A stretch of 51,675 bases of DNA from Bacteroidota bacterium (GTDB taxonomy: Bacteria; Bacteroidota; Ignavibacteria; Ignavibacteriales; Ignavibacteriaceae), in NCBI GenBank assembly GCA_021777835.1, contig JAJYDC010000020.1, positions 1-51,675 of the forward strand. Direction: 5' to 3'. Below are positions 1-51,675 of the stretch, one piece after another. A model generated the notes under the pieces. It was given only the letters and a program-made list of their open reading frames with translations. It did not search any database and was not told where the DNA came from. How positions within the stretch are numbered: the stretch's first letter is position 1; each line of letters begins with the position of its first letter. A program made the translations under genes and the position numbers.

Positions 1-2
1 CC

Positions 3-1694
3 TTTGCGTTTTTAAGCGGAGTCACTGGAGCGTTCTTTAAATCACTTTCGCTTACAATGGCATTGGCATTAATCGTTTCTCTTGTGCTGTCTTTATTATT
101 TGCTCCGTTATTGGCTTCTAAAATAATCCATGTTAAAGATTTTCAAAAAGAAGCTGAAAATGAAAGCTCCGGAAGAATTCTTTTGCTTTATAAAAAAATT
201 CTCCGTTTTCTTGTTGAAAGAAGGTGGATTGTTTTGCCGGTTATTCTTTTGCTTGCTGCATCTGGTTATTATATTTATTCACATCTCGGCAGCGAATTTA
301 TGCCCAAGATGGATGAGGGAGCTTTCGTGATGGATTATGTGGCGCCATTCGGAACTTCGCTGAATGAAACAAACAGAATGCTGATGCAAGTTGAAAAAAT
401 TATCATGAGCATTCCAGAAGTTGATACTTATTCAAGAAGAACCGGGACACAAATGGGATTTTTTATCACCGAGCCTAACAGCGGCGACTATTTAGTAAAA
501 CTTAAAACCAATCGAAGCAAAAGTATAGATGAGATAATTAATGAGCTTCGCCTCAAGGTAGAGGCTTCCGAACCAGCTTTACAAATTGATTTCGGACAGG
601 CAATGCAGGATTTAATAGGCGACCTTACAAGCGTACCTTCGCCGGTTGAAATTAAAGTCTTCGGTGATAATAAGGAATTGATTCAATCAGAGGCTAAAAG
701 AATTGCCGGACTTATAAAGAATGTTCGGGGCGTTGTTGATGTATATAACGGCGTTACTATTAGCGGGCCAGCTTTTATTATTAAAGTGAATCAGCAAGCT
801 GCCGGTAGAGCTGGATTTACTGTTTCCGACCTTCAGCAAATTATTTACAATTATGTTCACGGCGATATTTCTACCAGTGTCCAAAGCGGTGAGAAATTAA
901 TTGGGGTAAGAATCAGATATCCGGATAAATACAGAGACAATATTGAGCAATTAAAATCAGTGCGGATTATATCGCCGAACGGAGGAAGCTATTTATTGGG
1001 ATCACTTGCTAACATTACTGTTGATCCGGGGCAGTCGGAAATTGACAGAGAAAATCTGAAACAAATGGTAGCAGTTACGGCAAGAATTTCGGGTAGAGAC
1101 CTTGGGAGCACAATTGGCGCTATTAAAAGTGAGTTAAAGAAAGAATTGGTTCTACCCAATGGTGTAACAATTAGCTACGGCGGAATTTACAAAACACAGC
1201 AGGAATCTTTTTATGGACTCCTAATGGTATTGTTAGCCGCATCGTTGTTGGTGATTTTAGTTTTAATAATTGAATTCGAATCTTTCTTTCTGCCGCTTGC
1301 GATATACTTAGTTGCTCTCTTATCTCTTTTCGGGGTATTTCTCGCTTTATGGATAACAAACATTTCGTTTAACATCTCCAGTTTTATGGGAGCAATAATG
1401 ATGGTAGGTATTGTTGCCGAGAACAGTATCTTTCTAGTGCATTATTTCTTAAAGTTTCAAAAAGAAGGAATGCCATTAAAGGAAGCAATTATTGAAGCCG
1501 GTGCAGTAAGATTCCGTCCAATTATTATGACAGCTCTGGCTGCAATATTAGCTTTAATGCCACTCGCATTGGGTATTGGCGCAGGCGCACAAATGCAGCA
1601 GCCGCTTGCTATTTCCGTTATAGGCGGATTTTCATTGTCAAGCTTGCTTTTACTTTTTGTTCTTCCTGTATTAATTGCAAAATATAAACGATAA
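3..1694 (+). CDS. CusA/CzcA-type heavy-metal efflux RND permease, C-terminal part (5' truncated by window)
   Basis: Inner-membrane proton-driven pump subunit of the HME-RND family, which exports metal ions through a tripartite complex. The frame is open from base 3, and the residues before the first ATG at 57 (GVTGAFFKSLSLTM) continue a typical RND membrane segment, so the gene starts outside the window and that ATG is internal. About 563 residues are visible, roughly the C-terminal half of a ~1,030-residue pump: one membrane helix, a linker, the second porter/docking loop beginning GSEFMPKMDEG, then five membrane helices with the conserved stretches GIVAENSIFLVHYF and RFRPIIMTALAAILALMPLA. 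The proton-relay acidic residues lie in the missing half, so the metal cannot be assigned. A beta-propeller gene follows after 20 bases. Confidence 0.9.
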   Translation, partial: FAFLSGVTGAFFKSLSLTMALALIVSLVLSLLFAPLLASKIIHVKDFQKEAENESSGRILLLYKKILRFLVERRWIVLPVILLLAASGYYIYSHLGSEFMPKMDEGAFVMDYVAPFGTSLNETNRMLMQVEKIIMSIPEVDTYSRRTGTQMGFFITEPNSGDYLVKLKTNRSKSIDEIINELRLKVEASEPALQIDFGQAMQDLIGDLTSVPSPVEIKVFGDNKELIQSEAKRIAGLIKNVRGVVDVYNGVTISGPAFIIKVNQQAAGRAGFTVSDLQQIIYNYVHGDISTSVQSGEKLIGVRIRYPDKYRDNIEQLKSVRIISPNGGSYLLGSLANITVDPGQSEIDRENLKQMVAVTARISGRDLGSTIGAIKSELKKELVLPNGVTISYGGIYKTQQESFYGLLMVLLAASLLVILVLIIEFESFFLPLAIYLVALLSLFGVFLALWITNISFNISSFMGAIMMVGIVAENSIFLVHYFLKFQKEGMPLKEAIIEAGAVRFRPIIMTALAAILALMPLALGIGAGAQMQQPLAISVIGGFSLSSLLLLFVLPVLIAKYKR

Positions 1695-1714
1695 ATAAAA
1701 ACGGAGAGGTCAGT

Positions 1715-2710
1715 ATGAAACAAATGAAGGGTTACTTTGTCATAATTTTTGTGTTGTCATTTTTGATTTTGCCCAAAAATTTATTTCCGCAAAGCTCCGG
1801 ATACAAAGTTACAGGCAAAATTTTAATAGGCGGGAAAAACCGCTGGGATTACCTTTCAATAGACACAGTCATGCATCGACTGTTCGTTACCCATATGTCA
1901 AAAGTCGAAGCTATAGACTTGAACACAGGAAAATTGGTTGGCGAAATAGACAATCTTAAAGGAGTCCATGGTATAGCAATTGCTTATAAATATGGAAAAG
2001 GTTTTATAAGTAACGGCCAGGATAATTCTGTTACTGTTTTTAATCTTAGAACATTGAAGATTGTTGATAATATTAAGATCGCTGCAAAAGGACCGGATGC
2101 AATTGTCTATGACCCTTATACAAACAGAGTTTTTACTTTTAACGGAGATAGCCAAAATGCTACGGCAATAGATGCAAAGACAGATAAAGTAATCGGTACT
2201 ATTGAGCTTGACGGAAGCCCTGAATTTGCAGCATCCGATAATAGCGGAAAAATGTATGTAAACTTAGAAGATAAGAGCATGATTGCGGAATTTGATCCAG
2301 CGACTTTAAAGACATTGGCTAAGTGGCCGGTTGCACCAGGTAAATCGCCCTCAGCACTTGCAATTGATTTGAAGAATGGGATTTTATTTTCGGGGTGCAG
2401 AAATAAAATAGTAACCATATTTGATACAAAGACAGAGAAACTGATCACGAGTATGCCAATAGGTGCTGGAGTTGATGCCGAAGTTTTTGACCCAACAAAG
2501 AAACTATTATTCTGTTCATGCTGGGACGGAACCATAACAGAAATCAAAGAATCCTCTCCTACCGACTTTAAGGTGATTGATACTATTACAACCGAGAAGG
2601 GAGCCAGAACTATGGCATTTGACAAATCAACTGGTAAGATTTATACGGTAACGATGCTGCCAGATGGGAATAATAATAAAGAGTTTGGTGTATTAGTTTT
2701 GACTAAGTAA
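1715..2710 (+). CDS. Secreted YncE/YVTN-type beta-propeller protein
   Basis: 331 residues. An N-terminal signal peptide (about residues 1-25, KGYFVIIFVLSFLILPKNLF then FPQSSG) points to export. The rest is a series of about 40-residue repeats such as LFVTHMSKVEAIDLNTGKLV, VFTFNGDSQNATAIDAKTDK and LFSGCRNKIVTIFDTKTEK, the pattern of seven-bladed YVTN/YncE propellers. A good ribosome binding site (GGAGAGG) sits 6-7 bases before the ATG. It starts 20 bases after the RND pump gene and is probably co-transcribed with it. Such propellers are usually binding or scaffold proteins; no catalytic residues are recognisable. A role linked to metal export is inferred from position only. Confidence 0.85.
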   Translation: MKQMKGYFVIIFVLSFLILPKNLFPQSSGYKVTGKILIGGKNRWDYLSIDTVMHRLFVTHMSKVEAIDLNTGKLVGEIDNLKGVHGIAIAYKYGKGFISNGQDNSVTVFNLRTLKIVDNIKIAAKGPDAIVYDPYTNRVFTFNGDSQNATAIDAKTDKVIGTIELDGSPEFAASDNSGKMYVNLEDKSMIAEFDPATLKTLAKWPVAPGKSPSALAIDLKNGILFSGCRNKIVTIFDTKTEKLITSMPIGAGVDAEVFDPTKKLLFCSCWDGTITEIKESSPTDFKVIDTITTEKGARTMAFDKSTGKIYTVTMLPDGNNNKEFGVLVLTK

Positions 2711-2722
2711 AATCAATATTGG

Positions 2723-2747
2723 AAGCCATCTCTTAATGAGATGGCTT
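2723..2747 (+). terminator. Hairpin terminator after the pump/propeller genes
   Basis: A perfect 10-bp stem AAGCCATCTC / GAGATGGCTT with a 5-base loop begins 12 bases after the propeller stop codon. Only a short T run follows (TTT then ACC), so it may be a weak intrinsic terminator. Confidence 0.65.
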
Positions 2748-2930
2748 TACCAATTAAAAGAATAAGACCTACCTTTTAATTAAATTAAGTTACTTTCATT
2801 CTTTTTTAGTAAAGAACAAGGGAATATGTCTTTTATTCAATTAATGTTAAAAATGACCTATCAATCTTCAATTCACAGAAGTTTTGGAGCAGAATTGCTA
2901 AATTGCAGGTAACAATTTTAATTTACTTAA

Positions 2931-4172
2931 ATGAAACGATTTGATGTCCCTCAGTTCTATAAAAGTTCTTTTATCTCAAGGATAAAAGATTCTCGGAAGT
3001 TGAGCGATCCTCGTAAAAAGGACTTCTCACCAACACTATTAGATTTTGGCCCCGTAAGATTTTTCATAGCACGTCATTTTGGTTTCTGTTACGGAGTTGA
3101 AAATGCTATTGAGATTTCATATAAAACCCTTGAGCAAAACCCGCAGAGAAGAATTTTTCTATTAAGTGAAATGATTCACAATCCTGGAGTGAATATTGAT
3201 CTGACCAATAGGGGTGTTCGATTTATTATGGACACATCGGGCAGACAACTTATTGATTGGGATGAACTTCAACCTGAAGATATTGTAATTATCCCTGCAT
3301 TTGGCACTACGATTGAAATTCAAAATATGCTTAAGAAAAAGGGAATCGATCCATACCGCTATAATACCACCTGCCCTTTTGTTGAAAAGGTATGGAACCG
3401 TTCGGTGCAATTAGGTAATGAAAATTGTACTATTATAATTCATGGCAAGCATAATCATGAAGAAACACGGGCGACTTTTTCACATAGTATTCAGAACTCA
3501 CCGGCTTTGATAGTGCGAGATTTAAAAGAGGCCGGACTCCTTTCATCAATTATTTTAGGAGAAAGAGACAAAAATGATTTCTATAAACTCTTTGCCGGAA
3601 AATATTCTGAGAAATTTGATATAAAAAATGAATTAGTTAAAATCGGCGTTGTAAATCAAACGACCATGCTTGCTAGTGAAACTGAAGCAATAGCAAACCT
3701 TTTAAGGGAAACAATGATTAAGAAATATGGAATTGAAAACCTTAAGGAGCATTTTGTAGATACGCGTGATACTTTATGTTACGCAACTTATGATAATCAA
3801 GAAGCAACCTATGGATTGCTAGAAGAAAAAGCAGATTTTGCAATTGTTGTAGGGGGATATAATAGCAGTAATACAAGCCATATTGTTGAATTATGTGAAG
3901 AAAAATTAGAGACTTATTTTATTTCCTCTGAAGAGAAAATTATTTCTTCTAATGAGATTAAGCATTATAATTTCCATTCCAAACAAGAGATTATTAAAAT
4001 CAATTATCTACCGATGAAAAATCCAGTTGATATAATATTAACAAGCGGCGCTTCATGTCCTGACGCAGTAGTCGATAGAGTTCTTCAAAAAATTCTTTCT
4101 TTTTTTAATAATACAAGGAATATTGAAGATGTTATAACGGAGGGAATTATTAGAGATACTAATAATAGTTAG
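2931..4172 (+). CDS. ispH: 4-hydroxy-3-methylbut-2-enyl diphosphate reductase (IspH/LytB), long form
   Basis: Last enzyme of the methylerythritol phosphate isoprenoid pathway: it reduces HMBPP to IPP and DMAPP with a 4Fe-4S cluster. The three cluster cysteines are recognisable as C53 (HFGFCYGV), C148 (TTCPFVEKV) and C283 (DTLCYATYDNQ). Substrate-binding signatures include H83 (MIHNPGVN), H176 and E178 (HNHEETRAT), the VVGGYNSSNTSH block at 306-317 and SGASCPD near 372. At 413 residues it is about 100 longer than the E. coli enzyme and matches the long cyanobacterial/plant-like subfamily, with an extra N-terminal ~40 residues and inserts around 200-230. The ribosome binding site is weak. It is transcribed alone and faces a minus-strand pair across a shared terminator. 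Confidence 0.95.
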   Translation: MKRFDVPQFYKSSFISRIKDSRKLSDPRKKDFSPTLLDFGPVRFFIARHFGFCYGVENAIEISYKTLEQNPQRRIFLLSEMIHNPGVNIDLTNRGVRFIMDTSGRQLIDWDELQPEDIVIIPAFGTTIEIQNMLKKKGIDPYRYNTTCPFVEKVWNRSVQLGNENCTIIIHGKHNHEETRATFSHSIQNSPALIVRDLKEAGLLSSIILGERDKNDFYKLFAGKYSEKFDIKNELVKIGVVNQTTMLASETEAIANLLRETMIKKYGIENLKEHFVDTRDTLCYATYDNQEATYGLLEEKADFAIVVGGYNSSNTSHIVELCEEKLETYFISSEEKIISSNEIKHYNFHSKQEIIKINYLPMKNPVDIILTSGASCPDAVVDRVLQKILSFFNNTRNIEDVITEGIIRDTNNS

Positions 4173-4189
4173 CAATTTAATTTTATTAG

Positions 4190-4224
4190 TGCCTCTGAGG
4201 TATATTTGATTAACCGCAGAGGCA
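4190..4224. terminator. Bidirectional terminator between ispH and the DsbD-alpha-like gene
   Basis: Stem TGCCTCTG / CAGAGGCA (8 bp, extendable by GG/CC after one mismatch), loop about 15 bases. It lies between convergent genes, with T-rich sequence on the left for minus-strand transcripts and an AT-rich right flank for plus-strand transcripts. Confidence 0.7.
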
Positions 4225-4241
4225 TAATTATAATCAAGAAA

Positions 4242-4727
4242 CTATTTTACGATTGAACTGAACGGCTTTGACACAGGAAACAAGCACGTTTCATTGTTAC
4301 AGGGCTGATAATTTAACTCACCTTCAATTCTAAGCTTTCCTTTAAATTCTTTATTAGTTGGTTTTAATTCAACCTTTATTGTTGTTTCATTTTCGAATAG
4401 TGCCAATTCTGATTCTGAAAAGCTAAGTTTTTTAAGCATCGGCGGCGGGTAAGTTATTTTCACTACTTTGAATTCGTGTTTGTCTTGAAAATTAACTGAT
4501 GTGGGAGATAAGTTACTATCGAACGGCTTATCTGAATTTATATGCCAACCTTGTTTAATTTTCAGGACAAGAAACACATCAATAATTCCATCCTTTTTCA
4601 ATCGAGTTAGTGAAGTTTTTACCTTAAGGTCAACAATTTTCTCGGGAGAAATATCCTGAGAAAATAAATTTTGCATGAAAACGCAGAGAAACAATATAGG
4701 CATCAGCAAAAATATATTTCGTTTCAT
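4242..4727 (-). CDS. Secreted DsbD N-terminal (alpha) domain-like protein
   Basis: 161 residues. The signal peptide is about residues 1-22 (KRNIFLLMPILFLCVFMQNLFS), followed by an immunoglobulin-like domain of the DsbD-alpha type: the GWHINSDKP motif near residue 60, and near the C-terminus NYQPCNNETCLFP with C143 and C148 as the likely redox pair (CxxxxC). In DsbD this domain passes electrons from the membrane domain to periplasmic thioredoxins. Here it stands alone, with no membrane or C-terminal thioredoxin domain. I chose the ATG at 4727, which follows a purine-rich GGGGAACGGA stretch; a longer reading frame upstream overlaps the preceding gene and lacks a signal peptide at its start. It begins 22 bases after the TPR-thioredoxin gene and is probably co-expressed. 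Confidence 0.75.
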   Translation of the reverse strand: MKRNIFLLMPILFLCVFMQNLFSQDISPEKIVDLKVKTSLTRLKKDGIIDVFLVLKIKQGWHINSDKPFDSNLSPTSVNFQDKHEFKVVKITYPPPMLKKLSFSESELALFENETTIKVELKPTNKEFKGKLRIEGELNYQPCNNETCLFPVSKPFSSIVK

Positions 4728-4749
4728 ATTGATTCCGTTCCCCATAACA

Positions 4750-6753
4750 TTAATTAGCTTTTTGTGTTGATGCTTCAGCAGGTACATCAATATAATATGA
4801 TTGAAGGATTTCCTTTGTGGAGTTATTCTGTACCCACGCGACAATAGCCAGATTATTGCTATCAATTTTGTCAGTTTTAGCACGCCAGCCAGTAAATCGC
4901 ACATTTGGACGCCAGGAGGGATCTTTTGTCGGGTCACTAAGGTAATTTGTCAGTCCCTGTTCAATTTTATTAAGGTCAAAAACTTCATTATAATTTTCGG
5001 AATTATTTTTTAGATTTACAGCAATTTCATTTCTTGAACCAATAAGATTGCGAACAACATAAATTTGTTTATCAACTCCATTTCCACCTAAATAGTCAAT
5101 TGATTTCTCAGCTAGTGCCAAATGAAGGGAAGCATCTTGGAGAGGTTTACCTTTAATATCTAATTTCACATTTATTAGTTTTTCGTTTTTTACGGCACTA
5201 CCGGTAATATGCAATTCAGGTATTTCTTTCATCATTTTTGTAATTGCTAAGTTATAAACATTGAATCTGTTTTTTAATAAAAATTTAGGTCCGCCGCCGG
5301 TAACCTTTTCCTTGCCATCAAAGAAAACTGTAGGAGTTCCGAAATTTCCACCGTAATACTTATAACGTTGAAATGATTGCGGATTAGTAAGGGGGTCAGG
5401 TCCAGGGATATGGACATGATATTCTAAAATTGCGAGATCTTTTCTTGGATAATAATTTGACAACGCGTCAAATGCATAATCAGCAGCCGCACATGGGTTG
5501 CATTCAGCACCCGTAAATAATTCTGCAAGTACTACCTTACCGGAGGTTTTTTTATTAAAATGACCAGGCACAAAAGAAGCAAGTTCTTCTTTTTGCTTAT
5601 CAATCATATTTTGCAAGCCCTGTTTATCAATGCCTTCTTTTTGTGCAAGTTTGGCGGCAGCACTTGAAATTCTTTGATTGTCAAAGCCAATAACACCAGA
5701 TATGTATGCGTTCAATGCATTTTTATTTTGTCCTAGTTTTTCATAAGTATTACCCAGTGCAAACCAAAAATCAAAGTCCCAAGGATCATCGAACTCTTCT
5801 ATTGACTTCAAATCTGATAAAGCCAAATCTAATTTATTTTCTGCTAAATAGACTATACCAAGATTCTTCTTGAAAAGGATAATATCGTCAATGCTAGAAT
5901 TTTTATTTAATGAAGAGACTCCCTCCTTAGCCCATTTCTCTGCTTGAGGCAAGTTGACCCCCAGTTGAGCTAAGAAAACACTTGCGTTTGAATTAGTTGA
6001 AATTTTGTCTTTAGTTGAATTTTCTTCAAAATACTTTTTTAACGAAGCAGATGCCACTTCACTTTTTAGTTTATCTTGTTCTTCAATTGTTGATTTATCT
6101 TCAGAGACCCACTTATTCAGCCTTATGAGAGCTTGATCATTGTCACCATTTATAATAGCAAGCGCGGCTGTATTGATCGCCTCTAGTTTTTTACCAGTAG
6201 CTTCTTCAAAAGCAGCTAAGTTTAAAAGATAGGCAGGATCATTTTCGTGTCCAATAATTGCCTGCTTTTCTAGTACATAGGCAGAATCAAATCTTCCTAA
6301 ATCAAATAATACAAGAGCCCGAGTATCTAAATACATCGAAAGGTTTTGCGGATTATTGTTCCGAGCCAAATCTACGGCTCTCTTTGAATACACATCTGCT
6401 GAATCGAGTCCAACTTTTTTTTGTGCTAATGTATAAGCTACTTCGTTATAGGGGTTCATTCTCATTTCAGGAGGGATTATTGCAAAATATTGATTAACAA
6501 AATAAAGTGCAGAATCAACCTTCCCAAGGTCAAGATAGGCAGAAAAAATATTAGCTTTTGCTATACCTCCGTAATTGCTTCCCGGATAGTCTTTAATAAA
6601 CTGTTTCAAAGCTTCTATTTTTTGAGAGTTGTCTTTCAGGGCTGCAGCTTTCTTAATTGCATCGATTTCCTGGGTTTGAGCAAATTCAATATTGGTTAAA
6701 ATTAGAAAAAGAAACAGCACACTTAAGAAAAAATTCATTTTAGGTTTGAACAT
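4750..6753 (-). CDS. Secreted TPR protein with C-terminal thioredoxin-like domain
   Basis: 667 residues. A signal peptide (about 1-25, ending IEFAQTQ) is followed by roughly 370 residues of tetratricopeptide-type helices (for example ARNNNPQNLSMYLDTRALVL and WFALGNTYEKLGQNKNALNA). A thioredoxin-fold domain comes next: VVLAELFTGAECNPCAAADY with the redox pair C418-N-P-C421 and a cis-proline-like GTPTVFF about 70 residues later. A beta-rich tail of about 150 residues closes the protein. The start at 6753 has a clear ribosome binding site (AGGAG, 7 bases upstream) and puts the signal peptide at the N-terminus; an earlier ATG at 6822 does not. The CNPC site and the partner DsbD-alpha-like gene suggest periplasmic disulfide chemistry. 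The substrate is unknown. Confidence 0.8.
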   Translation of the reverse strand: MFKPKMNFFLSVLFLFLILTNIEFAQTQEIDAIKKAAALKDNSQKIEALKQFIKDYPGSNYGGIAKANIFSAYLDLGKVDSALYFVNQYFAIIPPEMRMNPYNEVAYTLAQKKVGLDSADVYSKRAVDLARNNNPQNLSMYLDTRALVLFDLGRFDSAYVLEKQAIIGHENDPAYLLNLAAFEEATGKKLEAINTAALAIINGDNDQALIRLNKWVSEDKSTIEEQDKLKSEVASASLKKYFEENSTKDKISTNSNASVFLAQLGVNLPQAEKWAKEGVSSLNKNSSIDDIILFKKNLGIVYLAENKLDLALSDLKSIEEFDDPWDFDFWFALGNTYEKLGQNKNALNAYISGVIGFDNQRISSAAAKLAQKEGIDKQGLQNMIDKQKEELASFVPGHFNKKTSGKVVLAELFTGAECNPCAAADYAFDALSNYYPRKDLAILEYHVHIPGPDPLTNPQSFQRYKYYGGNFGTPTVFFDGKEKVTGGGPKFLLKNRFNVYNLAITKMMKEIPELHITGSAVKNEKLINVKLDIKGKPLQDASLHLALAEKSIDYLGGNGVDKQIYVVRNLIGSRNEIAVNLKNNSENYNEVFDLNKIEQGLTNYLSDPTKDPSWRPNVRFTGWRAKTDKIDSNNLAIVAWVQNNSTKEILQSYYIDVPAEASTQKAN

Positions 6754-6842
6754 TGTTTTCTCCTGTCCATTATAATCATACAAAAATATTTTGCCGATAA
6801 AAGTAACGTTTTTTTTAGACAAATGTTCTATAAACCTAATAA

Positions 6843-6880
6843 AACAAATTTGTTATTCTTTTATAGATTAGGTAATTTTA
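6843..6880 (+). promoter_or_regulatory. Candidate promoter and 12-bp palindrome before the nucleotidyltransferase-metK-ahcY genes
   Basis: The divergent intergenic region holds the perfect palindrome AACAAATTTGTT (6843-6854). Overlapping it is TTGTTA (6850-6855), 17 bases, then TAATTT (6873-6878), a plausible sigma-70 pair. It can also be read as TTTG-N20-TAATTTTA, close to the Bacteroidota promoter pattern. Either would start transcription just before the ATG at 6901. This is a sequence match only. Confidence 0.35.
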
Positions 6881-6900
6881 AGGTTAAAATATAGGATAGA

Positions 6901-7887
6901 ATGAGTAAAATTAAAGCGATAATACCGGTTGCTGGAATTGGCAGCAGGTTAAAACCTCACACTTATTCCACTCCAAAAGTTTTATTGAATGTAGGGGGAA
7001 AGCCCATTATCGCCCACATTCTAGATAAGCTTATAGAAGAAGGAATAAACGAAGCAACATTCGTAATCGGTCATCTTGGCAACATGATAAAAGATTATGT
7101 AATTAAGTCGTATCCATCCATCAAAGCTGATTTTGTACAGCAGAAGGAAATGGAAGGGTTGGGGCATGCTATTTATAAAGCTATTCCTACTTTTAATTCC
7201 GATGAAATTTTTATAATTCTTGGAGACACAATTTTTGACGTAAATCTGAAGGATGTATTTAAGAATAAACAAACCTCCCTTGGTGTAAAGGAAGTTGAAG
7301 ACCCGAGACGATTCGGTGTTGCTGTAGTTAATAATGGTTATATCAAAAAGCTTATAGAAAAACCGCAAACATACGTTTCTAATTTAGCGCTAGTTGGACT
7401 TTATTACATATCGCATTCTGAAACATTAGCAAAGAGTCTGCGGGAATTAGTTGAAAAAGATGTAAGAACCAAAGGCGAACTTCAGTTAACAGATGCTTTA
7501 CAGATGATGATCGAATCCGGAGAAAACATATCCACATTTCCGGTTGAGGGATGGTATGATTGCGGTAATCCTGAGACACTTCTATCGACAAATAGGTTTT
7601 TACTTAATCATAAAAGTGTAAGCAAGAATTTTGAAAACGTCGTAATTAATCACCCGGTTTTTATTTCTGATAGTGCTGAAATCTCAAACTCAGTGATTGG
7701 TCCTTATACAACTATTGATGATGGCTGTAATATCTCCGAATGTATTATAAAGAATTCCATCGTGGGAACAAATGCACAGATATCGCGTTCATTATTAGAA
7801 AATTCTATCATTGGGAATAATTCTCTGATCAAAGGAAGTTACAAAAGACTTAATTCCGGTGATTCATCTGAAATAGATTTTTATTAA
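6901..7887 (+). CDS. Sugar-phosphate nucleotidyltransferase (RmlA/GlmU-like) with left-handed beta-helix tail
   Basis: 328 residues, cytoplasmic. It makes an NDP-sugar from NTP and a sugar-1-phosphate. The N-terminal Rossmann-like domain carries the nucleotide-binding signature VAGIGSRLKPHTYSTPKVLL (residues 10-29), the metal-binding LGDTIFD near 109 and the EGWYDCGNPE block near 216. The last ~90 residues have hexapeptide-repeat character (VINHPVFISDSAEISNSVIG and similar), forming a left-handed beta-helix as in archaeal and GlmU-like enzymes. No acetyltransferase domain of usual size is present. Sugar specificity cannot be read from the sequence. It is first of three closely spaced genes; metK follows after 21 bases. 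Confidence 0.85.
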   Translation: MSKIKAIIPVAGIGSRLKPHTYSTPKVLLNVGGKPIIAHILDKLIEEGINEATFVIGHLGNMIKDYVIKSYPSIKADFVQQKEMEGLGHAIYKAIPTFNSDEIFIILGDTIFDVNLKDVFKNKQTSLGVKEVEDPRRFGVAVVNNGYIKKLIEKPQTYVSNLALVGLYYISHSETLAKSLRELVEKDVRTKGELQLTDALQMMIESGENISTFPVEGWYDCGNPETLLSTNRFLLNHKSVSKNFENVVINHPVFISDSAEISNSVIGPYTTIDDGCNISECIIKNSIVGTNAQISRSLLENSIIGNNSLIKGSYKRLNSGDSSEIDFY

Positions 7888-7908
7888 TATATATAATAGG
7901 AAAATAAA

Positions 7909-9051
7909 ATGTCATACTTTTTCACTTCTGAATCTGTTTCCGAAGGGCATCCTGACAAAGTTAGTGATGCAATATCCGACGGAATTTTAGACGCAATTTA
8001 TAAGAAAGATCCGATGGCAAGAGTAGCTTGCGAAACTTTTGTTACAACTGGTTTGGTTCTAGTAGGCGGCGAAGTAACTACAAGCGCATACATAGAGGTA
8101 CCAGATATTGTTAGGCAGACAGTTAAAAATATTGGATATACAAGCGCGGATTATAAATTTGATTCCGAATCCTGCTCGGTATTAAATGCAATTCATTCAC
8201 AATCACCGGACATAGCAATGGGAGTAGATAAAGGTGGTGCAGGCGATCAAGGACTTATGTTTGGATATGCTTGTGATCAAACATCAGAGCTAATGCCAAT
8301 GCCAATAATGTTTGCACATAAATTAGTAAAGAAATTGGCAGACATTAGAAAGAATAATATAAAGCTGATGCCATATCTTCGTCCAGATTCAAAATCCCAA
8401 GTTACGGTTGAATATGACGATAATAATAAGCCTATTCGCGTTGACACTGTTGTAATTTCCACACAGCATGATGCGGATGCAAAGCAGAAAAAAATAAGAG
8501 AAGATGTTATTGAGAATGTAATTAAAAAAATTATACCCGAGAAATATCTTGATAAAAAGACGAAGTATTTTGTTAATCCAACGGGACGATTTGAAATAGG
8601 CGGTCCTCACGGAGATAGCGGACTAACAGGAAGAAAAATCATAGTTGATACTTACGGCGGCTGGGCACCTCATGGCGGAGGCGCATTCTCAGGAAAAGAT
8701 CCGTCTAAGGTTGATAGAAGCGCAGCATATGCAGCTAGGCATATTGCAAAAAATGTTGTTGCTGCCAAACTTGCAAATGAATGTTTAGTTCAGGTCGCAT
8801 ATGCTATTGGGGTTGCTCAACCTGTTTCAATTTTTGTTGACACAAAAGGTACTGGAAAAATTCCAGATAAAGAGATATCTAAAATGATATCGAAAGAAGT
8901 TGATTTAACTCCTAAAGGAATTATTGAAAGATTAAACTTGAGGAGACCAATCTACCAGAAGACTTCGGCATACGGTCATTTTGGACGAAACGATAAAGAT
9001 TTTACATGGGAACAATTGGATCTTGTCCCAATATTTAAGAAATATGCATAA
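7909..9051 (+). CDS. metK: S-adenosylmethionine synthetase
   Basis: Makes S-adenosylmethionine from methionine and ATP in the cytoplasm. 380 residues, the normal family length. The ATP-binding signature [18 protein letters not shown] includes H14 and D16. The active-site hexapeptide GAGDQG is at 110-115, and the second signature [19 protein letters not shown] is in the central domain, together with [14 protein letters not shown] ribosome binding site AGGAAA precedes the ATG. It sits between the nucleotidyltransferase and ahcY; with ahcY it covers production of SAM and disposal of S-adenosylhomocysteine. No SAM riboswitch is visible: the gap to the preceding gene is only 21 bases. Confidence 0.97.
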
Positions 9052-9080
9052 GTTTATTAATAAAGGATAAGGAAAATATA

Positions 9081-10412
9081 ATGAGTCAAATTGGAGTTAA
9101 TAAGGATATTGGCAAGTTGAAATATAAGGTAAAAGATATTGCGCTTGCAGAATGGGGACGTAAAGAAATAAAGCTTGCCGAAGCAGAGATGCCCGGGCTG
9201 ATGTCGCTAAGGAAAGAATACGGGCAAAGTAAGCCCTTAAAGGATGCAAGAATTGCTGGTTGTTTACACATGACTATTCAAACAGCAGTGCTTATTGAAA
9301 CTTTGGTAGAGTTAGGCGCTGAAGTTCAATGGTCGTCATGCAATATTTTTTCTACTCAAGATCATGCAGCTGCAGCAATAGCAGCAGCGGGGATACCGGT
9401 TTATGCATGGAAAGGAATGAACGCTGAAGAATTTGACTGGTGCATTGAACAAACTATTTTCTTCGGAGAGGGCTCAAACAAACCGTTAAACATGATACTT
9501 GACGATGGCGGTGATCTTACAAATATGGTACTTGATAAGTACCCAGAACTTGTATCGGGTATCAGGGGAATTTCGGAAGAGACAACAACAGGCGTTCATA
9601 GGTTATATGAACGAGTTACAAATGGAAAACTTCCAATACCCGCGTTCAATGTGAATGATTCCGTTACAAAATCTAAGTTTGATAATAAGTACGGTTGCCG
9701 TGAATCTTTAGTTGATGCTATAAGAAGAGCGACCGATCTAATGATGGCAGGCAAAGTTGCAGTTGTTGCTGGATACGGCGATGTGGGAAAGGGCTCTGCT
9801 CAATCATTAAGAAGCGCAGGAGTAAGAGTTATAGTTACTGAAATTGACCCTATTTGCGCGCTTCAGGCAGCAATGGATGGATATGAAGTGAAGAAAATGG
9901 TTAATGCTGTTCCAAGAGCTGATATTATTGTTACTGCCACAGGGAACAGGGATATCGTTACAGGAGAATATTTTAAGTTGATGAAAAATAATGCTGTTGT
10001 TTGCAATATCGGGCATTTTGATACCGAAATTGACATGGCATGGTTAAATAAGAATTATGGCAGCACAAAAGACACAATTAAGCCACAAGTCGACAAATAT
10101 ACCATCAACGGAAAAGATATAATTGTTCTTGCAGAAGGAAGACTGGTAAATCTAGGCTGCGCTACAGGTCACCCTTCTTTTGTTATGTCTAATTCATTTA
10201 CAAATCAGACTCTGGCACAAATTGAGCTTTGGAATCATTCTGATAAATATGAGAACAAAGTTTATATGCTTCCAAAACATCTTGATGAAAAAGTTGCAAT
10301 GCTTCATCTCGAAAAAATTGGCGTTGAGCTTGATACGTTATCATCCGAACAGGCAAAATATATTGGCGTAACTGTTGAAGGTCCGTTTAAGCCTGATTAT
10401 TACCGTTACTAA
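9081..10412 (+). CDS. ahcY: Adenosylhomocysteinase (S-adenosyl-L-homocysteine hydrolase)
   Basis: Hydrolyses S-adenosylhomocysteine to adenosine and homocysteine using tightly bound NAD, relieving product inhibition of methyltransferases. 443 residues, in the family range. It shows [20 protein letters not shown] (85-104), the DDGGDLT loop at 141-147, the NAD-binding [14 protein letters not shown] with GxGxxG at 231-236, and the GHFDTEIDM and C-terminal KPDYYRY signatures. It lies 29 bases after metK with an AAGGATAAGGA ribosome binding site, and the unit ends in a strong terminator. No methionine synthase is in the window to close the cycle. Confidence 0.97.
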
Positions 10413-10430
10413 TTTTAGTTTAAATTATAA

Positions 10431-10464
10431 AAATGAGCTGAGTTTACTCAGCTCATTTTTTTTT
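10431..10464. terminator. Strong terminator after ahcY, overlapping the end of the opposing gene
   Basis: Perfect 12-bp stem AAATGAGCTGAG / CTCAGCTCATTT with loop TTTA, followed on the plus strand by nine T. On the minus strand it is followed by a T run before ATAA, so it can act both ways. The stop codon and last few codons of the minus-strand epimerase gene lie inside the stem. Confidence 0.92.
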
Positions 10465-11377
10465 CAAGCAAATCCTCCAAAGCCGTTCTGACATTATCAA
10501 ACTTAAATATATAGTTGTTCTCTATTAGTTTTTTAGGATAGATATTCTGACTGGCCGTTACTACGTTAGCTACTTCCCCTAATACAATTCTTAGTATGAA
10601 CTTTGGTACAGAAAATAAATATGGACGATGTAGAACAACTCCAAGAATTCTTGCAAATTCCTTCATCAATACTGGGTTAGGAGAGGCCGCATTTACTGGC
10701 CCTTTGATCAATGTATTATCTAATGAGAATAAATATGTACCTACAATATCATCAATGTGAATCCAAGGAAACCATTGCTTACCATTACCAATTGGCCCCC
10801 CTAAAAACAATTTGAATGGCAGGAGCATTTGTTTAAGTGCTCCTTCGTTGGTGTTTAATACTATGCCAGTTCTAACAAGGACATTTCTTACTCCAATTTT
10901 TTCAATTTGATTTGCTTCTTCCTCCCACTTCCTGCAAACTGACGCAAGAAAATCTTCGCCAGATAATGAAGTCTCATCTATTAATAAATTCCCTTTGTCA
11001 CCGTAGTAGCCAACTGCAGATGAAGATATAAATACGGATGGTTTAACAGTAGAATTTTTAATCGCATTCACCAAATTACCAGTGCTTATTGTTCTGCTTT
11101 TCAAAATTGAATCCTTGTAAGAAGTATTCCATCTTCGACTAAAAACATTTGCACCTGCCAGATGGATTACGGCATACACTTCGTTTATTTCATTCTGCCA
11201 TTGATCAGGCTTTTTATAATCCCAGGGAACATACTTATATGCTCCGGGAATTTCAGTTTTTGCATTAGATACATTTCTTGAAAAGATAATAATATCATAA
11301 CCTCTATCAATAAGTGCCTTACTAAGTTTCCTACCGATTAAGCCAGTTGCGCCAGTAATAATAATTTTTTTAGTCAT
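10448..11377 (-). CDS. TIGR01777-family NAD(P)-dependent epimerase/dehydratase
   Basis: 309 residues, cytoplasmic, extended short-chain dehydrogenase (SDR39U1/YfcH-like). The N-terminal cofactor motif is TGATGLIGRKLSKAL (8-22), and the family's FISSSAVGYYGDKG block includes the catalytic-region tyrosine. Typical stretches FLASVCRKWEEEA and PWIHIDDIVG follow, then a C-terminal DUF1731-like segment (RPYLFSVPKFILRIVLGEVA). The substrate of this family is not established. It is transcribed alone; no strong ribosome binding site is visible before the ATG at 11377. Its C-terminus is encoded within the shared terminator hairpin. Confidence 0.9.
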   Translation of the reverse strand: MTKKIIITGATGLIGRKLSKALIDRGYDIIIFSRNVSNAKTEIPGAYKYVPWDYKKPDQWQNEINEVYAVIHLAGANVFSRRWNTSYKDSILKSRTISTGNLVNAIKNSTVKPSVFISSSAVGYYGDKGNLLIDETSLSGEDFLASVCRKWEEEANQIEKIGVRNVLVRTGIVLNTNEGALKQMLLPFKLFLGGPIGNGKQWFPWIHIDDIVGTYLFSLDNTLIKGPVNAASPNPVLMKEFARILGVVLHRPYLFSVPKFILRIVLGEVANVVTASQNIYPKKLIENNYIFKFDNVRTALEDLLEKKMS

Positions 11378-11605
11378 GATAAGTTTATGTTATGTTTTTA
11401 AGAAACTTAAGGAAATTAAGAAATTCCTTTCTAATATAATAGAAGATATCATCATTTGACTTTTTCATAATAATTTTTGATTTTTTAAAAGGTAATTTTG
11501 TTAGGAATAGGGGATCTATTCCGGGTCGAAGCAAATACTTCGTTGTGCACCCTTTGTCTAATACTATTTCTAAAATATATTTTCCAACCAATCTTTGGTG
11601 ACTAT

Positions 11606-12814
11606 ATGAAAAAATTATATTTGCTTCTTTTTTCATTATTTTTTGTTAACACCTCTAATTTTAGCCAAATAGCTAATCATGTTGTAATTGCTGAAGTATA
11701 TCCAGGGGGAGGAAATACAGGAGCTTATTATAAGTATGATTATATTGTTTTATATAATCCAACCACAAGTTCTATCAATCTATCTTCATGGTCAATACAG
11801 TATGCTCCGGCTACAGATAATGGCACTGGTTGGCGCCCAACCGATCTTACAGGTATTATTCAGGCAAATAGTTATTATCTTATTCAAGAGGGTGCAGGGA
11901 CAAAAGGGGGCATCGAATTACCGGCTACTCCAAACTTAATAGATAGTATTTCCATTTCCGGAACTGGAGGCAAGATTGTATTGGTAAATTCTACTGATAC
12001 TCTGAAAGTACTTAATCCTATCGAATCAAATAATGTTATAGATTTCCTGGGTTATGGTAGTACAGTAAACGCTTCTGAAACTAAATATATTTCAGCACCA
12101 GACAATTATCAAAGTCTTAGGAGAAAAGATAATTATGGAAATAATACATACGGTACAAATGGTTCGGGATGGGATTCCGATAACAATTCATTGGACTTTT
12201 ATAAGCAAATCGTTGATAGCTCCACACCTCCTCTCCCGGTAGAGCTAACCTCATTTACTGCATCTTTAACTGAAAACAATGAGTTCAGGCTTTCATGGGA
12301 AACACAAACAGAAATAAACAATTACGGCTTTGAAATTCAAAGACAATCACCATCGTCCGCCATATGGGAATCCATCGGATTTATGCCGGGATATGAAAAT
12401 ACTAAATCAAGACACAGCTACTATTTCATTGATCGCAAAGTTTTTTCTATTGGAATATATTTCTATAGATTAAAGCAAATTGATCTTGATGGAAGTTATA
12501 TTTTTTCATTTATCACAAAGGTTGAATTAATAGCTCCCAATAAATTCAACTTGAATCAAAATTATCCAAACCCATTTAATCCTTCAACTGTAATTGAATA
12601 CAACATACCTGAAGAATGTTTTGTAGATATCGATCTCTTTAATGTTGCCGGGATAAAGATTCTTGATATAATTGCAAAGAACCATACTGCAGGTAATTAT
12701 AAAATCCTTTTCAATGGCGCTAGTTTAGCATCGGGAATTTATTTTTATCGAGTTCAAGCTATTGCCAATGGTAAAATATTTACAATGTCGAAAAAAATGA
12801 TTTTACTTAGGTAA
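11606..12814 (+). CDS. Secreted lamin-tail-domain protein with T9SS sorting domain
   Basis: 402 residues from the ATG at 11606, which places the signal peptide (KKLYLLLFSLFFVNTSNFSQ) at the N-terminus; the reading frame extends upstream to 11498 but without a signal peptide there. Residues about 22-160 resemble a lamin-tail domain (VVIAEVYPGGG, YDYIVLYNPTTSSINLSSWS, YYLIQEGAG). A linker and fibronectin-like stretch (PLPVELTSFTASL) follow. The final ~89 residues form a type A T9SS C-terminal domain starting NQNYPNPFNPST and ending in MSKKMILLR. It is therefore probably exported across the outer membrane and surface-attached or released. Lamin-tail domains often accompany surface nucleases or adhesins; no catalytic domain is seen here. 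Confidence 0.85.
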   Translation: MKKLYLLLFSLFFVNTSNFSQIANHVVIAEVYPGGGNTGAYYKYDYIVLYNPTTSSINLSSWSIQYAPATDNGTGWRPTDLTGIIQANSYYLIQEGAGTKGGIELPATPNLIDSISISGTGGKIVLVNSTDTLKVLNPIESNNVIDFLGYGSTVNASETKYISAPDNYQSLRRKDNYGNNTYGTNGSGWDSDNNSLDFYKQIVDSSTPPLPVELTSFTASLTENNEFRLSWETQTEINNYGFEIQRQSPSSAIWESIGFMPGYENTKSRHSYYFIDRKVFSIGIYFYRLKQIDLDGSYIFSFITKVELIAPNKFNLNQNYPNPFNPSTVIEYNIPEECFVDIDLFNVAGIKILDIIAKNHTAGNYKILFNGASLASGIYFYRVQAIANGKIFTMSKKMILLR

Positions 12815-13132
12815 TACTTTACCACGTTTTTATTTTTATTATCACTATTAGTCGTGTTCTTTTGCATATATTGAAATTAGACAAATAAAAAGTAGTCGTA
12901 ACCATCGGGTATATTTGGTTTTATGAGAATTGTTAGAGAATAAAATCTTAGGTAAGGATTGCTGAAAGAGTTTAAATTCAAAATATTAATAAATTGGTTA
13001 GTCAAGAATTCAATAGAACACCTGATTGCCTCTTACTAAAGCATATTTAAAAAGAAGTGATTGGCACATTTAAAAATAAAATGCCCTCATAGGAGGGCAT
13101 TTTATTGTCAAAGTCTTTATAATTTTAAAAAT
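12815..13132. other. Gene-free region between two convergent genes
   Basis: 318 bases with no reading frame I would call a gene. Apart from the bidirectional terminator at its right end, it is plain AT-rich sequence with no repeat or RNA structure that I recognise. Confidence 0.6.
13075..13106. terminator. Bidirectional terminator between the T9SS protein gene and ccmF
   Basis: Perfect 14-bp inverted repeat AATAAAATGCCCTC / GAGGGCATTTTATT with loop ATAG. The GC core flanked by A and T runs on both sides makes it an intrinsic terminator for either strand. It sits between convergent genes and ends the ccm operon. Confidence 0.9.
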
Positions 13133-15529
13133 TTATATCATCGACTCTTTTAGCCTTCTAGCCACAGAGATAAAAAAGCCAAACACCATGATCAAAACTC
13201 CTGTCCAAACTAAATTCACAAATGGTTTAGTACTTGCCGAAATTGAAAGTACTTCTTTTGGAGGAGTAGCCGAAGAGTTATCTCCTGAAAGCTTTGAGAA
13301 GATAAATTGAGCTTGTTTGGAAGTTGGATCAATTTTTTGAAGTTGTATTTTAATATTCGCATCTTTGAATTCAATTGGATCAAACTTGACATCCCTACCA
13401 TGTTTTTCCATAATTGCTTCGGCATTATACGATTTGCCGTTTTTTTGAATAACAAGATTTGCGCCCATTTTAAAATCGCCACCATTCATCATAATGCTCA
13501 TATCAGGTGCAACGAAATCCTTATATGAAATCTTTGCGCCATCAAAATTAGTAGTGTCTCCGAGTGATAAAGATATTGTTTGTCCTTCAGCTTTGGTTTC
13601 AGAGCCATTATCATAACCCATAGGAGAAACATAAAAATCCTTAGTCAATAAAGATAATATTGCCGGTTCTCTCATTAAGCCATTGTTAAAATCACTAATG
13701 TACATAATAGGAGCAACCTTGTATGATTTTTCTCCTTTTTTCATTTGAACATTGAAGGCGTACTTTGTATTATTATCTACTGATCTATATCCTGTAAAAG
13801 TCATCTGATATCCAAATGCATTATTAGGAACATTTTTTATAAGATCAATGTCTTTTTCACGGCTGAATACAGTTGAGCCAACAACACCTAGTAGAAATAT
13901 CGAAATGCCTATATGTGCTATGTAGGCTCCAAGCATTTTTTTATTACCCCGAATAATTTTAATAGCAATTTCCGAATTAACGACAAGAGCAAATGTTGCT
14001 GAAATTATTAGTAAAATAATCATAATATCTGTAACATGACCAAATACAATAATTAAGGTTGAAACTATTAGAGTAACAGAAATGGATAGGTATGATTTTT
14101 TAAATACTTCTTCACCCTTATTTGTTTTCCACTTCATTAATAAGCTTAATCCGTTAAGGAAACCTATAATAATGACAATTGGCAAAGTCATCTGATTATA
14201 GAAAGAAGCATCAACAGAGTGTCCATATATAGGGGCAGAAGTTCCAATAAGTACAATTAAACTAGTAGCGCTTAAGACTATTGCCGCTGTAAAAAGAGCC
14301 AGCTCTCTTGAAAGTATATTTTCTTCCGTCTTAATATTAGTACTTAAATATTTCCAGCGATAAGCCAAAGTTCCAAGACCAAGAAAGAAAAAAGTACCCA
14401 CAAAGATTATTAAGAATAAATATACTATAGTTCCAGGATCAACAAATGAGTGAACAGAAGCATCGCCCAAAACGCCGCTTCTTGTTAAAAATGTACTATA
14501 AATAACAAGTACATACATCATCAACATTAATATTAGATTCGTTTTAGCAAATTTGCCTATTCCATCTCCATTTGACTGACTTTTTCGTTGAACAAGAAGT
14601 GTATGAATACCAGCTACGCCAACAAGCCAGGGGATAAAGCTAGAATTCTCAACAGGATCCCAAGCCCAATAACCTCCCCATCCCAGCATTTCATATGCCC
14701 AATATCCACCAAGCATAATTCCCAGGCCTAAAATTCCGCATGCAGCTAATATCCAAGGAAAAGATTGTTTTACCCAATCTCTATAATCATTTTTCATCAT
14801 TGCTGCCATAGCAAAGACAAATGGAACTGTAGACATTGCGAAGCCTGTAAATAAAATAGGCGGGTGAATTTGCATCCAAAAATTGGTTAGCTGAGGATTA
14901 AGACCCTTGCCGTCAATAATAAATTGTTTTATAGAAATACCACTTTGTGTAAGCAATGAATAAAGGCTTGCGTTCATCTTTACAAAATTTTGTCCGGAAG
15001 AACCATCACTGAAAATAAAATTCTGAAGTATAGGAAGATTTAACATCGACTGATTTATGCTTTTCACTGAAATGAAAATTGGTTCTGCCCAAATATTAAC
15101 AAATGGATTTTTAAAAAGAGGCGAAACCATTAGGAGTATAAAAGAAGTTGCTAGTGAAAATACCGCCATAACCCGGGGTTCAAGATCACCTCGTTTTGAA
15201 GAGTAATTTTGCAGTATTAAACCTACAATAGTCGTTAAGAATAGCCAAAGCATAAAGCTGCCTTCTTGGCCACCCCAGAACGAAGCCATTAAGATTCCTC
15301 TTTTTAGCTCATTACTACTATACTCGTACACATATTTGAAGCTATAGTTATGCGTTATTATAAGATATTCAAGTAATGCAGCAGCAACAATCACAAGCAT
15401 TGCCATTATATGATAAGCAATTCTGCCAAAGTTTAATGCATTATTATAACCACGATAACTTAGATAATACATTACCATTGAAACAATGCTGCTAGCAAGT
15501 GCTAATGTTAAAATCAGACTCCCAATCAT
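13133..15529 (-). CDS. ccmF: Cytochrome c heme lyase subunit CcmF
   Basis: 798 residues, polytopic inner-membrane protein that attaches heme to apocytochrome c. It has the FWGGQEGSFMLW stretch at 84-95, the WWD-type heme-handling motif GWGGYWAWDPVEN (283-295), and candidate heme-ligand histidines H222 (MQIHPPILF) and H309 (AGIHTLL). After a cluster of membrane helices there is a periplasmic region of about 200 residues and a last helix near the C-terminus. It is longer than the roughly 650-residue E. coli protein. Much of the excess is an insert of about 50 residues between KNPF (140-143) and IHPP (221-224), plus a larger periplasmic tail. It is last in the ccm series, 135 bases after ccmE, with an AGGA ribosome binding site. 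Confidence 0.95.
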   Translation of the reverse strand: MIGSLILTLALASSIVSMVMYYLSYRGYNNALNFGRIAYHIMAMLVIVAAALLEYLIITHNYSFKYVYEYSSNELKRGILMASFWGGQEGSFMLWLFLTTIVGLILQNYSSKRGDLEPRVMAVFSLATSFILLMVSPLFKNPFVNIWAEPIFISVKSINQSMLNLPILQNFIFSDGSSGQNFVKMNASLYSLLTQSGISIKQFIIDGKGLNPQLTNFWMQIHPPILFTGFAMSTVPFVFAMAAMMKNDYRDWVKQSFPWILAACGILGLGIMLGGYWAYEMLGWGGYWAWDPVENSSFIPWLVGVAGIHTLLVQRKSQSNGDGIGKFAKTNLILMLMMYVLVIYSTFLTRSGVLGDASVHSFVDPGTIVYLFLIIFVGTFFFLGLGTLAYRWKYLSTNIKTEENILSRELALFTAAIVLSATSLIVLIGTSAPIYGHSVDASFYNQMTLPIVIIIGFLNGLSLLMKWKTNKGEEVFKKSYLSISVTLIVSTLIIVFGHVTDIMIILLIISATFALVVNSEIAIKIIRGNKKMLGAYIAHIGISIFLLGVVGSTVFSREKDIDLIKNVPNNAFGYQMTFTGYRSVDNNTKYAFNVQMKKGEKSYKVAPIMYISDFNNGLMREPAILSLLTKDFYVSPMGYDNGSETKAEGQTISLSLGDTTNFDGAKISYKDFVAPDMSIMMNGGDFKMGANLVIQKNGKSYNAEAIMEKHGRDVKFDPIEFKDANIKIQLQKIDPTSKQAQFIFSKLSGDNSSATPPKEVLSISASTKPFVNLVWTGVLIMVFGFFISVARRLKESMI

Positions 15530-15664
15530 TTTATCCTCATACAGTCTATAATTAATTTAATACGCTTTTTAAGAAAAACGAAACAATCAAATTCGAATCA
15601 AGGTAATTCTTTCGTTTCATTCCTTGTGTAGGCCAAATTATACACTCATTCCTTTAACCAAACT

Positions 15665-16063
15665 TTACAATGTTGAAGTCTTAACAGCTTGTATATTTTG
15701 ACCTTCATATTTGCTTGGACATTTGGTTAAAATGCTTGTAGCGTGAAAACAGTTATCATAATATTTACCTGTAACAACAACAGATTGTGCCGTTTCAAAA
15801 TTATTAGGTATGGTACCATTATATATTACTTTCATTTGATTGCCATGATTGTCCATCATGTAAAATGAAAATGTTCTGTCTGCAGTGTTTATGATATAGT
15901 TCTTGTCTTTAACCCATTTGCCAGTAGCTTTAACTGTCTTATCCTTTGCCATTACAACTGAAAGATTACTTTCATATTTAATATTGCTTTGTGTAAAAAG
16001 ATAGGCAGTCAGGCCCAAAAACACTATAATAATAAAGCCGCCAAATATATATTTCTTTTTCAT
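15665..16063 (-). CDS. ccmE: Heme chaperone CcmE, CxxxY type
   Basis: 132 residues: one N-terminal membrane anchor (about 5-25) and a periplasmic OB-fold domain. It takes heme from CcmC and hands it to CcmF. The heme-binding motif in most proteobacteria is HxxxY; here the matching segment reads ATSILTKCPSKYEGQ, giving C115-P-S-K-Y119. That is the CxxxY variant known from archaea and some sulfate reducers. Its start overlaps the ccmD stop (ATGA). Confidence 0.93.
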   Translation of the reverse strand: MKKKYIFGGFIIIVFLGLTAYLFTQSNIKYESNLSVVMAKDKTVKATGKWVKDKNYIINTADRTFSFYMMDNHGNQMKVIYNGTIPNNFETAQSVVVTGKYYDNCFHATSILTKCPSKYEGQNIQAVKTSTL

Positions 16064-16212
16064 TTTTTATCTCCGTTGATTTCTTTTTCAATATTTTTCA
16101 TTCTTTTATCTAAGTTCATCAAATAGAAAAAGATTCCCGTCCATACAATAAGGACGATAATCATCACTATGTAAATCGCATTTTCGTTTAAAAATTGATA
16201 TAGTCCTTGCAA
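16060..16212 (-). CDS. ccmD: Small heme-exporter accessory protein CcmD, TTG start
   Basis: 50 residues, too short for routine calling. It starts LQGLYQFLNENAIY, has one membrane helix (about 13-32, IVMIIVLIVWTGIFFYL), then a charged tail NLDKRMKNIEKEINGDKK. This matches the CcmD layout of a single helix followed by a basic/charged cytoplasmic tail. It fills the gap between ccmC and ccmE exactly: the TTG begins one base after the ccmC stop and its TGA overlaps the ccmE ATG. An AGAGG ribosome binding site lies 5 bases upstream, inside the last codons of ccmC. CcmD holds CcmE in the CcmABC complex and is needed to release heme-loaded CcmE. Confidence 0.85.
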   Translation of the reverse strand: MQGLYQFLNENAIYIVMIIVLIVWTGIFFYLMNLDKRMKNIEKEINGDKK

Positions 16213-16213
16213 G

Positions 16214-16915
16214 TTAACCTCTATATTTTTTGTTAATTCTATCTCTATAAATTATTGATTTATAACCAATATTCCACATCCAGAAATATAAGATCGTAAA
16301 ACCGATAAGAGAAAGGAAAAAGATTAATTCCATGTTAGCATTCATCTTAAAATCTATAACAGGACCTGAATTTGTATCGTCAGCGGATCCAGGGTGTAGT
16401 CCTTTCATAATTCTCGGCATAATAAAAACGAAGAAAGGGACTGTTAAAAAGGCAATAATGGCATACACGGCAGAAAGTGTTGCACGTTTTTCTTCTGATT
16501 CAATTGAAGATCTTAGAGCAAACCAAGCACCATAAATTAAAAGTAAAGCAAAAATACTTGTTTGCCGAGGGTCCCAGCTCCAGAAAGATCCCCAAGCAAA
16601 TTTTGCCCATACAGCTCCGGTTACCGTAGCAAGAATGCAAAATATAATTCCAAGCTGTGCAGCAGCGTATGATTTTGCATCATCATCCAAATTCTTATTC
16701 TTCAAATATTTGAAGCTGTATATTGTTGACATAAGAAAAGCCACAACCGAAAGCCAAGCCGTAGGTACATGAAAGAAAATAATTTTGGCATTTTCTTTCA
16801 GCCCAGGAATGAAAGGAAACTCATACCATTTTGTCGGCACAGGAACTATTGGGAAGGCAATTCCTGCAATACAAACAAATGCAAGCAACACAAATAAGAA
16901 GATTTTCCAAGCCAT
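16214..16915 (-). CDS. ccmC: Heme exporter/loader CcmC
   Basis: 233 residues, six predicted membrane helices. It presents heme to CcmE through a WWD motif, here WGSFWSWDPR at 108-117 followed by QTSIFALLLIYGAWFALR. The flanking heme-ligand histidines are H49 (IIFFHVPTAW) and H174 (KGLHPG), equivalent to the pair in E. coli CcmC. The length is normal. It lies 30 bases after ccmB and directly before ccmD. Confidence 0.96.
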   Translation of the reverse strand: MAWKIFLFVLLAFVCIAGIAFPIVPVPTKWYEFPFIPGLKENAKIIFFHVPTAWLSVVAFLMSTIYSFKYLKNKNLDDDAKSYAAAQLGIIFCILATVTGAVWAKFAWGSFWSWDPRQTSIFALLLIYGAWFALRSSIESEEKRATLSAVYAIIAFLTVPFFVFIMPRIMKGLHPGSADDTNSGPVIDFKMNANMELIFFLSLIGFTILYFWMWNIGYKSIIYRDRINKKYRG

Positions 16916-16945
16916 ATATTTTATCCTAAAAAACTGTTAAATTTA

Positions 16946-17611
16946 CTAATCTTTCCATACAAAGTCGAAGAGCAAATATGACGCTGTGAGCATAATGACA
17001 TCATAACAGATAATAATGGACAACTCAAATTTTGCATCTGAAAAACTCGCTCCTTCAAAGGACATCAAAGTTAATTGCACTGATGTCAATATTAAAGGTA
17101 ATAAAATCGGAAATGAAAGGACTGGATAAAGAGTGCCTTTTGCTCCTGCTTTTGATATTATTGCTGCAATTATTGTAGAGGCAATAGCAAGACCGGCATT
17201 TCCAAAAAAGAATGATACAATAAATAATGTTAGATTCCTCACTGCAAAACCGTCAAAAAGTGCCGAATAAAGTATTGTTATTACTATATTCATACAAAAG
17301 ACTAAGACCATGTTAAATAATAACTTACCTGAAAAAATAGTCGATGGCGCCGCAAGCAGCTGCAATGTTAAACTTGTTCCTCTTTCTTCTTCAGATACGA
17401 ATGCTCGTGAAAGTCCTGACATTGCTGAAAAGAAAATCACCACCCAGAATAGTCCTGCTGTTAAACTTTGAGTTATAGTTTCATTGCCAATTGAAAATAA
17501 AATAACACTAGTTGCTACGATCACAAACATTGCCAGTGAATTCACCGCGTATCGAGTTCTAATCTCCGAGCGAAAATCCTTCAAATACAATGCGTAAGCT
17601 TTAGCGCTCAT
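16946..17611 (-). CDS. ccmB: Heme exporter permease CcmB
   Basis: 221 residues, about six membrane helices, membrane partner of the CcmA ATPase. Family features are the N-terminal YLKDFRSEIRTRYAVNSL, the cytoplasmic signature LSRAFVSEEERGTSLTLQLL, and the glycine/proline-rich LYPVLSFPILLPLILTS. It lies second in the series, 179 bases after ccmA; that gap holds no gene and could hold a promoter. Confidence 0.93.
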   Translation of the reverse strand: MSAKAYALYLKDFRSEIRTRYAVNSLAMFVIVATSVILFSIGNETITQSLTAGLFWVVIFFSAMSGLSRAFVSEEERGTSLTLQLLAAPSTIFSGKLLFNMVLVFCMNIVITILYSALFDGFAVRNLTLFIVSFFFGNAGLAIASTIIAAIISKAGAKGTLYPVLSFPILLPLILTSVQLTLMSFEGASFSDAKFELSIIICYDVIMLTASYLLFDFVWKD

Positions 17612-17790
17612 TTAATTCTCATTTGTGAAAAGAATAATTTTACATTAAATATCTTCAATTTAGCTTAAAACGAAACTCTTTTGTTTCCATTCCTATACTT
17701 AAGAAATATTTGGCCACAAAAGATGACTATTTAGTCAAAAAGATATTTGTTTTTCTTAAACATACATATACCAAACAATTATTATGCCGC

Positions 17791-18426
17791 TTACTTTATT
17801 TTAAAATCCTGCAAGTTAATTTCTCTTTTGCATAAATTCAAATCAGTTTGCTCATTCGAGGCAATTATAATTATATTTGATTTACTTTCGTTTTCTATGA
17901 TTTGATAGACTGTATCTTTACCTTTCGAATCAAGATTTGATGTTGGTTCATCCAAAATTACAAGACTTGGGCTATGAATAAGTGCAAAAATAAATTTAAG
18001 CCGCTGTTTCATGCCAGATGAGTATGTTTTAACATAATCATCTTTGCGCTGAAAGAGTAACAATTTTTCAAGAAGAAAATCTGCGCGTTCTCTATCTAGT
18101 TTAATTCCTCTAATATTTGAGAAAAACGAAAGATTTTCGTAAGCCGAAAATTCTTCGTATAAAACAAGATAAGGAGAAACAAAACCGATATAATTATGGA
18201 GTTTTTCTTGAACAATCTCTTTTCCATCATCATTATGAACTATTATTCCAGAAGATGGTGAACTAATTCCAGCTATAATCTTTACCAGAGTTGACTTTCC
18301 TGATCCATTATCGCCGGATACGCCAAGAATTCCGCTATTACTAATCTCAAAGTTTAGGTTCTTAAATATAAGTCTTCGCCCAAAATATTTTGAAACGTCT
18401 TTTACTTGTAGTAAATAATTATTCAT
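17791..18426 (-). CDS. ccmA: Heme exporter ABC ATPase CcmA
   Basis: 211 residues, cytoplasmic ATPase that with CcmB frees heme-loaded CcmE from CcmC-CcmD. It has Walker A GDNGSGKSTLVK (about 38-49), Q-loop region NYIGFVSPYL, ABC signature SSGMKQRL, Walker B LVILDEPTSNLD and an H-loop replaced by IIIIASNEQ. The normal H-loop histidine is not obvious, a divergence also seen in some small CcmA proteins. Its ATG overlaps the end of the upstream metalloprotease gene by 8 bases. Assignment as CcmA rather than a generic ABC ATPase rests on the neighbouring ccmBCDEF. Confidence 0.9.
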   Translation of the reverse strand: MNNYLLQVKDVSKYFGRRLIFKNLNFEISNSGILGVSGDNGSGKSTLVKIIAGISSPSSGIIVHNDDGKEIVQEKLHNYIGFVSPYLVLYEEFSAYENLSFFSNIRGIKLDRERADFLLEKLLLFQRKDDYVKTYSSGMKQRLKFIFALIHSPSLVILDEPTSNLDSKGKDTVYQIIENESKSNIIIIASNEQTDLNLCKREINLQDFKIK

Positions 18427-20140
18427 TAAAAATCACCAACTTCCCTTTCGAAATATTATTGCCACATTTTGTTATATATAAATAAACCCCGGAAGGAAGT
18501 TTTTCATTGTTATTATTTCTACCATTCCATTTCACAACTTTCTGACCGTAATAACTAATTATCATTTCATTTGAAGAATATACTAAATTCATTGAAATAG
18601 AATATATATATAGACTCACTTCGGGAGTTTGATCTGGTGTAACCGGTATATAAATAGAACTATTTTTATAATAATTAAATGGCGAGGGAAAAGCAAAATT
18701 GACAGGTGAAGCGATAGATTGCCCTTGGTTCACAGTATCTCCGTTTAGTATTTCCGCGGTGAGCCAAAATGAATTCTTATCGGCAGCAAAAGTCGTATAA
18801 TAATTATTTGTTAATTTGTTTGCCCCAGCAACTTGTTGATTGTAAAGTCCAAACTGAAAAGGATAAACTGATGAATTACTGTCAATCGCATTTTGAACAT
18901 CCGAGTTGGTAATAACTGTTACAAGAGTATCCACATTAGCTCTGTTTACAATTGTTAAAAAACAATTTGATGATGAAGCCGTACTTAATTTTACCGGGAA
19001 TGAGGTTGAGGAAAAATCAAGGTTTGCTACCGGTCTTACTAAGGGATATCCGGAAGCGTCCTTAAAGTATTTACCTGGAATTGCTCTATAATTTGTGTAA
19101 TACATCCAAACACCAAATTTATTTAGTTCACCACCGAATGAAGATCCGTAGTTTTGTATAGCTGAATTTATTGCATCCATTGCTCGCATTTGCGGCATTA
19201 GTTCCCATTCACTCTTAATTATTCCAAAGCCAAACCGATCTTTCTGAAATATATTCCAGATAGCCAGAGCATATTCCTGGTTGCTTCCATTTATAGACAT
19301 GCTATTTTCAGTATTGTTGAAATAACTTGGCAAGTACTGATAGTAATCCTTGATCGATGGATAAACGAAATGCTCCATCGAAGTAGATGTTAGTTCATAA
19401 AAAAAAGCATCACTGTCATATCGAAATATATAATCGCCGGCTTGTATACTATGATGAAATTCATGAGCAACAGTAACACGAGCAGCATCTATTCCTTGAG
19501 TAGGGAAACCCTTAAAATCATTGTTAATCATCATATAGGATGTATATTGTTGATTTGTGCCCGGGATTAATGAATCCGGATCAGTTTCGCCGTACTCATT
19601 TCCCAAACTTGTAATATATATATCATATTTATTATCACCGCCCGCACCAAAATCGGAGGGCGGCGGTGGATAGCCAAGATAATTTACTTCAAAATTATAA
19701 ACCGAATCTAATGCAATTGACAGCGAGTCTAAATAAATTTCTTGATATTTTTTAACATATTGTGCCTCTAAGGTATCTCTTATTTGCGGTGGTATATAAT
19801 TAGGAAATTCAGTTTTTGTAAAGTGAACTCTAAAGAATCTATTAGGAGTAACAAAACTAGTATCAGAAGATGGTCTATTAAGCAAACTTCGAAGAACTTC
19901 TTGTTGCTGCAAACTAAATAATCGAAAATGCGTTTTTACCTCACTTATCAAACCAAATCCGCATTTAACGTGGGTCGTATCAATGGAAAGTAAATGTTGT
20001 TTGTTTCCTAATAAGTATGGGCGCCGAGTCTGCATTACAAGATAATAAAGTGAATCAAGCTGTGTGCTGTTTAATTGTTGGGCTTCAGCTGAATAAATAA
20101 TCGTTAATGTAAAAAAAGATATTAAAAAATATTTAGTCAT
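18419..20140 (-). CDS. Secreted zinc metalloprotease-like protein (MXAN_6640 type) with T9SS sorting domain
   Basis: 573 residues from the ATG at 20140, which overlaps the preceding stop codon as ATGA and puts the signal peptide (KYFLISFFTLTIIYSAEAQQ) first. Residues 224-232 read VAHEFHHSI: H226, E227 and H230 fit an HExxH zinc site (HEFHH). The preceding GAGGDNKYDIYITSLG and following DSDAFFYELTSTSMEHFVYP are family-like. The C-terminal ~85 residues look like a T9SS type A domain (PSPFNYYKNSSIYIPV, then LPSGVYLYITKCGNNISKGK). Probably an exported protease. It is odd that it sits just before ccmA with an 8-base overlap. Confidence 0.8.
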   Translation of the reverse strand: MTKYFLISFFTLTIIYSAEAQQLNSTQLDSLYYLVMQTRRPYLLGNKQHLLSIDTTHVKCGFGLISEVKTHFRLFSLQQQEVLRSLLNRPSSDTSFVTPNRFFRVHFTKTEFPNYIPPQIRDTLEAQYVKKYQEIYLDSLSIALDSVYNFEVNYLGYPPPPSDFGAGGDNKYDIYITSLGNEYGETDPDSLIPGTNQQYTSYMMINNDFKGFPTQGIDAARVTVAHEFHHSIQAGDYIFRYDSDAFFYELTSTSMEHFVYPSIKDYYQYLPSYFNNTENSMSINGSNQEYALAIWNIFQKDRFGFGIIKSEWELMPQMRAMDAINSAIQNYGSSFGGELNKFGVWMYYTNYRAIPGKYFKDASGYPLVRPVANLDFSSTSFPVKLSTASSSNCFLTIVNRANVDTLVTVITNSDVQNAIDSNSSVYPFQFGLYNQQVAGANKLTNNYYTTFAADKNSFWLTAEILNGDTVNQGQSIASPVNFAFPSPFNYYKNSSIYIPVTPDQTPEVSLYIYSISMNLVYSSNEMIISYYGQKVVKWNGRNNNNEKLPSGVYLYITKCGNNISKGKLVIFNE

Positions 20141-22302
20141 ATCAACTGCTTTATGGTTATGCAATTATTCCTTTTGTCTGTATAAACCAATTGTATTTTT
20201 CTATAGCTCATATTTCTTATGAAAAAACTCTGAAGGTTGTTTGCATCAGCAACTTTAGACACAACAATTTCTCTGCCGCCTCTAATGAATTCGACCTTAT
20301 TAATACTTCTATTTTTATCGTTATAAAAAAAAAGCTTCTTCAAGCCCTTATTCCTAATTTCTCCGAAGTAAAAATCATCAATTTTATTCCCTGAAAAATC
20401 TTCATTTAGCTTCTTTGCTTTAACGACATTTGTATATTTACTTGTTGAGAAGATTATTGAAGAGTTACTATCTGCTTTTATTAGGCATAGAGTCTCATCT
20501 TCATCTCTGTTCAAGAAATCAGAAGTTAACAAAGCGCTAGATAATAAGTCAGAGGCACTAATAGAGATTCTTCTATTTGAATAAATATTTTCGCTATTGA
20601 AGACGGTATTATTTAAGGAAATATCATTATCTCTTACTTGCAAATAAACTATACTAATATCTTTAGTTAATGAAATATTTGCAGACCTAACGTAATAAGC
20701 CAAGTCTTGATAGTTCGTGTTAGAATAACGGAAGTTGTGATATTCCATTATACTTAGCCCTAAGCTTCCATTGTCAATATATGCGACATATATAGACGCA
20801 GGTTCACTGCTGTTTCTTTTTATTTTTAGATCAGCGATTGGTCCTAATGAATATAGAGATGTTCTTTCGATGGTGTCATTTTGAAAATCAATCTTCAATA
20901 CTTCAATTAGCTTTTTGCCGGTATCAAAACAATAGAAAGTTTTAATTTTGGGATCTGTGTTATCAACAACAATTTGATCATGATTTTCAAAAAGGGGATA
21001 TGAATAAAACCACGCCGGTTTTCCTGAATTATTTCTTACAATCAGGTTTAATGTTTGAGTTAAACTATCAATATAACACAAATCCATAATGCCATTGTTG
21101 CCATGATCAAAGAAAGTAATCGTCCTTGGTCTTGGGCTAACAATTAAGTTAACATTTTCCGAAAATGAAGTCATATTAGTTATTGAATAAATTTCTCCTT
21201 TATCGCTAATAGCTTCAATGCCATTAATAAATTTGCTGTAATATGGGATAATATTTTTCAACCCGCTTTTGCACATATATATCATTTCCGGGTAGAATTT
21301 ATTATCACCTTTTGAAAATAAAATAGAAAGTTCTGAATTTTCATAATTCATATATGCAATATCTATCTTACCGTCCTGGTTAAAATCGCCTGTTATTATT
21401 TTATCAGGATAATAGTCAGTCTTAATAATATTTACATTTTTATAAGAGGAAGTATTGTCACCATACATTACTACTATAGATTTTCCTTTTGCGAACATTA
21501 AATCTTGGTAGTGGTCCAGGTTCAAATCAACTGATTGAAGAAGATGAACTTTTTCATTCATCTTAAATGACCTAACTTCCTTAAAATTATTATTTCCATT
21601 GTTATATAAAAAAACCAACGAGTTATTCATAGTATTAAAAGCAGCAACATCACTTTGACCTGAATTACTTAAATTTGCAAACACGGCCTCTGAGAAACTC
21701 TTATCGTTTACTATTTTTCTATCAATCATTCCTTTAGAAGTCAGATACAAAATGGAAAGACCATTAAACGCAGGCCCTGAGATCAAGAGTTCATCGTTGC
21801 CGTTTCCATTTAGATCGACCGCGCTAATATTTTCCGGGTAAGAATTAAATTTAACTTCACTCAATAATCTTGCCCTGCCAGAACTTGTAAAAGTATATAT
21901 TCCAACCCTCCTATTTTCTCTACTTGTAAACGCAAATCTCTTTATAGGACTATTGAATTCATTTAAGTTTTGAATTTTTGTTATTGTTAAAGGGATCCTA
22001 GATATAACCGGCTTTGCAAAATTACCATTTACCTTTCCGGCCAATGAAACTATTTTATTAATATTTGGATTGAAAAGGATTAAGTCAGAATAATAATCGT
22101 TATTATAATTAAGCGTAATTAAGGAGTTGTAATCTGCCGGTATTTTGTAATTGTTATATTTACAAAAGCCATTTATGGGAACTTGGGAGAAAATTTCTGC
22201 GGGAAATAAAAAGAGAATAATAATGAAGTAAAGACTATATACTTCTGTTTTTAATTCTTGATTCTCTTCTTTGAAGCGCTTCATCATAACGTCTTTTTTC
22301 AT
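20137..22302 (-). CDS. Secreted FG-GAP/VCBS-repeat protein
   Basis: Up to 721 residues. A signal-peptide-like core (SLYFIIILFLFPAEIFSQ) is followed by repeated blades containing calcium-loop-like Asp/Asn stretches such as DLNGNGNDELLISG, DLNLDHYQDLMFAKG and DFNQDGKIDIAYMNY. These are typical of integrin-like FG-GAP propellers on the cell surface. No sorting domain or catalytic domain is recognisable. The start is uncertain: ATGs at 22302, 22287 and 22284 all lie inside the upstream thioesterase gene (68-base overlap), have poor ribosome binding sites and give an unusually long, acidic N-terminus before the hydrophobic core. Its stop overlaps the next gene's start (ATGA). Confidence 0.75.
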   Translation of the reverse strand: MKKDVMMKRFKEENQELKTEVYSLYFIIILFLFPAEIFSQVPINGFCKYNNYKIPADYNSLITLNYNNDYYSDLILFNPNINKIVSLAGKVNGNFAKPVISRIPLTITKIQNLNEFNSPIKRFAFTSRENRRVGIYTFTSSGRARLLSEVKFNSYPENISAVDLNGNGNDELLISGPAFNGLSILYLTSKGMIDRKIVNDKSFSEAVFANLSNSGQSDVAAFNTMNNSLVFLYNNGNNNFKEVRSFKMNEKVHLLQSVDLNLDHYQDLMFAKGKSIVVMYGDNTSSYKNVNIIKTDYYPDKIITGDFNQDGKIDIAYMNYENSELSILFSKGDNKFYPEMIYMCKSGLKNIIPYYSKFINGIEAISDKGEIYSITNMTSFSENVNLIVSPRPRTITFFDHGNNGIMDLCYIDSLTQTLNLIVRNNSGKPAWFYSYPLFENHDQIVVDNTDPKIKTFYCFDTGKKLIEVLKIDFQNDTIERTSLYSLGPIADLKIKRNSSEPASIYVAYIDNGSLGLSIMEYHNFRYSNTNYQDLAYYVRSANISLTKDISIVYLQVRDNDISLNNTVFNSENIYSNRRISISASDLLSSALLTSDFLNRDEDETLCLIKADSNSSIIFSTSKYTNVVKAKKLNEDFSGNKIDDFYFGEIRNKGLKKLFFYNDKNRSINKVEFIRGGREIVVSKVADANNLQSFFIRNMSYRKIQLVYTDKRNNCITIKQLI

Positions 22303-22708
22303 CTTCGGTTTCGGGAATTGCCTGCATTGCTTTTACCGGCTTACCGTCATTATCAACACTGACAAAAGTTAAATAAGCTGAATTGGTATGAATTCGCGTC
22401 CCTTCTTTAAATGATTCTGAGTATACTTTTACCCCGACTTCCATTGATGTATTGAATACTCGATTTATTGACGCTACTAAAGTTACCGCATCACCAAGTT
22501 TTATTGAATGATGAAAATCTATTCTATCAACAGACGCAGTAACACAAATAAATTGAGAGTGCTTAATTGCACATAAAGCCGCACAAATATCTATCCAATG
22601 CATTAGCTGACCACCTAACAACTTCCCTAGTTGATTTGTATTATTAGGCAACACAAGCTCAGTCATTGACATTACAGATTCGCAAACTTTTTTTGATTGG
22701 TTTTTCAT
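22235..22708 (-). CDS. Hotdog-fold acyl-CoA thioesterase
   Basis: 157 residues, cytoplasmic. Hydrolyses acyl-CoA to free acid and CoA. It matches the YciA/BFIT-type family: NQLGKLLGGQLMHWIDICAA (25-44) with the Asn/Asp active-site region, ASVDRIDFHHSIKLGDAVTL and NTSMEVGVKVYSE. Chain-length preference cannot be told. The start overlaps the bamD stop by 4 bases (ATGA), so translation is probably coupled. The tail after the hotdog domain is a short charged extension (EDEKRRYDEALQRRESR). Confidence 0.88.
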   Translation of the reverse strand: MKNQSKKVCESVMSMTELVLPNNTNQLGKLLGGQLMHWIDICAALCAIKHSQFICVTASVDRIDFHHSIKLGDAVTLVASINRVFNTSMEVGVKVYSESFKEGTRIHTNSAYLTFVSVDNDGKPVKAMQAIPETEDEKRRYDEALQRRESRIKNRSI

Positions 22709-23466
22709 TTAGATTCAGATAGTTTGCTTTGTATGGAAGCTTTAATTCTTTCAATTTCTTTTATATTCTTATCGTTTGGATATCTTTCAATAAAATTAGA
22801 TATCTCTGTTAATGCTTCATCGTTTCGTTTTCTATCAACCAATAATTTGATTTTAGAATAAAGCGCCAAAGGAGCATATTTAGTATCATGATACGTATCT
22901 AACACTAAATCATAGTATTTCAAAGCCGCAGTATAATATTCCATCTTCTCGTATATGTAGGCGGTATGATATTCTTTGTGCGCAAGCTTTTCATTCATTT
23001 CTGCAATCTTTTTTTCTGCTTCAGGAACTCTTGCATTAGTGGGGAAAAAATCAATAAATGCTTGGAATTCTTCTATTGCCTTCTTAGTATATTTCTGATC
23101 AAGTGCATAATTCGGAGAAAGCAAATAATAGCTATCAGCGAGCATAAACTGGGCATCTGATACAAAATGACTAGACGGCATGTTCTTAATCAATTTGCTA
23201 AATTCATAAGCTGCCAAAATATATTCGCCGCGCTTAAATCTTGTTTGACCCAAATAATATTGTGCACTGTCTACAACCGCATTGCCGGGAAACTGAAGGA
23301 CTATACCCTGGAATTCTTTTAATGCCCGCTCATAATCACGATTATTATACAGCCTTAATGCATAATTAAGTCTTTCACTAGGCGTCATATTGGCTGTGTT
23401 AAGAGACGAGGCACCACAACCCCACAGAATTAGCCCAAATGCTAATACAATTAAAGAATATTTCAT
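22705..23466 (-). CDS. bamD: Outer-membrane assembly lipoprotein BamD
   Basis: 253 residues. A lipoprotein signal ends LILWGC with lipidated C17. About five TPR-like units follow (YALRLYNNRDYERALKEFQG, YYLGQTRFKRGEYILAAYEF, ALKYYDLVLDTYHDTKYAPL), and the length fits the family. BamD works with the BamA barrel to fold outer-membrane proteins from the periplasmic side. No other bam gene is adjacent. No clear ribosome binding site precedes the ATG. Confidence 0.88.
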   Translation of the reverse strand: MKYSLIVLAFGLILWGCGASSLNTANMTPSERLNYALRLYNNRDYERALKEFQGIVLQFPGNAVVDSAQYYLGQTRFKRGEYILAAYEFSKLIKNMPSSHFVSDAQFMLADSYYLLSPNYALDQKYTKKAIEEFQAFIDFFPTNARVPEAEKKIAEMNEKLAHKEYHTAYIYEKMEYYTAALKYYDLVLDTYHDTKYAPLALYSKIKLLVDRKRNDEALTEISNFIERYPNDKNIKEIERIKASIQSKLSESK

Positions 23467-23536
23467 TTTTTATTGATTTTCAAAAATTAAAACACAATAA
23501 TAAAGAATTAATTTTAGGCTTCAAAGGTAATTTTCA

Positions 23537-24178
23537 TTACTTGCTTCGAATTGTAAAAAACAATACGACAGCCACTGCGGTGGCGCCTAGTGCAATTACC
23601 GGCTCCCAAAAGCTAGAAAGAAACGGTTCTGATGGAATCTCTGATTCAGTAAATGGGTAAGATTCATTTTGCAAGTTTTTTAAATTATCATAACTGACTG
23701 TATCGGTGTAAGTATAATGAATTTTTCTTACAAATGTTGACTTACCTATGATTGAATAACTACCGGAAAGACTAAAGAATCTCGGCACATAAAAATCTCC
23801 AAGTAAACTTTTTCTAAACATTTTGTTGTAAATAACATTCACTTTCTCAATAGTTAGGTTAACCGTATTTACAGTCGAATTAGATGATTTATTCTCTGAA
23901 ATATCAATTCCTCTCTTCTTCAAAGCACCAATCATTTCATTTGTAAAAACAGAATAAGCTGTACCGAGATTTAAATTAAGCTTTACGTATTTACTTTTGT
24001 CCGGTAGATCTGAGACAACATTATTGATCGCAGAGTCTACAAGACTTTTAAATATTGTAAGGTTACTTTTTGATTGGCACTTGCTTAAATAAGCATTACC
24101 GGAAAAAATATAAAACAAAATAAAAATGATAGAGAAAAGTTTTCCCTTTACATAAAATATAGACTTTTTGCTACGCAT
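23537..24178 (-). CDS. Hypothetical exported protein with C-terminal membrane anchor
   Basis: 213 residues, family not recognised. N-terminal hydrophobic segment LFSIIFILFYIFSGNAYLSK (about 14-33), a periplasmic-type domain of about 150 residues beginning LTIFKSLVDSAINNVVSDLP, and a C-terminal helix PVIALGATAVAVVLFFTIR ending in RSK. This would leave the domain outside with an anchor at the end. It overlaps the gdhA stop by 8 bases and precedes bamD by 70 bases, so it belongs to the same series; a cell-envelope role is only a guess. Confidence 0.65.
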   Translation of the reverse strand: MRSKKSIFYVKGKLFSIIFILFYIFSGNAYLSKCQSKSNLTIFKSLVDSAINNVVSDLPDKSKYVKLNLNLGTAYSVFTNEMIGALKKRGIDISENKSSNSTVNTVNLTIEKVNVIYNKMFRKSLLGDFYVPRFFSLSGSYSIIGKSTFVRKIHYTYTDTVSYDNLKNLQNESYPFTESEIPSEPFLSSFWEPVIALGATAVAVVLFFTIRSK

Positions 24179-25460
24179 ATATCCCGCGAAGCTTTAAGGT
24201 CTGCGCTACTTTTTCAATTGCTATAATATATGCTCCAATTCTTAAGGAAACATCATATTTTGCTGCTGACTTATAAACATTGACAAAAGCCTCATGCATC
24301 ATCCTATCAAGTCTTCGATTAACGCGGTCCAAAGTCCAGAAATAACCCATTCTATCTTGAACCCATTCAAAATATGAAACTGTCACTCCGCCTGCATTCG
24401 TCAAAATATCAGGAATAACCAGAATTCCATTTGCTTGAAGAATCGGATCTGCTTTTGCTGTTGTCGGTCCATTTGCACCCTCTGAAATAATTCTACACTT
24501 TAATTTATTGGCATTTTTAGATGTTATCTGGTCCTCTTTAGCGGCCGGAATAAGTACATCACATTGCAATTCTAAAAGTTCTTCGTTAGTAATTACTTCT
24601 GCATTTTGGTAATCGATTAAGGTCTTATGCCGTTCCACATGTTCAATAAGTTCAGTAATATTAAATCCTTTTGAATTGTATATAGCACCGTTAATATCAC
24701 TTAATGCTACTATCTTAACTCCCTTTTCATAAAGAGCGTGGGCTGTAATAGAACCTACGTTCCCAAAACCTTGAATAACAGCAACAGCTTCTTCAGGCTT
24801 GATACCAATTTTTGAAAGCGCTCCAAGTGTAACCGACATAACTCCTCTGCCCGTAGCATCTTTTCTTCCTAACGATCCACCAATAAGCGTAGGTTTACCC
24901 GTAACAACGGCATTATCGGTTTTTTTAGAATGCATACTATAGGTATCCATTATCCAAGCCATGGTTTGTTCATTAGTGTTCATATCAGGAGCAGGAATAT
25001 CCCTGTCGGGCCCAAACACATCGAGCAAATTTGAAGTAAATCGACGTGTTAGTCTTTCTAATTCGCTTTGGCTCATTAATGAAGGATCACATTTTATTCC
25101 TCCCTTTGCACCGCCGAATGGAATATTAACAATTGCGCATTTCCAGGTCATCCATGCAGCAAGCGCTTTCATTTCGTCAAGAGAAACATCCGGCGCATAT
25201 CGGATACCGCCTTTTGATGGCCCAAGTATATCATTATGAATTACACGGTAGCCTTCAAATACTTCCAACTTACCATTGTCCATAACAATCGGCACAGAAG
25301 TAATTACTTGTTTTGTTGGAGCTTTTAAATAGTTGTATATCCCCTGATCCAAACCGATAATCTTTGCAGCAATTTCAAATCTTTCCATCATTGATTCAAA
25401 TGGATTTTCTTTATCCAAAATTGGAGCCGGTTCTTTGTAATGATTCACAGAAGAATTCAT
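24171..25460 (-). CDS. gdhA: Glutamate dehydrogenase (Glu/Leu/Phe/Val family)
   Basis: 429 residues, cytoplasmic hexameric-type enzyme interconverting glutamate and 2-oxoglutarate plus ammonia. The substrate domain has GPSKGGIRYAPDVSLDEMKA (80-99) and the catalytic-lysine signature PFGGAKGGI with K119 (114-122). The NAD(P) domain has VIQGFGNVGSITA, and the C-terminus has GGVTVSYFEWVQD. Length and motifs suit the ~420-residue glutamate dehydrogenase group; coenzyme preference is not assigned. It is first of the long minus-strand series running to ccmF; the next gene overlaps its end. Confidence 0.92.
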   Translation of the reverse strand: MNSSVNHYKEPAPILDKENPFESMMERFEIAAKIIGLDQGIYNYLKAPTKQVITSVPIVMDNGKLEVFEGYRVIHNDILGPSKGGIRYAPDVSLDEMKALAAWMTWKCAIVNIPFGGAKGGIKCDPSLMSQSELERLTRRFTSNLLDVFGPDRDIPAPDMNTNEQTMAWIMDTYSMHSKKTDNAVVTGKPTLIGGSLGRKDATGRGVMSVTLGALSKIGIKPEEAVAVIQGFGNVGSITAHALYEKGVKIVALSDINGAIYNSKGFNITELIEHVERHKTLIDYQNAEVITNEELLELQCDVLIPAAKEDQITSKNANKLKCRIISEGANGPTTAKADPILQANGILVIPDILTNAGGVTVSYFEWVQDRMGYFWTLDRVNRRLDRMMHEAFVNVYKSAAKYDVSLRIGAYIIAIEKVAQTLKLRGIYA

Positions 25461-25547
25461 AATGGTTGTGTCCTTAAAAATTGATATTTATATTATGTTA
25501 AATCTAAACAAAATCCACAAATCAATTCAACTTTACTGTTTAATATT

Positions 25548-26399
25548 TTAACCTCTAACACTAGCCATTGCCTCAAGTCTTTTTATTCTTTCCTCTATCG
25601 GAGGATGAGTAGAGAAAAGCTTTTTTATTCCTCCTCCCTTTAAAGGATTAACAATAAACATGTGTGCCGTAGCTGGCCCTGCATTATTAACCGGTTTCAA
25701 TTGATTTACAGCCGATATTTTTTTTAGTGCTGATGCTAATGCAAGAGGGTTATGAGAAATTCGCGCTCCGTCGGCATCCGCTGAATATTCTCTAGATCGT
25801 GAGATTGCAAGTTGTAGCAGCGTTGCGGCAATGGGTGCAAGTATAATTAAAAACAAAGAAGCAATGCCGCTGTCGTCATCCCTGCTGCTTCCCCTTCCTC
25901 CGAACATCATAGCCCAACCCGCCATTTGCGCAATAAATGTTATTGTTCCAACAATCGTCGCAGCAATGGTGCCTATTAAAATATCTCTATGCCTAACGTG
26001 GGCAAGTTCATGTCCAAGGACACCTGAAAGCTCCTCCCTTGTTAAAGTATTTACGATGCCTGTTGTTGCAGCTACTGCAGCATGTTCCGGACTTCTGCCT
26101 GTTGCAAATGCATTTGGGGTTTGGTCGTCTATTAAGTATACTTTAGGCATTGGAAGATTTGCACTATGCGAAAGTTCCTGCACAACAGAATATAATTCTG
26201 GAGCCGTGTTAAAATCCACTTGCCTAGCACGATACATAGATAAAACCACTTTATCAGAAAACCAATATGATCCAAAATTCATAGCAAGTGAAAAGAAAAA
26301 CGCGATCGTCATTCCTCCTCTTCCACCAACAAGATATCCTACAAAAAGGAACAAAATCATCATTACTGACATTAAAAAAGCTGTTTTAAGCGAATTCAT
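25548..26399 (-). CDS. htpX: Membrane zinc metalloprotease HtpX (M48B)
   Basis: 283 residues from the ATG at 26399, chosen for its GGAGAT ribosome binding site and because it puts the first helix at the N-terminus (an upstream ATG at 26426 adds nine residues). Two N-terminal helices, then GHELAHVRHRD with zinc ligands H130 and H134 and catalytic E131. Two more helices follow (ILIGTIAATIVGTITFIAQM and IASLFLIILAPIAATLL), then the third-ligand segment SREYSADADGA and FSTHPPIEERI. It degrades misfolded membrane proteins. It stands as its own short unit between gdhA and the ABC-F gene. Confidence 0.94.
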   Translation of the reverse strand: MNSLKTAFLMSVMMILFLFVGYLVGGRGGMTIAFFFSLAMNFGSYWFSDKVVLSMYRARQVDFNTAPELYSVVQELSHSANLPMPKVYLIDDQTPNAFATGRSPEHAAVAATTGIVNTLTREELSGVLGHELAHVRHRDILIGTIAATIVGTITFIAQMAGWAMMFGGRGSSRDDDSGIASLFLIILAPIAATLLQLAISRSREYSADADGARISHNPLALASALKKISAVNQLKPVNNAGPATAHMFIVNPLKGGGIKKLFSTHPPIEERIKRLEAMASVRG

Positions 26400-26514
26400 T
26401 TTATCTCCGTAAATATTCTTAATCAAAATTAAATAAAGACCAAAATCTAAACAAGGTTACATTTAGTATGCATCAAGGGCAATTTGCTAATTATTGCTAC
26501 TAAGCACTTCAATC

Positions 26515-28398
26515 TTAATTCCCTTTTCCAAGCTCTTCCAATTCTTCCCATCTCAAAAACAAATAATTGATACGATCTTTTGCACTCTTAAGCTGAAAAT
26601 TTAGTTCATCAGTATTAGAAGAATATTTTTCGTAAAAATCAGGCAATGAAAAAATCGTTTCAATTCTTTCTACTTCCGCTTCTTCTTTCATAATTTCATC
26701 CTCAATAATTTCAAGTTCTTTCGATTCTTTCCATGTCAGTTTTCTTACCTTTGATTTTATACGGGTATCGTCCTTTTTAATTTTTTGTTCGACGGACTTT
26801 TCTTCTGATTTTCGCACATTTCTTTTCTCTATATAATAATCATAATCTCCTTCGCTAAAGTGAAGTTTTCCGTTATCTTCAAAAGCAAGTATCCCGTTGC
26901 AAACGCGGTTTAGAAAATATCTATCGTGACTTACCACTACTAAACAGCCATCAAAATCAATCAAAGCCTCCTCAAGAATTCGCAAAGTGGGAAGATCAAG
27001 ATCGTTTGTTGGCTCATCAAGTAGTAGAAAATTTCCTCCGCTTTTAAGTATACTTGCAAGTGTCAACCTACTTTTCTCTCCACCGGAAAGGCGCCTAATC
27101 TGTGTGTTAATTCTATCATCCGAAAAAAGAAATCTTCTTAAATACGTCCATACACTTAAACTTTGTTTACCAAACCTAATTATTTCGTTCCCCTCTCCTA
27201 TCGCTTGAAAAACCGTGTCTTCATCATTTAGTGTCAACCTGTGCTGATCGATATAATTAAATTCTGTCTTTTCTCCTATTTCTATTTTACCTGCGGTAGG
27301 AAATAATTCTCCGAGGATTATTTTCAACAGAGTTGTTTTGCCTGCCCCGTTGCTACCAATAATGCCAAGTTTTCGACCTGCTTCAAAAGCAAAGTTAAAC
27401 TCATCAAATAAAATTTTACCCCCTATTTCCATTTTAACATTTATAAATTCAGCAACTTTCCTACCTAATTTTTCCGGAACAGGAATAATCAGCTCAACGT
27501 CTAGTTCCTCTTCAAATCCTTTTTTTGAAGAGACCTCATAAAAATTATCAAGTCGACTTTTTGCTTTTGTCCTTCTTGCCCTTGGACCGCGTCTTACCCA
27601 ATTTAGCTCCCTTTTTAGGAAGTTTAGTCTCTTCCCTTCCTCAACTTCCTTAACTGCGAGTCTTTCTGATTTATTTATCAGATAATCAGTATAATTTCCT
27701 TGATGAGAATAAAAGACGCCTGATGAAAGCTCAACAATTCTGTTTGCAATTCTGTCAAGAAAGTAACGATCGTGAGTTACAAAAATGCAAGTGCCTTTAT
27801 AAGCAGAAAGAAAATTTTCAATCCACTCAATTGAATTTGTATCCAGATGATTAGTAGGTTCATCTAAAATAAGCAAATCCGGCTGTGAAATAAGAGCGCG
27901 GCACAAAGCAATACGCCTTTTTTCTCCTCCGGATAAATTTATAATCTCTCTTTTCGGATCAACAACATTTAAAGAATGTATGAGAAGGTCAATCCTCTTA
28001 TCTAAATTCCAACCGTCAATGTTAAGAATTTTTTCTTCAAGTACTATTTTATTTGGAGAATCGAACTGAGTATTTGAATATTGCTCCAACAAATTGGAAA
28101 TACTACTAGCCCCGTCTAAGATATTTTGATAAACATTTCTTGATTCATCTAATGAAAATTCTTGTGAGAGAAAACCTATAACAATATCCTTCTTTTTTGC
28201 AATTTCACCCGAGTCCGGTTTTAATAGCCCTGAGATAATCTTTAGGAAGGTTGATTTACCCGCACCATTTTTTCCAACCAAGCCAATACGATCGCCTTCA
28301 TGAATGCTAAGAGATGCTTTATCAAGTACCATTTGATCACCAAAGTGAACTTCAACGTCCAAAGCGGTTAAAATTACAGGGCTAATATTGCTTGCCAT
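26515..28398 (-). CDS. uup: ABC-F family ATPase, Uup-like
   Basis: 627 residues, soluble, no membrane domain. Two ABC cassettes: the first with VGKNGAGKST (42-50), LSGGEKRRIAL and LLILDEPTNHLD; the second with GSNGAGKTTLLK, LSGGEKSRLTL and LLLDEPTNDLD. Between them lies a linker with many charged residues (SERLAVKEVEEGKRLNFLKR). The C-terminal ~100 residues are a charged coiled coil (KKDDTRIKSKVRKLTWKESK onward), typical of the Uup branch. ABC-F proteins act on ribosomes; Uup also affects DNA stability in E. coli. An EttA-like alternative is less likely because of the C-terminal coiled coil. Confidence 0.88.
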   Translation of the reverse strand: MASNISPVILTALDVEVHFGDQMVLDKASLSIHEGDRIGLVGKNGAGKSTFLKIISGLLKPDSGEIAKKKDIVIGFLSQEFSLDESRNVYQNILDGASSISNLLEQYSNTQFDSPNKIVLEEKILNIDGWNLDKRIDLLIHSLNVVDPKREIINLSGGEKRRIALCRALISQPDLLILDEPTNHLDTNSIEWIENFLSAYKGTCIFVTHDRYFLDRIANRIVELSSGVFYSHQGNYTDYLINKSERLAVKEVEEGKRLNFLKRELNWVRRGPRARRTKAKSRLDNFYEVSSKKGFEEELDVELIIPVPEKLGRKVAEFINVKMEIGGKILFDEFNFAFEAGRKLGIIGSNGAGKTTLLKIILGELFPTAGKIEIGEKTEFNYIDQHRLTLNDEDTVFQAIGEGNEIIRFGKQSLSVWTYLRRFLFSDDRINTQIRRLSGGEKSRLTLASILKSGGNFLLLDEPTNDLDLPTLRILEEALIDFDGCLVVVSHDRYFLNRVCNGILAFEDNGKLHFSEGDYDYYIEKRNVRKSEEKSVEQKIKKDDTRIKSKVRKLTWKESKELEIIEDEIMKEEAEVERIETIFSLPDFYEKYSSNTDELNFQLKSAKDRINYLFLRWEELEELGKGN

Positions 28399-29053
28399 AA
28401 AGTAATAGATTTTTTTGATTAAGGGTAAATACTTGAATTAAAATTTATATAAAATAATTACTGCAAATATAATTCATTACGTCCGGCAATCCTTATGCAT
28501 TCGCTACTATACTAAATAAATAAAATATAAAATGGGCATCTATATACTAATTCATTTAAGACATGTATTTAGAATTTTTATTTATACATACAGCATCAAA
28601 GCGAGAATCTAATACTAATATTCATGAAGGTTTTTTTAGCACTTTAATTTATTTATTTGTAAAGATTTACAGAAAATAAATATTGCATTTTAGCAATTAC
28701 ATGTAAAATATAGCATAATTGATATTTTTGGTAAAGAATTACTTCACCCTTTATTCCGATTACATAATAATTTTATTATTTGTTAGATGTTTGTTTTCCA
28801 AAATCATTCGTGATGAAAATATAATTTAAGAAAACTCTTCAAAAACTATTAAAGTGCATATTTTCATATATAAAATTTTCTATTTCCCACTTTAACTTCC
28901 TATTATAGACAATACAACTATAATGTTTTCAAGAAAAGAAGTTCATTTCAACGAAATTCTTATTAAGAGTAGAGTATTTTCCCTTTTTCTTTACTTTTCC
29001 CTTGCCTTTATTTCATAATATAATTAAATAAGTGTCGAAAATTTTGGAAATTT
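28399..29053. other. Gene-free AT-rich region between uup and porQ
   Basis: 655 bases between divergently transcribed genes, the longest non-coding stretch in the window. I found no credible reading frame, tRNA or strong hairpin. A TATAAT at 29019-29024 could be the -10 of the porQ promoter, but no good -35 lies at the right distance. The region probably carries promoters for both flanking genes; whether it encodes a small RNA cannot be told. Confidence 0.5.
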
Positions 29054-29989
29054 ATGAAGAAGTCATTCCTTTTAGTTTGTACACTCGTTTTTATCTCGAT
29101 TAGCAATGCATTCGCACAGAATACTTATGATTTTTTAAATTTGGATATGAGCGCACGAGCAGCTTCACTCGGGGGCAGTTACGTAACAAATGGGGACGAT
29201 CCAAATGTCATTTTTTATAATCCGGCCGGACTTGGAATGATTAAAGGAACTCCGGTTTCATTTTCCTTTGTAAAGCATGTGCTTGATATTAACCTTGCCA
29301 GTCTTGCTTATTCAACCGACTTAAAAAAAATTGGCAGAGTAGGGGCTGCAGTAGAGTATATAAATTATGGCACATTCACACAAGCAGATCAGTTCGGCAA
29401 TAAAACCGGTTCTTTCGGAGCCGGCGAAGTAGCAGCTCTAATTGGTTATTCAAATCAACTAGACCAAAATTTTTACTACGGTACTAATATCAAACTGATC
29501 TATTCAAAGATTGATGATAGATCTTCGAGTGCCATAGCCGTTGACTTGGGGCTTCATTATTCACTAAAATCTCAATTGATAGATTTTGGGCTTGCCATAA
29601 TGAATTTGGGCTCTGAAATGTCCTCTTATTATTCAACAAAGGAGGCTTTGCCTCTTGATATTGTATTTGGAGTGTCAAAAGAAATGGAACACCTTCCATT
29701 AAGATTATCCCTTGACTTTCATAATTTGAATAACAATAGTTCAAACTTCGGATCGAAGCTTAAGGCATTTACTTTTGGTGCTGAATTTACCTTAAGCCGG
29801 GTACTTCGTTTAAGATTAGGTTATAATAATCAAAGAAGAAGTGATTTAACAATAGGCTCATTTGCAGGTTTAGCTGGCTTCAATGTAGGACTTGGATTAG
29901 TGATCTCAAAATATAATTTTGATTATGGATTCTCTTCATTAGGCTTAATAGGAGCAATTCACCGAATTACAATTTCTACAGCATTATAG
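29054..29989 (+). CDS. porQ: PorV/PorQ-family T9SS outer-membrane protein, PorQ-like
   Basis: 311 residues. Signal peptide 1-21 (KKSFLLVCTLVFISISNAFA), then NTYDFLNLDMSARAASLGGS, the N-terminal signature of PorQ/PorV proteins, and DPNVIFYNPAGLGMI. The rest alternates beta-strands of an outer-membrane barrel. In T9SS, PorV shuttles cargo and PorQ anchors the attachment complex with PorZ; the YDFLNL start favours PorQ. It is a single gene with a long leader region, and the only T9SS machinery component in this window. Confidence 0.8.
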   Translation: MKKSFLLVCTLVFISISNAFAQNTYDFLNLDMSARAASLGGSYVTNGDDPNVIFYNPAGLGMIKGTPVSFSFVKHVLDINLASLAYSTDLKKIGRVGAAVEYINYGTFTQADQFGNKTGSFGAGEVAALIGYSNQLDQNFYYGTNIKLIYSKIDDRSSSAIAVDLGLHYSLKSQLIDFGLAIMNLGSEMSSYYSTKEALPLDIVFGVSKEMEHLPLRLSLDFHNLNNNSSNFGSKLKAFTFGAEFTLSRVLRLRLGYNNQRRSDLTIGSFAGLAGFNVGLGLVISKYNFDYGFSSLGLIGAIHRITISTAL

Positions 29990-30079
29990 AAAGATAATTA
30001 GTCAAAATTAAGTTATTTGTTTTATTTCTTTCTTGGATATGCTTCTACAAAATCTTACAATCGTATTATTTTACATTCT

Positions 30080-31219
30080 TCAGTTTTTGTATGGACTCTT
30101 CAAATAATTTTCAGCTAATGAGCGAGAATTGTTATAATCTTTTAGCTGCAAGGTTTTCTTATAATATTCAATGGCTTTTTCTCTTTTACCCAGTAAGTCG
30201 TAAATCATTCCCAGATAAAGATAAGAATTATTTAAGAATCCTGAATTTTCTTTTACATCAATTTGTCTCGATAGGTTTGCGCACTCTTTAAAATAAATTA
30301 TGGCTGAATCAAGCTGATTCAAATTCTTATACTGATAGCCAATATAATATACTGATTCACGAATTGCAGCTGGAGAATTGTAGCCATTATAATTTTTATC
30401 TGCTTTCAATAAAACATCGGAAAAAATCTTTGAGGCCTTAAAGTAGTCTCCTTTTTTGGCTGCTATTCTCCCACTCCATCTTTCAAATATGGGATTATCC
30501 GGAAAATCCTCAGTTAGCATATTTGCATATTCACCTGCTTTAATCGGGTTATTCTCAAAATAAAAATACAACGTCATCAAAAAATATCGGGCTTCATATT
30601 TTGCATATTTTCCATTGAGTGCAACATTTTTAAGTTCATTAATACCTTTTTGTTTATCACCAGGTGGGAAAAAAATCATCAGTGGTTTCATTAGAGGATA
30701 TTGTTCCGGAATTACTGCTGCATAATAATCATAAATACCAAATCCTAACTGCACATCAACATCATTCGGATCTAGCTTTGCAGCATATTCGACAATTGGA
30801 AGTGCTTCTCTACCATCGTCTGCTGCTTTAAGCCAGCTTTCTCGAAATGCATGTAATCGCCCTCTAAACCCAATAGCGCCCCCCTTAAAGAATAAGGCAT
30901 TTACATCATTTGGTCTGCTTCTTAAGATTTGGTCGCACTGAAAAATGACATCTTCTAGTTTCTGATAGAAAATATCATCATATGACTCATTATCCGGATC
31001 CAAAAGTATTTTCCACCAATCAACCATTGCAAGAAAGAATCTACCTTGAGGTTTGTTAGGATAATCAGCAATTAATCCTCTAAATGTTTTTTCTGCTTCC
31101 GGAAATTTAATGTCATAAATCTGTTTGATTCCAGCAGCAACTGTCGAATCGAATATATCAGTTTGCGATATTGCAGATGGAGCAATTAAGAGAATAAATA
31201 TTACAACAAGCTTTTTCAA
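30080..31219 (-). CDS. Secreted tetratricopeptide-repeat protein
   Basis: 379 residues. Signal peptide KKLVVIFILLIAPSAISQ, then TPR-like helices throughout, clearest at the C-terminus (GFLNNSYLYLGMIYDLLGKR, EKAIEYYKKTLQL). A central segment (GIYDYYAAVIPEQYPLMKPL, then MIFFPPGDKQKG) interrupts the repeats and looks like the conserved core of an uncharacterised TPR family. The start is TTG at 31219 with an AGGT ribosome binding site about 7 bases upstream; no ATG fits the signal peptide. It lies convergent to porQ with 90 bases between and no clear terminator. Function unknown. Confidence 0.78.
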   Translation of the reverse strand: MKKLVVIFILLIAPSAISQTDIFDSTVAAGIKQIYDIKFPEAEKTFRGLIADYPNKPQGRFFLAMVDWWKILLDPDNESYDDIFYQKLEDVIFQCDQILRSRPNDVNALFFKGGAIGFRGRLHAFRESWLKAADDGREALPIVEYAAKLDPNDVDVQLGFGIYDYYAAVIPEQYPLMKPLMIFFPPGDKQKGINELKNVALNGKYAKYEARYFLMTLYFYFENNPIKAGEYANMLTEDFPDNPIFERWSGRIAAKKGDYFKASKIFSDVLLKADKNYNGYNSPAAIRESVYYIGYQYKNLNQLDSAIIYFKECANLSRQIDVKENSGFLNNSYLYLGMIYDLLGKREKAIEYYKKTLQLKDYNNSRSLAENYLKSPYKN

Positions 31220-31292
31220 ATAATACCTATTAAGTAGGACTCAAACTTAAAAAAATCAATGTGTGTGACTTTGAAATAGCATTCAATTTGGC

Positions 31293-32819
31293 TTAGTCTA
31301 TTTTTTCAAGTAGATATTGTAATATCTTGTCTTCCGAAACGCGGACTTGAGTCATTTTATCACGCTCACGAATGGTAACAGTTTGATCATTTAGAGTTTC
31401 GGTATCAATAGTAATACAAAACGGTGTACCTACCTCGTCTTGTCGGCGATATCTTCTTCCTACTGCACCTTTATCGTCATAAAAGACTTTAAGTTTTTTT
31501 CTCAAATCTGTTTCGATCTTTTTTGCAATTTCCGGCATTCCGTCTTTGTTTACCAAAGGGAAAATTGCTGCTTTAGTAGGAGCGATCTTAGGATGTAGCC
31601 TAAGCACTGATCTAAGTTCACCGTTAACTTCCTCTTCATAATAAGCATCAGTTAAAAACGCCATAAATGATCTACTTGCACCCGCCGATGTTTCAATAAT
31701 AAAAGGAGTATATTTCTCTTTAGATTCCTCATCAAAATATTTTAATGACTTACCAGAAAATTCTTCATGTCTGCTTAAATCAAAATTAGTCCTATTATGA
31801 ATTCCTTCAATCTCACCCCATCCAAAGGGGAACAAGTATTCAATATCAGTAGCTTCTTTAGCATAATGCGCAAGTTTTTCTTTAGGGTGATCATGATATC
31901 TTAGTTTATCTTTTGTCATTCCTAGCGAGAAGAACCAATCGAGTCGTTCTTGTTTCCAGTAGTCATACCATTTCTTATCATCAGTCGGGTTAACAAAGAA
32001 CTGCATCTCCATCTGCTCAAATTCACGAGTTCTGAAAAGAAAATTCTTGGTGTTTATTTCATTACGAAATGCTTTGCCTATCTGTGCAATCCCGAATGGG
32101 ATCTTTTGGCGTGATGAATTCTGAACATTCAAAAAATTGACAAATATACCTTGTGCTGTTTCTGGGCGAAGATATACCACAGACCCGTTATCTTCTACAG
32201 GACCAACAAAGGTTTTAAACATTAAATTAAATTTTCGAGCTTCTGTGAAGGTTCCTTTGTTTCCACATTGAGGGCAATTTAATTCCTTAAGCAGTAGTAA
32301 ACTAAGCTCATTATTTTCCAAAATATTGTTAAAAGTATCATTTATTTCTTGTTCTGAAAGATTTCTAATGTCACCAGCCGAAATATTAAATAGAAGGTTT
32401 GTCTTCGATATATTATCTATAAATACTTCAATAATTTTTCTCTTTTTCTTTTCCGCAATTAAATCTGAAAGTGTATCAAGTCGATATCGCGATTTACACT
32501 GTTTGCAGTCTATCATCGGGTCAGTAAAATTCTCAACATGTCCTGATGCTTCCCAAACTCGCGGATGCATTAGAATTGATGCGTCTAATCCTTCTACGTT
32601 TTCACGGTAAGTCATAAACCTCCACCACTCTTCTTTAATGTTTTTTAGAAGTTCAACGCCGAGCGGACCGTAATCCCAGCATCCGTTCAAGCCGCCATAT
32701 ATTTCGCTTGATTGGAAAACGAATCCTCTCCTTTTTGATAAAGACACTATTTTATCTATCACTTCAGTCTGATTATTTCTCTGCTTTTCGATGGTAAAGT
32801 CCTCCGGGTTATCTTTCAA
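31293..32819 (-). CDS. glyQS: Glycyl-tRNA synthetase, homodimeric class II
   Basis: Charges tRNA-Gly. About 500 residues of the single-chain alpha2 type: KRRGFVFQSSEIYGGLNGCW near the N-terminus, zinc-ribbon pairs CKQC and CPQC flanking an insertion, motif 2 region RTREFEQMEMQFF, ETSAGASRSF (motif 3 region) and a C-terminal anticodon-binding domain. No ATG is available at the N-terminus. TTG at 32819 follows an in-frame TAA by 3 bases and has no ribosome binding site. A strong GGAGG (32801-32805) lies 8 bases before an in-frame ATC at 32792, which would give a protein of 499 residues; a GTG lies further in. The true start may be the ATC. Confidence 0.93.
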   Translation of the reverse strand: MKDNPEDFTIEKQRNNQTEVIDKIVSLSKRRGFVFQSSEIYGGLNGCWDYGPLGVELLKNIKEEWWRFMTYRENVEGLDASILMHPRVWEASGHVENFTDPMIDCKQCKSRYRLDTLSDLIAEKKKRKIIEVFIDNISKTNLLFNISAGDIRNLSEQEINDTFNNILENNELSLLLLKELNCPQCGNKGTFTEARKFNLMFKTFVGPVEDNGSVVYLRPETAQGIFVNFLNVQNSSRQKIPFGIAQIGKAFRNEINTKNFLFRTREFEQMEMQFFVNPTDDKKWYDYWKQERLDWFFSLGMTKDKLRYHDHPKEKLAHYAKEATDIEYLFPFGWGEIEGIHNRTNFDLSRHEEFSGKSLKYFDEESKEKYTPFIIETSAGASRSFMAFLTDAYYEEEVNGELRSVLRLHPKIAPTKAAIFPLVNKDGMPEIAKKIETDLRKKLKVFYDDKGAVGRRYRRQDEVGTPFCITIDTETLNDQTVTIRERDKMTQVRVSEDKILQYLLEKID

Positions 32820-32882
32820 AAATTAAATTCAAATATAATAAAAATGATAATGTGTTTTACCTGAAGGGCACCGTAAATTAGG

Positions 32883-33803
32883 TCAGATTTTTGAGGATAT
32901 ACTTTTTAGTTCAATTAATAAATATTCGCAAATAATATTCTGAACAGTGGAAAGTTTGACGCCACTTTGTTCAATTAATGCTAAAAGTGATAAAGATTGA
33001 GAGATATAATTTAGAGCTTCGATGTTAACTTTAGTAGTATACTTTATTTTCTTTAACGCATTCAGATGTTTCTTAATAATTTGCAATTCGCCCCGTTCAA
33101 TCGGACCAGACAAGGATTTGGATGACCCATATTTCTTTATATTCGAAAATGTAGAAGAAATAATAGGAAACATTATCTCCCGAAAATCTACTTCTTTTAC
33201 TTTCGCATTATCAAAAAGTCGTTGTGAATTAAATATGTTTCCAACCAAGAAATTTGAAGCATGCACTGCAGCTAAATGGTAAAATATTTTATTTCGGTTC
33301 TCTAATTTAAAGGGAATTAAGCCAAGTTTATTTGCAAGTGAGAATAGAGTTCGTTCGGCCCGCTGGCTATTAGTTTCAATTGCTACATAAATTTTGGATA
33401 TCCTTATAGTCTTCTTAGATGGAAATGATTGCATAATATGAAAAGATGCAGTTAATGCTTTTTTCTTATCCAACGCATCTAAGACTGAAGTTGTAAGAGC
33501 ACCGGACATTTGAACAAAAACAGAATTTCGAAAGTCAAATTTTCTCTTTGAAAGTATTTTGGCTACTAAATTTAATTGATTATCCGGGATACAAAGGAAA
33601 AAAACATTACATGTTATAGGTATATCTCGAAAATTATCGGAATACTGTTTTATATCAAATTTGCTAGCTAATTCTTTTGCTGAGGAAATGCTCTTACTTA
33701 TAATAATTGATACAACAAATCCTGAATCAATTAAAGAGTCAACTAATGAGAAAGCAATTTTTCCAGCTCCTATTATAGCTATCTTTAAATTTATTTTAGA
33801 CAA
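32883..33803 (-). CDS. Rossmann-fold DUF2520 oxidoreductase-like protein
   Basis: 306 residues. N-terminal NAD(P)-binding Rossmann domain (IAIIGAGKIAFSLVDSLIDS, with GAGKIA near 13-18; FFLCIPDNQLNLVAKIL), ASFHIMQSFPS near residue 120, then an all-helical DUF2520 domain containing HLAAVHASNFLVGN and SLSGPIERGELQIIKKHL. It resembles pyrroline-5-carboxylate reductase/ketopantoate reductase architecture, but the reaction is not known. It begins with TTG at 33803, immediately after the TAG of the Memo-like gene, so translation is likely coupled. Confidence 0.82.
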   Translation of the reverse strand: MSKINLKIAIIGAGKIAFSLVDSLIDSGFVVSIIISKSISSAKELASKFDIKQYSDNFRDIPITCNVFFLCIPDNQLNLVAKILSKRKFDFRNSVFVQMSGALTTSVLDALDKKKALTASFHIMQSFPSKKTIRISKIYVAIETNSQRAERTLFSLANKLGLIPFKLENRNKIFYHLAAVHASNFLVGNIFNSQRLFDNAKVKEVDFREIMFPIISSTFSNIKKYGSSKSLSGPIERGELQIIKKHLNALKKIKYTTKVNIEALNYISQSLSLLALIEQSGVKLSTVQNIICEYLLIELKSISSKI

Positions 33804-34625
33804 CTAATCACCATAAATAACCGCTGAAAGATATCCAACTACTTGAGCATCGTTGCCTGATGAATCGCCAGAATCGCTTCGATTAAGGATTAATGATTTA
33901 TGACTGCCAAATAGAGATGCTGCCTTCATCATTGCAACAATTGGTCCGCCGCCACAAGCTTCGCAATATCTATTTTCAAGATCTGACTGCAATCCATCAA
34001 AATCGAAATCAATGATTCTTGTTTCAACAACCGAATCCAATTGACTAGCTTCAATTTTAGAGTAGTAGTGCGACAAATCAGAGCTGGCCAGAATTATTGT
34101 TTCATTATCAATTACTTTTGAAAGATGTAAAGCGAGATCATCAACTATACTTCTTTTTTGACTACCCATTATAATTGGAATAATTTTGAAATCTGTTAAT
34201 ACTTTTTGAAGAAAAGGGATTTGAACTTCTATCGCATGTTCCTCTTTATGCTCAACTGATCCAAAGTAGATATAGCTACTCTTTTCCATTATTCGAAGTG
34301 CAATTTCTTTATTTACTTCAACTATTCCTAAAGGTGTTTTAAACGCATCTCCATCATAAATTGAGATGCCTTCGAAATATTTCCTATGACTTGGTGAAAC
34401 TATTATAATGTTTTTAATATTTTTATTCTTTAAAATATTAAAAGCAAATGCTGCCGTTTTTCCTGAATAGAAATATCCTGCATGAGGTGAAATTATCCCT
34501 GATATTGAGGTAAAAATTTGTGTCGGATGAGATACTGCTAAAAGAACATCTAATTCTTGGTTAAGTTTTTTGGGGTCAGATGGATAAAAGGTTCCAGATA
34601 CAACTGGCTGCCTAATTTTGTTCAT
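33804..34625 (-). CDS. amrB: AmmeMemoRadiSam system protein B (Memo-like)
   Basis: 273 residues, cytoplasmic. Begins RQPVVSGTFYPSDPKKL, the Memo-family N-terminus. Candidate metal/active-site residues equivalent to those of MEMO1 are H48 (SPHAGYFYSG), H80 (VSPSHRKYFEG) and C224 (ACGGGPIVAM); EEHAIEVQIPFL and SSDLSHYY are also family signatures. It overlaps the AMMECR1 gene by 14 bases, so the two are produced together. The biochemical role of the system is unsettled. Confidence 0.88.
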   Translation of the reverse strand: MNKIRQPVVSGTFYPSDPKKLNQELDVLLAVSHPTQIFTSISGIISPHAGYFYSGKTAAFAFNILKNKNIKNIIIVSPSHRKYFEGISIYDGDAFKTPLGIVEVNKEIALRIMEKSSYIYFGSVEHKEEHAIEVQIPFLQKVLTDFKIIPIIMGSQKRSIVDDLALHLSKVIDNETIILASSDLSHYYSKIEASQLDSVVETRIIDFDFDGLQSDLENRYCEACGGGPIVAMMKAASLFGSHKSLILNRSDSGDSSGNDAQVVGYLSAVIYGD

Positions 34626-35193
34626 GGGTTCTTTTTCGCTTTCCTTCTTCGGAAAAAACCGTTGCGGTAAAAGTTTTAATATCTAGAAAATCTGCTTCCC
34701 AGGCAAATGGATCAATACCCGCTTTTTCGCAAAGTGCTGTTAAAAATTGCTGAATATTGTAATTGTTTTCAATTGCAACTTGGGGGAGTAATAATGCCCT
34801 ATTTTCGTTTATGTCTAATACTAACCCGTGCTTGCCAATTTCAATTTGTTGATAATTTGAAATAGGAATAAGTGGTGATAAAATTGAAATTTCAATATTT
34901 ACCTTATGGAATTCTTCTTCACTTAATGGATAGAACCTGGGGTCGTTTGTTGCGGCTTGTTCAGCTGCGTTGCATACTGTATCAAGCAAGGTCATATTAG
35001 AACTTATATATCCAATGCAACCTCTAAGTTTGTTATCAATAGTTATTGTTACAAATGCTCCCTGTCCAACTTGTCCTAATCTAGGGAAATAGCTGTAATC
35101 TATAATTGGGGGTACCTTTTCTCCAAATAAGGATAGAATTGAATCCCGGGCGGCTAGAATTAACACACCTTTTTCTTCATCAGTCAGTTCCAT
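34612..35193 (-). CDS. amrA: AmmeMemoRadiSam system protein A (AMMECR1 domain)
   Basis: 193 residues, one AMMECR1 domain with the hallmark LRGCIGYI at 56-63, preceded by GQGAFVTITIDNK and followed by ATNDPRFYPLSEEEF and EISILSPLIPI. The C-terminus has GIDPFAWEADFLDIKTFTA. Function unknown; in many genomes the A and B proteins occur with a radical-SAM enzyme. Here A and B overlap by 14 bases, but no radical-SAM gene is in the window. Confidence 0.9.
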   Translation of the reverse strand: MELTDEEKGVLILAARDSILSLFGEKVPPIIDYSYFPRLGQVGQGAFVTITIDNKLRGCIGYISSNMTLLDTVCNAAEQAATNDPRFYPLSEEEFHKVNIEISILSPLIPISNYQQIEIGKHGLVLDINENRALLLPQVAIENNYNIQQFLTALCEKAGIDPFAWEADFLDIKTFTATVFSEEGKRKRTHEQN

Positions 35194-35217
35194 AAATCTC
35201 TCGATATTATTTTTAGC

Positions 35218-36045
35218 TTATTCTACTAATGAATAAACAAAAAGATATTCTTTTTCAATTAACAAAAACAATAGCTCGTCCTTAACAAAAAAGGAATCAG
35301 GAACATATGCATTAACGCGAGTATTTAATGTCACTTCAAAAATAATCTTTTTAGAAAGAATATCAATAGCAGCAAATTTATTTTCTAAACCGTTACCATC
35401 AATTGCTTTATGATAGCTTAATAATATTGTACTTTTGTAATTTACCAATTCGATACTTCCTGTAATAAAATTGAGCTTATAAAATTCTTCCAAAAGATTT
35501 CTATTGGGTTCTTTTTCACTGGAATCCGGCCAATAAGATATAGGGAAAAGATAGTTTTCAAAATCTTGAATACTAAGAGACTTCTCACGCAACTCATTGA
35601 CATATGAAATATTTTCATCTAATTCCTCAATTATGTCTCCATTTCTATAATCAAGGACATAGAATTTCCTTCCTTCAAACATTTGAGTGTAACTATATAA
35701 CTTACTTCCATAAATAAACAGGAAATTATATTCTTCGGTTTGCCATAATAATTCTTTAGTAATTAAATCATAAGCAATTATACCTTTGTGTCCTGGCATA
35801 TCAGGTTTAACATATTTATGAAAAAATATTATGTCATTATAAACTTTTTCTATTCCAACCCAATACTTTTCATTCAATTGAAAATTATTTATAATTTTAT
35901 CACCATTATGTATATCCAAACAGCTGAAATAAGCTTCTTTAGTTTCAACACATCTATCTTCAATAATTATTTTACCGGAATCAGTCGGAATCAATCTCCA
36001 AATTTGTCTTCCATTTGAATAATCATATACTTTTTTAATTTTCAT
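35218..36045 (-). CDS. DUF4905-like beta-propeller-type protein of unknown function
   Basis: 275 residues, no signal peptide, so probably cytoplasmic. Begins IKKVYDYSNGRQIWRLIPTD and contains propeller-like repeats pairing 'IIIED' and 'LLWQTEE' strands (CLDIHNGDKIINNFQLNEKY, KPDMPGHKGIIAYDLITKEL, KFAAIDILSKKIIFEV). The pattern recalls the Bacteroidota DUF4905 family, but I am matching from memory. It lies 10 bases after tryptophanase and 24 bases before the AMMECR1 gene, so it sits within the same minus-strand run. Confidence 0.65.
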   Translation of the reverse strand: MKIKKVYDYSNGRQIWRLIPTDSGKIIIEDRCVETKEAYFSCLDIHNGDKIINNFQLNEKYWVGIEKVYNDIIFFHKYVKPDMPGHKGIIAYDLITKELLWQTEEYNFLFIYGSKLYSYTQMFEGRKFYVLDYRNGDIIEELDENISYVNELREKSLSIQDFENYLFPISYWPDSSEKEPNRNLLEEFYKLNFITGSIELVNYKSTILLSYHKAIDGNGLENKFAAIDILSKKIIFEVTLNTRVNAYVPDSFFVKDELLFLLIEKEYLFVYSLVE

Positions 36046-36055
36046 ATTAATTTAA

Positions 36056-37429
36056 TTAGCTGATTTCCTCAAATCTTGCAGTAAAGTGACGAAGCATCGG
36101 CGCTTCATAAATTATCTTGTAACCTTTTAAAGAATTTCTCCGTTTAAATACTTCTATTATTATTTCTAAAACATAATCTATATGACTCTGCGTATAAACT
36201 CTTCTAGGAACTGCAAGACGAACTAATTCCATAGGAGGAGGTATGAGCTTTCCGTTTTTATCATACTTACCAAACATTACGCTGCCTATTTCTACTGATC
36301 TTATTCCACCTTCGATATAAAGTGCAGCTACAATTGATTGACCGGGAAATTCCTCCGGTGAAATATGTGATAAAAATCTTTTAGCATCTAAGTATATTGC
36401 GTGACCCCCTGGCGGTTCAATTATTGGAACTCCTGCATCAACTAATCTTTCTCCAAGATATTCAATACTTCGAATTCTATATTCAAGATAATGTTCATCA
36501 AGGATTTCTTCCAATCCTTGTGCAATGGCTTCCAAATCTCGACCTGCCAGACCTCCGTATGTTGGAAATCCCTCCGTAACAATTAAGAGATTTCTACACT
36601 TCATCGCTAAACTTTCGTCGTTAAGTGCCAGGAAACCTCCAATATTTACAAGTGCATCCTTCTTAGCACTCATTGTTACGCCATCTGAATAAGAAAACAT
36701 TTCTTGAGCAATTTCAAGAGCTGATTTATTTGAATAACCTGGCTCGCGCTTTTTAATAAAATAAGCATTTTCTGCAAACCGACATGCATCAAGTATCAGG
36801 GGGATACCATATTTATTACATATTTCCTTAGTATCCCTTATGTTTTTCATGGACACCGGCTGTCCACCACCGGAATTATTAGTAATAGTAATCATGCAGA
36901 AAGGAATGTTTTCTTTCCCAGTATTTTTAATAAATTCTTCAAGTTTTTCTACATCCATATTACCTTTAAAGTCAGCACGCAGTTCCGGATGTTTGCCTGT
37001 TTCATTTAGCAAATCAACAGCTTCTGCACCTGAAAATTCAATATTTGCACGTGTTGTATCAAAATGTGTATTATTGGGAAAATATTTTCCTTTACCGCCG
37101 GTAATTGAAAAAAGTATTTTCTCAGCTGCTCTTCCCTGATGAGTTGGTATAATAAATTTCATACCTGTAATTTTCTTAACAGCTAATTCAAACTTGTAAA
37201 AGCTTCTTGAACCCGCATACGATTCGTCTCCGTCCATAATACCTGCCCACTGTTTTGAGCTCATTGCAGAAGTTCCGCTATCAGTAAGTAAATCAATTAA
37301 AACGTCATCTGCCCGAATTAAAAATGGATTATATCCAGCATGCTTGAGTATATCAATTCTTTCATCCTTTGTTGTAAAACGAATTGGTTCAACTGATTTT
37401 ATTTTGAAGGGTTCTATAATTGTTTTCAT
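36056..37429 (-). CDS. tnaA: Tryptophanase (tryptophan indole-lyase)
   Basis: 457 residues, PLP enzyme that splits tryptophan to indole, pyruvate and ammonia. The family also includes tyrosine phenol-lyase (TPL). PLP lysine K257 lies in MSAKKDALVNIGG. The two residues that separate the enzymes favour tryptophanase: position 124 is Asp (HFDTTRA), as in TnaA, where TPL has Thr; position 381 is Ile (SVEIGSVM), as in TnaA, where TPL has Arg. Other stretches (TDSGTSAMSSKQWAG) look TPL-like, so specificity is likely but not certain. No tnaC-like leader or tryptophan permease was seen. It starts the minus-strand run that leads into the DUF4905-like and AMMECR1 genes. Confidence 0.85.
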   Translation of the reverse strand: MKTIIEPFKIKSVEPIRFTTKDERIDILKHAGYNPFLIRADDVLIDLLTDSGTSAMSSKQWAGIMDGDESYAGSRSFYKFELAVKKITGMKFIIPTHQGRAAEKILFSITGGKGKYFPNNTHFDTTRANIEFSGAEAVDLLNETGKHPELRADFKGNMDVEKLEEFIKNTGKENIPFCMITITNNSGGGQPVSMKNIRDTKEICNKYGIPLILDACRFAENAYFIKKREPGYSNKSALEIAQEMFSYSDGVTMSAKKDALVNIGGFLALNDESLAMKCRNLLIVTEGFPTYGGLAGRDLEAIAQGLEEILDEHYLEYRIRSIEYLGERLVDAGVPIIEPPGGHAIYLDAKRFLSHISPEEFPGQSIVAALYIEGGIRSVEIGSVMFGKYDKNGKLIPPPMELVRLAVPRRVYTQSHIDYVLEIIIEVFKRRNSLKGYKIIYEAPMLRHFTARFEEIS

Positions 37430-37687
37430 TATTTTCTCTCAATAAATATTTTGATTCTTTACCCAATTAATAAGAGTGATAAAATATATAGGTAAAGTTC
37501 AGCAAAAATTTAGATCAAAACAACTTGCATTTCCTTGCATTCAAGATAACAACTCTACTAATTTTAACTTTAAGATGGCAAAAAGTTATTCTTATCAAAC
37601 TAATATATTTTTATTGCTATTTGAGAAAAGTATAAATAATTTCTCTAAGTCAATTCTTTTTCTTTCAACAATTAAAGGAAACATGAT

Positions 37688-38515
37688 ATGAATAATTTTG
37701 AACAAAACGGAGATCAAACATCTCAAATTATTGATTCAAGCGAGGAACCTGAATTATCGCACTCAGATAAAATGATTGGTATTTTCACTGAACCTGCTAA
37801 GACATATGAGTATATTTCCAATCACCCCATAAAGACAATTGACTGGTTTCTTCCCTTTGTTTTATTACTTACCGTAGTTACTATAACGCAGTTTTTGCTT
37901 ATGAGTAATAAGGAAATTCATTTCCAAATTGTAGATAAGCAAATGACTAAAATGCAGCAAAACTATAATAAGCTAGTTAGCGAAGGTAAAATGACGCAAG
38001 ATGAAGCTGATAAGCAGCTTAGCACAATTCAAGATAGAATGCAAAAGTTCGGACCTTTACAAATGATATTGACAGTTTTAGGTGTATTTATCGGAGGTTT
38101 TATTGTATTTTTTATTATGTGCGGAATATATTATCTCTTTGCCAAATTCGTATTAAAAGGCGATGGGAATTACAACTCAGTATTAGTAGCAAGCGGTATG
38201 ACTTCCTACATTGCCATCATTCAAGTCATTATTGCTGCTATATTAGCTTTTGCATTTGGAAGACTTTTTAGCGATACTAGTGTTGCAGCTTTTCTTGATT
38301 CGGATAAATCAACTTTGCTGGGATTTGTTCTATCTAAGCTTGATGTCTTTTCAATTTGGGCTTACTTAATCTTGAGTATAGGTTTGGCAAAAATGTTTAA
38401 GGCAAGAAATATAGCAGCCTATTTTGCGGTAGTATTTGGTATCTGGATAATAGGAGGATTTTTGTTTTATCTGCTTGCAAATGCCATTCCATACTTGCGT
38501 ATGTTTAGAGGATAG
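37688..38515 (+). CDS. Yip1-family multi-pass membrane protein
   Basis: 275 residues. A cytoplasmic N-terminus contains the typical GIFTEPAKTYEYISNHP (31-47), then about five membrane helices (53-72, 126-152, 167-192, 220-238, 242-265). A charged helical loop of about 50 residues lies between the first two (KQMTKMQQNYNKLVSEGKMT). Yip1 proteins are widespread and poorly understood in bacteria. AAAGGA lies about 8 bases before the ATG. Transcribed alone, divergent from tnaA. Confidence 0.8.
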   Translation: MNNFEQNGDQTSQIIDSSEEPELSHSDKMIGIFTEPAKTYEYISNHPIKTIDWFLPFVLLLTVVTITQFLLMSNKEIHFQIVDKQMTKMQQNYNKLVSEGKMTQDEADKQLSTIQDRMQKFGPLQMILTVLGVFIGGFIVFFIMCGIYYLFAKFVLKGDGNYNSVLVASGMTSYIAIIQVIIAAILAFAFGRLFSDTSVAAFLDSDKSTLLGFVLSKLDVFSIWAYLILSIGLAKMFKARNIAAYFAVVFGIWIIGGFLFYLLANAIPYLRMFRG

Positions 38516-38535
38516 TTTCATCTATTTTTTTTGTA

Positions 38536-38562
38536 TGCCCGTTTAACTTCGGGCACTTTTTT
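38536..38562. terminator. Terminator between Yip1-family gene and priA
   Basis: Stem TGCCCG / CGGGCA with an 8-base loop, followed on the plus strand by C and six T. It lies between convergent genes, and the T run overlaps the priA stop codon. Confidence 0.8.
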
Positions 38563-41026
38563 AAAAAATGCTTTGCGGATCAACATCGTAAATCAATTTT
38601 ACATCTCTATATCGAGATTTACGGTTGAACTCTATATAAGAATTAATAACTGCCTTCCGCATTACAGCTCCGCCAGGATCTATGTCCTTTAAAGCCTTAA
38701 TCAAAATATGAAATCTAAAATTTCTTTTTACTTTTGTAATTATGGCGCTGGTAGGTTGGGAAATAATTAGCCATTTTTTATAGTTAATTAGCTCTTTGTA
38801 AAAATCAACAATTGCTCCCTTTGCTTTGTCTTCTCTAACATCCTTAGTTTCGATCAAGCAGAGCCTTGCAAAAGGCGGGTAAATTGCATTTTCTCTTTCC
38901 TTGATTTCTTTTTGATAGAAACCCGCATAATCATTTTGCAAAACTTTTTGTAATGTAAAATAATTTTCATTCTGTGTCTGAATTATTACTTCTCCTTCAG
39001 CTTTGCTTCTGCCTGCTCTACCAGCTACCTGCGTAAGAAGCTGAAACGTTCTTTCATCAGCTCTGAAATCAGGCAGCCATAATGTAGTCTCAGCAGATAT
39101 TACTCCTACCAAAGTTAGTCGCGGAAAGTCTAAACCTTTTGAAACCATTTGGGTGCCTACAAGTATATCTATATTGCCCCTTCCGAATTCAGATAGTATT
39201 TTACTGAGTGAAGATTTTTTGGATATTGAGTCAGAATCAACTCGCTTAATTACCGCATGAGGAAAGTAGAATGAAAGCTCGTCTTCCACACGCTCAGTTC
39301 CTGTTCCAAAATATTTTATTGAAAGAGAGCCGCAATTCGTGCAAGCATTAGGAATCTTTTTAATTAGACCACAGTAATGGCATTCAATAATATTTTGGTT
39401 AATATGATAAACCATAGGCACAGAACAATTATCGCAAGTTTCTATTTCGCCGCAGTCTTCACAATAAATTTGGGTAGAAAAACCTCTTCTGTTTTGAAGT
39501 ATTATTATGCCTTCCTTTTTTTTCAGCCTATCCTCAATTTTATCCAGAAGAATTTTAGAGAAAACGTTCTCCATCTTTTTCTTTTTTCTTTCGATGGCAA
39601 TATTAACAAGTGAAATTTTAGGGAGTTTAGCATTATCAATTCTTTCAGGAAGCTCAATTAATTTGTATTTTTTACTTAATGCATTGTACATTGTTTCTAC
39701 TGAAGGTGTTGCCGAACCTAGAATAACAGGACATTTTGAGTACCGTGCAAGAATTATTGCACTATCTCGAGCATTATACTTCGGGGCTGAGTCAAATTGC
39801 TTATAACTAGCATCATGTTCTTCATCAACAACAATAATTCCCAAATTTTTCAACGGAGCAAATAAAGCAGATCGAGCACCCACAACAACTTTTGATTTGC
39901 CTTTCATTATCCGGCGCCATGAATCATACCTCTCCCCTAATGACATTCGGCTATGAATTACAGATACTGTATCACCAAAATTGTTAAATAATCTTGATGT
40001 TATCTGGGGAGTTAGTGAAATTTCCGGAACTAATATCAATGCGGTTTTTTTTTGAGATAATACTTTTTTTACAAGCTCGATATAAATTTGAGTTTTGCCA
40101 CTTCCTGTTACTCCGTGTAAAAGATAAGTTTGAAAGTCTCCAATCGGAAAATTCTTTGATACTTCACTAATAACAATCTTTTGATGCATACTTAATTCAA
40201 ACTCAACAAGATTTTCCTTATATTCTTCATGATATTTTCTTTCAATCTCCCTATCTATTACTCTTACTAATTTTTTTTCTACTAATGAATTTATTGACGC
40301 CTGCGAAGCCTTTGCTTTAGTAAGTAATTCTGATTGTAAAATAGGTTTGGATTTGTTTGAAAGTATTTCTAATAGAATTTTTACTTGTTTTGGCGACCTG
40401 GTCTCTAATTCGGGAATATAAGAATAAATTTCACCAATAGATTTATTGAGCTCGACAAACTTAGCTATCTTAATTTTTACTTTTGCTTCTTCAATTTCAT
40501 CTAATATTGTTATAGCTCCTTTTTTTTCTAATGCACTAATTATCGAATATATATTTTTCCTTTTGACATTTTTTTGAAGGGAATTAAATCTTACTTCATC
40601 ATGTTCCGAGAGAATTATCAGTATTCTTTTCTTTAGACTTTCCTTTTTCCCTTCTTCTTGCAGCAATTGTAAGCATAGGTTCCTATCAGAAATGATTTTT
40701 CTTTTGGACTCAACATCAGTACCATAAGGAATTGCTAATTTTAGTGCTTCACCAAGCGATGATAGATAATAATCGGATAGCCATTTATAAAATTCAAGGG
40801 AAGTTTTTGAAAAAATCGGCTCCGGATCAAGAACATCTAGAATCGGTTTAACGTTATCTAAATTTTCAGGCTTACTTATTATTTTAACAATAAACCCAGT
40901 AATTGTCCTTTTACCAAATGGGGCCAAAGCTCTAACTCCAATTTGCGCTAAGATTTCTAACTCTTCAGGAACACTATAAGAGAAAGAGTTGCGAAAAGGT
41001 AAAGGAAATACAATTTCAACAAACAT
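38561..41026 (-). CDS. priA: Primosomal protein N' (PriA helicase)
   Basis: 821 residues, DNA helicase that restarts stalled replication forks. N-terminal DNA-binding region (LPFRNSFSYSVPEEL), Walker A GVTGSGKT at 305-312, DEEH box (IVVDEEHDASYKQ), and QNRRGFSTQ. Four CxxC pairs of the zinc-binding insert follow (CEDC, CDNC, CHYC, CTNC). Helicase C-terminal motifs are GTGTERVEDEL, VGTQMVSKGLDFP and TQVAGRAGR. Length fits the family. It is downstream of lysA and a lipoprotein gene with short gaps. Confidence 0.96.
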   Translation of the reverse strand: MFVEIVFPLPFRNSFSYSVPEELEILAQIGVRALAPFGKRTITGFIVKIISKPENLDNVKPILDVLDPEPIFSKTSLEFYKWLSDYYLSSLGEALKLAIPYGTDVESKRKIISDRNLCLQLLQEEGKKESLKKRILIILSEHDEVRFNSLQKNVKRKNIYSIISALEKKGAITILDEIEEAKVKIKIAKFVELNKSIGEIYSYIPELETRSPKQVKILLEILSNKSKPILQSELLTKAKASQASINSLVEKKLVRVIDREIERKYHEEYKENLVEFELSMHQKIVISEVSKNFPIGDFQTYLLHGVTGSGKTQIYIELVKKVLSQKKTALILVPEISLTPQITSRLFNNFGDTVSVIHSRMSLGERYDSWRRIMKGKSKVVVGARSALFAPLKNLGIIVVDEEHDASYKQFDSAPKYNARDSAIILARYSKCPVILGSATPSVETMYNALSKKYKLIELPERIDNAKLPKISLVNIAIERKKKKMENVFSKILLDKIEDRLKKKEGIIILQNRRGFSTQIYCEDCGEIETCDNCSVPMVYHINQNIIECHYCGLIKKIPNACTNCGSLSIKYFGTGTERVEDELSFYFPHAVIKRVDSDSISKKSSLSKILSEFGRGNIDILVGTQMVSKGLDFPRLTLVGVISAETTLWLPDFRADERTFQLLTQVAGRAGRSKAEGEVIIQTQNENYFTLQKVLQNDYAGFYQKEIKERENAIYPPFARLCLIETKDVREDKAKGAIVDFYKELINYKKWLIISQPTSAIITKVKRNFRFHILIKALKDIDPGGAVMRKAVINSYIEFNRKSRYRDVKLIYDVDPQSIF

Positions 41027-41035
41027 TTAATTCAG

Positions 41036-41584
41036 TTATTTCTTATAAAACGGAGCCAACGGTCTGTAAGGATTTCCCTTAAAAGACTCGCTGAACATTT
41101 CAAACTTTAATATTTTCATTCCCTTATCCCACAAAATTCTTTTAAAATCTTTTGACTTTACAATTATGCCATTTGTGTAAATTACGCTATCATCAAGAGT
41201 TAAATTTAAATAATGAAATCCGTCTTCGTATTTAATACTTTCTACGCTATTTATATTATCAAATTTAAATTCTCCTTGCCCTATAAGCTTTCCGTCTTTA
41301 ACGAATAGTTTTCTTGAATAAATTTCTCTTCCTTGTTTTCTTTGCTGTTCCACAAACTCTTTGCTCTTCAACATATATTGGAATAGATTATCTTTATCCT
41401 TTTGGTAATCCTCATCAGTCTCAGCTTCAGAGCGCATATCGTAGGCAGTGACAATTGCATACCCTTTTTCGGGCGTGTCAAGATGAACTTCATAGCTAAT
41501 TTTATGAAAGACCAAACAGCCATTTAGTGTAAATAATAAAACAATAGAAACAACTAAAGCTGGTACCATAATAAATTTTTTCAT
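41036..41584 (-). CDS. Hypothetical lipoprotein
   Basis: 182 residues. Lipoprotein signal with LNGC (lipidated C23), then a beta-rich domain (ISYEVHLDTPEKGYAIVTAY), an acidic helical stretch (SEAETDEDYQKDKDNLFQYM) and further strands ending PYRPLAPFYKK. No family recognised. It sits 9 bases after lysA and 9 bases before priA, so it is co-transcribed, but its function need not be related to either. Confidence 0.72.
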   Translation of the reverse strand: MKKFIMVPALVVSIVLLFTLNGCLVFHKISYEVHLDTPEKGYAIVTAYDMRSEAETDEDYQKDKDNLFQYMLKSKEFVEQQRKQGREIYSRKLFVKDGKLIGQGEFKFDNINSVESIKYEDGFHYLNLTLDDSVIYTNGIIVKSKDFKRILWDKGMKILKFEMFSESFKGNPYRPLAPFYKK

Positions 41585-41593
41585 GTTTTTTCC

Positions 41594-42853
41594 TTAAAGA
41601 TATTCTTCAAAAAAAAGATGTTCAAATGATTCTCTGTTTTTAATAACCTTAAAACTGCTACCATTAACAAGTATTTCCGGTGGACGTCTCCTTGCATTAT
41701 AATTTGAAGCCATAGTACTTCCATATGCTCCAGCTGACATAACCGACAAATAATCTCCTCGCTTACATTCTTGAATATTTCTATCTTTAGCTAAAAAATC
41801 TCCACTCTCGCAAACTGGACCAACTATGTCCGCAGAAATATCCTTACAACTTTTATTAATCTGTACTGGTTGAATATGATGATAAGCTCCATAAATACTT
41901 GGCCTTATTAAATCATTCATTGCTGCATCAACAATAATAAAATTCTTTTTATGATTTACTTTTGTATAAAGAACTTGTGCAATCAAAATGCCTGCGTTAG
42001 CTGATAGGTATCTACCCGGTTCAAGAATAACCTTGCAATCTAATTTCTTTAGTATAGGTATTAATGCTTTTGCAAATTCACTTGGGGAAAAAATCCTCTC
42101 ATGATGATATTCTACTCCTATCCCGCCTCCTATATCAAAATGCTTTAGTTTAATGCCTTGTTTTTTAAGATTAAGGAATATTTCTGATAACTTTTCAACG
42201 GCTGAAACAAATGGCTCAACAGTAGTTATTTGAGAACCAATATGCATATCAATTCCTGTATAGTCAATATTCTTAAATCTATCTCTTTCAGTATACAGTT
42301 TAATAGCAGTGGGCACATCCACGCCGAATTTGTTTTCAGCCAATCCGGTTGAAATATAAGGATGTGTTTTAGGATCAACATCAGGATTTACCCTTATTCC
42401 AACACGAGCTGTTTTATTTAAAATGGTCGCAATTTCATTTATTAAAACTAGCTCTTCTTCGGATTCCGCCTTTATCATAAGCAAATCTTTTTCAAGAGCT
42501 ATTTTTATTTCATCGTATGTTTTTCCAACTCCTGAAAATATAATTTTATCATTAGGCACACCAACCTTTAATGCGCGAAGTAACTCACCTTCGGAATTTA
42601 CATCTACTCCGCCGCCAATATCAGCAAAAGTTTTTATAACGCTCAGATTAAAATTTGATTTAACTGCATAGAATATATTGTGATCAATTTCGTTAAAAGC
42701 TGAGTCTAATTCATTATATCTATCAATAAAATAATTTTGACTGTACACGTAAGCTGGAGTGCCCGTTTCTCTAAGTATATCTTTCAAAGACATACCTTCG
42801 CAGTATAACTCATTATTCTTATAAGTAAAATACTTAGAATTGAAATAATTCAT
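41594..42853 (-). CDS. lysA: Diaminopimelate decarboxylase
   Basis: 419 residues, PLP enzyme making lysine from meso-diaminopimelate. PLP lysine K65 in IFYAVKSNFN. Other features are the fold-type III barrel signatures DVNSEGELLRAL, GMDIHIGSQI-like DMHIGSQI, FDIGGGIGVEY, LEPGRYLSANAG, and the partner-subunit cysteine motif GPVCESGDFLAKDR. Length is typical. First gene of the lysA-lipoprotein-priA run. Confidence 0.95.
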   Translation of the reverse strand: MNYFNSKYFTYKNNELYCEGMSLKDILRETGTPAYVYSQNYFIDRYNELDSAFNEIDHNIFYAVKSNFNLSVIKTFADIGGGVDVNSEGELLRALKVGVPNDKIIFSGVGKTYDEIKIALEKDLLMIKAESEEELVLINEIATILNKTARVGIRVNPDVDPKTHPYISTGLAENKFGVDVPTAIKLYTERDRFKNIDYTGIDMHIGSQITTVEPFVSAVEKLSEIFLNLKKQGIKLKHFDIGGGIGVEYHHERIFSPSEFAKALIPILKKLDCKVILEPGRYLSANAGILIAQVLYTKVNHKKNFIIVDAAMNDLIRPSIYGAYHHIQPVQINKSCKDISADIVGPVCESGDFLAKDRNIQECKRGDYLSVMSAGAYGSTMASNYNARRRPPEILVNGSSFKVIKNRESFEHLFFEEYL

Positions 42854-42981
42854 TTCTATCCGGTTATTTGTATGGATTTTTGTTTAAGTAAAGATAAGAA
42901 AATTTAGTTGAATCTTTTTCTCAGGGCTAACAACAATAAAAAATAGTCCTATGAAATAAATAAATCATTATTTAAAATAAG

Positions 42982-43021
42982 AAACGGAAGAGAAAATTTA
43001 GTTAATTAACTCCTCCGCTTT
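42982..43021 (-). terminator. Probable terminator of the Ton operon
   Basis: On the minus strand, AAAGCGGAGGAG pairs with CTCTTCCGTTT, with one bulged G and one G-U pair, around a 17-base loop; the sequence TTATTTT follows. It lies 26 bases after the stop of the 46-residue gene. The stem is imperfect, so the call is moderate. Confidence 0.55.
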
Positions 43022-43046
43022 AATAATATTTTCAATTTTAAATAGG

Positions 43047-43187
43047 TTAAAGATGGAATACTGCAATAGTTAAATAATTAGCTAGTGCTGCAATTAAGAA
43101 TAATCCCACTAATATTACCAATAACCAAGCTAAAACTCTAACCCATGGAATAGCAAGATAACTTCTTAAGTTATATATCTTAATCAT
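43047..43187 (-). CDS. 46-residue single-pass membrane protein at the end of the Ton operon
   Basis: Small gene, family not recognised. The protein begins IKIYNLRSYLAIPWVRVLAW and has one strong hydrophobic segment (about 18-37, VLAWLLVILVGLFLIAALA), ending NYLTIAVFHL. It starts with ATG 13 bases after the TPR gene stop, with an AAAGGAA ribosome binding site 5 bases upstream, and a probable terminator follows its stop. Good start signals and tight spacing support a real gene; it could be a small subunit of whatever complex the operon makes. Confidence 0.6.
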   Translation of the reverse strand: MIKIYNLRSYLAIPWVRVLAWLLVILVGLFLIAALANYLTIAVFHL

Positions 43188-43200
43188 CTAATTCCTTTAT

Positions 43201-44586
43201 TTAAAGACTAAGAAGTCTTAAACCTTTTTTTGCATCGGCATTACCCGGGTCGATTGAAAGTACTGCCCTATATTCTTTTGCTGCTTCAGCTTTATTCCCG
43301 CTAAATGCATAAGCCTGAGCAAGCCATAAATGATATTGTGCACTATTTGGAGTATAACTCAGTGCAGTTTTTAGGCTTTGAATTGCATCTTTGTATTTTT
43401 TCTTAACAAGATTTGTATACCCGAAAAATCCGTTCGCTTCAGCAACTTCGTTTTTAAATTGATCTTCCTTGCCCGATGTAATTTTCAAAATTTTTGTGTA
43501 CACATCAGCTGCGTCATCATTGTTTCGCATATATTGATCGGTTCTTGCTAACCAAATTAAGGCAGGTAGATAATCGCTTTTAATGTTAATGGCTTGTACT
43601 AAGGCCGTCTTTGCGCTATCATAGTTTTGCATCTGTAAATAGCAAAGAGACTTATTTACGTAGGAGCTTACTGAGGTAGAATCAGACTTGATTCTACGAT
43701 CATAATAAACAATTGCTTGTGTATATTTCCCGGAACTCAAGTACATATTTGCGATTTCTTGATTTAGCTCGGTTAATGAAGAGTCCTTCGCCAAAGCTTT
43801 TATAAAATAAATAATTGCAACGGAATCTTGTTTAACAGCCTGAAATTCGCTTCCGACAGTAGAAAAATCAGTAGCTGAAAATAACGAATCAGGTACTGTG
43901 GATAAAATTTTCAAAGCTTCAGGAAAATTCTTGCTATACGTTAAAGATAATGCCTCAATTTTTTCTAACTTTAAGTCATTCGGGAATACAGTTAATCCTT
44001 TCTGGGTAACTTCAACAGCCTGAGAGAAATTTTGCATGAGGAACAATGATCTTGCAGCAAAAAAGTACGCATCATATTTCTTAGAATCGAAGGTTATATA
44101 TTTTTCGAGATAAAATGAAGCATTTGGATATTGCTTAGCATAATAAAGCAACCTACCTAAATTGTAGTACGCTTGCGAATAAGTTGAGTCTAGAGATATT
44201 ACCTGAAGATATTTATTAGCTGCATCTGTATAACTTTTTTGTTTTTCAAACGCCATTGCTATTTTAAATTTTATGTTGGCGTCAAGAGAATCTAGTTTTT
44301 CTGCTTTTTGATAATCGCTTATCGAAAGTTCCAACACTCCCATTTTATTATAAGCATCACCTAATCCTTCATATACCTTAGGATTATTTTCATCATTGGT
44401 AGACAGGTCAACCAAAATTTTTATAGCAATATCAGTTGAATCCTGCTTTAAGTAATCTTGAGCTATTGTCAGGGCTTTGTTATACTCTTTATTCTTTATA
44501 AACTTCGATGCCTCATCATATTTTTGCTGCGCAAATGTTAAACTTGTTAAAGCTACTAAAAGTGTAACGAAGGTAATTGCTTTCAT
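43201..44586 (-). CDS. Secreted TPR protein of the Ton operon
   Basis: 461 residues. Signal peptide KAITFVTLLVALTSLTFAQQ, then about eleven TPR units end to end, for example AYYNLGRLLYYAKQYPNASF, YIKKSLCYLQ-like YVNKSLCYLQMQNYDSAKTA and YHLWLAQAYAFSGNKAEAAK. Probably a periplasmic scaffold. It begins 13 bases after the PstS-like gene. The same order (Ton genes, substrate-binding lipoprotein, TPR protein) recurs in Bacteroidota as far as I recall. Confidence 0.82.
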   Translation of the reverse strand: MKAITFVTLLVALTSLTFAQQKYDEASKFIKNKEYNKALTIAQDYLKQDSTDIAIKILVDLSTNDENNPKVYEGLGDAYNKMGVLELSISDYQKAEKLDSLDANIKFKIAMAFEKQKSYTDAANKYLQVISLDSTYSQAYYNLGRLLYYAKQYPNASFYLEKYITFDSKKYDAYFFAARSLFLMQNFSQAVEVTQKGLTVFPNDLKLEKIEALSLTYSKNFPEALKILSTVPDSLFSATDFSTVGSEFQAVKQDSVAIIYFIKALAKDSSLTELNQEIANMYLSSGKYTQAIVYYDRRIKSDSTSVSSYVNKSLCYLQMQNYDSAKTALVQAINIKSDYLPALIWLARTDQYMRNNDDAADVYTKILKITSGKEDQFKNEVAEANGFFGYTNLVKKKYKDAIQSLKTALSYTPNSAQYHLWLAQAYAFSGNKAEAAKEYRAVLSIDPGNADAKKGLRLLSL

Positions 44587-44599
44587 CTTCTAATCCATA

Positions 44600-45466
44600 T
44601 TATTGATTTTGATTGATTTTTACAGGGACAGCTGCGGGTGCCAAATTCTGACCGAGAGCAATTTTCTGCCCAAGGTAACTTGTCAAAAATGTTGTAAACC
44701 CTGATGCAACACTTCTTCCCTTTTCATTTAAATAAATATATACTGTTTCCTTAAATGGATAATAGTCTTTGTATACCAATCCTGGATGCGGCTCGTAGTA
44801 ATTATCATCCAATTTATTTTGATTAAACTCACCTACTTTTAAAAATTTTATATCTGATGAATCCTGAACAGTATTAAAACTGAGCAATCCGATTTTATCA
44901 GTACTATTTTTTACAACTGCAAACACCGCACTATCACTAGGAACAACTTCAACATTTTTAGGAGCCTTCCCGTTTAATATTTTATCTAAGATATATTGAT
45001 ACGTACCTGTATTAGTTTGAGGAATTACAATTCTAATATTGTTGCTACTTCCTAGCAAGAGGCTTTGTATTTCGTCTATCCTTATATTTTGAATGCTACT
45101 GTTTTTGGGTGCTATTACAGCAATCGCGTTATAACAAAACTTGAATATATTCAAACCTATTTTATTATTATTCACAAAGTCTTGTTGCTTTTGGTTTAAA
45201 CCCATCGTACTTACTAACATCTTATAATTGCCATTTAATATTCCGGCTATTCCGTCAAATGGTGTAACTTTTTTCAAGTCTATTTTAGCAGTTTTATAAA
45301 GCGTGTCGAAAACTACGCTCTCTTTAATTACTACAGGGTAAACTGCTTCATCAACAGCTGCATTAAGATAGCCTTTTGTCGGAGTTACTTGGGGCTCTTG
45401 GCAGCCAGTAATAAATACTATTGTATAGAAAAATACTATGGCTATATAAAAGAGACTAACTTTCAT
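44600..45466 (-). CDS. PstS-like substrate-binding lipoprotein
   Basis: 288 residues. Lipoprotein signal with FITGC (lipidated C22), then a type II periplasmic-binding fold: NAAVDEAVYPVVIKESVVFD near the start, a central FDGIAGILNGNY and FKFCYNAIAVIAPKNS, and C-terminal FKETVYIYLNEKG. This is the pattern of PBP-like/PstS-type phosphate-binding proteins. The clear phosphate-site signature of PstS (SGxG-type loop) is not evident, so the ligand is open. No permease or ATPase is nearby; it is embedded in the Ton operon and overlaps the preceding small gene by 11 bases. Confidence 0.78.
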   Translation of the reverse strand: MKVSLFYIAIVFFYTIVFITGCQEPQVTPTKGYLNAAVDEAVYPVVIKESVVFDTLYKTAKIDLKKVTPFDGIAGILNGNYKMLVSTMGLNQKQQDFVNNNKIGLNIFKFCYNAIAVIAPKNSSIQNIRIDEIQSLLLGSSNNIRIVIPQTNTGTYQYILDKILNGKAPKNVEVVPSDSAVFAVVKNSTDKIGLLSFNTVQDSSDIKFLKVGEFNQNKLDDNYYEPHPGLVYKDYYPFKETVYIYLNEKGRSVASGFTTFLTSYLGQKIALGQNLAPAAVPVKINQNQ

Positions 45467-45653
45467 TTCTGTTGTTATTTTTGTAATAAGTAATTAAAAT
45501 CCTAAAGACACCGTATAGGATGAAGACAACTCCTAAAATAATACGGAAATTTAACGGGAAATTTATAGGTATGAAATATCCTGCAAGAAAAGCGGCACCG
45601 AGTATAATAAAAATCGATGCCATTGAATATGCAAGATACTTCATCCAAAGCAT
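45456..45653 (-). CDS. 65-residue two-helix membrane protein
   Basis: Two hydrophobic segments (about 8-27, AYSMASIFIILGAAFLAGYF, and 36-56, FRIILGVVFILYGVFRILITY) joined by PINFPLN, with a basic tail YKNNNRNES. Starts at 45653 with AAGG 6 bases upstream; an internal ATG at 45644 would shorten it by three residues. It lies 11 bases after tonB and overlaps the PstS-like gene by 11 bases, so it is clearly part of the operon. No family recognised; the size suggests an accessory subunit. Confidence 0.7.
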   Translation of the reverse strand: MLWMKYLAYSMASIFIILGAAFLAGYFIPINFPLNFRIILGVVFILYGVFRILITYYKNNNRNES

Positions 45654-45664
45654 TTGTAGCCTTG

Positions 45665-46405
45665 TTATTGATTAAGCTTAAATCTAAACGGTACTACAAC
45701 CCAGACCATTACAGGCGCTTTGTGCTGAATTGCCGGAGTGAAAACAAATTTCATCGCGGCATTAATGGCTGGCTGATTAAATACCTCAGAGTCACTCTTA
45801 ATTACAACTGCTTTTATAGGCTTGCCTTCTTTATTAACAAGAATTTTCACGTATACAGTCCCTTCAATTCCAGCTCTTTTTGCAAGATCAGGGTACTCGG
45901 GCTGCGCAGAAACCACGACTTCTGGTTGTTTTTCTACCGGAACAAATTCATTCATTCCCGGAACATCACTAGTTGGTGCATCAACTTTCAAATCCTTAGT
46001 AATCTGTACATTACCGCCTCCCGAGCCCTCACCAATTGGAGAGGATACTTGGCTCATCTGCTGCTGTGTTGCAATCGTTTGTTCTTTTGGTGCTTCAGCA
46101 TCAGGAACCGGAACTGGGGTACCAACAGTTGGCTTGACCGCCGGAGCAGAAACAGCCAGCTGCTGTTGAGTTTGATCATTTAAAGAAGGAGGAGGTCCAA
46201 GATCGCTATATTTTAAAATTCTAACCGTATCAATGTTACTTTCATCATCTTTAGAAATAGATTGAATGAAAATGTATGTACCAATTAGAAAAACGTGAAT
46301 AAGTACAGCGATTGTAAATCCGATGCTGAAATTTTTCGGATATAACTTCTTTAATTCGAAGGCACCATATTCCGTCTTGTCTATTGCAATTGTGTTATTA
46401 TTCAT
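45665..46405 (-). CDS. tonB: Energy transducer TonB
   Basis: 246 residues. Cytoplasmic N-terminus of about 28 residues, one membrane anchor (GFTIAVLIHVFLIGTYIFIQ, with a TonB-type histidine), a proline-rich periplasmic spacer (VGTPVPVPDAEAPKEQ) and a C-terminal domain with QPEYPDLAKRAGIEGTVYVK and AINAAMKFVFTPAIQ. It transmits proton-motive force from ExbB-ExbD to outer-membrane transporters. It lies directly after the two exbD genes. Confidence 0.93.
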   Translation of the reverse strand: MNNNTIAIDKTEYGAFELKKLYPKNFSIGFTIAVLIHVFLIGTYIFIQSISKDDESNIDTVRILKYSDLGPPPSLNDQTQQQLAVSAPAVKPTVGTPVPVPDAEAPKEQTIATQQQMSQVSSPIGEGSGGGNVQITKDLKVDAPTSDVPGMNEFVPVEKQPEVVVSAQPEYPDLAKRAGIEGTVYVKILVNKEGKPIKAVVIKSDSEVFNQPAINAAMKFVFTPAIQHKAPVMVWVVVPFRFKLNQ

Positions 46406-46419
46406 TTTTTACCTCGTTT

Positions 46420-46920
46420 TTAAGATGCCTTTAATAATGCTTTTGTATCAGTATCAGTCATAGGTGCAATAGAAAAGCGCTGCAGGTTAGCCAAATTTAA
46501 CTTGTCTATTAGATCAACCATCATGTGATACTTGCATTTCCTATCAAACTTTAATAGAATAACAAGCTTAGGGTTTCCTTGAGCTTGCTTATCAAAAAAG
46601 GTTTTTAAACCACTGATATTAATAGGTTGAGGCTTATCTGTTGCGGCTGCATAATAGACGGAATCATTAGCATCTACATAAACTGTTAATAAGTTCGACT
46701 GCGCTATTTCTATTTTTGTTTTTGCGTCTGGAGGTAAATTTATCTCCAGAGTTTGTTGTTTAAGTAAAACGGTAGTAAGCATGAAGAATGTCAATAAGAG
46801 AAAAGCTACGTCAACCATTGGTGTCATGTCTACCCTAACACCGGCTCTTTTTTTCTTGCCTTTCTTTTGGTGACCTTTTGACTTCCCTTCTCTTCCACCG
46901 CCAGCGTCAACTCCACTCAT
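46420..46920 (-). CDS. exbD: ExbD/TolR biopolymer transport protein, second copy
   Basis: 166 residues. A basic, glycine-rich cytoplasmic N-terminus (GKSKGHQKKGKKKRAG), one membrane helix with the proton-carrying aspartate D37 in VDMTPMVDVAFLLLTFFM, and a periplasmic domain with a disordered acidic segment. The N-terminus is about 17 residues longer than in the neighbouring copy, which suggests the two are not interchangeable. Lies 23 bases after the first copy and 14 before tonB. Confidence 0.93.
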   Translation of the reverse strand: MSGVDAGGGREGKSKGHQKKGKKKRAGVRVDMTPMVDVAFLLLTFFMLTTVLLKQQTLEINLPPDAKTKIEIAQSNLLTVYVDANDSVYYAAATDKPQPINISGLKTFFDKQAQGNPKLVILLKFDRKCKYHMMVDLIDKLNLANLQRFSIAPMTDTDTKALLKAS

Positions 46921-46943
46921 TTTTAATTTCCTCTATAATTAAA

Positions 46944-47414
46944 TTATTTCTTATCTACAATTGAATTTGTGATCATGGCGAATCTTGTAATATTTGTTTT
47001 TTGCAAGGTGCCCATTATATCTTCAATAGTTCCATAATCTGCATCTACGTCGCCTTTGATAACTGTTCTTAGCCTGGGATCACTTATACGGGCTTGAACT
47101 AGAAGATCCGCAAGATTTTCTACCTTAATCTGAACCATTCTTTTAAGCTTAGCCTCTTGACCGAATAACCTTGCCATCAATGCAGGGGCATCTACGCCCA
47201 TGTATATATTCCCAGCCTTATCGACATATATCGTCATAACGTCTGAATCAGGAAGTTTGAATGCCGAATGGGAAGAAGGCACCTCAATTTTCACTTGCTG
47301 GGCAGGTGAAAACTGCGTAGTTAGCATGAAGAATGTTAGAAGTAGAAAAGCAACGTCAACCATGGGCGTCATATCGATTTTTACGGCTATACGTCCTTTT
47401 TTAATTTTTGGCAT
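46944..47414 (-). CDS. exbD: ExbD/TolR biopolymer transport protein, first copy
   Basis: 156 residues with the same layout: basic N-terminus PKIKKGRIAVK, helix with D20 in IDMTPMVDVAFLLLTFFM, and a periplasmic domain (VDADYGTIEDIMGTLQKTNI). Paired exbD genes next to exbB and tonB are common in Bacteroidota. Lies 12 bases after exbB. Confidence 0.93.
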   Translation of the reverse strand: MPKIKKGRIAVKIDMTPMVDVAFLLLTFFMLTTQFSPAQQVKIEVPSSHSAFKLPDSDVMTIYVDKAGNIYMGVDAPALMARLFGQEAKLKRMVQIKVENLADLLVQARISDPRLRTVIKGDVDADYGTIEDIMGTLQKTNITRFAMITNSIVDKK

Positions 47415-47426
47415 AGTTAAGCCTCT

Positions 47427-48203
47427 TTATTTCGATTTAAGGATTTGAATAACATTATAGCTTGCTTCATCTACCATATATGTAAAATTATCAACTTTAT
47501 TAACAAAGAAATTATAAGCAACAATTCCAAGAATAGCTGTTATAAGTCCACCTGCTGTATTGATAAGTGCTTCAGAAATACCTGTTGCAAGTTGAATTGC
47601 ATCCGGAGTGCCTGCGTGCGCCATAGCAGCAAATGCTCTAATCATACCGATAACCGTACCTAGTAAACCAACCATTGTTGCAATTGAAGCAATTGTTGAT
47701 AGTGTAATAAGATTTTTCTCTAACAATGGAGTTTCAAGCATAGAAGCTTCTTCAACAGCTCTTTGAACCTCTACTAATTGTTTTTCGGCGTCAACTGATT
47801 TTCCTTTTACCGTGAGCTCTTTATATCTCAAAAGAGAAGCCTTAATAACGTTTGCTACCGATCCTCTTTGTTTATCACAGCTTTCTATAGCTGCATCGTA
47901 GTCACCGCCTTCTAATTGAGCGATTACATCTTTGAAAAAACTAGGTACTGCTCTCTTGCCGCCCGCTTTTTTTAGAGTTAGTATTCTTTCAAAAATAATA
48001 GCGACATCCATAAGTGAAAGCATTATTAATAGAACAACTAAAGGTCCGCCAGTATATATGGTTCCTAATAGGTTACCGCCAGAATTTGTTCTTCCAACGC
48101 CGTCAACAAAGTTGGCGGGGTTCCCGAAAACGAAGTTATAAATTGCTAATGCAATTAAGAAAGCAGCAATTGTAAGGACAGTGATAAAAACAGATTGTTT
48201 CAT
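47427..48203 (-). CDS. exbB: ExbB/TolQ/MotA-type proton channel protein
   Basis: 258 residues, three membrane helices. After the first helix there is GGPLVVLLIMLSLMDVAIIF, then a cytoplasmic domain (ERILTLKKAGGKRAVPSFFK) and the conserved pair of helices LLEKNLITLSTIASIATMVG and LLGTVIGMIRAFAAMAHAGT, with SEALINTAGGLITAILGIVA. Forms the ion channel of the Ton motor with ExbD. First gene of the operon; a 286-base gap separates it from the upstream regulator genes. Confidence 0.95.
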   Translation of the reverse strand: MKQSVFITVLTIAAFLIALAIYNFVFGNPANFVDGVGRTNSGGNLLGTIYTGGPLVVLLIMLSLMDVAIIFERILTLKKAGGKRAVPSFFKDVIAQLEGGDYDAAIESCDKQRGSVANVIKASLLRYKELTVKGKSVDAEKQLVEVQRAVEEASMLETPLLEKNLITLSTIASIATMVGLLGTVIGMIRAFAAMAHAGTPDAIQLATGISEALINTAGGLITAILGIVAYNFFVNKVDNFTYMVDEASYNVIQILKSK

Positions 48204-48342
48204 GGGTGATAATTCTCCATAATTTGTTTAATGTATGTTAATTATTTAACTATTATTTAGGTACAAAAGTTATGCCGAAATGACATCTAGATTATCAAAG
48301 TTATATTCTTTGAATTGAGTCTATTTTAGCGCAGTTAACATT

Positions 48343-48361
48343 TTGCATGCAACTAACCGCG
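48343..48361 (-). promoter_or_regulatory. Possible sigma-54-type promoter and palindrome before exbB
   Basis: On the minus strand GCGGTTAGTTGCATGCA has GG and GC separated by 10 bases, as in sigma-54 promoters, about 140 bases before exbB. The perfect 10-bp palindrome TTGCATGCAA (48343-48352) overlaps it. The remaining match to the consensus is poor, and such a pair is expected by chance about once in every few such regions, so this is a hint only. Confidence 0.22.
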
Positions 48362-48489
48362 TAAAATATATTATTTTTTTTTCAAAAAGAAATCATTTTT
48401 TTTAACTCTTTATTTTTCATCTTCTTAAACCCATTTCAAATAGAAATCGACCGAATACGAATTATCCCAATTTGAAATCAAAATTTTGA

Positions 48490-49818
48490 CTAAATCTTGT
48501 ATTCTTTTCTTTTTCTCCAAAGAGTCGTAAGCGAAATTCCGAGAATTCTGGCTGCGTCCTTTGGATTGCTAAATTTTCTTAGTGTATCTATTATATAGTT
48601 CTTTTCTACTTCAGCTAGACTTGGAACGATTGTTCCAAACTCTTTATTAGTGCCTGCAAAAATTTCAACTGGAAGGTTTTCCGGTTTGATTATTCTATCC
48701 TTTGCCAATACTATCGAACGATTAATTACATTTTCAAGTTCTCTAATATTTCCAGGCCATGAATATTCGTTTAACAATTTCATTACATCAGCGGAAATGG
48801 TAATATCTAAATCTGGAGAATACTTTTTTAGGAAATGTTCCACCAATAGCGGAATATCCTCTTTCCTTTCTCTTAAAGGAGGTAATTTTATTCTGATTCC
48901 GCTCAAACGGTAATAAAAATCTTCTCTTAAATCGCCATTCTTAATATCTTCGTCTATATTTCTGTTTGTTGCACTTATTATTCTAACATTTACTTTCCTA
49001 GTTATGCTCTCCCCTACACGCTCGAACTCCATGCTTTGAAGAAATCGCAAAAGTTTTACTTGCATCGGCTTAGAGATCTCACCTACTTCATCTAAAAAAA
49101 CGCTCCCTTGATCAGCCATTTCAAATCTTCCGATCCTATCTTTTGAGGCACCTGTGTAAGATCCCTTTATATGCCCGAATACTTCGCTTTCAAAAAGACT
49201 TTCAGGTATTGCAGCACAGTTTACTGTAATAAAGATATTTGATTCTCTTTTACTACTTTCATGGATAAATCGTGCTAGTATTTCCTTTCCTGTTCCGCTT
49301 TCACCTTCAATTAAAACTGAAATATCACTATCAGCAATATCTTTGCTCAATTTCAAAATTTCCCGCATCGTATAATTATTAGATATAATTTCCCCGGTTC
49401 CAATGGATTCTTCTATCTGCGCCCTAAGTCCTTTCACTTCTTTTAAAAGCATGTGATGCTCAAACACTTTTTCGGAAAGATGAATAAATTCTTTATGAGT
49501 AAAAGGTTTTGTTATATAATCATATGCGCCGCCTTTGATTGCTTCGACTGCTGTTTCTATTGAACCATGCGCTGTCATCAATACGACTGTTGTATCCGGA
49601 GAAATTGTTTTTAATTGAGAAAGGACTTGGAGTCCGTCAATCGGCTCCATTTTTAGATCTATGAAAGCAATATCAAAATAAATTTCTTGTGCTCTCTTTA
49701 ATGCTTCCACTGGGTTACTAAATACCTCAGGTGAAAAATTTTGCGAAGTTAGAGAAAGCTCTATTACTTTTAAAATATTTAACTCATCATCAACAACCAA
49801 AACCTTGCTTCTATTCAT
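48490..49818 (-). CDS. Sigma-54-dependent response regulator (NtrC family)
   Basis: 442 residues. Receiver domain (1-120) with acidic pocket D10/D11, phosphorylated aspartate D54 (AFIDLKM) and K104. AAA+ domain (about 140-380) with Walker A GESGTGKE (172-179), Walker B VFLDEV (240-245) and a sigma-54 contact loop GSYTGA at 219-224, in place of the consensus GAFTGA. C-terminal Fis-type helix-turn-helix (KDAARILGISLTTLWRKR, 420-437). It overlaps the upstream histidine kinase by 8 bases. Targets unknown; the exbB operon downstream is one possibility. Confidence 0.93.
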   Translation of the reverse strand: MNRSKVLVVDDELNILKVIELSLTSQNFSPEVFSNPVEALKRAQEIYFDIAFIDLKMEPIDGLQVLSQLKTISPDTTVVLMTAHGSIETAVEAIKGGAYDYITKPFTHKEFIHLSEKVFEHHMLLKEVKGLRAQIEESIGTGEIISNNYTMREILKLSKDIADSDISVLIEGESGTGKEILARFIHESSKRESNIFITVNCAAIPESLFESEVFGHIKGSYTGASKDRIGRFEMADQGSVFLDEVGEISKPMQVKLLRFLQSMEFERVGESITRKVNVRIISATNRNIDEDIKNGDLREDFYYRLSGIRIKLPPLRERKEDIPLLVEHFLKKYSPDLDITISADVMKLLNEYSWPGNIRELENVINRSIVLAKDRIIKPENLPVEIFAGTNKEFGTIVPSLAEVEKNYIIDTLRKFSNPKDAARILGISLTTLWRKRKEYKI

Positions 49819-51664
49819 TTCTTTGAACCGGTAAAATTATTTCAAACTTACTACCCATTCCGGGCTTACTATATACATTTATTGAACCCTTGTGAAGTTC
49901 AATTATTTCCTTTGCAATTGTTAATCCTAGTCCGACACTTCCGGGACGGCTTCCACTTACTTGAACAAACTTATCAAAAATTTTGTCAATATATTCAGGG
50001 CTTATTCCGCTGCCTGTATCGGATATTGTTATTATAATGCTAGTATTTTTAGCTGATGTAATTACATTTATATCGCCTCCTTTGTCAGTAAATTTTATAG
50101 AATTCCCTATAAAATTTCCTATTGCCCTTATTAAATAATCATAGTCAGCAAATATAGGAGGTAGCGATTCATCAGGCATAAAATTAAGAGAAATTTTCTT
50201 TTCTTTGCATTGAAGTGAAAATGATTTAATACATTCTTCAATCAATGAATTAATTTTAAGTTTTTCAAAGTTAAGCTGGATTCCCCCGGACTCTATGCGC
50301 GATAGCTCTAATATTTCTTTAACTAAACGGTTAAGACGGTCATAATCCTCTTTCATAGAAATTATAAGCTCATTTTGCTTTGTAGACAGTTCACCAACAA
50401 CTCCGTCCTCAAGGATTCCTATGGCCATTCCTATTGAAGTTAATGGTGTTTTAAGCTCATGAGAAACTTTTGCAACAAATTCCGACTTCAGTCTGTCGAG
50501 TTCTTCATATTTAGTAATATCGCTAAAGACAATCAAAGCAGCGTTTATATCATTCTCAGGCAAAACTATTGAAGAATATCTTATTTTATAAAACCTTACT
50601 CTTCCATTCGTATCGATAAGTCTCAAAACTTTTTCATCTTCATCTGAATTTATTGGCGAAGGCGATGTTACATATTTTTTAATTTCTTTATAAATGCTTT
50701 CGTCTTTAATTACGTCGTTTAGAAATACTTTTTCGGACTTCAAATTACCAAAATCTTCTTTGAATGCTTTATTTGCAAGAAGGATTTCCATGCTGCTGTT
50801 CACCATCAATACTGGGTCGTTAATGCTTTCAACAATTACATCCGACTTCCTTTTTTCATAAAGGATCTTATTGATATTAAGTTCTTCATATTTCTTAAGT
50901 TTACCAACCATACTGTTAAATTCATCTGCTAGAATACCTATTTCATCTGAATCATCGGTCTGAATTTCTTGATCAAAGTTCCCCGCGGCAACGTACTTCA
51001 CTGATCTAGTTAGATCGCTTACAGGCTTAACAATAAAGCTTGAGAATTTTGTGCTAAACACCAAGCTAATCACGGTTCCAAGTATAGCTAAGAATAACAT
51101 AGTAAAGGCGGCTATCCTTGTAATTGATTGTACCCTATCATCTGCTCGGCTAATAAAGTTATGGTTGGTCTCAAAAATATGGTAACATTTCGACTTGATA
51201 TTCGAAATTAGATTTATCGCTTGAACATATTGGTTTTTTTCAACTGGGTTGGTAAAAAGAAATGAGTTGTTTACTACAGAGCTTATCTCAGAAAGAAAAA
51301 CTCTGTATTGATCGTTTAAGCTGTCCAGAAAATTTATTTGATCCGGAGTATTTGCTGCCTCCCTTGCTTTTTCGAACCAGAAGAAAAAGTCCTGTTTGGC
51401 ATATTGGAATAGTTTTTCCCCGCGGTTGGGATTTTCCTTATCAATTATCATAAATAAGGCATTTGTTTGATCGTCAAGAGACCGAACCATATTATCCGCA
51501 GCAACTATACTTGAATAGTTCTGTACGATAATAGATCTAAATGATTCATTAAGCCTATTAAAGTTATAAAGGCTCCAGAACATAACACCGATCATTATTA
51601 AAATAACGACGATATAACCGGTGAGAATTTTTGCCTTTAAGGTTGTAAAGAGAGTTCTAAACAT
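49811..51664 (-). CDS. Membrane sensor histidine kinase
   Basis: 617 residues. Membrane helix 1 (about 14-34), a periplasmic region of about 150 residues predicted as helical bundle, helix 2 (about 184-206), HAMP (about 207-260), PAS (about 270-385), then the kinase core: H402 in FVAKVSHELKTPL, N521 in LIRAIGNFIGNSIKF, and glycine-rich boxes DTGSGISPEYI and GSVGLGLTIAK. This layout resembles KinB-type kinases that partner with NtrC-family regulators. It overlaps the regulator gene by 8 bases. The start is near the window edge; the frame stays open upstream, so a slightly longer N-terminus cannot be excluded. Confidence 0.93.
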   Translation of the reverse strand: MFRTLFTTLKAKILTGYIVVILIMIGVMFWSLYNFNRLNESFRSIIVQNYSSIVAADNMVRSLDDQTNALFMIIDKENPNRGEKLFQYAKQDFFFWFEKAREAANTPDQINFLDSLNDQYRVFLSEISSVVNNSFLFTNPVEKNQYVQAINLISNIKSKCYHIFETNHNFISRADDRVQSITRIAAFTMLFLAILGTVISLVFSTKFSSFIVKPVSDLTRSVKYVAAGNFDQEIQTDDSDEIGILADEFNSMVGKLKKYEELNINKILYEKRKSDVIVESINDPVLMVNSSMEILLANKAFKEDFGNLKSEKVFLNDVIKDESIYKEIKKYVTSPSPINSDEDEKVLRLIDTNGRVRFYKIRYSSIVLPENDINAALIVFSDITKYEELDRLKSEFVAKVSHELKTPLTSIGMAIGILEDGVVGELSTKQNELIISMKEDYDRLNRLVKEILELSRIESGGIQLNFEKLKINSLIEECIKSFSLQCKEKKISLNFMPDESLPPIFADYDYLIRAIGNFIGNSIKFTDKGGDINVITSAKNTSIIITISDTGSGISPEYIDKIFDKFVQVSGSRPGSVGLGLTIAKEIIELHKGSINVYSKPGMGSKFEIILPVQRNE

Positions 51665-51675
51665 TTTTATTTCAA

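Follow-up and report, generated by a model that had tools for sequence, protein, structure and literature searches.

TonB-dependent uptake is a major route by which Bacteroidota obtain glycans, iron, and heme. The literature that we found treats the Ton motor of these bacteria as ExbBD–TonB alone. The window analyzed here, a 51,675-nucleotide stretch of contig JAJYDC010000020.1 (assembly GCA_021777835.1) from a member of the Ignavibacteriaceae, carries a Ton motor whose genes run on into those for three further products: a small protein of the membrane, a lipoprotein folded like the phosphate-binding protein PstS, and a TPR protein. This arrangement raises the question of what a PstS-like protein does in a Ton operon.

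A Ton operon that continues past tonB

The run comprises eight genes in close succession on the minus strand between positions 48203 and 43047, each where the first-pass annotation had placed it, with intergenic gaps, in transcription order, of 12, 23, 14, 11, −11, 13, and 13 bp. The first, exbB (47427..48203), encodes a 258-residue protein that matches Pfam MotA_ExbB with 106.1 bits (cut-off 22.9; E-value 1.4e-30) and has four hydrophobic segments, including an extra one at the N terminus. Two exbD copies follow, one of 156 residues (46944..47414; Pfam ExbD, 87.7 bits, 8.9e-25) and one of 166 residues (46420..46920; 92.9 bits, 2.1e-26); the membrane helix of the first opens with DMTPMVDVAFLLL, a motif also found in the second, and we take the acidic residue (Asp) of this motif to be the catalytic one in both. 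The 246-residue product of tonB (45665..46405) has one N-terminal helix and a C-terminal TonB_C domain (69.4 bits, 3.8e-19).

Downstream of tonB lies the gene for a 65-residue protein of an unnamed family with two predicted hydrophobic segments (45456..45653), which overlaps by 11 bp with the gene for the PstS-fold lipoprotein (SBP; 44600..45466), a 288-residue protein that matches PBP_like_2 (55 bits, 1.3e-14) and whose lipobox, with Cys22, was identified in a script scan. The last two genes encode a 461-residue TPR protein with a hydrophobic N terminus (43201..44586; TPR_2, 107 bits, 9.3e-32) and a 46-residue single-helix protein (43047..43187), and a terminator-like hairpin with an 11-bp outer stem (42982..43020, minus strand; −16.9 kcal/mol, z −4.25) lies past the end of the run. 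From exbB to the 46-residue protein, a hydropathy script counts 4, 1, 1, 1, 2, 1, 1, and 1 hydrophobic segments, and neither the 65- nor the 46-residue protein has a Pfam match above cut-off. None of the eight genes encodes a permease, which bears out the earlier description of a PstS-like lipoprotein that lacks an ABC permease in its run.

Upstream of exbB, also on the minus strand, are genes for a sigma-54-type response regulator (48490..49818; Pfam Response_reg, Sigma54_activat, and HTH_8) and, upstream of it, a sensor histidine kinase (49811..51664; HisKA, HATPase_c, and HAMP). With size as the criterion, two open reading frames (ORFs) of regulator and kinase length precede exbB in 16 of 60 named loci. 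The response regulator is a frequent neighbor in Ignavibacteria and lies outside the wider conserved set. A scan for sigma-70 promoters was dropped because it returned about as many sites as in shuffled sequences (26 versus 21.8, sd 4.8).

The motor and its class

The run contains an ExbB, ExbDs with an acidic helix residue, and an anchored TonB with its C-terminal domain, the components by which we recognize a Ton system. The NCBIfam models are less clear-cut, as the TolQ model gives ExbB 111.6 bits and the ExbB model 68.9 bits, and both ExbDs score higher as TolR than as ExbD, all far below cut-off; neither the exbB nor the tolQ equivalog cut-off is reached by the ExbB of the window. A better mark of this motor type is the extra N-terminal segment, since a sequence motif at the ExbB N terminus proved too loose to mark the clade (present in 66 of 92 module ExbBs, those that belong to this gene set). 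A hydrophobic segment starts within the first 25 residues in 87 of these 92 proteins versus 6 of 18 other ExbBs.

The TolQ- and TolR-leaning scores are one reason to ask whether this gene set does for Bacteroidota what Tol–Pal does elsewhere, tethering the outer membrane instead of powering nutrient uptake. Another is gene order, which in Tol–Pal is tolQ-tolR-tolA-tolB-pal-cpoB; here too the set ends in a lipoprotein gene followed by a TPR gene, and both systems combine a proton motor, a lipoprotein, and a TPR protein in one operon. The window nevertheless differs in having a TonB C-terminal domain, in lacking any OmpA-type match among the eight proteins of the run, and in the absence of TolB_N from its own genome. 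Among 47 hand-picked genomes, TolB_N scores above cut-off in only two, one with the module and one without, so the absence of TolB does not follow the module. In addition, published mutants point to iron and hemin uptake (PMC4446302; Flavobacterium psychrophilum exbD2 as cited in PMC9331221). We consider a Tol–Pal-like tethering role quite unlikely.

Candidate TonB-dependent receptors are present in the genome as 20 Plug-domain matches, 19 of them above cut-off, none of which lies on the contig of the window. That the operon energizes receptor-mediated uptake is suggested by analogy with the TonB2 system of Riemerella anatipestifer only.

The lipoprotein keeps the PstS fold and has largely lost the phosphate site

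The SBP shares its fold and superfamily, PBP_like_2, with the PstS of the Pst importer. A single-chain structure model (pLDDT 88.3) predicts an intact two-lobed fold, with 4gd5_A as the top Protein Data Bank match (E-value 6e-20) and phosphate-binding proteins as the best matches overall, which places it in the PstS class by fold. Against TIGR02136, the SBP of the window scores 43 bits (cut-off 206.6), and 26 of 29 aligned members match this model at an E-value of 1e-3 or better.

To compare binding sites, we aligned four loops that we take to bind phosphate, in a table that excludes 12 rows classed as other and locus L166. All seven pst-linked rows have GS in loop 1, GSG in loop 2, and Arg in loop 4. 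These residues are replaced in most of the 118 Ton-side rows, where Ser-Arg in loop 3 and Ser-Gly in loop 4 are partly kept. A new pattern is conserved instead, comprising Asp (93 rows) then Glu (97) in loop 1, Arg (97) in loop 3, and Ser (105) in loop 4, whereas residues vary between rows in loop 2 and at the first position of loop 4. The pst-linked proteins also separate from the Ton side in a phylogenetic tree (SH-aLRT 100) that includes 52 of the 104 Ton-linked rows, the window, and all other rows except L070; the PstS of the window's own genome forms a very long branch, so its placement is unsure.

If the SBP simply bound phosphate and passed it to a PstCAB permease, the fold, the top structural matches, and the TIGR02136 matches would be explained. 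Against such a role stand the largely lost site residues and a pst operon with its own PstS on another contig of the same genome, a PstS to which the SBP has no useful BLASTP match (E-value 0.28). PstC, moreover, scores above cut-off in only 9 of 32 hand-picked module genomes, leaving 23 without. The first-pass annotation had named a pst permease beside this lipoprotein elsewhere as evidence against its reading, and within nine ORFs of the SBP neither pstC nor pstA occurs in any locus with exb genes there. The single exception, L166, has no exb genes nearby and carries pstC-A-B upstream of a TonB–65-aa–SBP–TPR run, with no pstS label in view; it speaks for a phosphate role, although its SBP has also largely lost the site residues (loop 1 reads VDEN by eye). 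On the lost residues, the separate pst operon, and the PstC count, we set aside a phosphate role, and regard it as very improbable. One further PF12849 match in the genome, on contig C82, reads like a LysR-type regulator and was also set aside.

The new residue pattern at the old site, together with the predicted intact lobes, is what one would expect if the SBP bound a small non-phosphate ligand that enters through TonB-dependent receptors, and either sensed it or handed it over so as to tune or gate the motor. We know of no such ligand, Ton-linked loci have no pst permease beside the SBP, and the site varies between rows in a way compatible with a structural role; we judge such a sensor or hand-over role unlikely.

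The gene set across Bacteroidota

The first seven genes, from exbB to the TPR gene, recur across many Bacteroidota families. Conserved order in relatives, whose absence had been named beforehand as evidence against the association, was thus found. Among 104 distinct Ton-linked SBPs elsewhere, 97 have a TPR gene within two ORFs downstream; the 13 loci of the window's genus (L034–L046) are excluded from this count, and the sample is nonrandom because the loci were fetched by their SBP match. Relative to the SBP, exb genes lie upstream in 54 of 80 named loci, downstream in 19, and on neither side in seven, the permuted order placing the two-helix, SBP, and TPR genes ahead of exbB in 19 of the 80. 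Where the SBP–TPR half stands alone, a module-type exbB-exbD-exbD is found elsewhere in all six genomes fetched, and in five of these tonB adjoins the distant exb genes.

Across 247 genomes, the SBP type occurs in 88, from 25 families; all 88 have the module ExbB, and none of the 107 genomes without module ExbB has the SBP type. These counts depend on where the line for the SBP is drawn. A first profile (A1) at an E-value of 1e-10 was too loose, also catching PstS-like proteins, and we therefore replaced it with a Ton-type profile that is broader (A4) and used a line at 1e-50. Ton-linked loci supplied the sequences for both profiles, and the line was chosen after the scores were known. Per genome, the weakest Ton-type SBP scores 4.5e-51 and the next genome 2e-44, and per match the margin is narrow (173.6 versus 165 bits). 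Twelve genomes without module ExbB have SBP-profile matches between 1e-36 and 1e-44, which we take to be PstS-like, the one neighborhood viewed (G047) being pst-linked.

In some lineages the set is broken up. In family f21 (52 genomes), module ExbB is kept, and the SBP match is weak in 23 genomes and missing at 1e-36 in 29; in f19 and f34, which contribute seven of the 88 genomes, the counted SBP lies away from Ton genes, and the module TPR is absent beside it in all four loci seen. Other SBP contexts include L184-like loci and tandem SBPs in f19 and f34. That the genes are neighbors by chance or simple operon inheritance, sharing no function, fits the inherited order inside the genus and is disfavored by the permuted order, by the split modules that retain both halves, and by co-occurrence over 25 families; we find it scarcely credible.

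For the two-helix protein, a Pfam search of the family gave scattered weak matches only. It could be aligned across 17 rows with the same gene order, and its profile also picks up loci from other families within the phylum, L160, L161, and L165 among them. In 83 of 92 Ton-linked loci, the SBP gene is directly preceded by a small ORF with a transmembrane segment. The TPR protein, in SBP-first loci, has a C-terminal CarboxypepD_reg-like domain (all 11 scanned match, 10 above cut-off), a kind of domain described as implicated in receptor contact with TonB (PMC12204202). Within the genus, 12 of 13 loci encode the 46-residue protein, the remaining one being interrupted by a contig end; it was detected in none of the loci scanned outside the genus. 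Thus, of the single complex first proposed, the association of SBP, TPR, and two-helix protein with the Ton motor stands, even where genes are permuted or apart, and the 46-residue protein is a genus-level extra.

Discussion

The locus is an example of a Ton operon type found in many Bacteroidota, in which the 65-residue protein, the SBP, and the TPR protein probably serve as accessory motor subunits. Their persistent association suggests that they belong to the working pump and not to a phosphate importer. From gene content, order, conservation, permutation, and co-occurrence, we infer both this role and the following mechanism. A motor of ExbB, two different ExbDs, and TonB would work with three dedicated partners: a two-helix protein in the inner membrane beside the ExbB pentamer, the SBP, and a secreted TPR protein, the latter two possibly forming a frame in the periplasm that would hold TonB in position or link it to receptors of the outer membrane. 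Without these partners, the four core proteins would function poorly. The SBP would then be a repurposed binding-protein fold, most of its phosphate-site residues gone, and not an importer receptor; it differs from PstS in its Ton-linked loci without permease, its site, and its place in the tree. For the SBP, TPR, and 65-residue genes, we know of no interaction, localization, or mutant.

The closest published parallel is the TonB2 operon of R. anatipestifer (exbB2-exbD21-exbD22-tonB2), a main iron/hemin Ton system of that organism, next to an annotated SBP (PMC4446302). The printed annotation and position of this neighbor suggest that it is an ortholog of our SBP. Loss of tonB2 strongly lowers hemin uptake and reduces growth without iron, and single tonB mutants show no strong growth defect on plates (PMC4446302). 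The four-gene TonB2 clone fails in Escherichia coli, the three-gene TonB1 clone works, and both fail with Serratia receptors; the authors explain their hemin result by receptor specificity (PMC4446302). In the sections consulted, that report names and clones the four core genes, leaves TPR and two-helix genes unmentioned, and gives the SBP no role (PMC4446302).

The TonB2 system of Vibrio vulnificus is likewise a Ton operon with dedicated extras, among them a TPR protein, TtpD2 (425 aa), which is essential in Vibrio TonB2 (PMC6957404). It differs in having six proteins, including TtpC and TtpB, and in the portions consulted an SBP is unmentioned (PMC6957404). In our run, only one protein matches MotA_ExbB. 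In Bacteroides thetaiotaomicron, BT2664-68 joins a substrate-binding-domain protein, ExbDs, and ExbB in one run, to which the table entry consulted assigns no function, and has values of −3.1 to −2.7 in an iron table (PMC10434189). We read these negative values as lower levels without iron, unlike the expectation for an iron-uptake motor.

A bolder and more tentative version, possible but on balance doubtful, is a seven-part trans-envelope Ton machine, present in many Bacteroidota, whose core of four is inactive alone. Here, the recruited PstS-superfamily fold would serve as a clutch that responds to ligand and, together with the TPR and two-helix proteins, decides when TonB pulls. If the three genes do encode motor subunits, a four-gene reconstitution would be incomplete, the mismatch of Riemerella TonB2, important at home and inactive in E. 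coli, would gain a testable cause, and a protein annotated as a phosphate transporter would be mislabeled in many genomes.

Results

The first-pass annotation had proposed that eight ORFs at 43047–48203 form a Ton operon with a PstS-like lipoprotein, and all eight ORFs are present, on the minus strand. They are separated by intergenic gaps of 12, 23, 14, 11, −11, 13, and 13 bp and match the Pfam families ExbB, ExbD, ExbD, TonB, PBP_like_2, and TPR, with no family above cut-off for the 65- and 46-residue proteins. Our hydropathy script places 4, 1, 1, 1, 2, 1, 1, and 1 hydrophobic segments in the ORFs, in run order. It also finds a lipobox containing Cys22 in the lipoprotein (SBP). A terminator scan of the minus strand found zero sites within the eight-gene run, and a hairpin lies 3′ of the 46-residue protein gene (−16.9 kcal/mol, z −4.25; equaled by 0 of 200 shuffles), with a PLP-dependent decarboxylase encoded downstream of the run. 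Directly upstream, also on the minus strand, lies a two-gene pair (48490–51664) encoding a sensor kinase and a response regulator of the sigma-54 type. Because an ORF pair of this kind, judged by size, recurs before exbB in 16 of 60 named loci, the pair may regulate this operon in Ignavibacteria.

The order exbB-exbD-exbD-tonB-65aa-SBP-TPR-46aa described in the annotation held up in a neighborhood survey, being kept up to contig ends in 13 same-genus loci from 12 genomes; one of these (L035) starts within the SBP gene, another (L043) is cut in exbB and the TPR gene, and in a third (L037) the 65-aa ORF was called with a longer start. The 46-aa protein is seen in 12 of the 13, and one locus (L046) has a second tonB-like gene. 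Among the named loci nearest to the window are MAGs labeled "Bacteroidetes" and Ignavibacteriales. More widely, 45 of 59 genomes in a sample of relatives have SBP matches at E 1e-3, the weak ones including PstS proteins such as that of L073. Of 80 named loci, 54 have exb genes upstream of the SBP, 19 have them downstream, and seven have them on neither side; six of the seven meet a contig end (L075, L076, L120, L127, L132, and L149) and one does not (L136, Botryobacter ruber). The 19 loci follow a permuted order, 2TM-SBP-TPR-exbB-exbD-exbD-tonB (2TM being the small two-helix protein), up to contig ends, and are titled Bacteroidales (12) or Bacteroidetes, Bacteroidota, or Bacteroidia (7).

Altogether 138 distinct SBPs were gathered, and for 104 of them two or more exb genes lie no farther than seven ORFs away. 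A TPR protein is encoded within two ORFs downstream in 97 of these 104, and a match to the 65-aa family profile within two ORFs upstream in 72; under a less strict criterion, 83 of 92 Ton-linked loci have a small ORF carrying a TM segment immediately ahead of the SBP. Fifteen further SBPs have the TPR protein without two exb genes nearby, over half of them at contig ends, and the remainder are pst-linked (7) or in other contexts (12). Separately, several Ignavibacteria loci (L089, L095, L104, and L105, also L056 and L057) are of a second type, exbB-exbD-exbD-SBP followed by a protein of ~460 to 490 aa that in most cases has a lipobox; an ordinary tonB is absent between exbD and SBP, and where the contig extends, a 476 to 477 aa TonB-like or unknown protein lies upstream of exbB. 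Another locus, L178, has four TonB-like genes between exbD and the 65-aa gene and a fifth before the SBP.

We examined six genomes (G020, G065, G070, G088, G194, and G222) in which the SBP-TPR half stands alone. The tandem exbD places of all six have a module-type exbB-exbD-exbD, with an adjoining tonB in five; in the sixth, G222, a TonB gene adjoins the SBP half (L166) rather than the exbB run, which is on a different contig. The halves are ~18 to 28 kb apart in G020, G088, and G194 and ~1.2 Mb apart on a single contig in G065.

Across 247 genomes of the phylum, with both lines drawn at E ≤ 1e-50, the module ExbB profile (A3) found 140 genomes and the Ton-type SBP profile (A4) found 88. The module ExbB accompanies the SBP in 88 of 88 genomes, from 25 families, with the caveat that Ton-linked loci were the source of both profiles and that scores were already known when the SBP line was chosen. 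At this line the SBP occurs in 0 of the 107 genomes without module ExbB, 12 of which have weaker, PstS-like matches. All 52 genomes with ExbB and no SBP at 1e-50 belong to one family, f21. Weaker matches (1e-36 or better) occur in 23 of them; three of these SBPs group with Ton-side rows in the tree, and in L184, the one f21 locus whose neighbors were run through Pfam, the SBP has a GGDEF protein and an FtsX permease as neighbors. Two other families, f19 and f34, account for seven of the 88 SBP genomes. In all four loci inspected (L174, L176, L190, and L191), the SBP is away from Ton genes and the module TPR is absent, with tandem SBPs in the first three; the exbB runs of two f19/f34 genomes (L218 and L220) terminate in a 65-aa-family match.

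As a control, we used 20 genomes, mostly chosen for lacking a listed SBP match, some having weak, PstS-like ones. Tandem exbD genes occur in 18 and, counting one locus per genome, 17 of the 18 have an exbB of another kind (98–127 bits versus 292–376 in six displaced module loci) and no SBP match among the listed same-strand neighbors. The 18th, in G252, is a full exbB-exbD-exbD-tonB-SBP-TPR locus missed by the first SBP profile. Second tandem exbD pairs in G091 and G115 fall outside the one-locus count, and neither genome is among the 140 with module ExbB.

An additional N-terminal hydrophobic segment is found in 87 of 92 module ExbBs versus 6 of 18 others. The 65-aa family, which matches no named Pfam family, keeps two Gly, one Tyr, and one Arg over 17 same-order rows. 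The TPR protein has at least 700 aa in 16 of 19 SBP-first loci, and all 11 scanned from such loci have a C-terminal CarboxypepD_reg-like domain (10 above cut-off), a kind of domain implicated in receptor–TonB contact (PMC12204202); Pfam gives no such match in the window's TPR protein.

An AlphaFold2 model of the SBP (pLDDT 88.3) has phosphate-binding proteins as its top structural matches (4gd5_A, E 6e-20), and a sequence profile also ranks these first. The NCBIfam PstS model is matched at E 1e-3 by 26 of 29 aligned members, the window's SBP scoring 43 bits against a cut-off of 206.6, and BLASTP of this SBP against the genome's own PstS gave nothing real (E 0.28). In the tree, pst-linked and Ton-side SBPs split with an SH-aLRT of 100; of the rows from other contexts, L192 groups with the former and ten with the latter. 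We compared four phosphate loops in seven pst-linked and 118 Ton-side rows, and most phosphate-site residues are lost on the Ton side. The loop 1 Gly-Ser (7/7 each in pst rows) becomes Val or Ala (97/118) and Asp (93/118), followed by Glu in 97 of 118 versus Asp in 6 of 7; the loop 2 Gly-Ser-Gly (7/7 each) is lost; and the loop 4 Arg (7/7) is replaced by Pro or Asp in 98 of 118 rows. Many Ton-side rows retain the loop 3 Ser or Thr then Arg (Arg 97/118) and the loop 4 Ser (105/118) then Gly (74/118).

The annotation had also described the SBP as lacking an ABC permease. As to pst genes, the scanned loci (L034–L193) that bear exb genes have no pstC or pstA within nine ORFs of the SBP and only weak ATPase matches in L155 and L177 (42 and 73 bits). 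The exception is L166, which has no exb genes. There (2403–10095), pstC-A-B is followed by a 368-aa ORF, TonB, a 65-aa relative, the SBP, and TPR; the pstC, pstA, and pstB score 328, 354, and 324 bits against the window genome's genes, and no pstS is labeled within the locus in view. At the pst-linked SBPs (L073, L180, L183, L188, L189, and L193), exb genes are absent and no TPR adjoins. The window's genome carries what we read as pstS-pstC-pstA-pstB-phoU on another contig (C86), its pstC above cut-off, and of 32 hand-picked module genomes, from eight families, 9 have a PstC above cut-off. A published survey reports pstS in 26 of 102 strains (PMC8115612).

Discussion

The conserved and permuted gene orders, together with the co-occurrence, make it very probable that the SBP, TPR, and 65-aa proteins are functionally linked to the Ton motor. 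We favor, with somewhat better than even confidence, the reading that they are accessory subunits of it. The three extra proteins would give the motor a frame and a membrane partner, and the TPR protein could link to TonB or to receptors. Ligand sensing by the SBP, whose fold is that of a binding protein, comes next in probability, followed by a Tol-like role, then by phosphate import.

The genome itself has 19 Plug proteins above cut-off and nine TonB_C and four MotA_ExbB matches. A separate exbB, exbD, tonB run (contig C49, 5600–7569), with a Plug protein ~8 kb off, resembles Riemerella TonB1 in gene content. The TonB2 operon of R. anatipestifer (exbB2-exbD21-exbD22-tonB2) adjoins a gene annotated as an SBP (PMC4446302). 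In this species, tonB2 loss strongly lowers hemin uptake and reduces growth on iron-depleted medium, and single tonB mutants, according to the discussion of that study, have no strong plate defect (PMC4446302). In E. coli with a Riemerella receptor, the four-gene TonB2 clone was inactive and the three-gene TonB1 clone active, which the authors explain by receptor specificity; both were inactive with Serratia receptors, and why TonB1 works in E. coli yet seems unnecessary for iron at home was, they state, not understood (PMC4446302). Given that explanation, failure of the TonB2 clone is consistent with a need for extra genes and does not demonstrate it. Elsewhere, F. psychrophilum grows more poorly on low iron after exbD2 loss (as cited in PMC9331221) and expresses its TonB-ExbBD genes highly in all samples (PMC9723704), BT2664-68 of B. 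theta has negative values in one table line of an iron comparison (PMC10434189), and the Vibrio TPR protein TtpD2 is essential to a Ton system (PMC6957404). Judging by the papers listed in searches of open full-text literature and by the passages cited here, we saw no description of the seven-gene set or of a role for its SBP.

Genomes of family f21 are small, and three of its loci (L214, L215, and L217) keep a module-type exbB-exbD-tonB with no adjoining SBP-TPR half. The family thus offers a natural loss of that half, open to exploitation.
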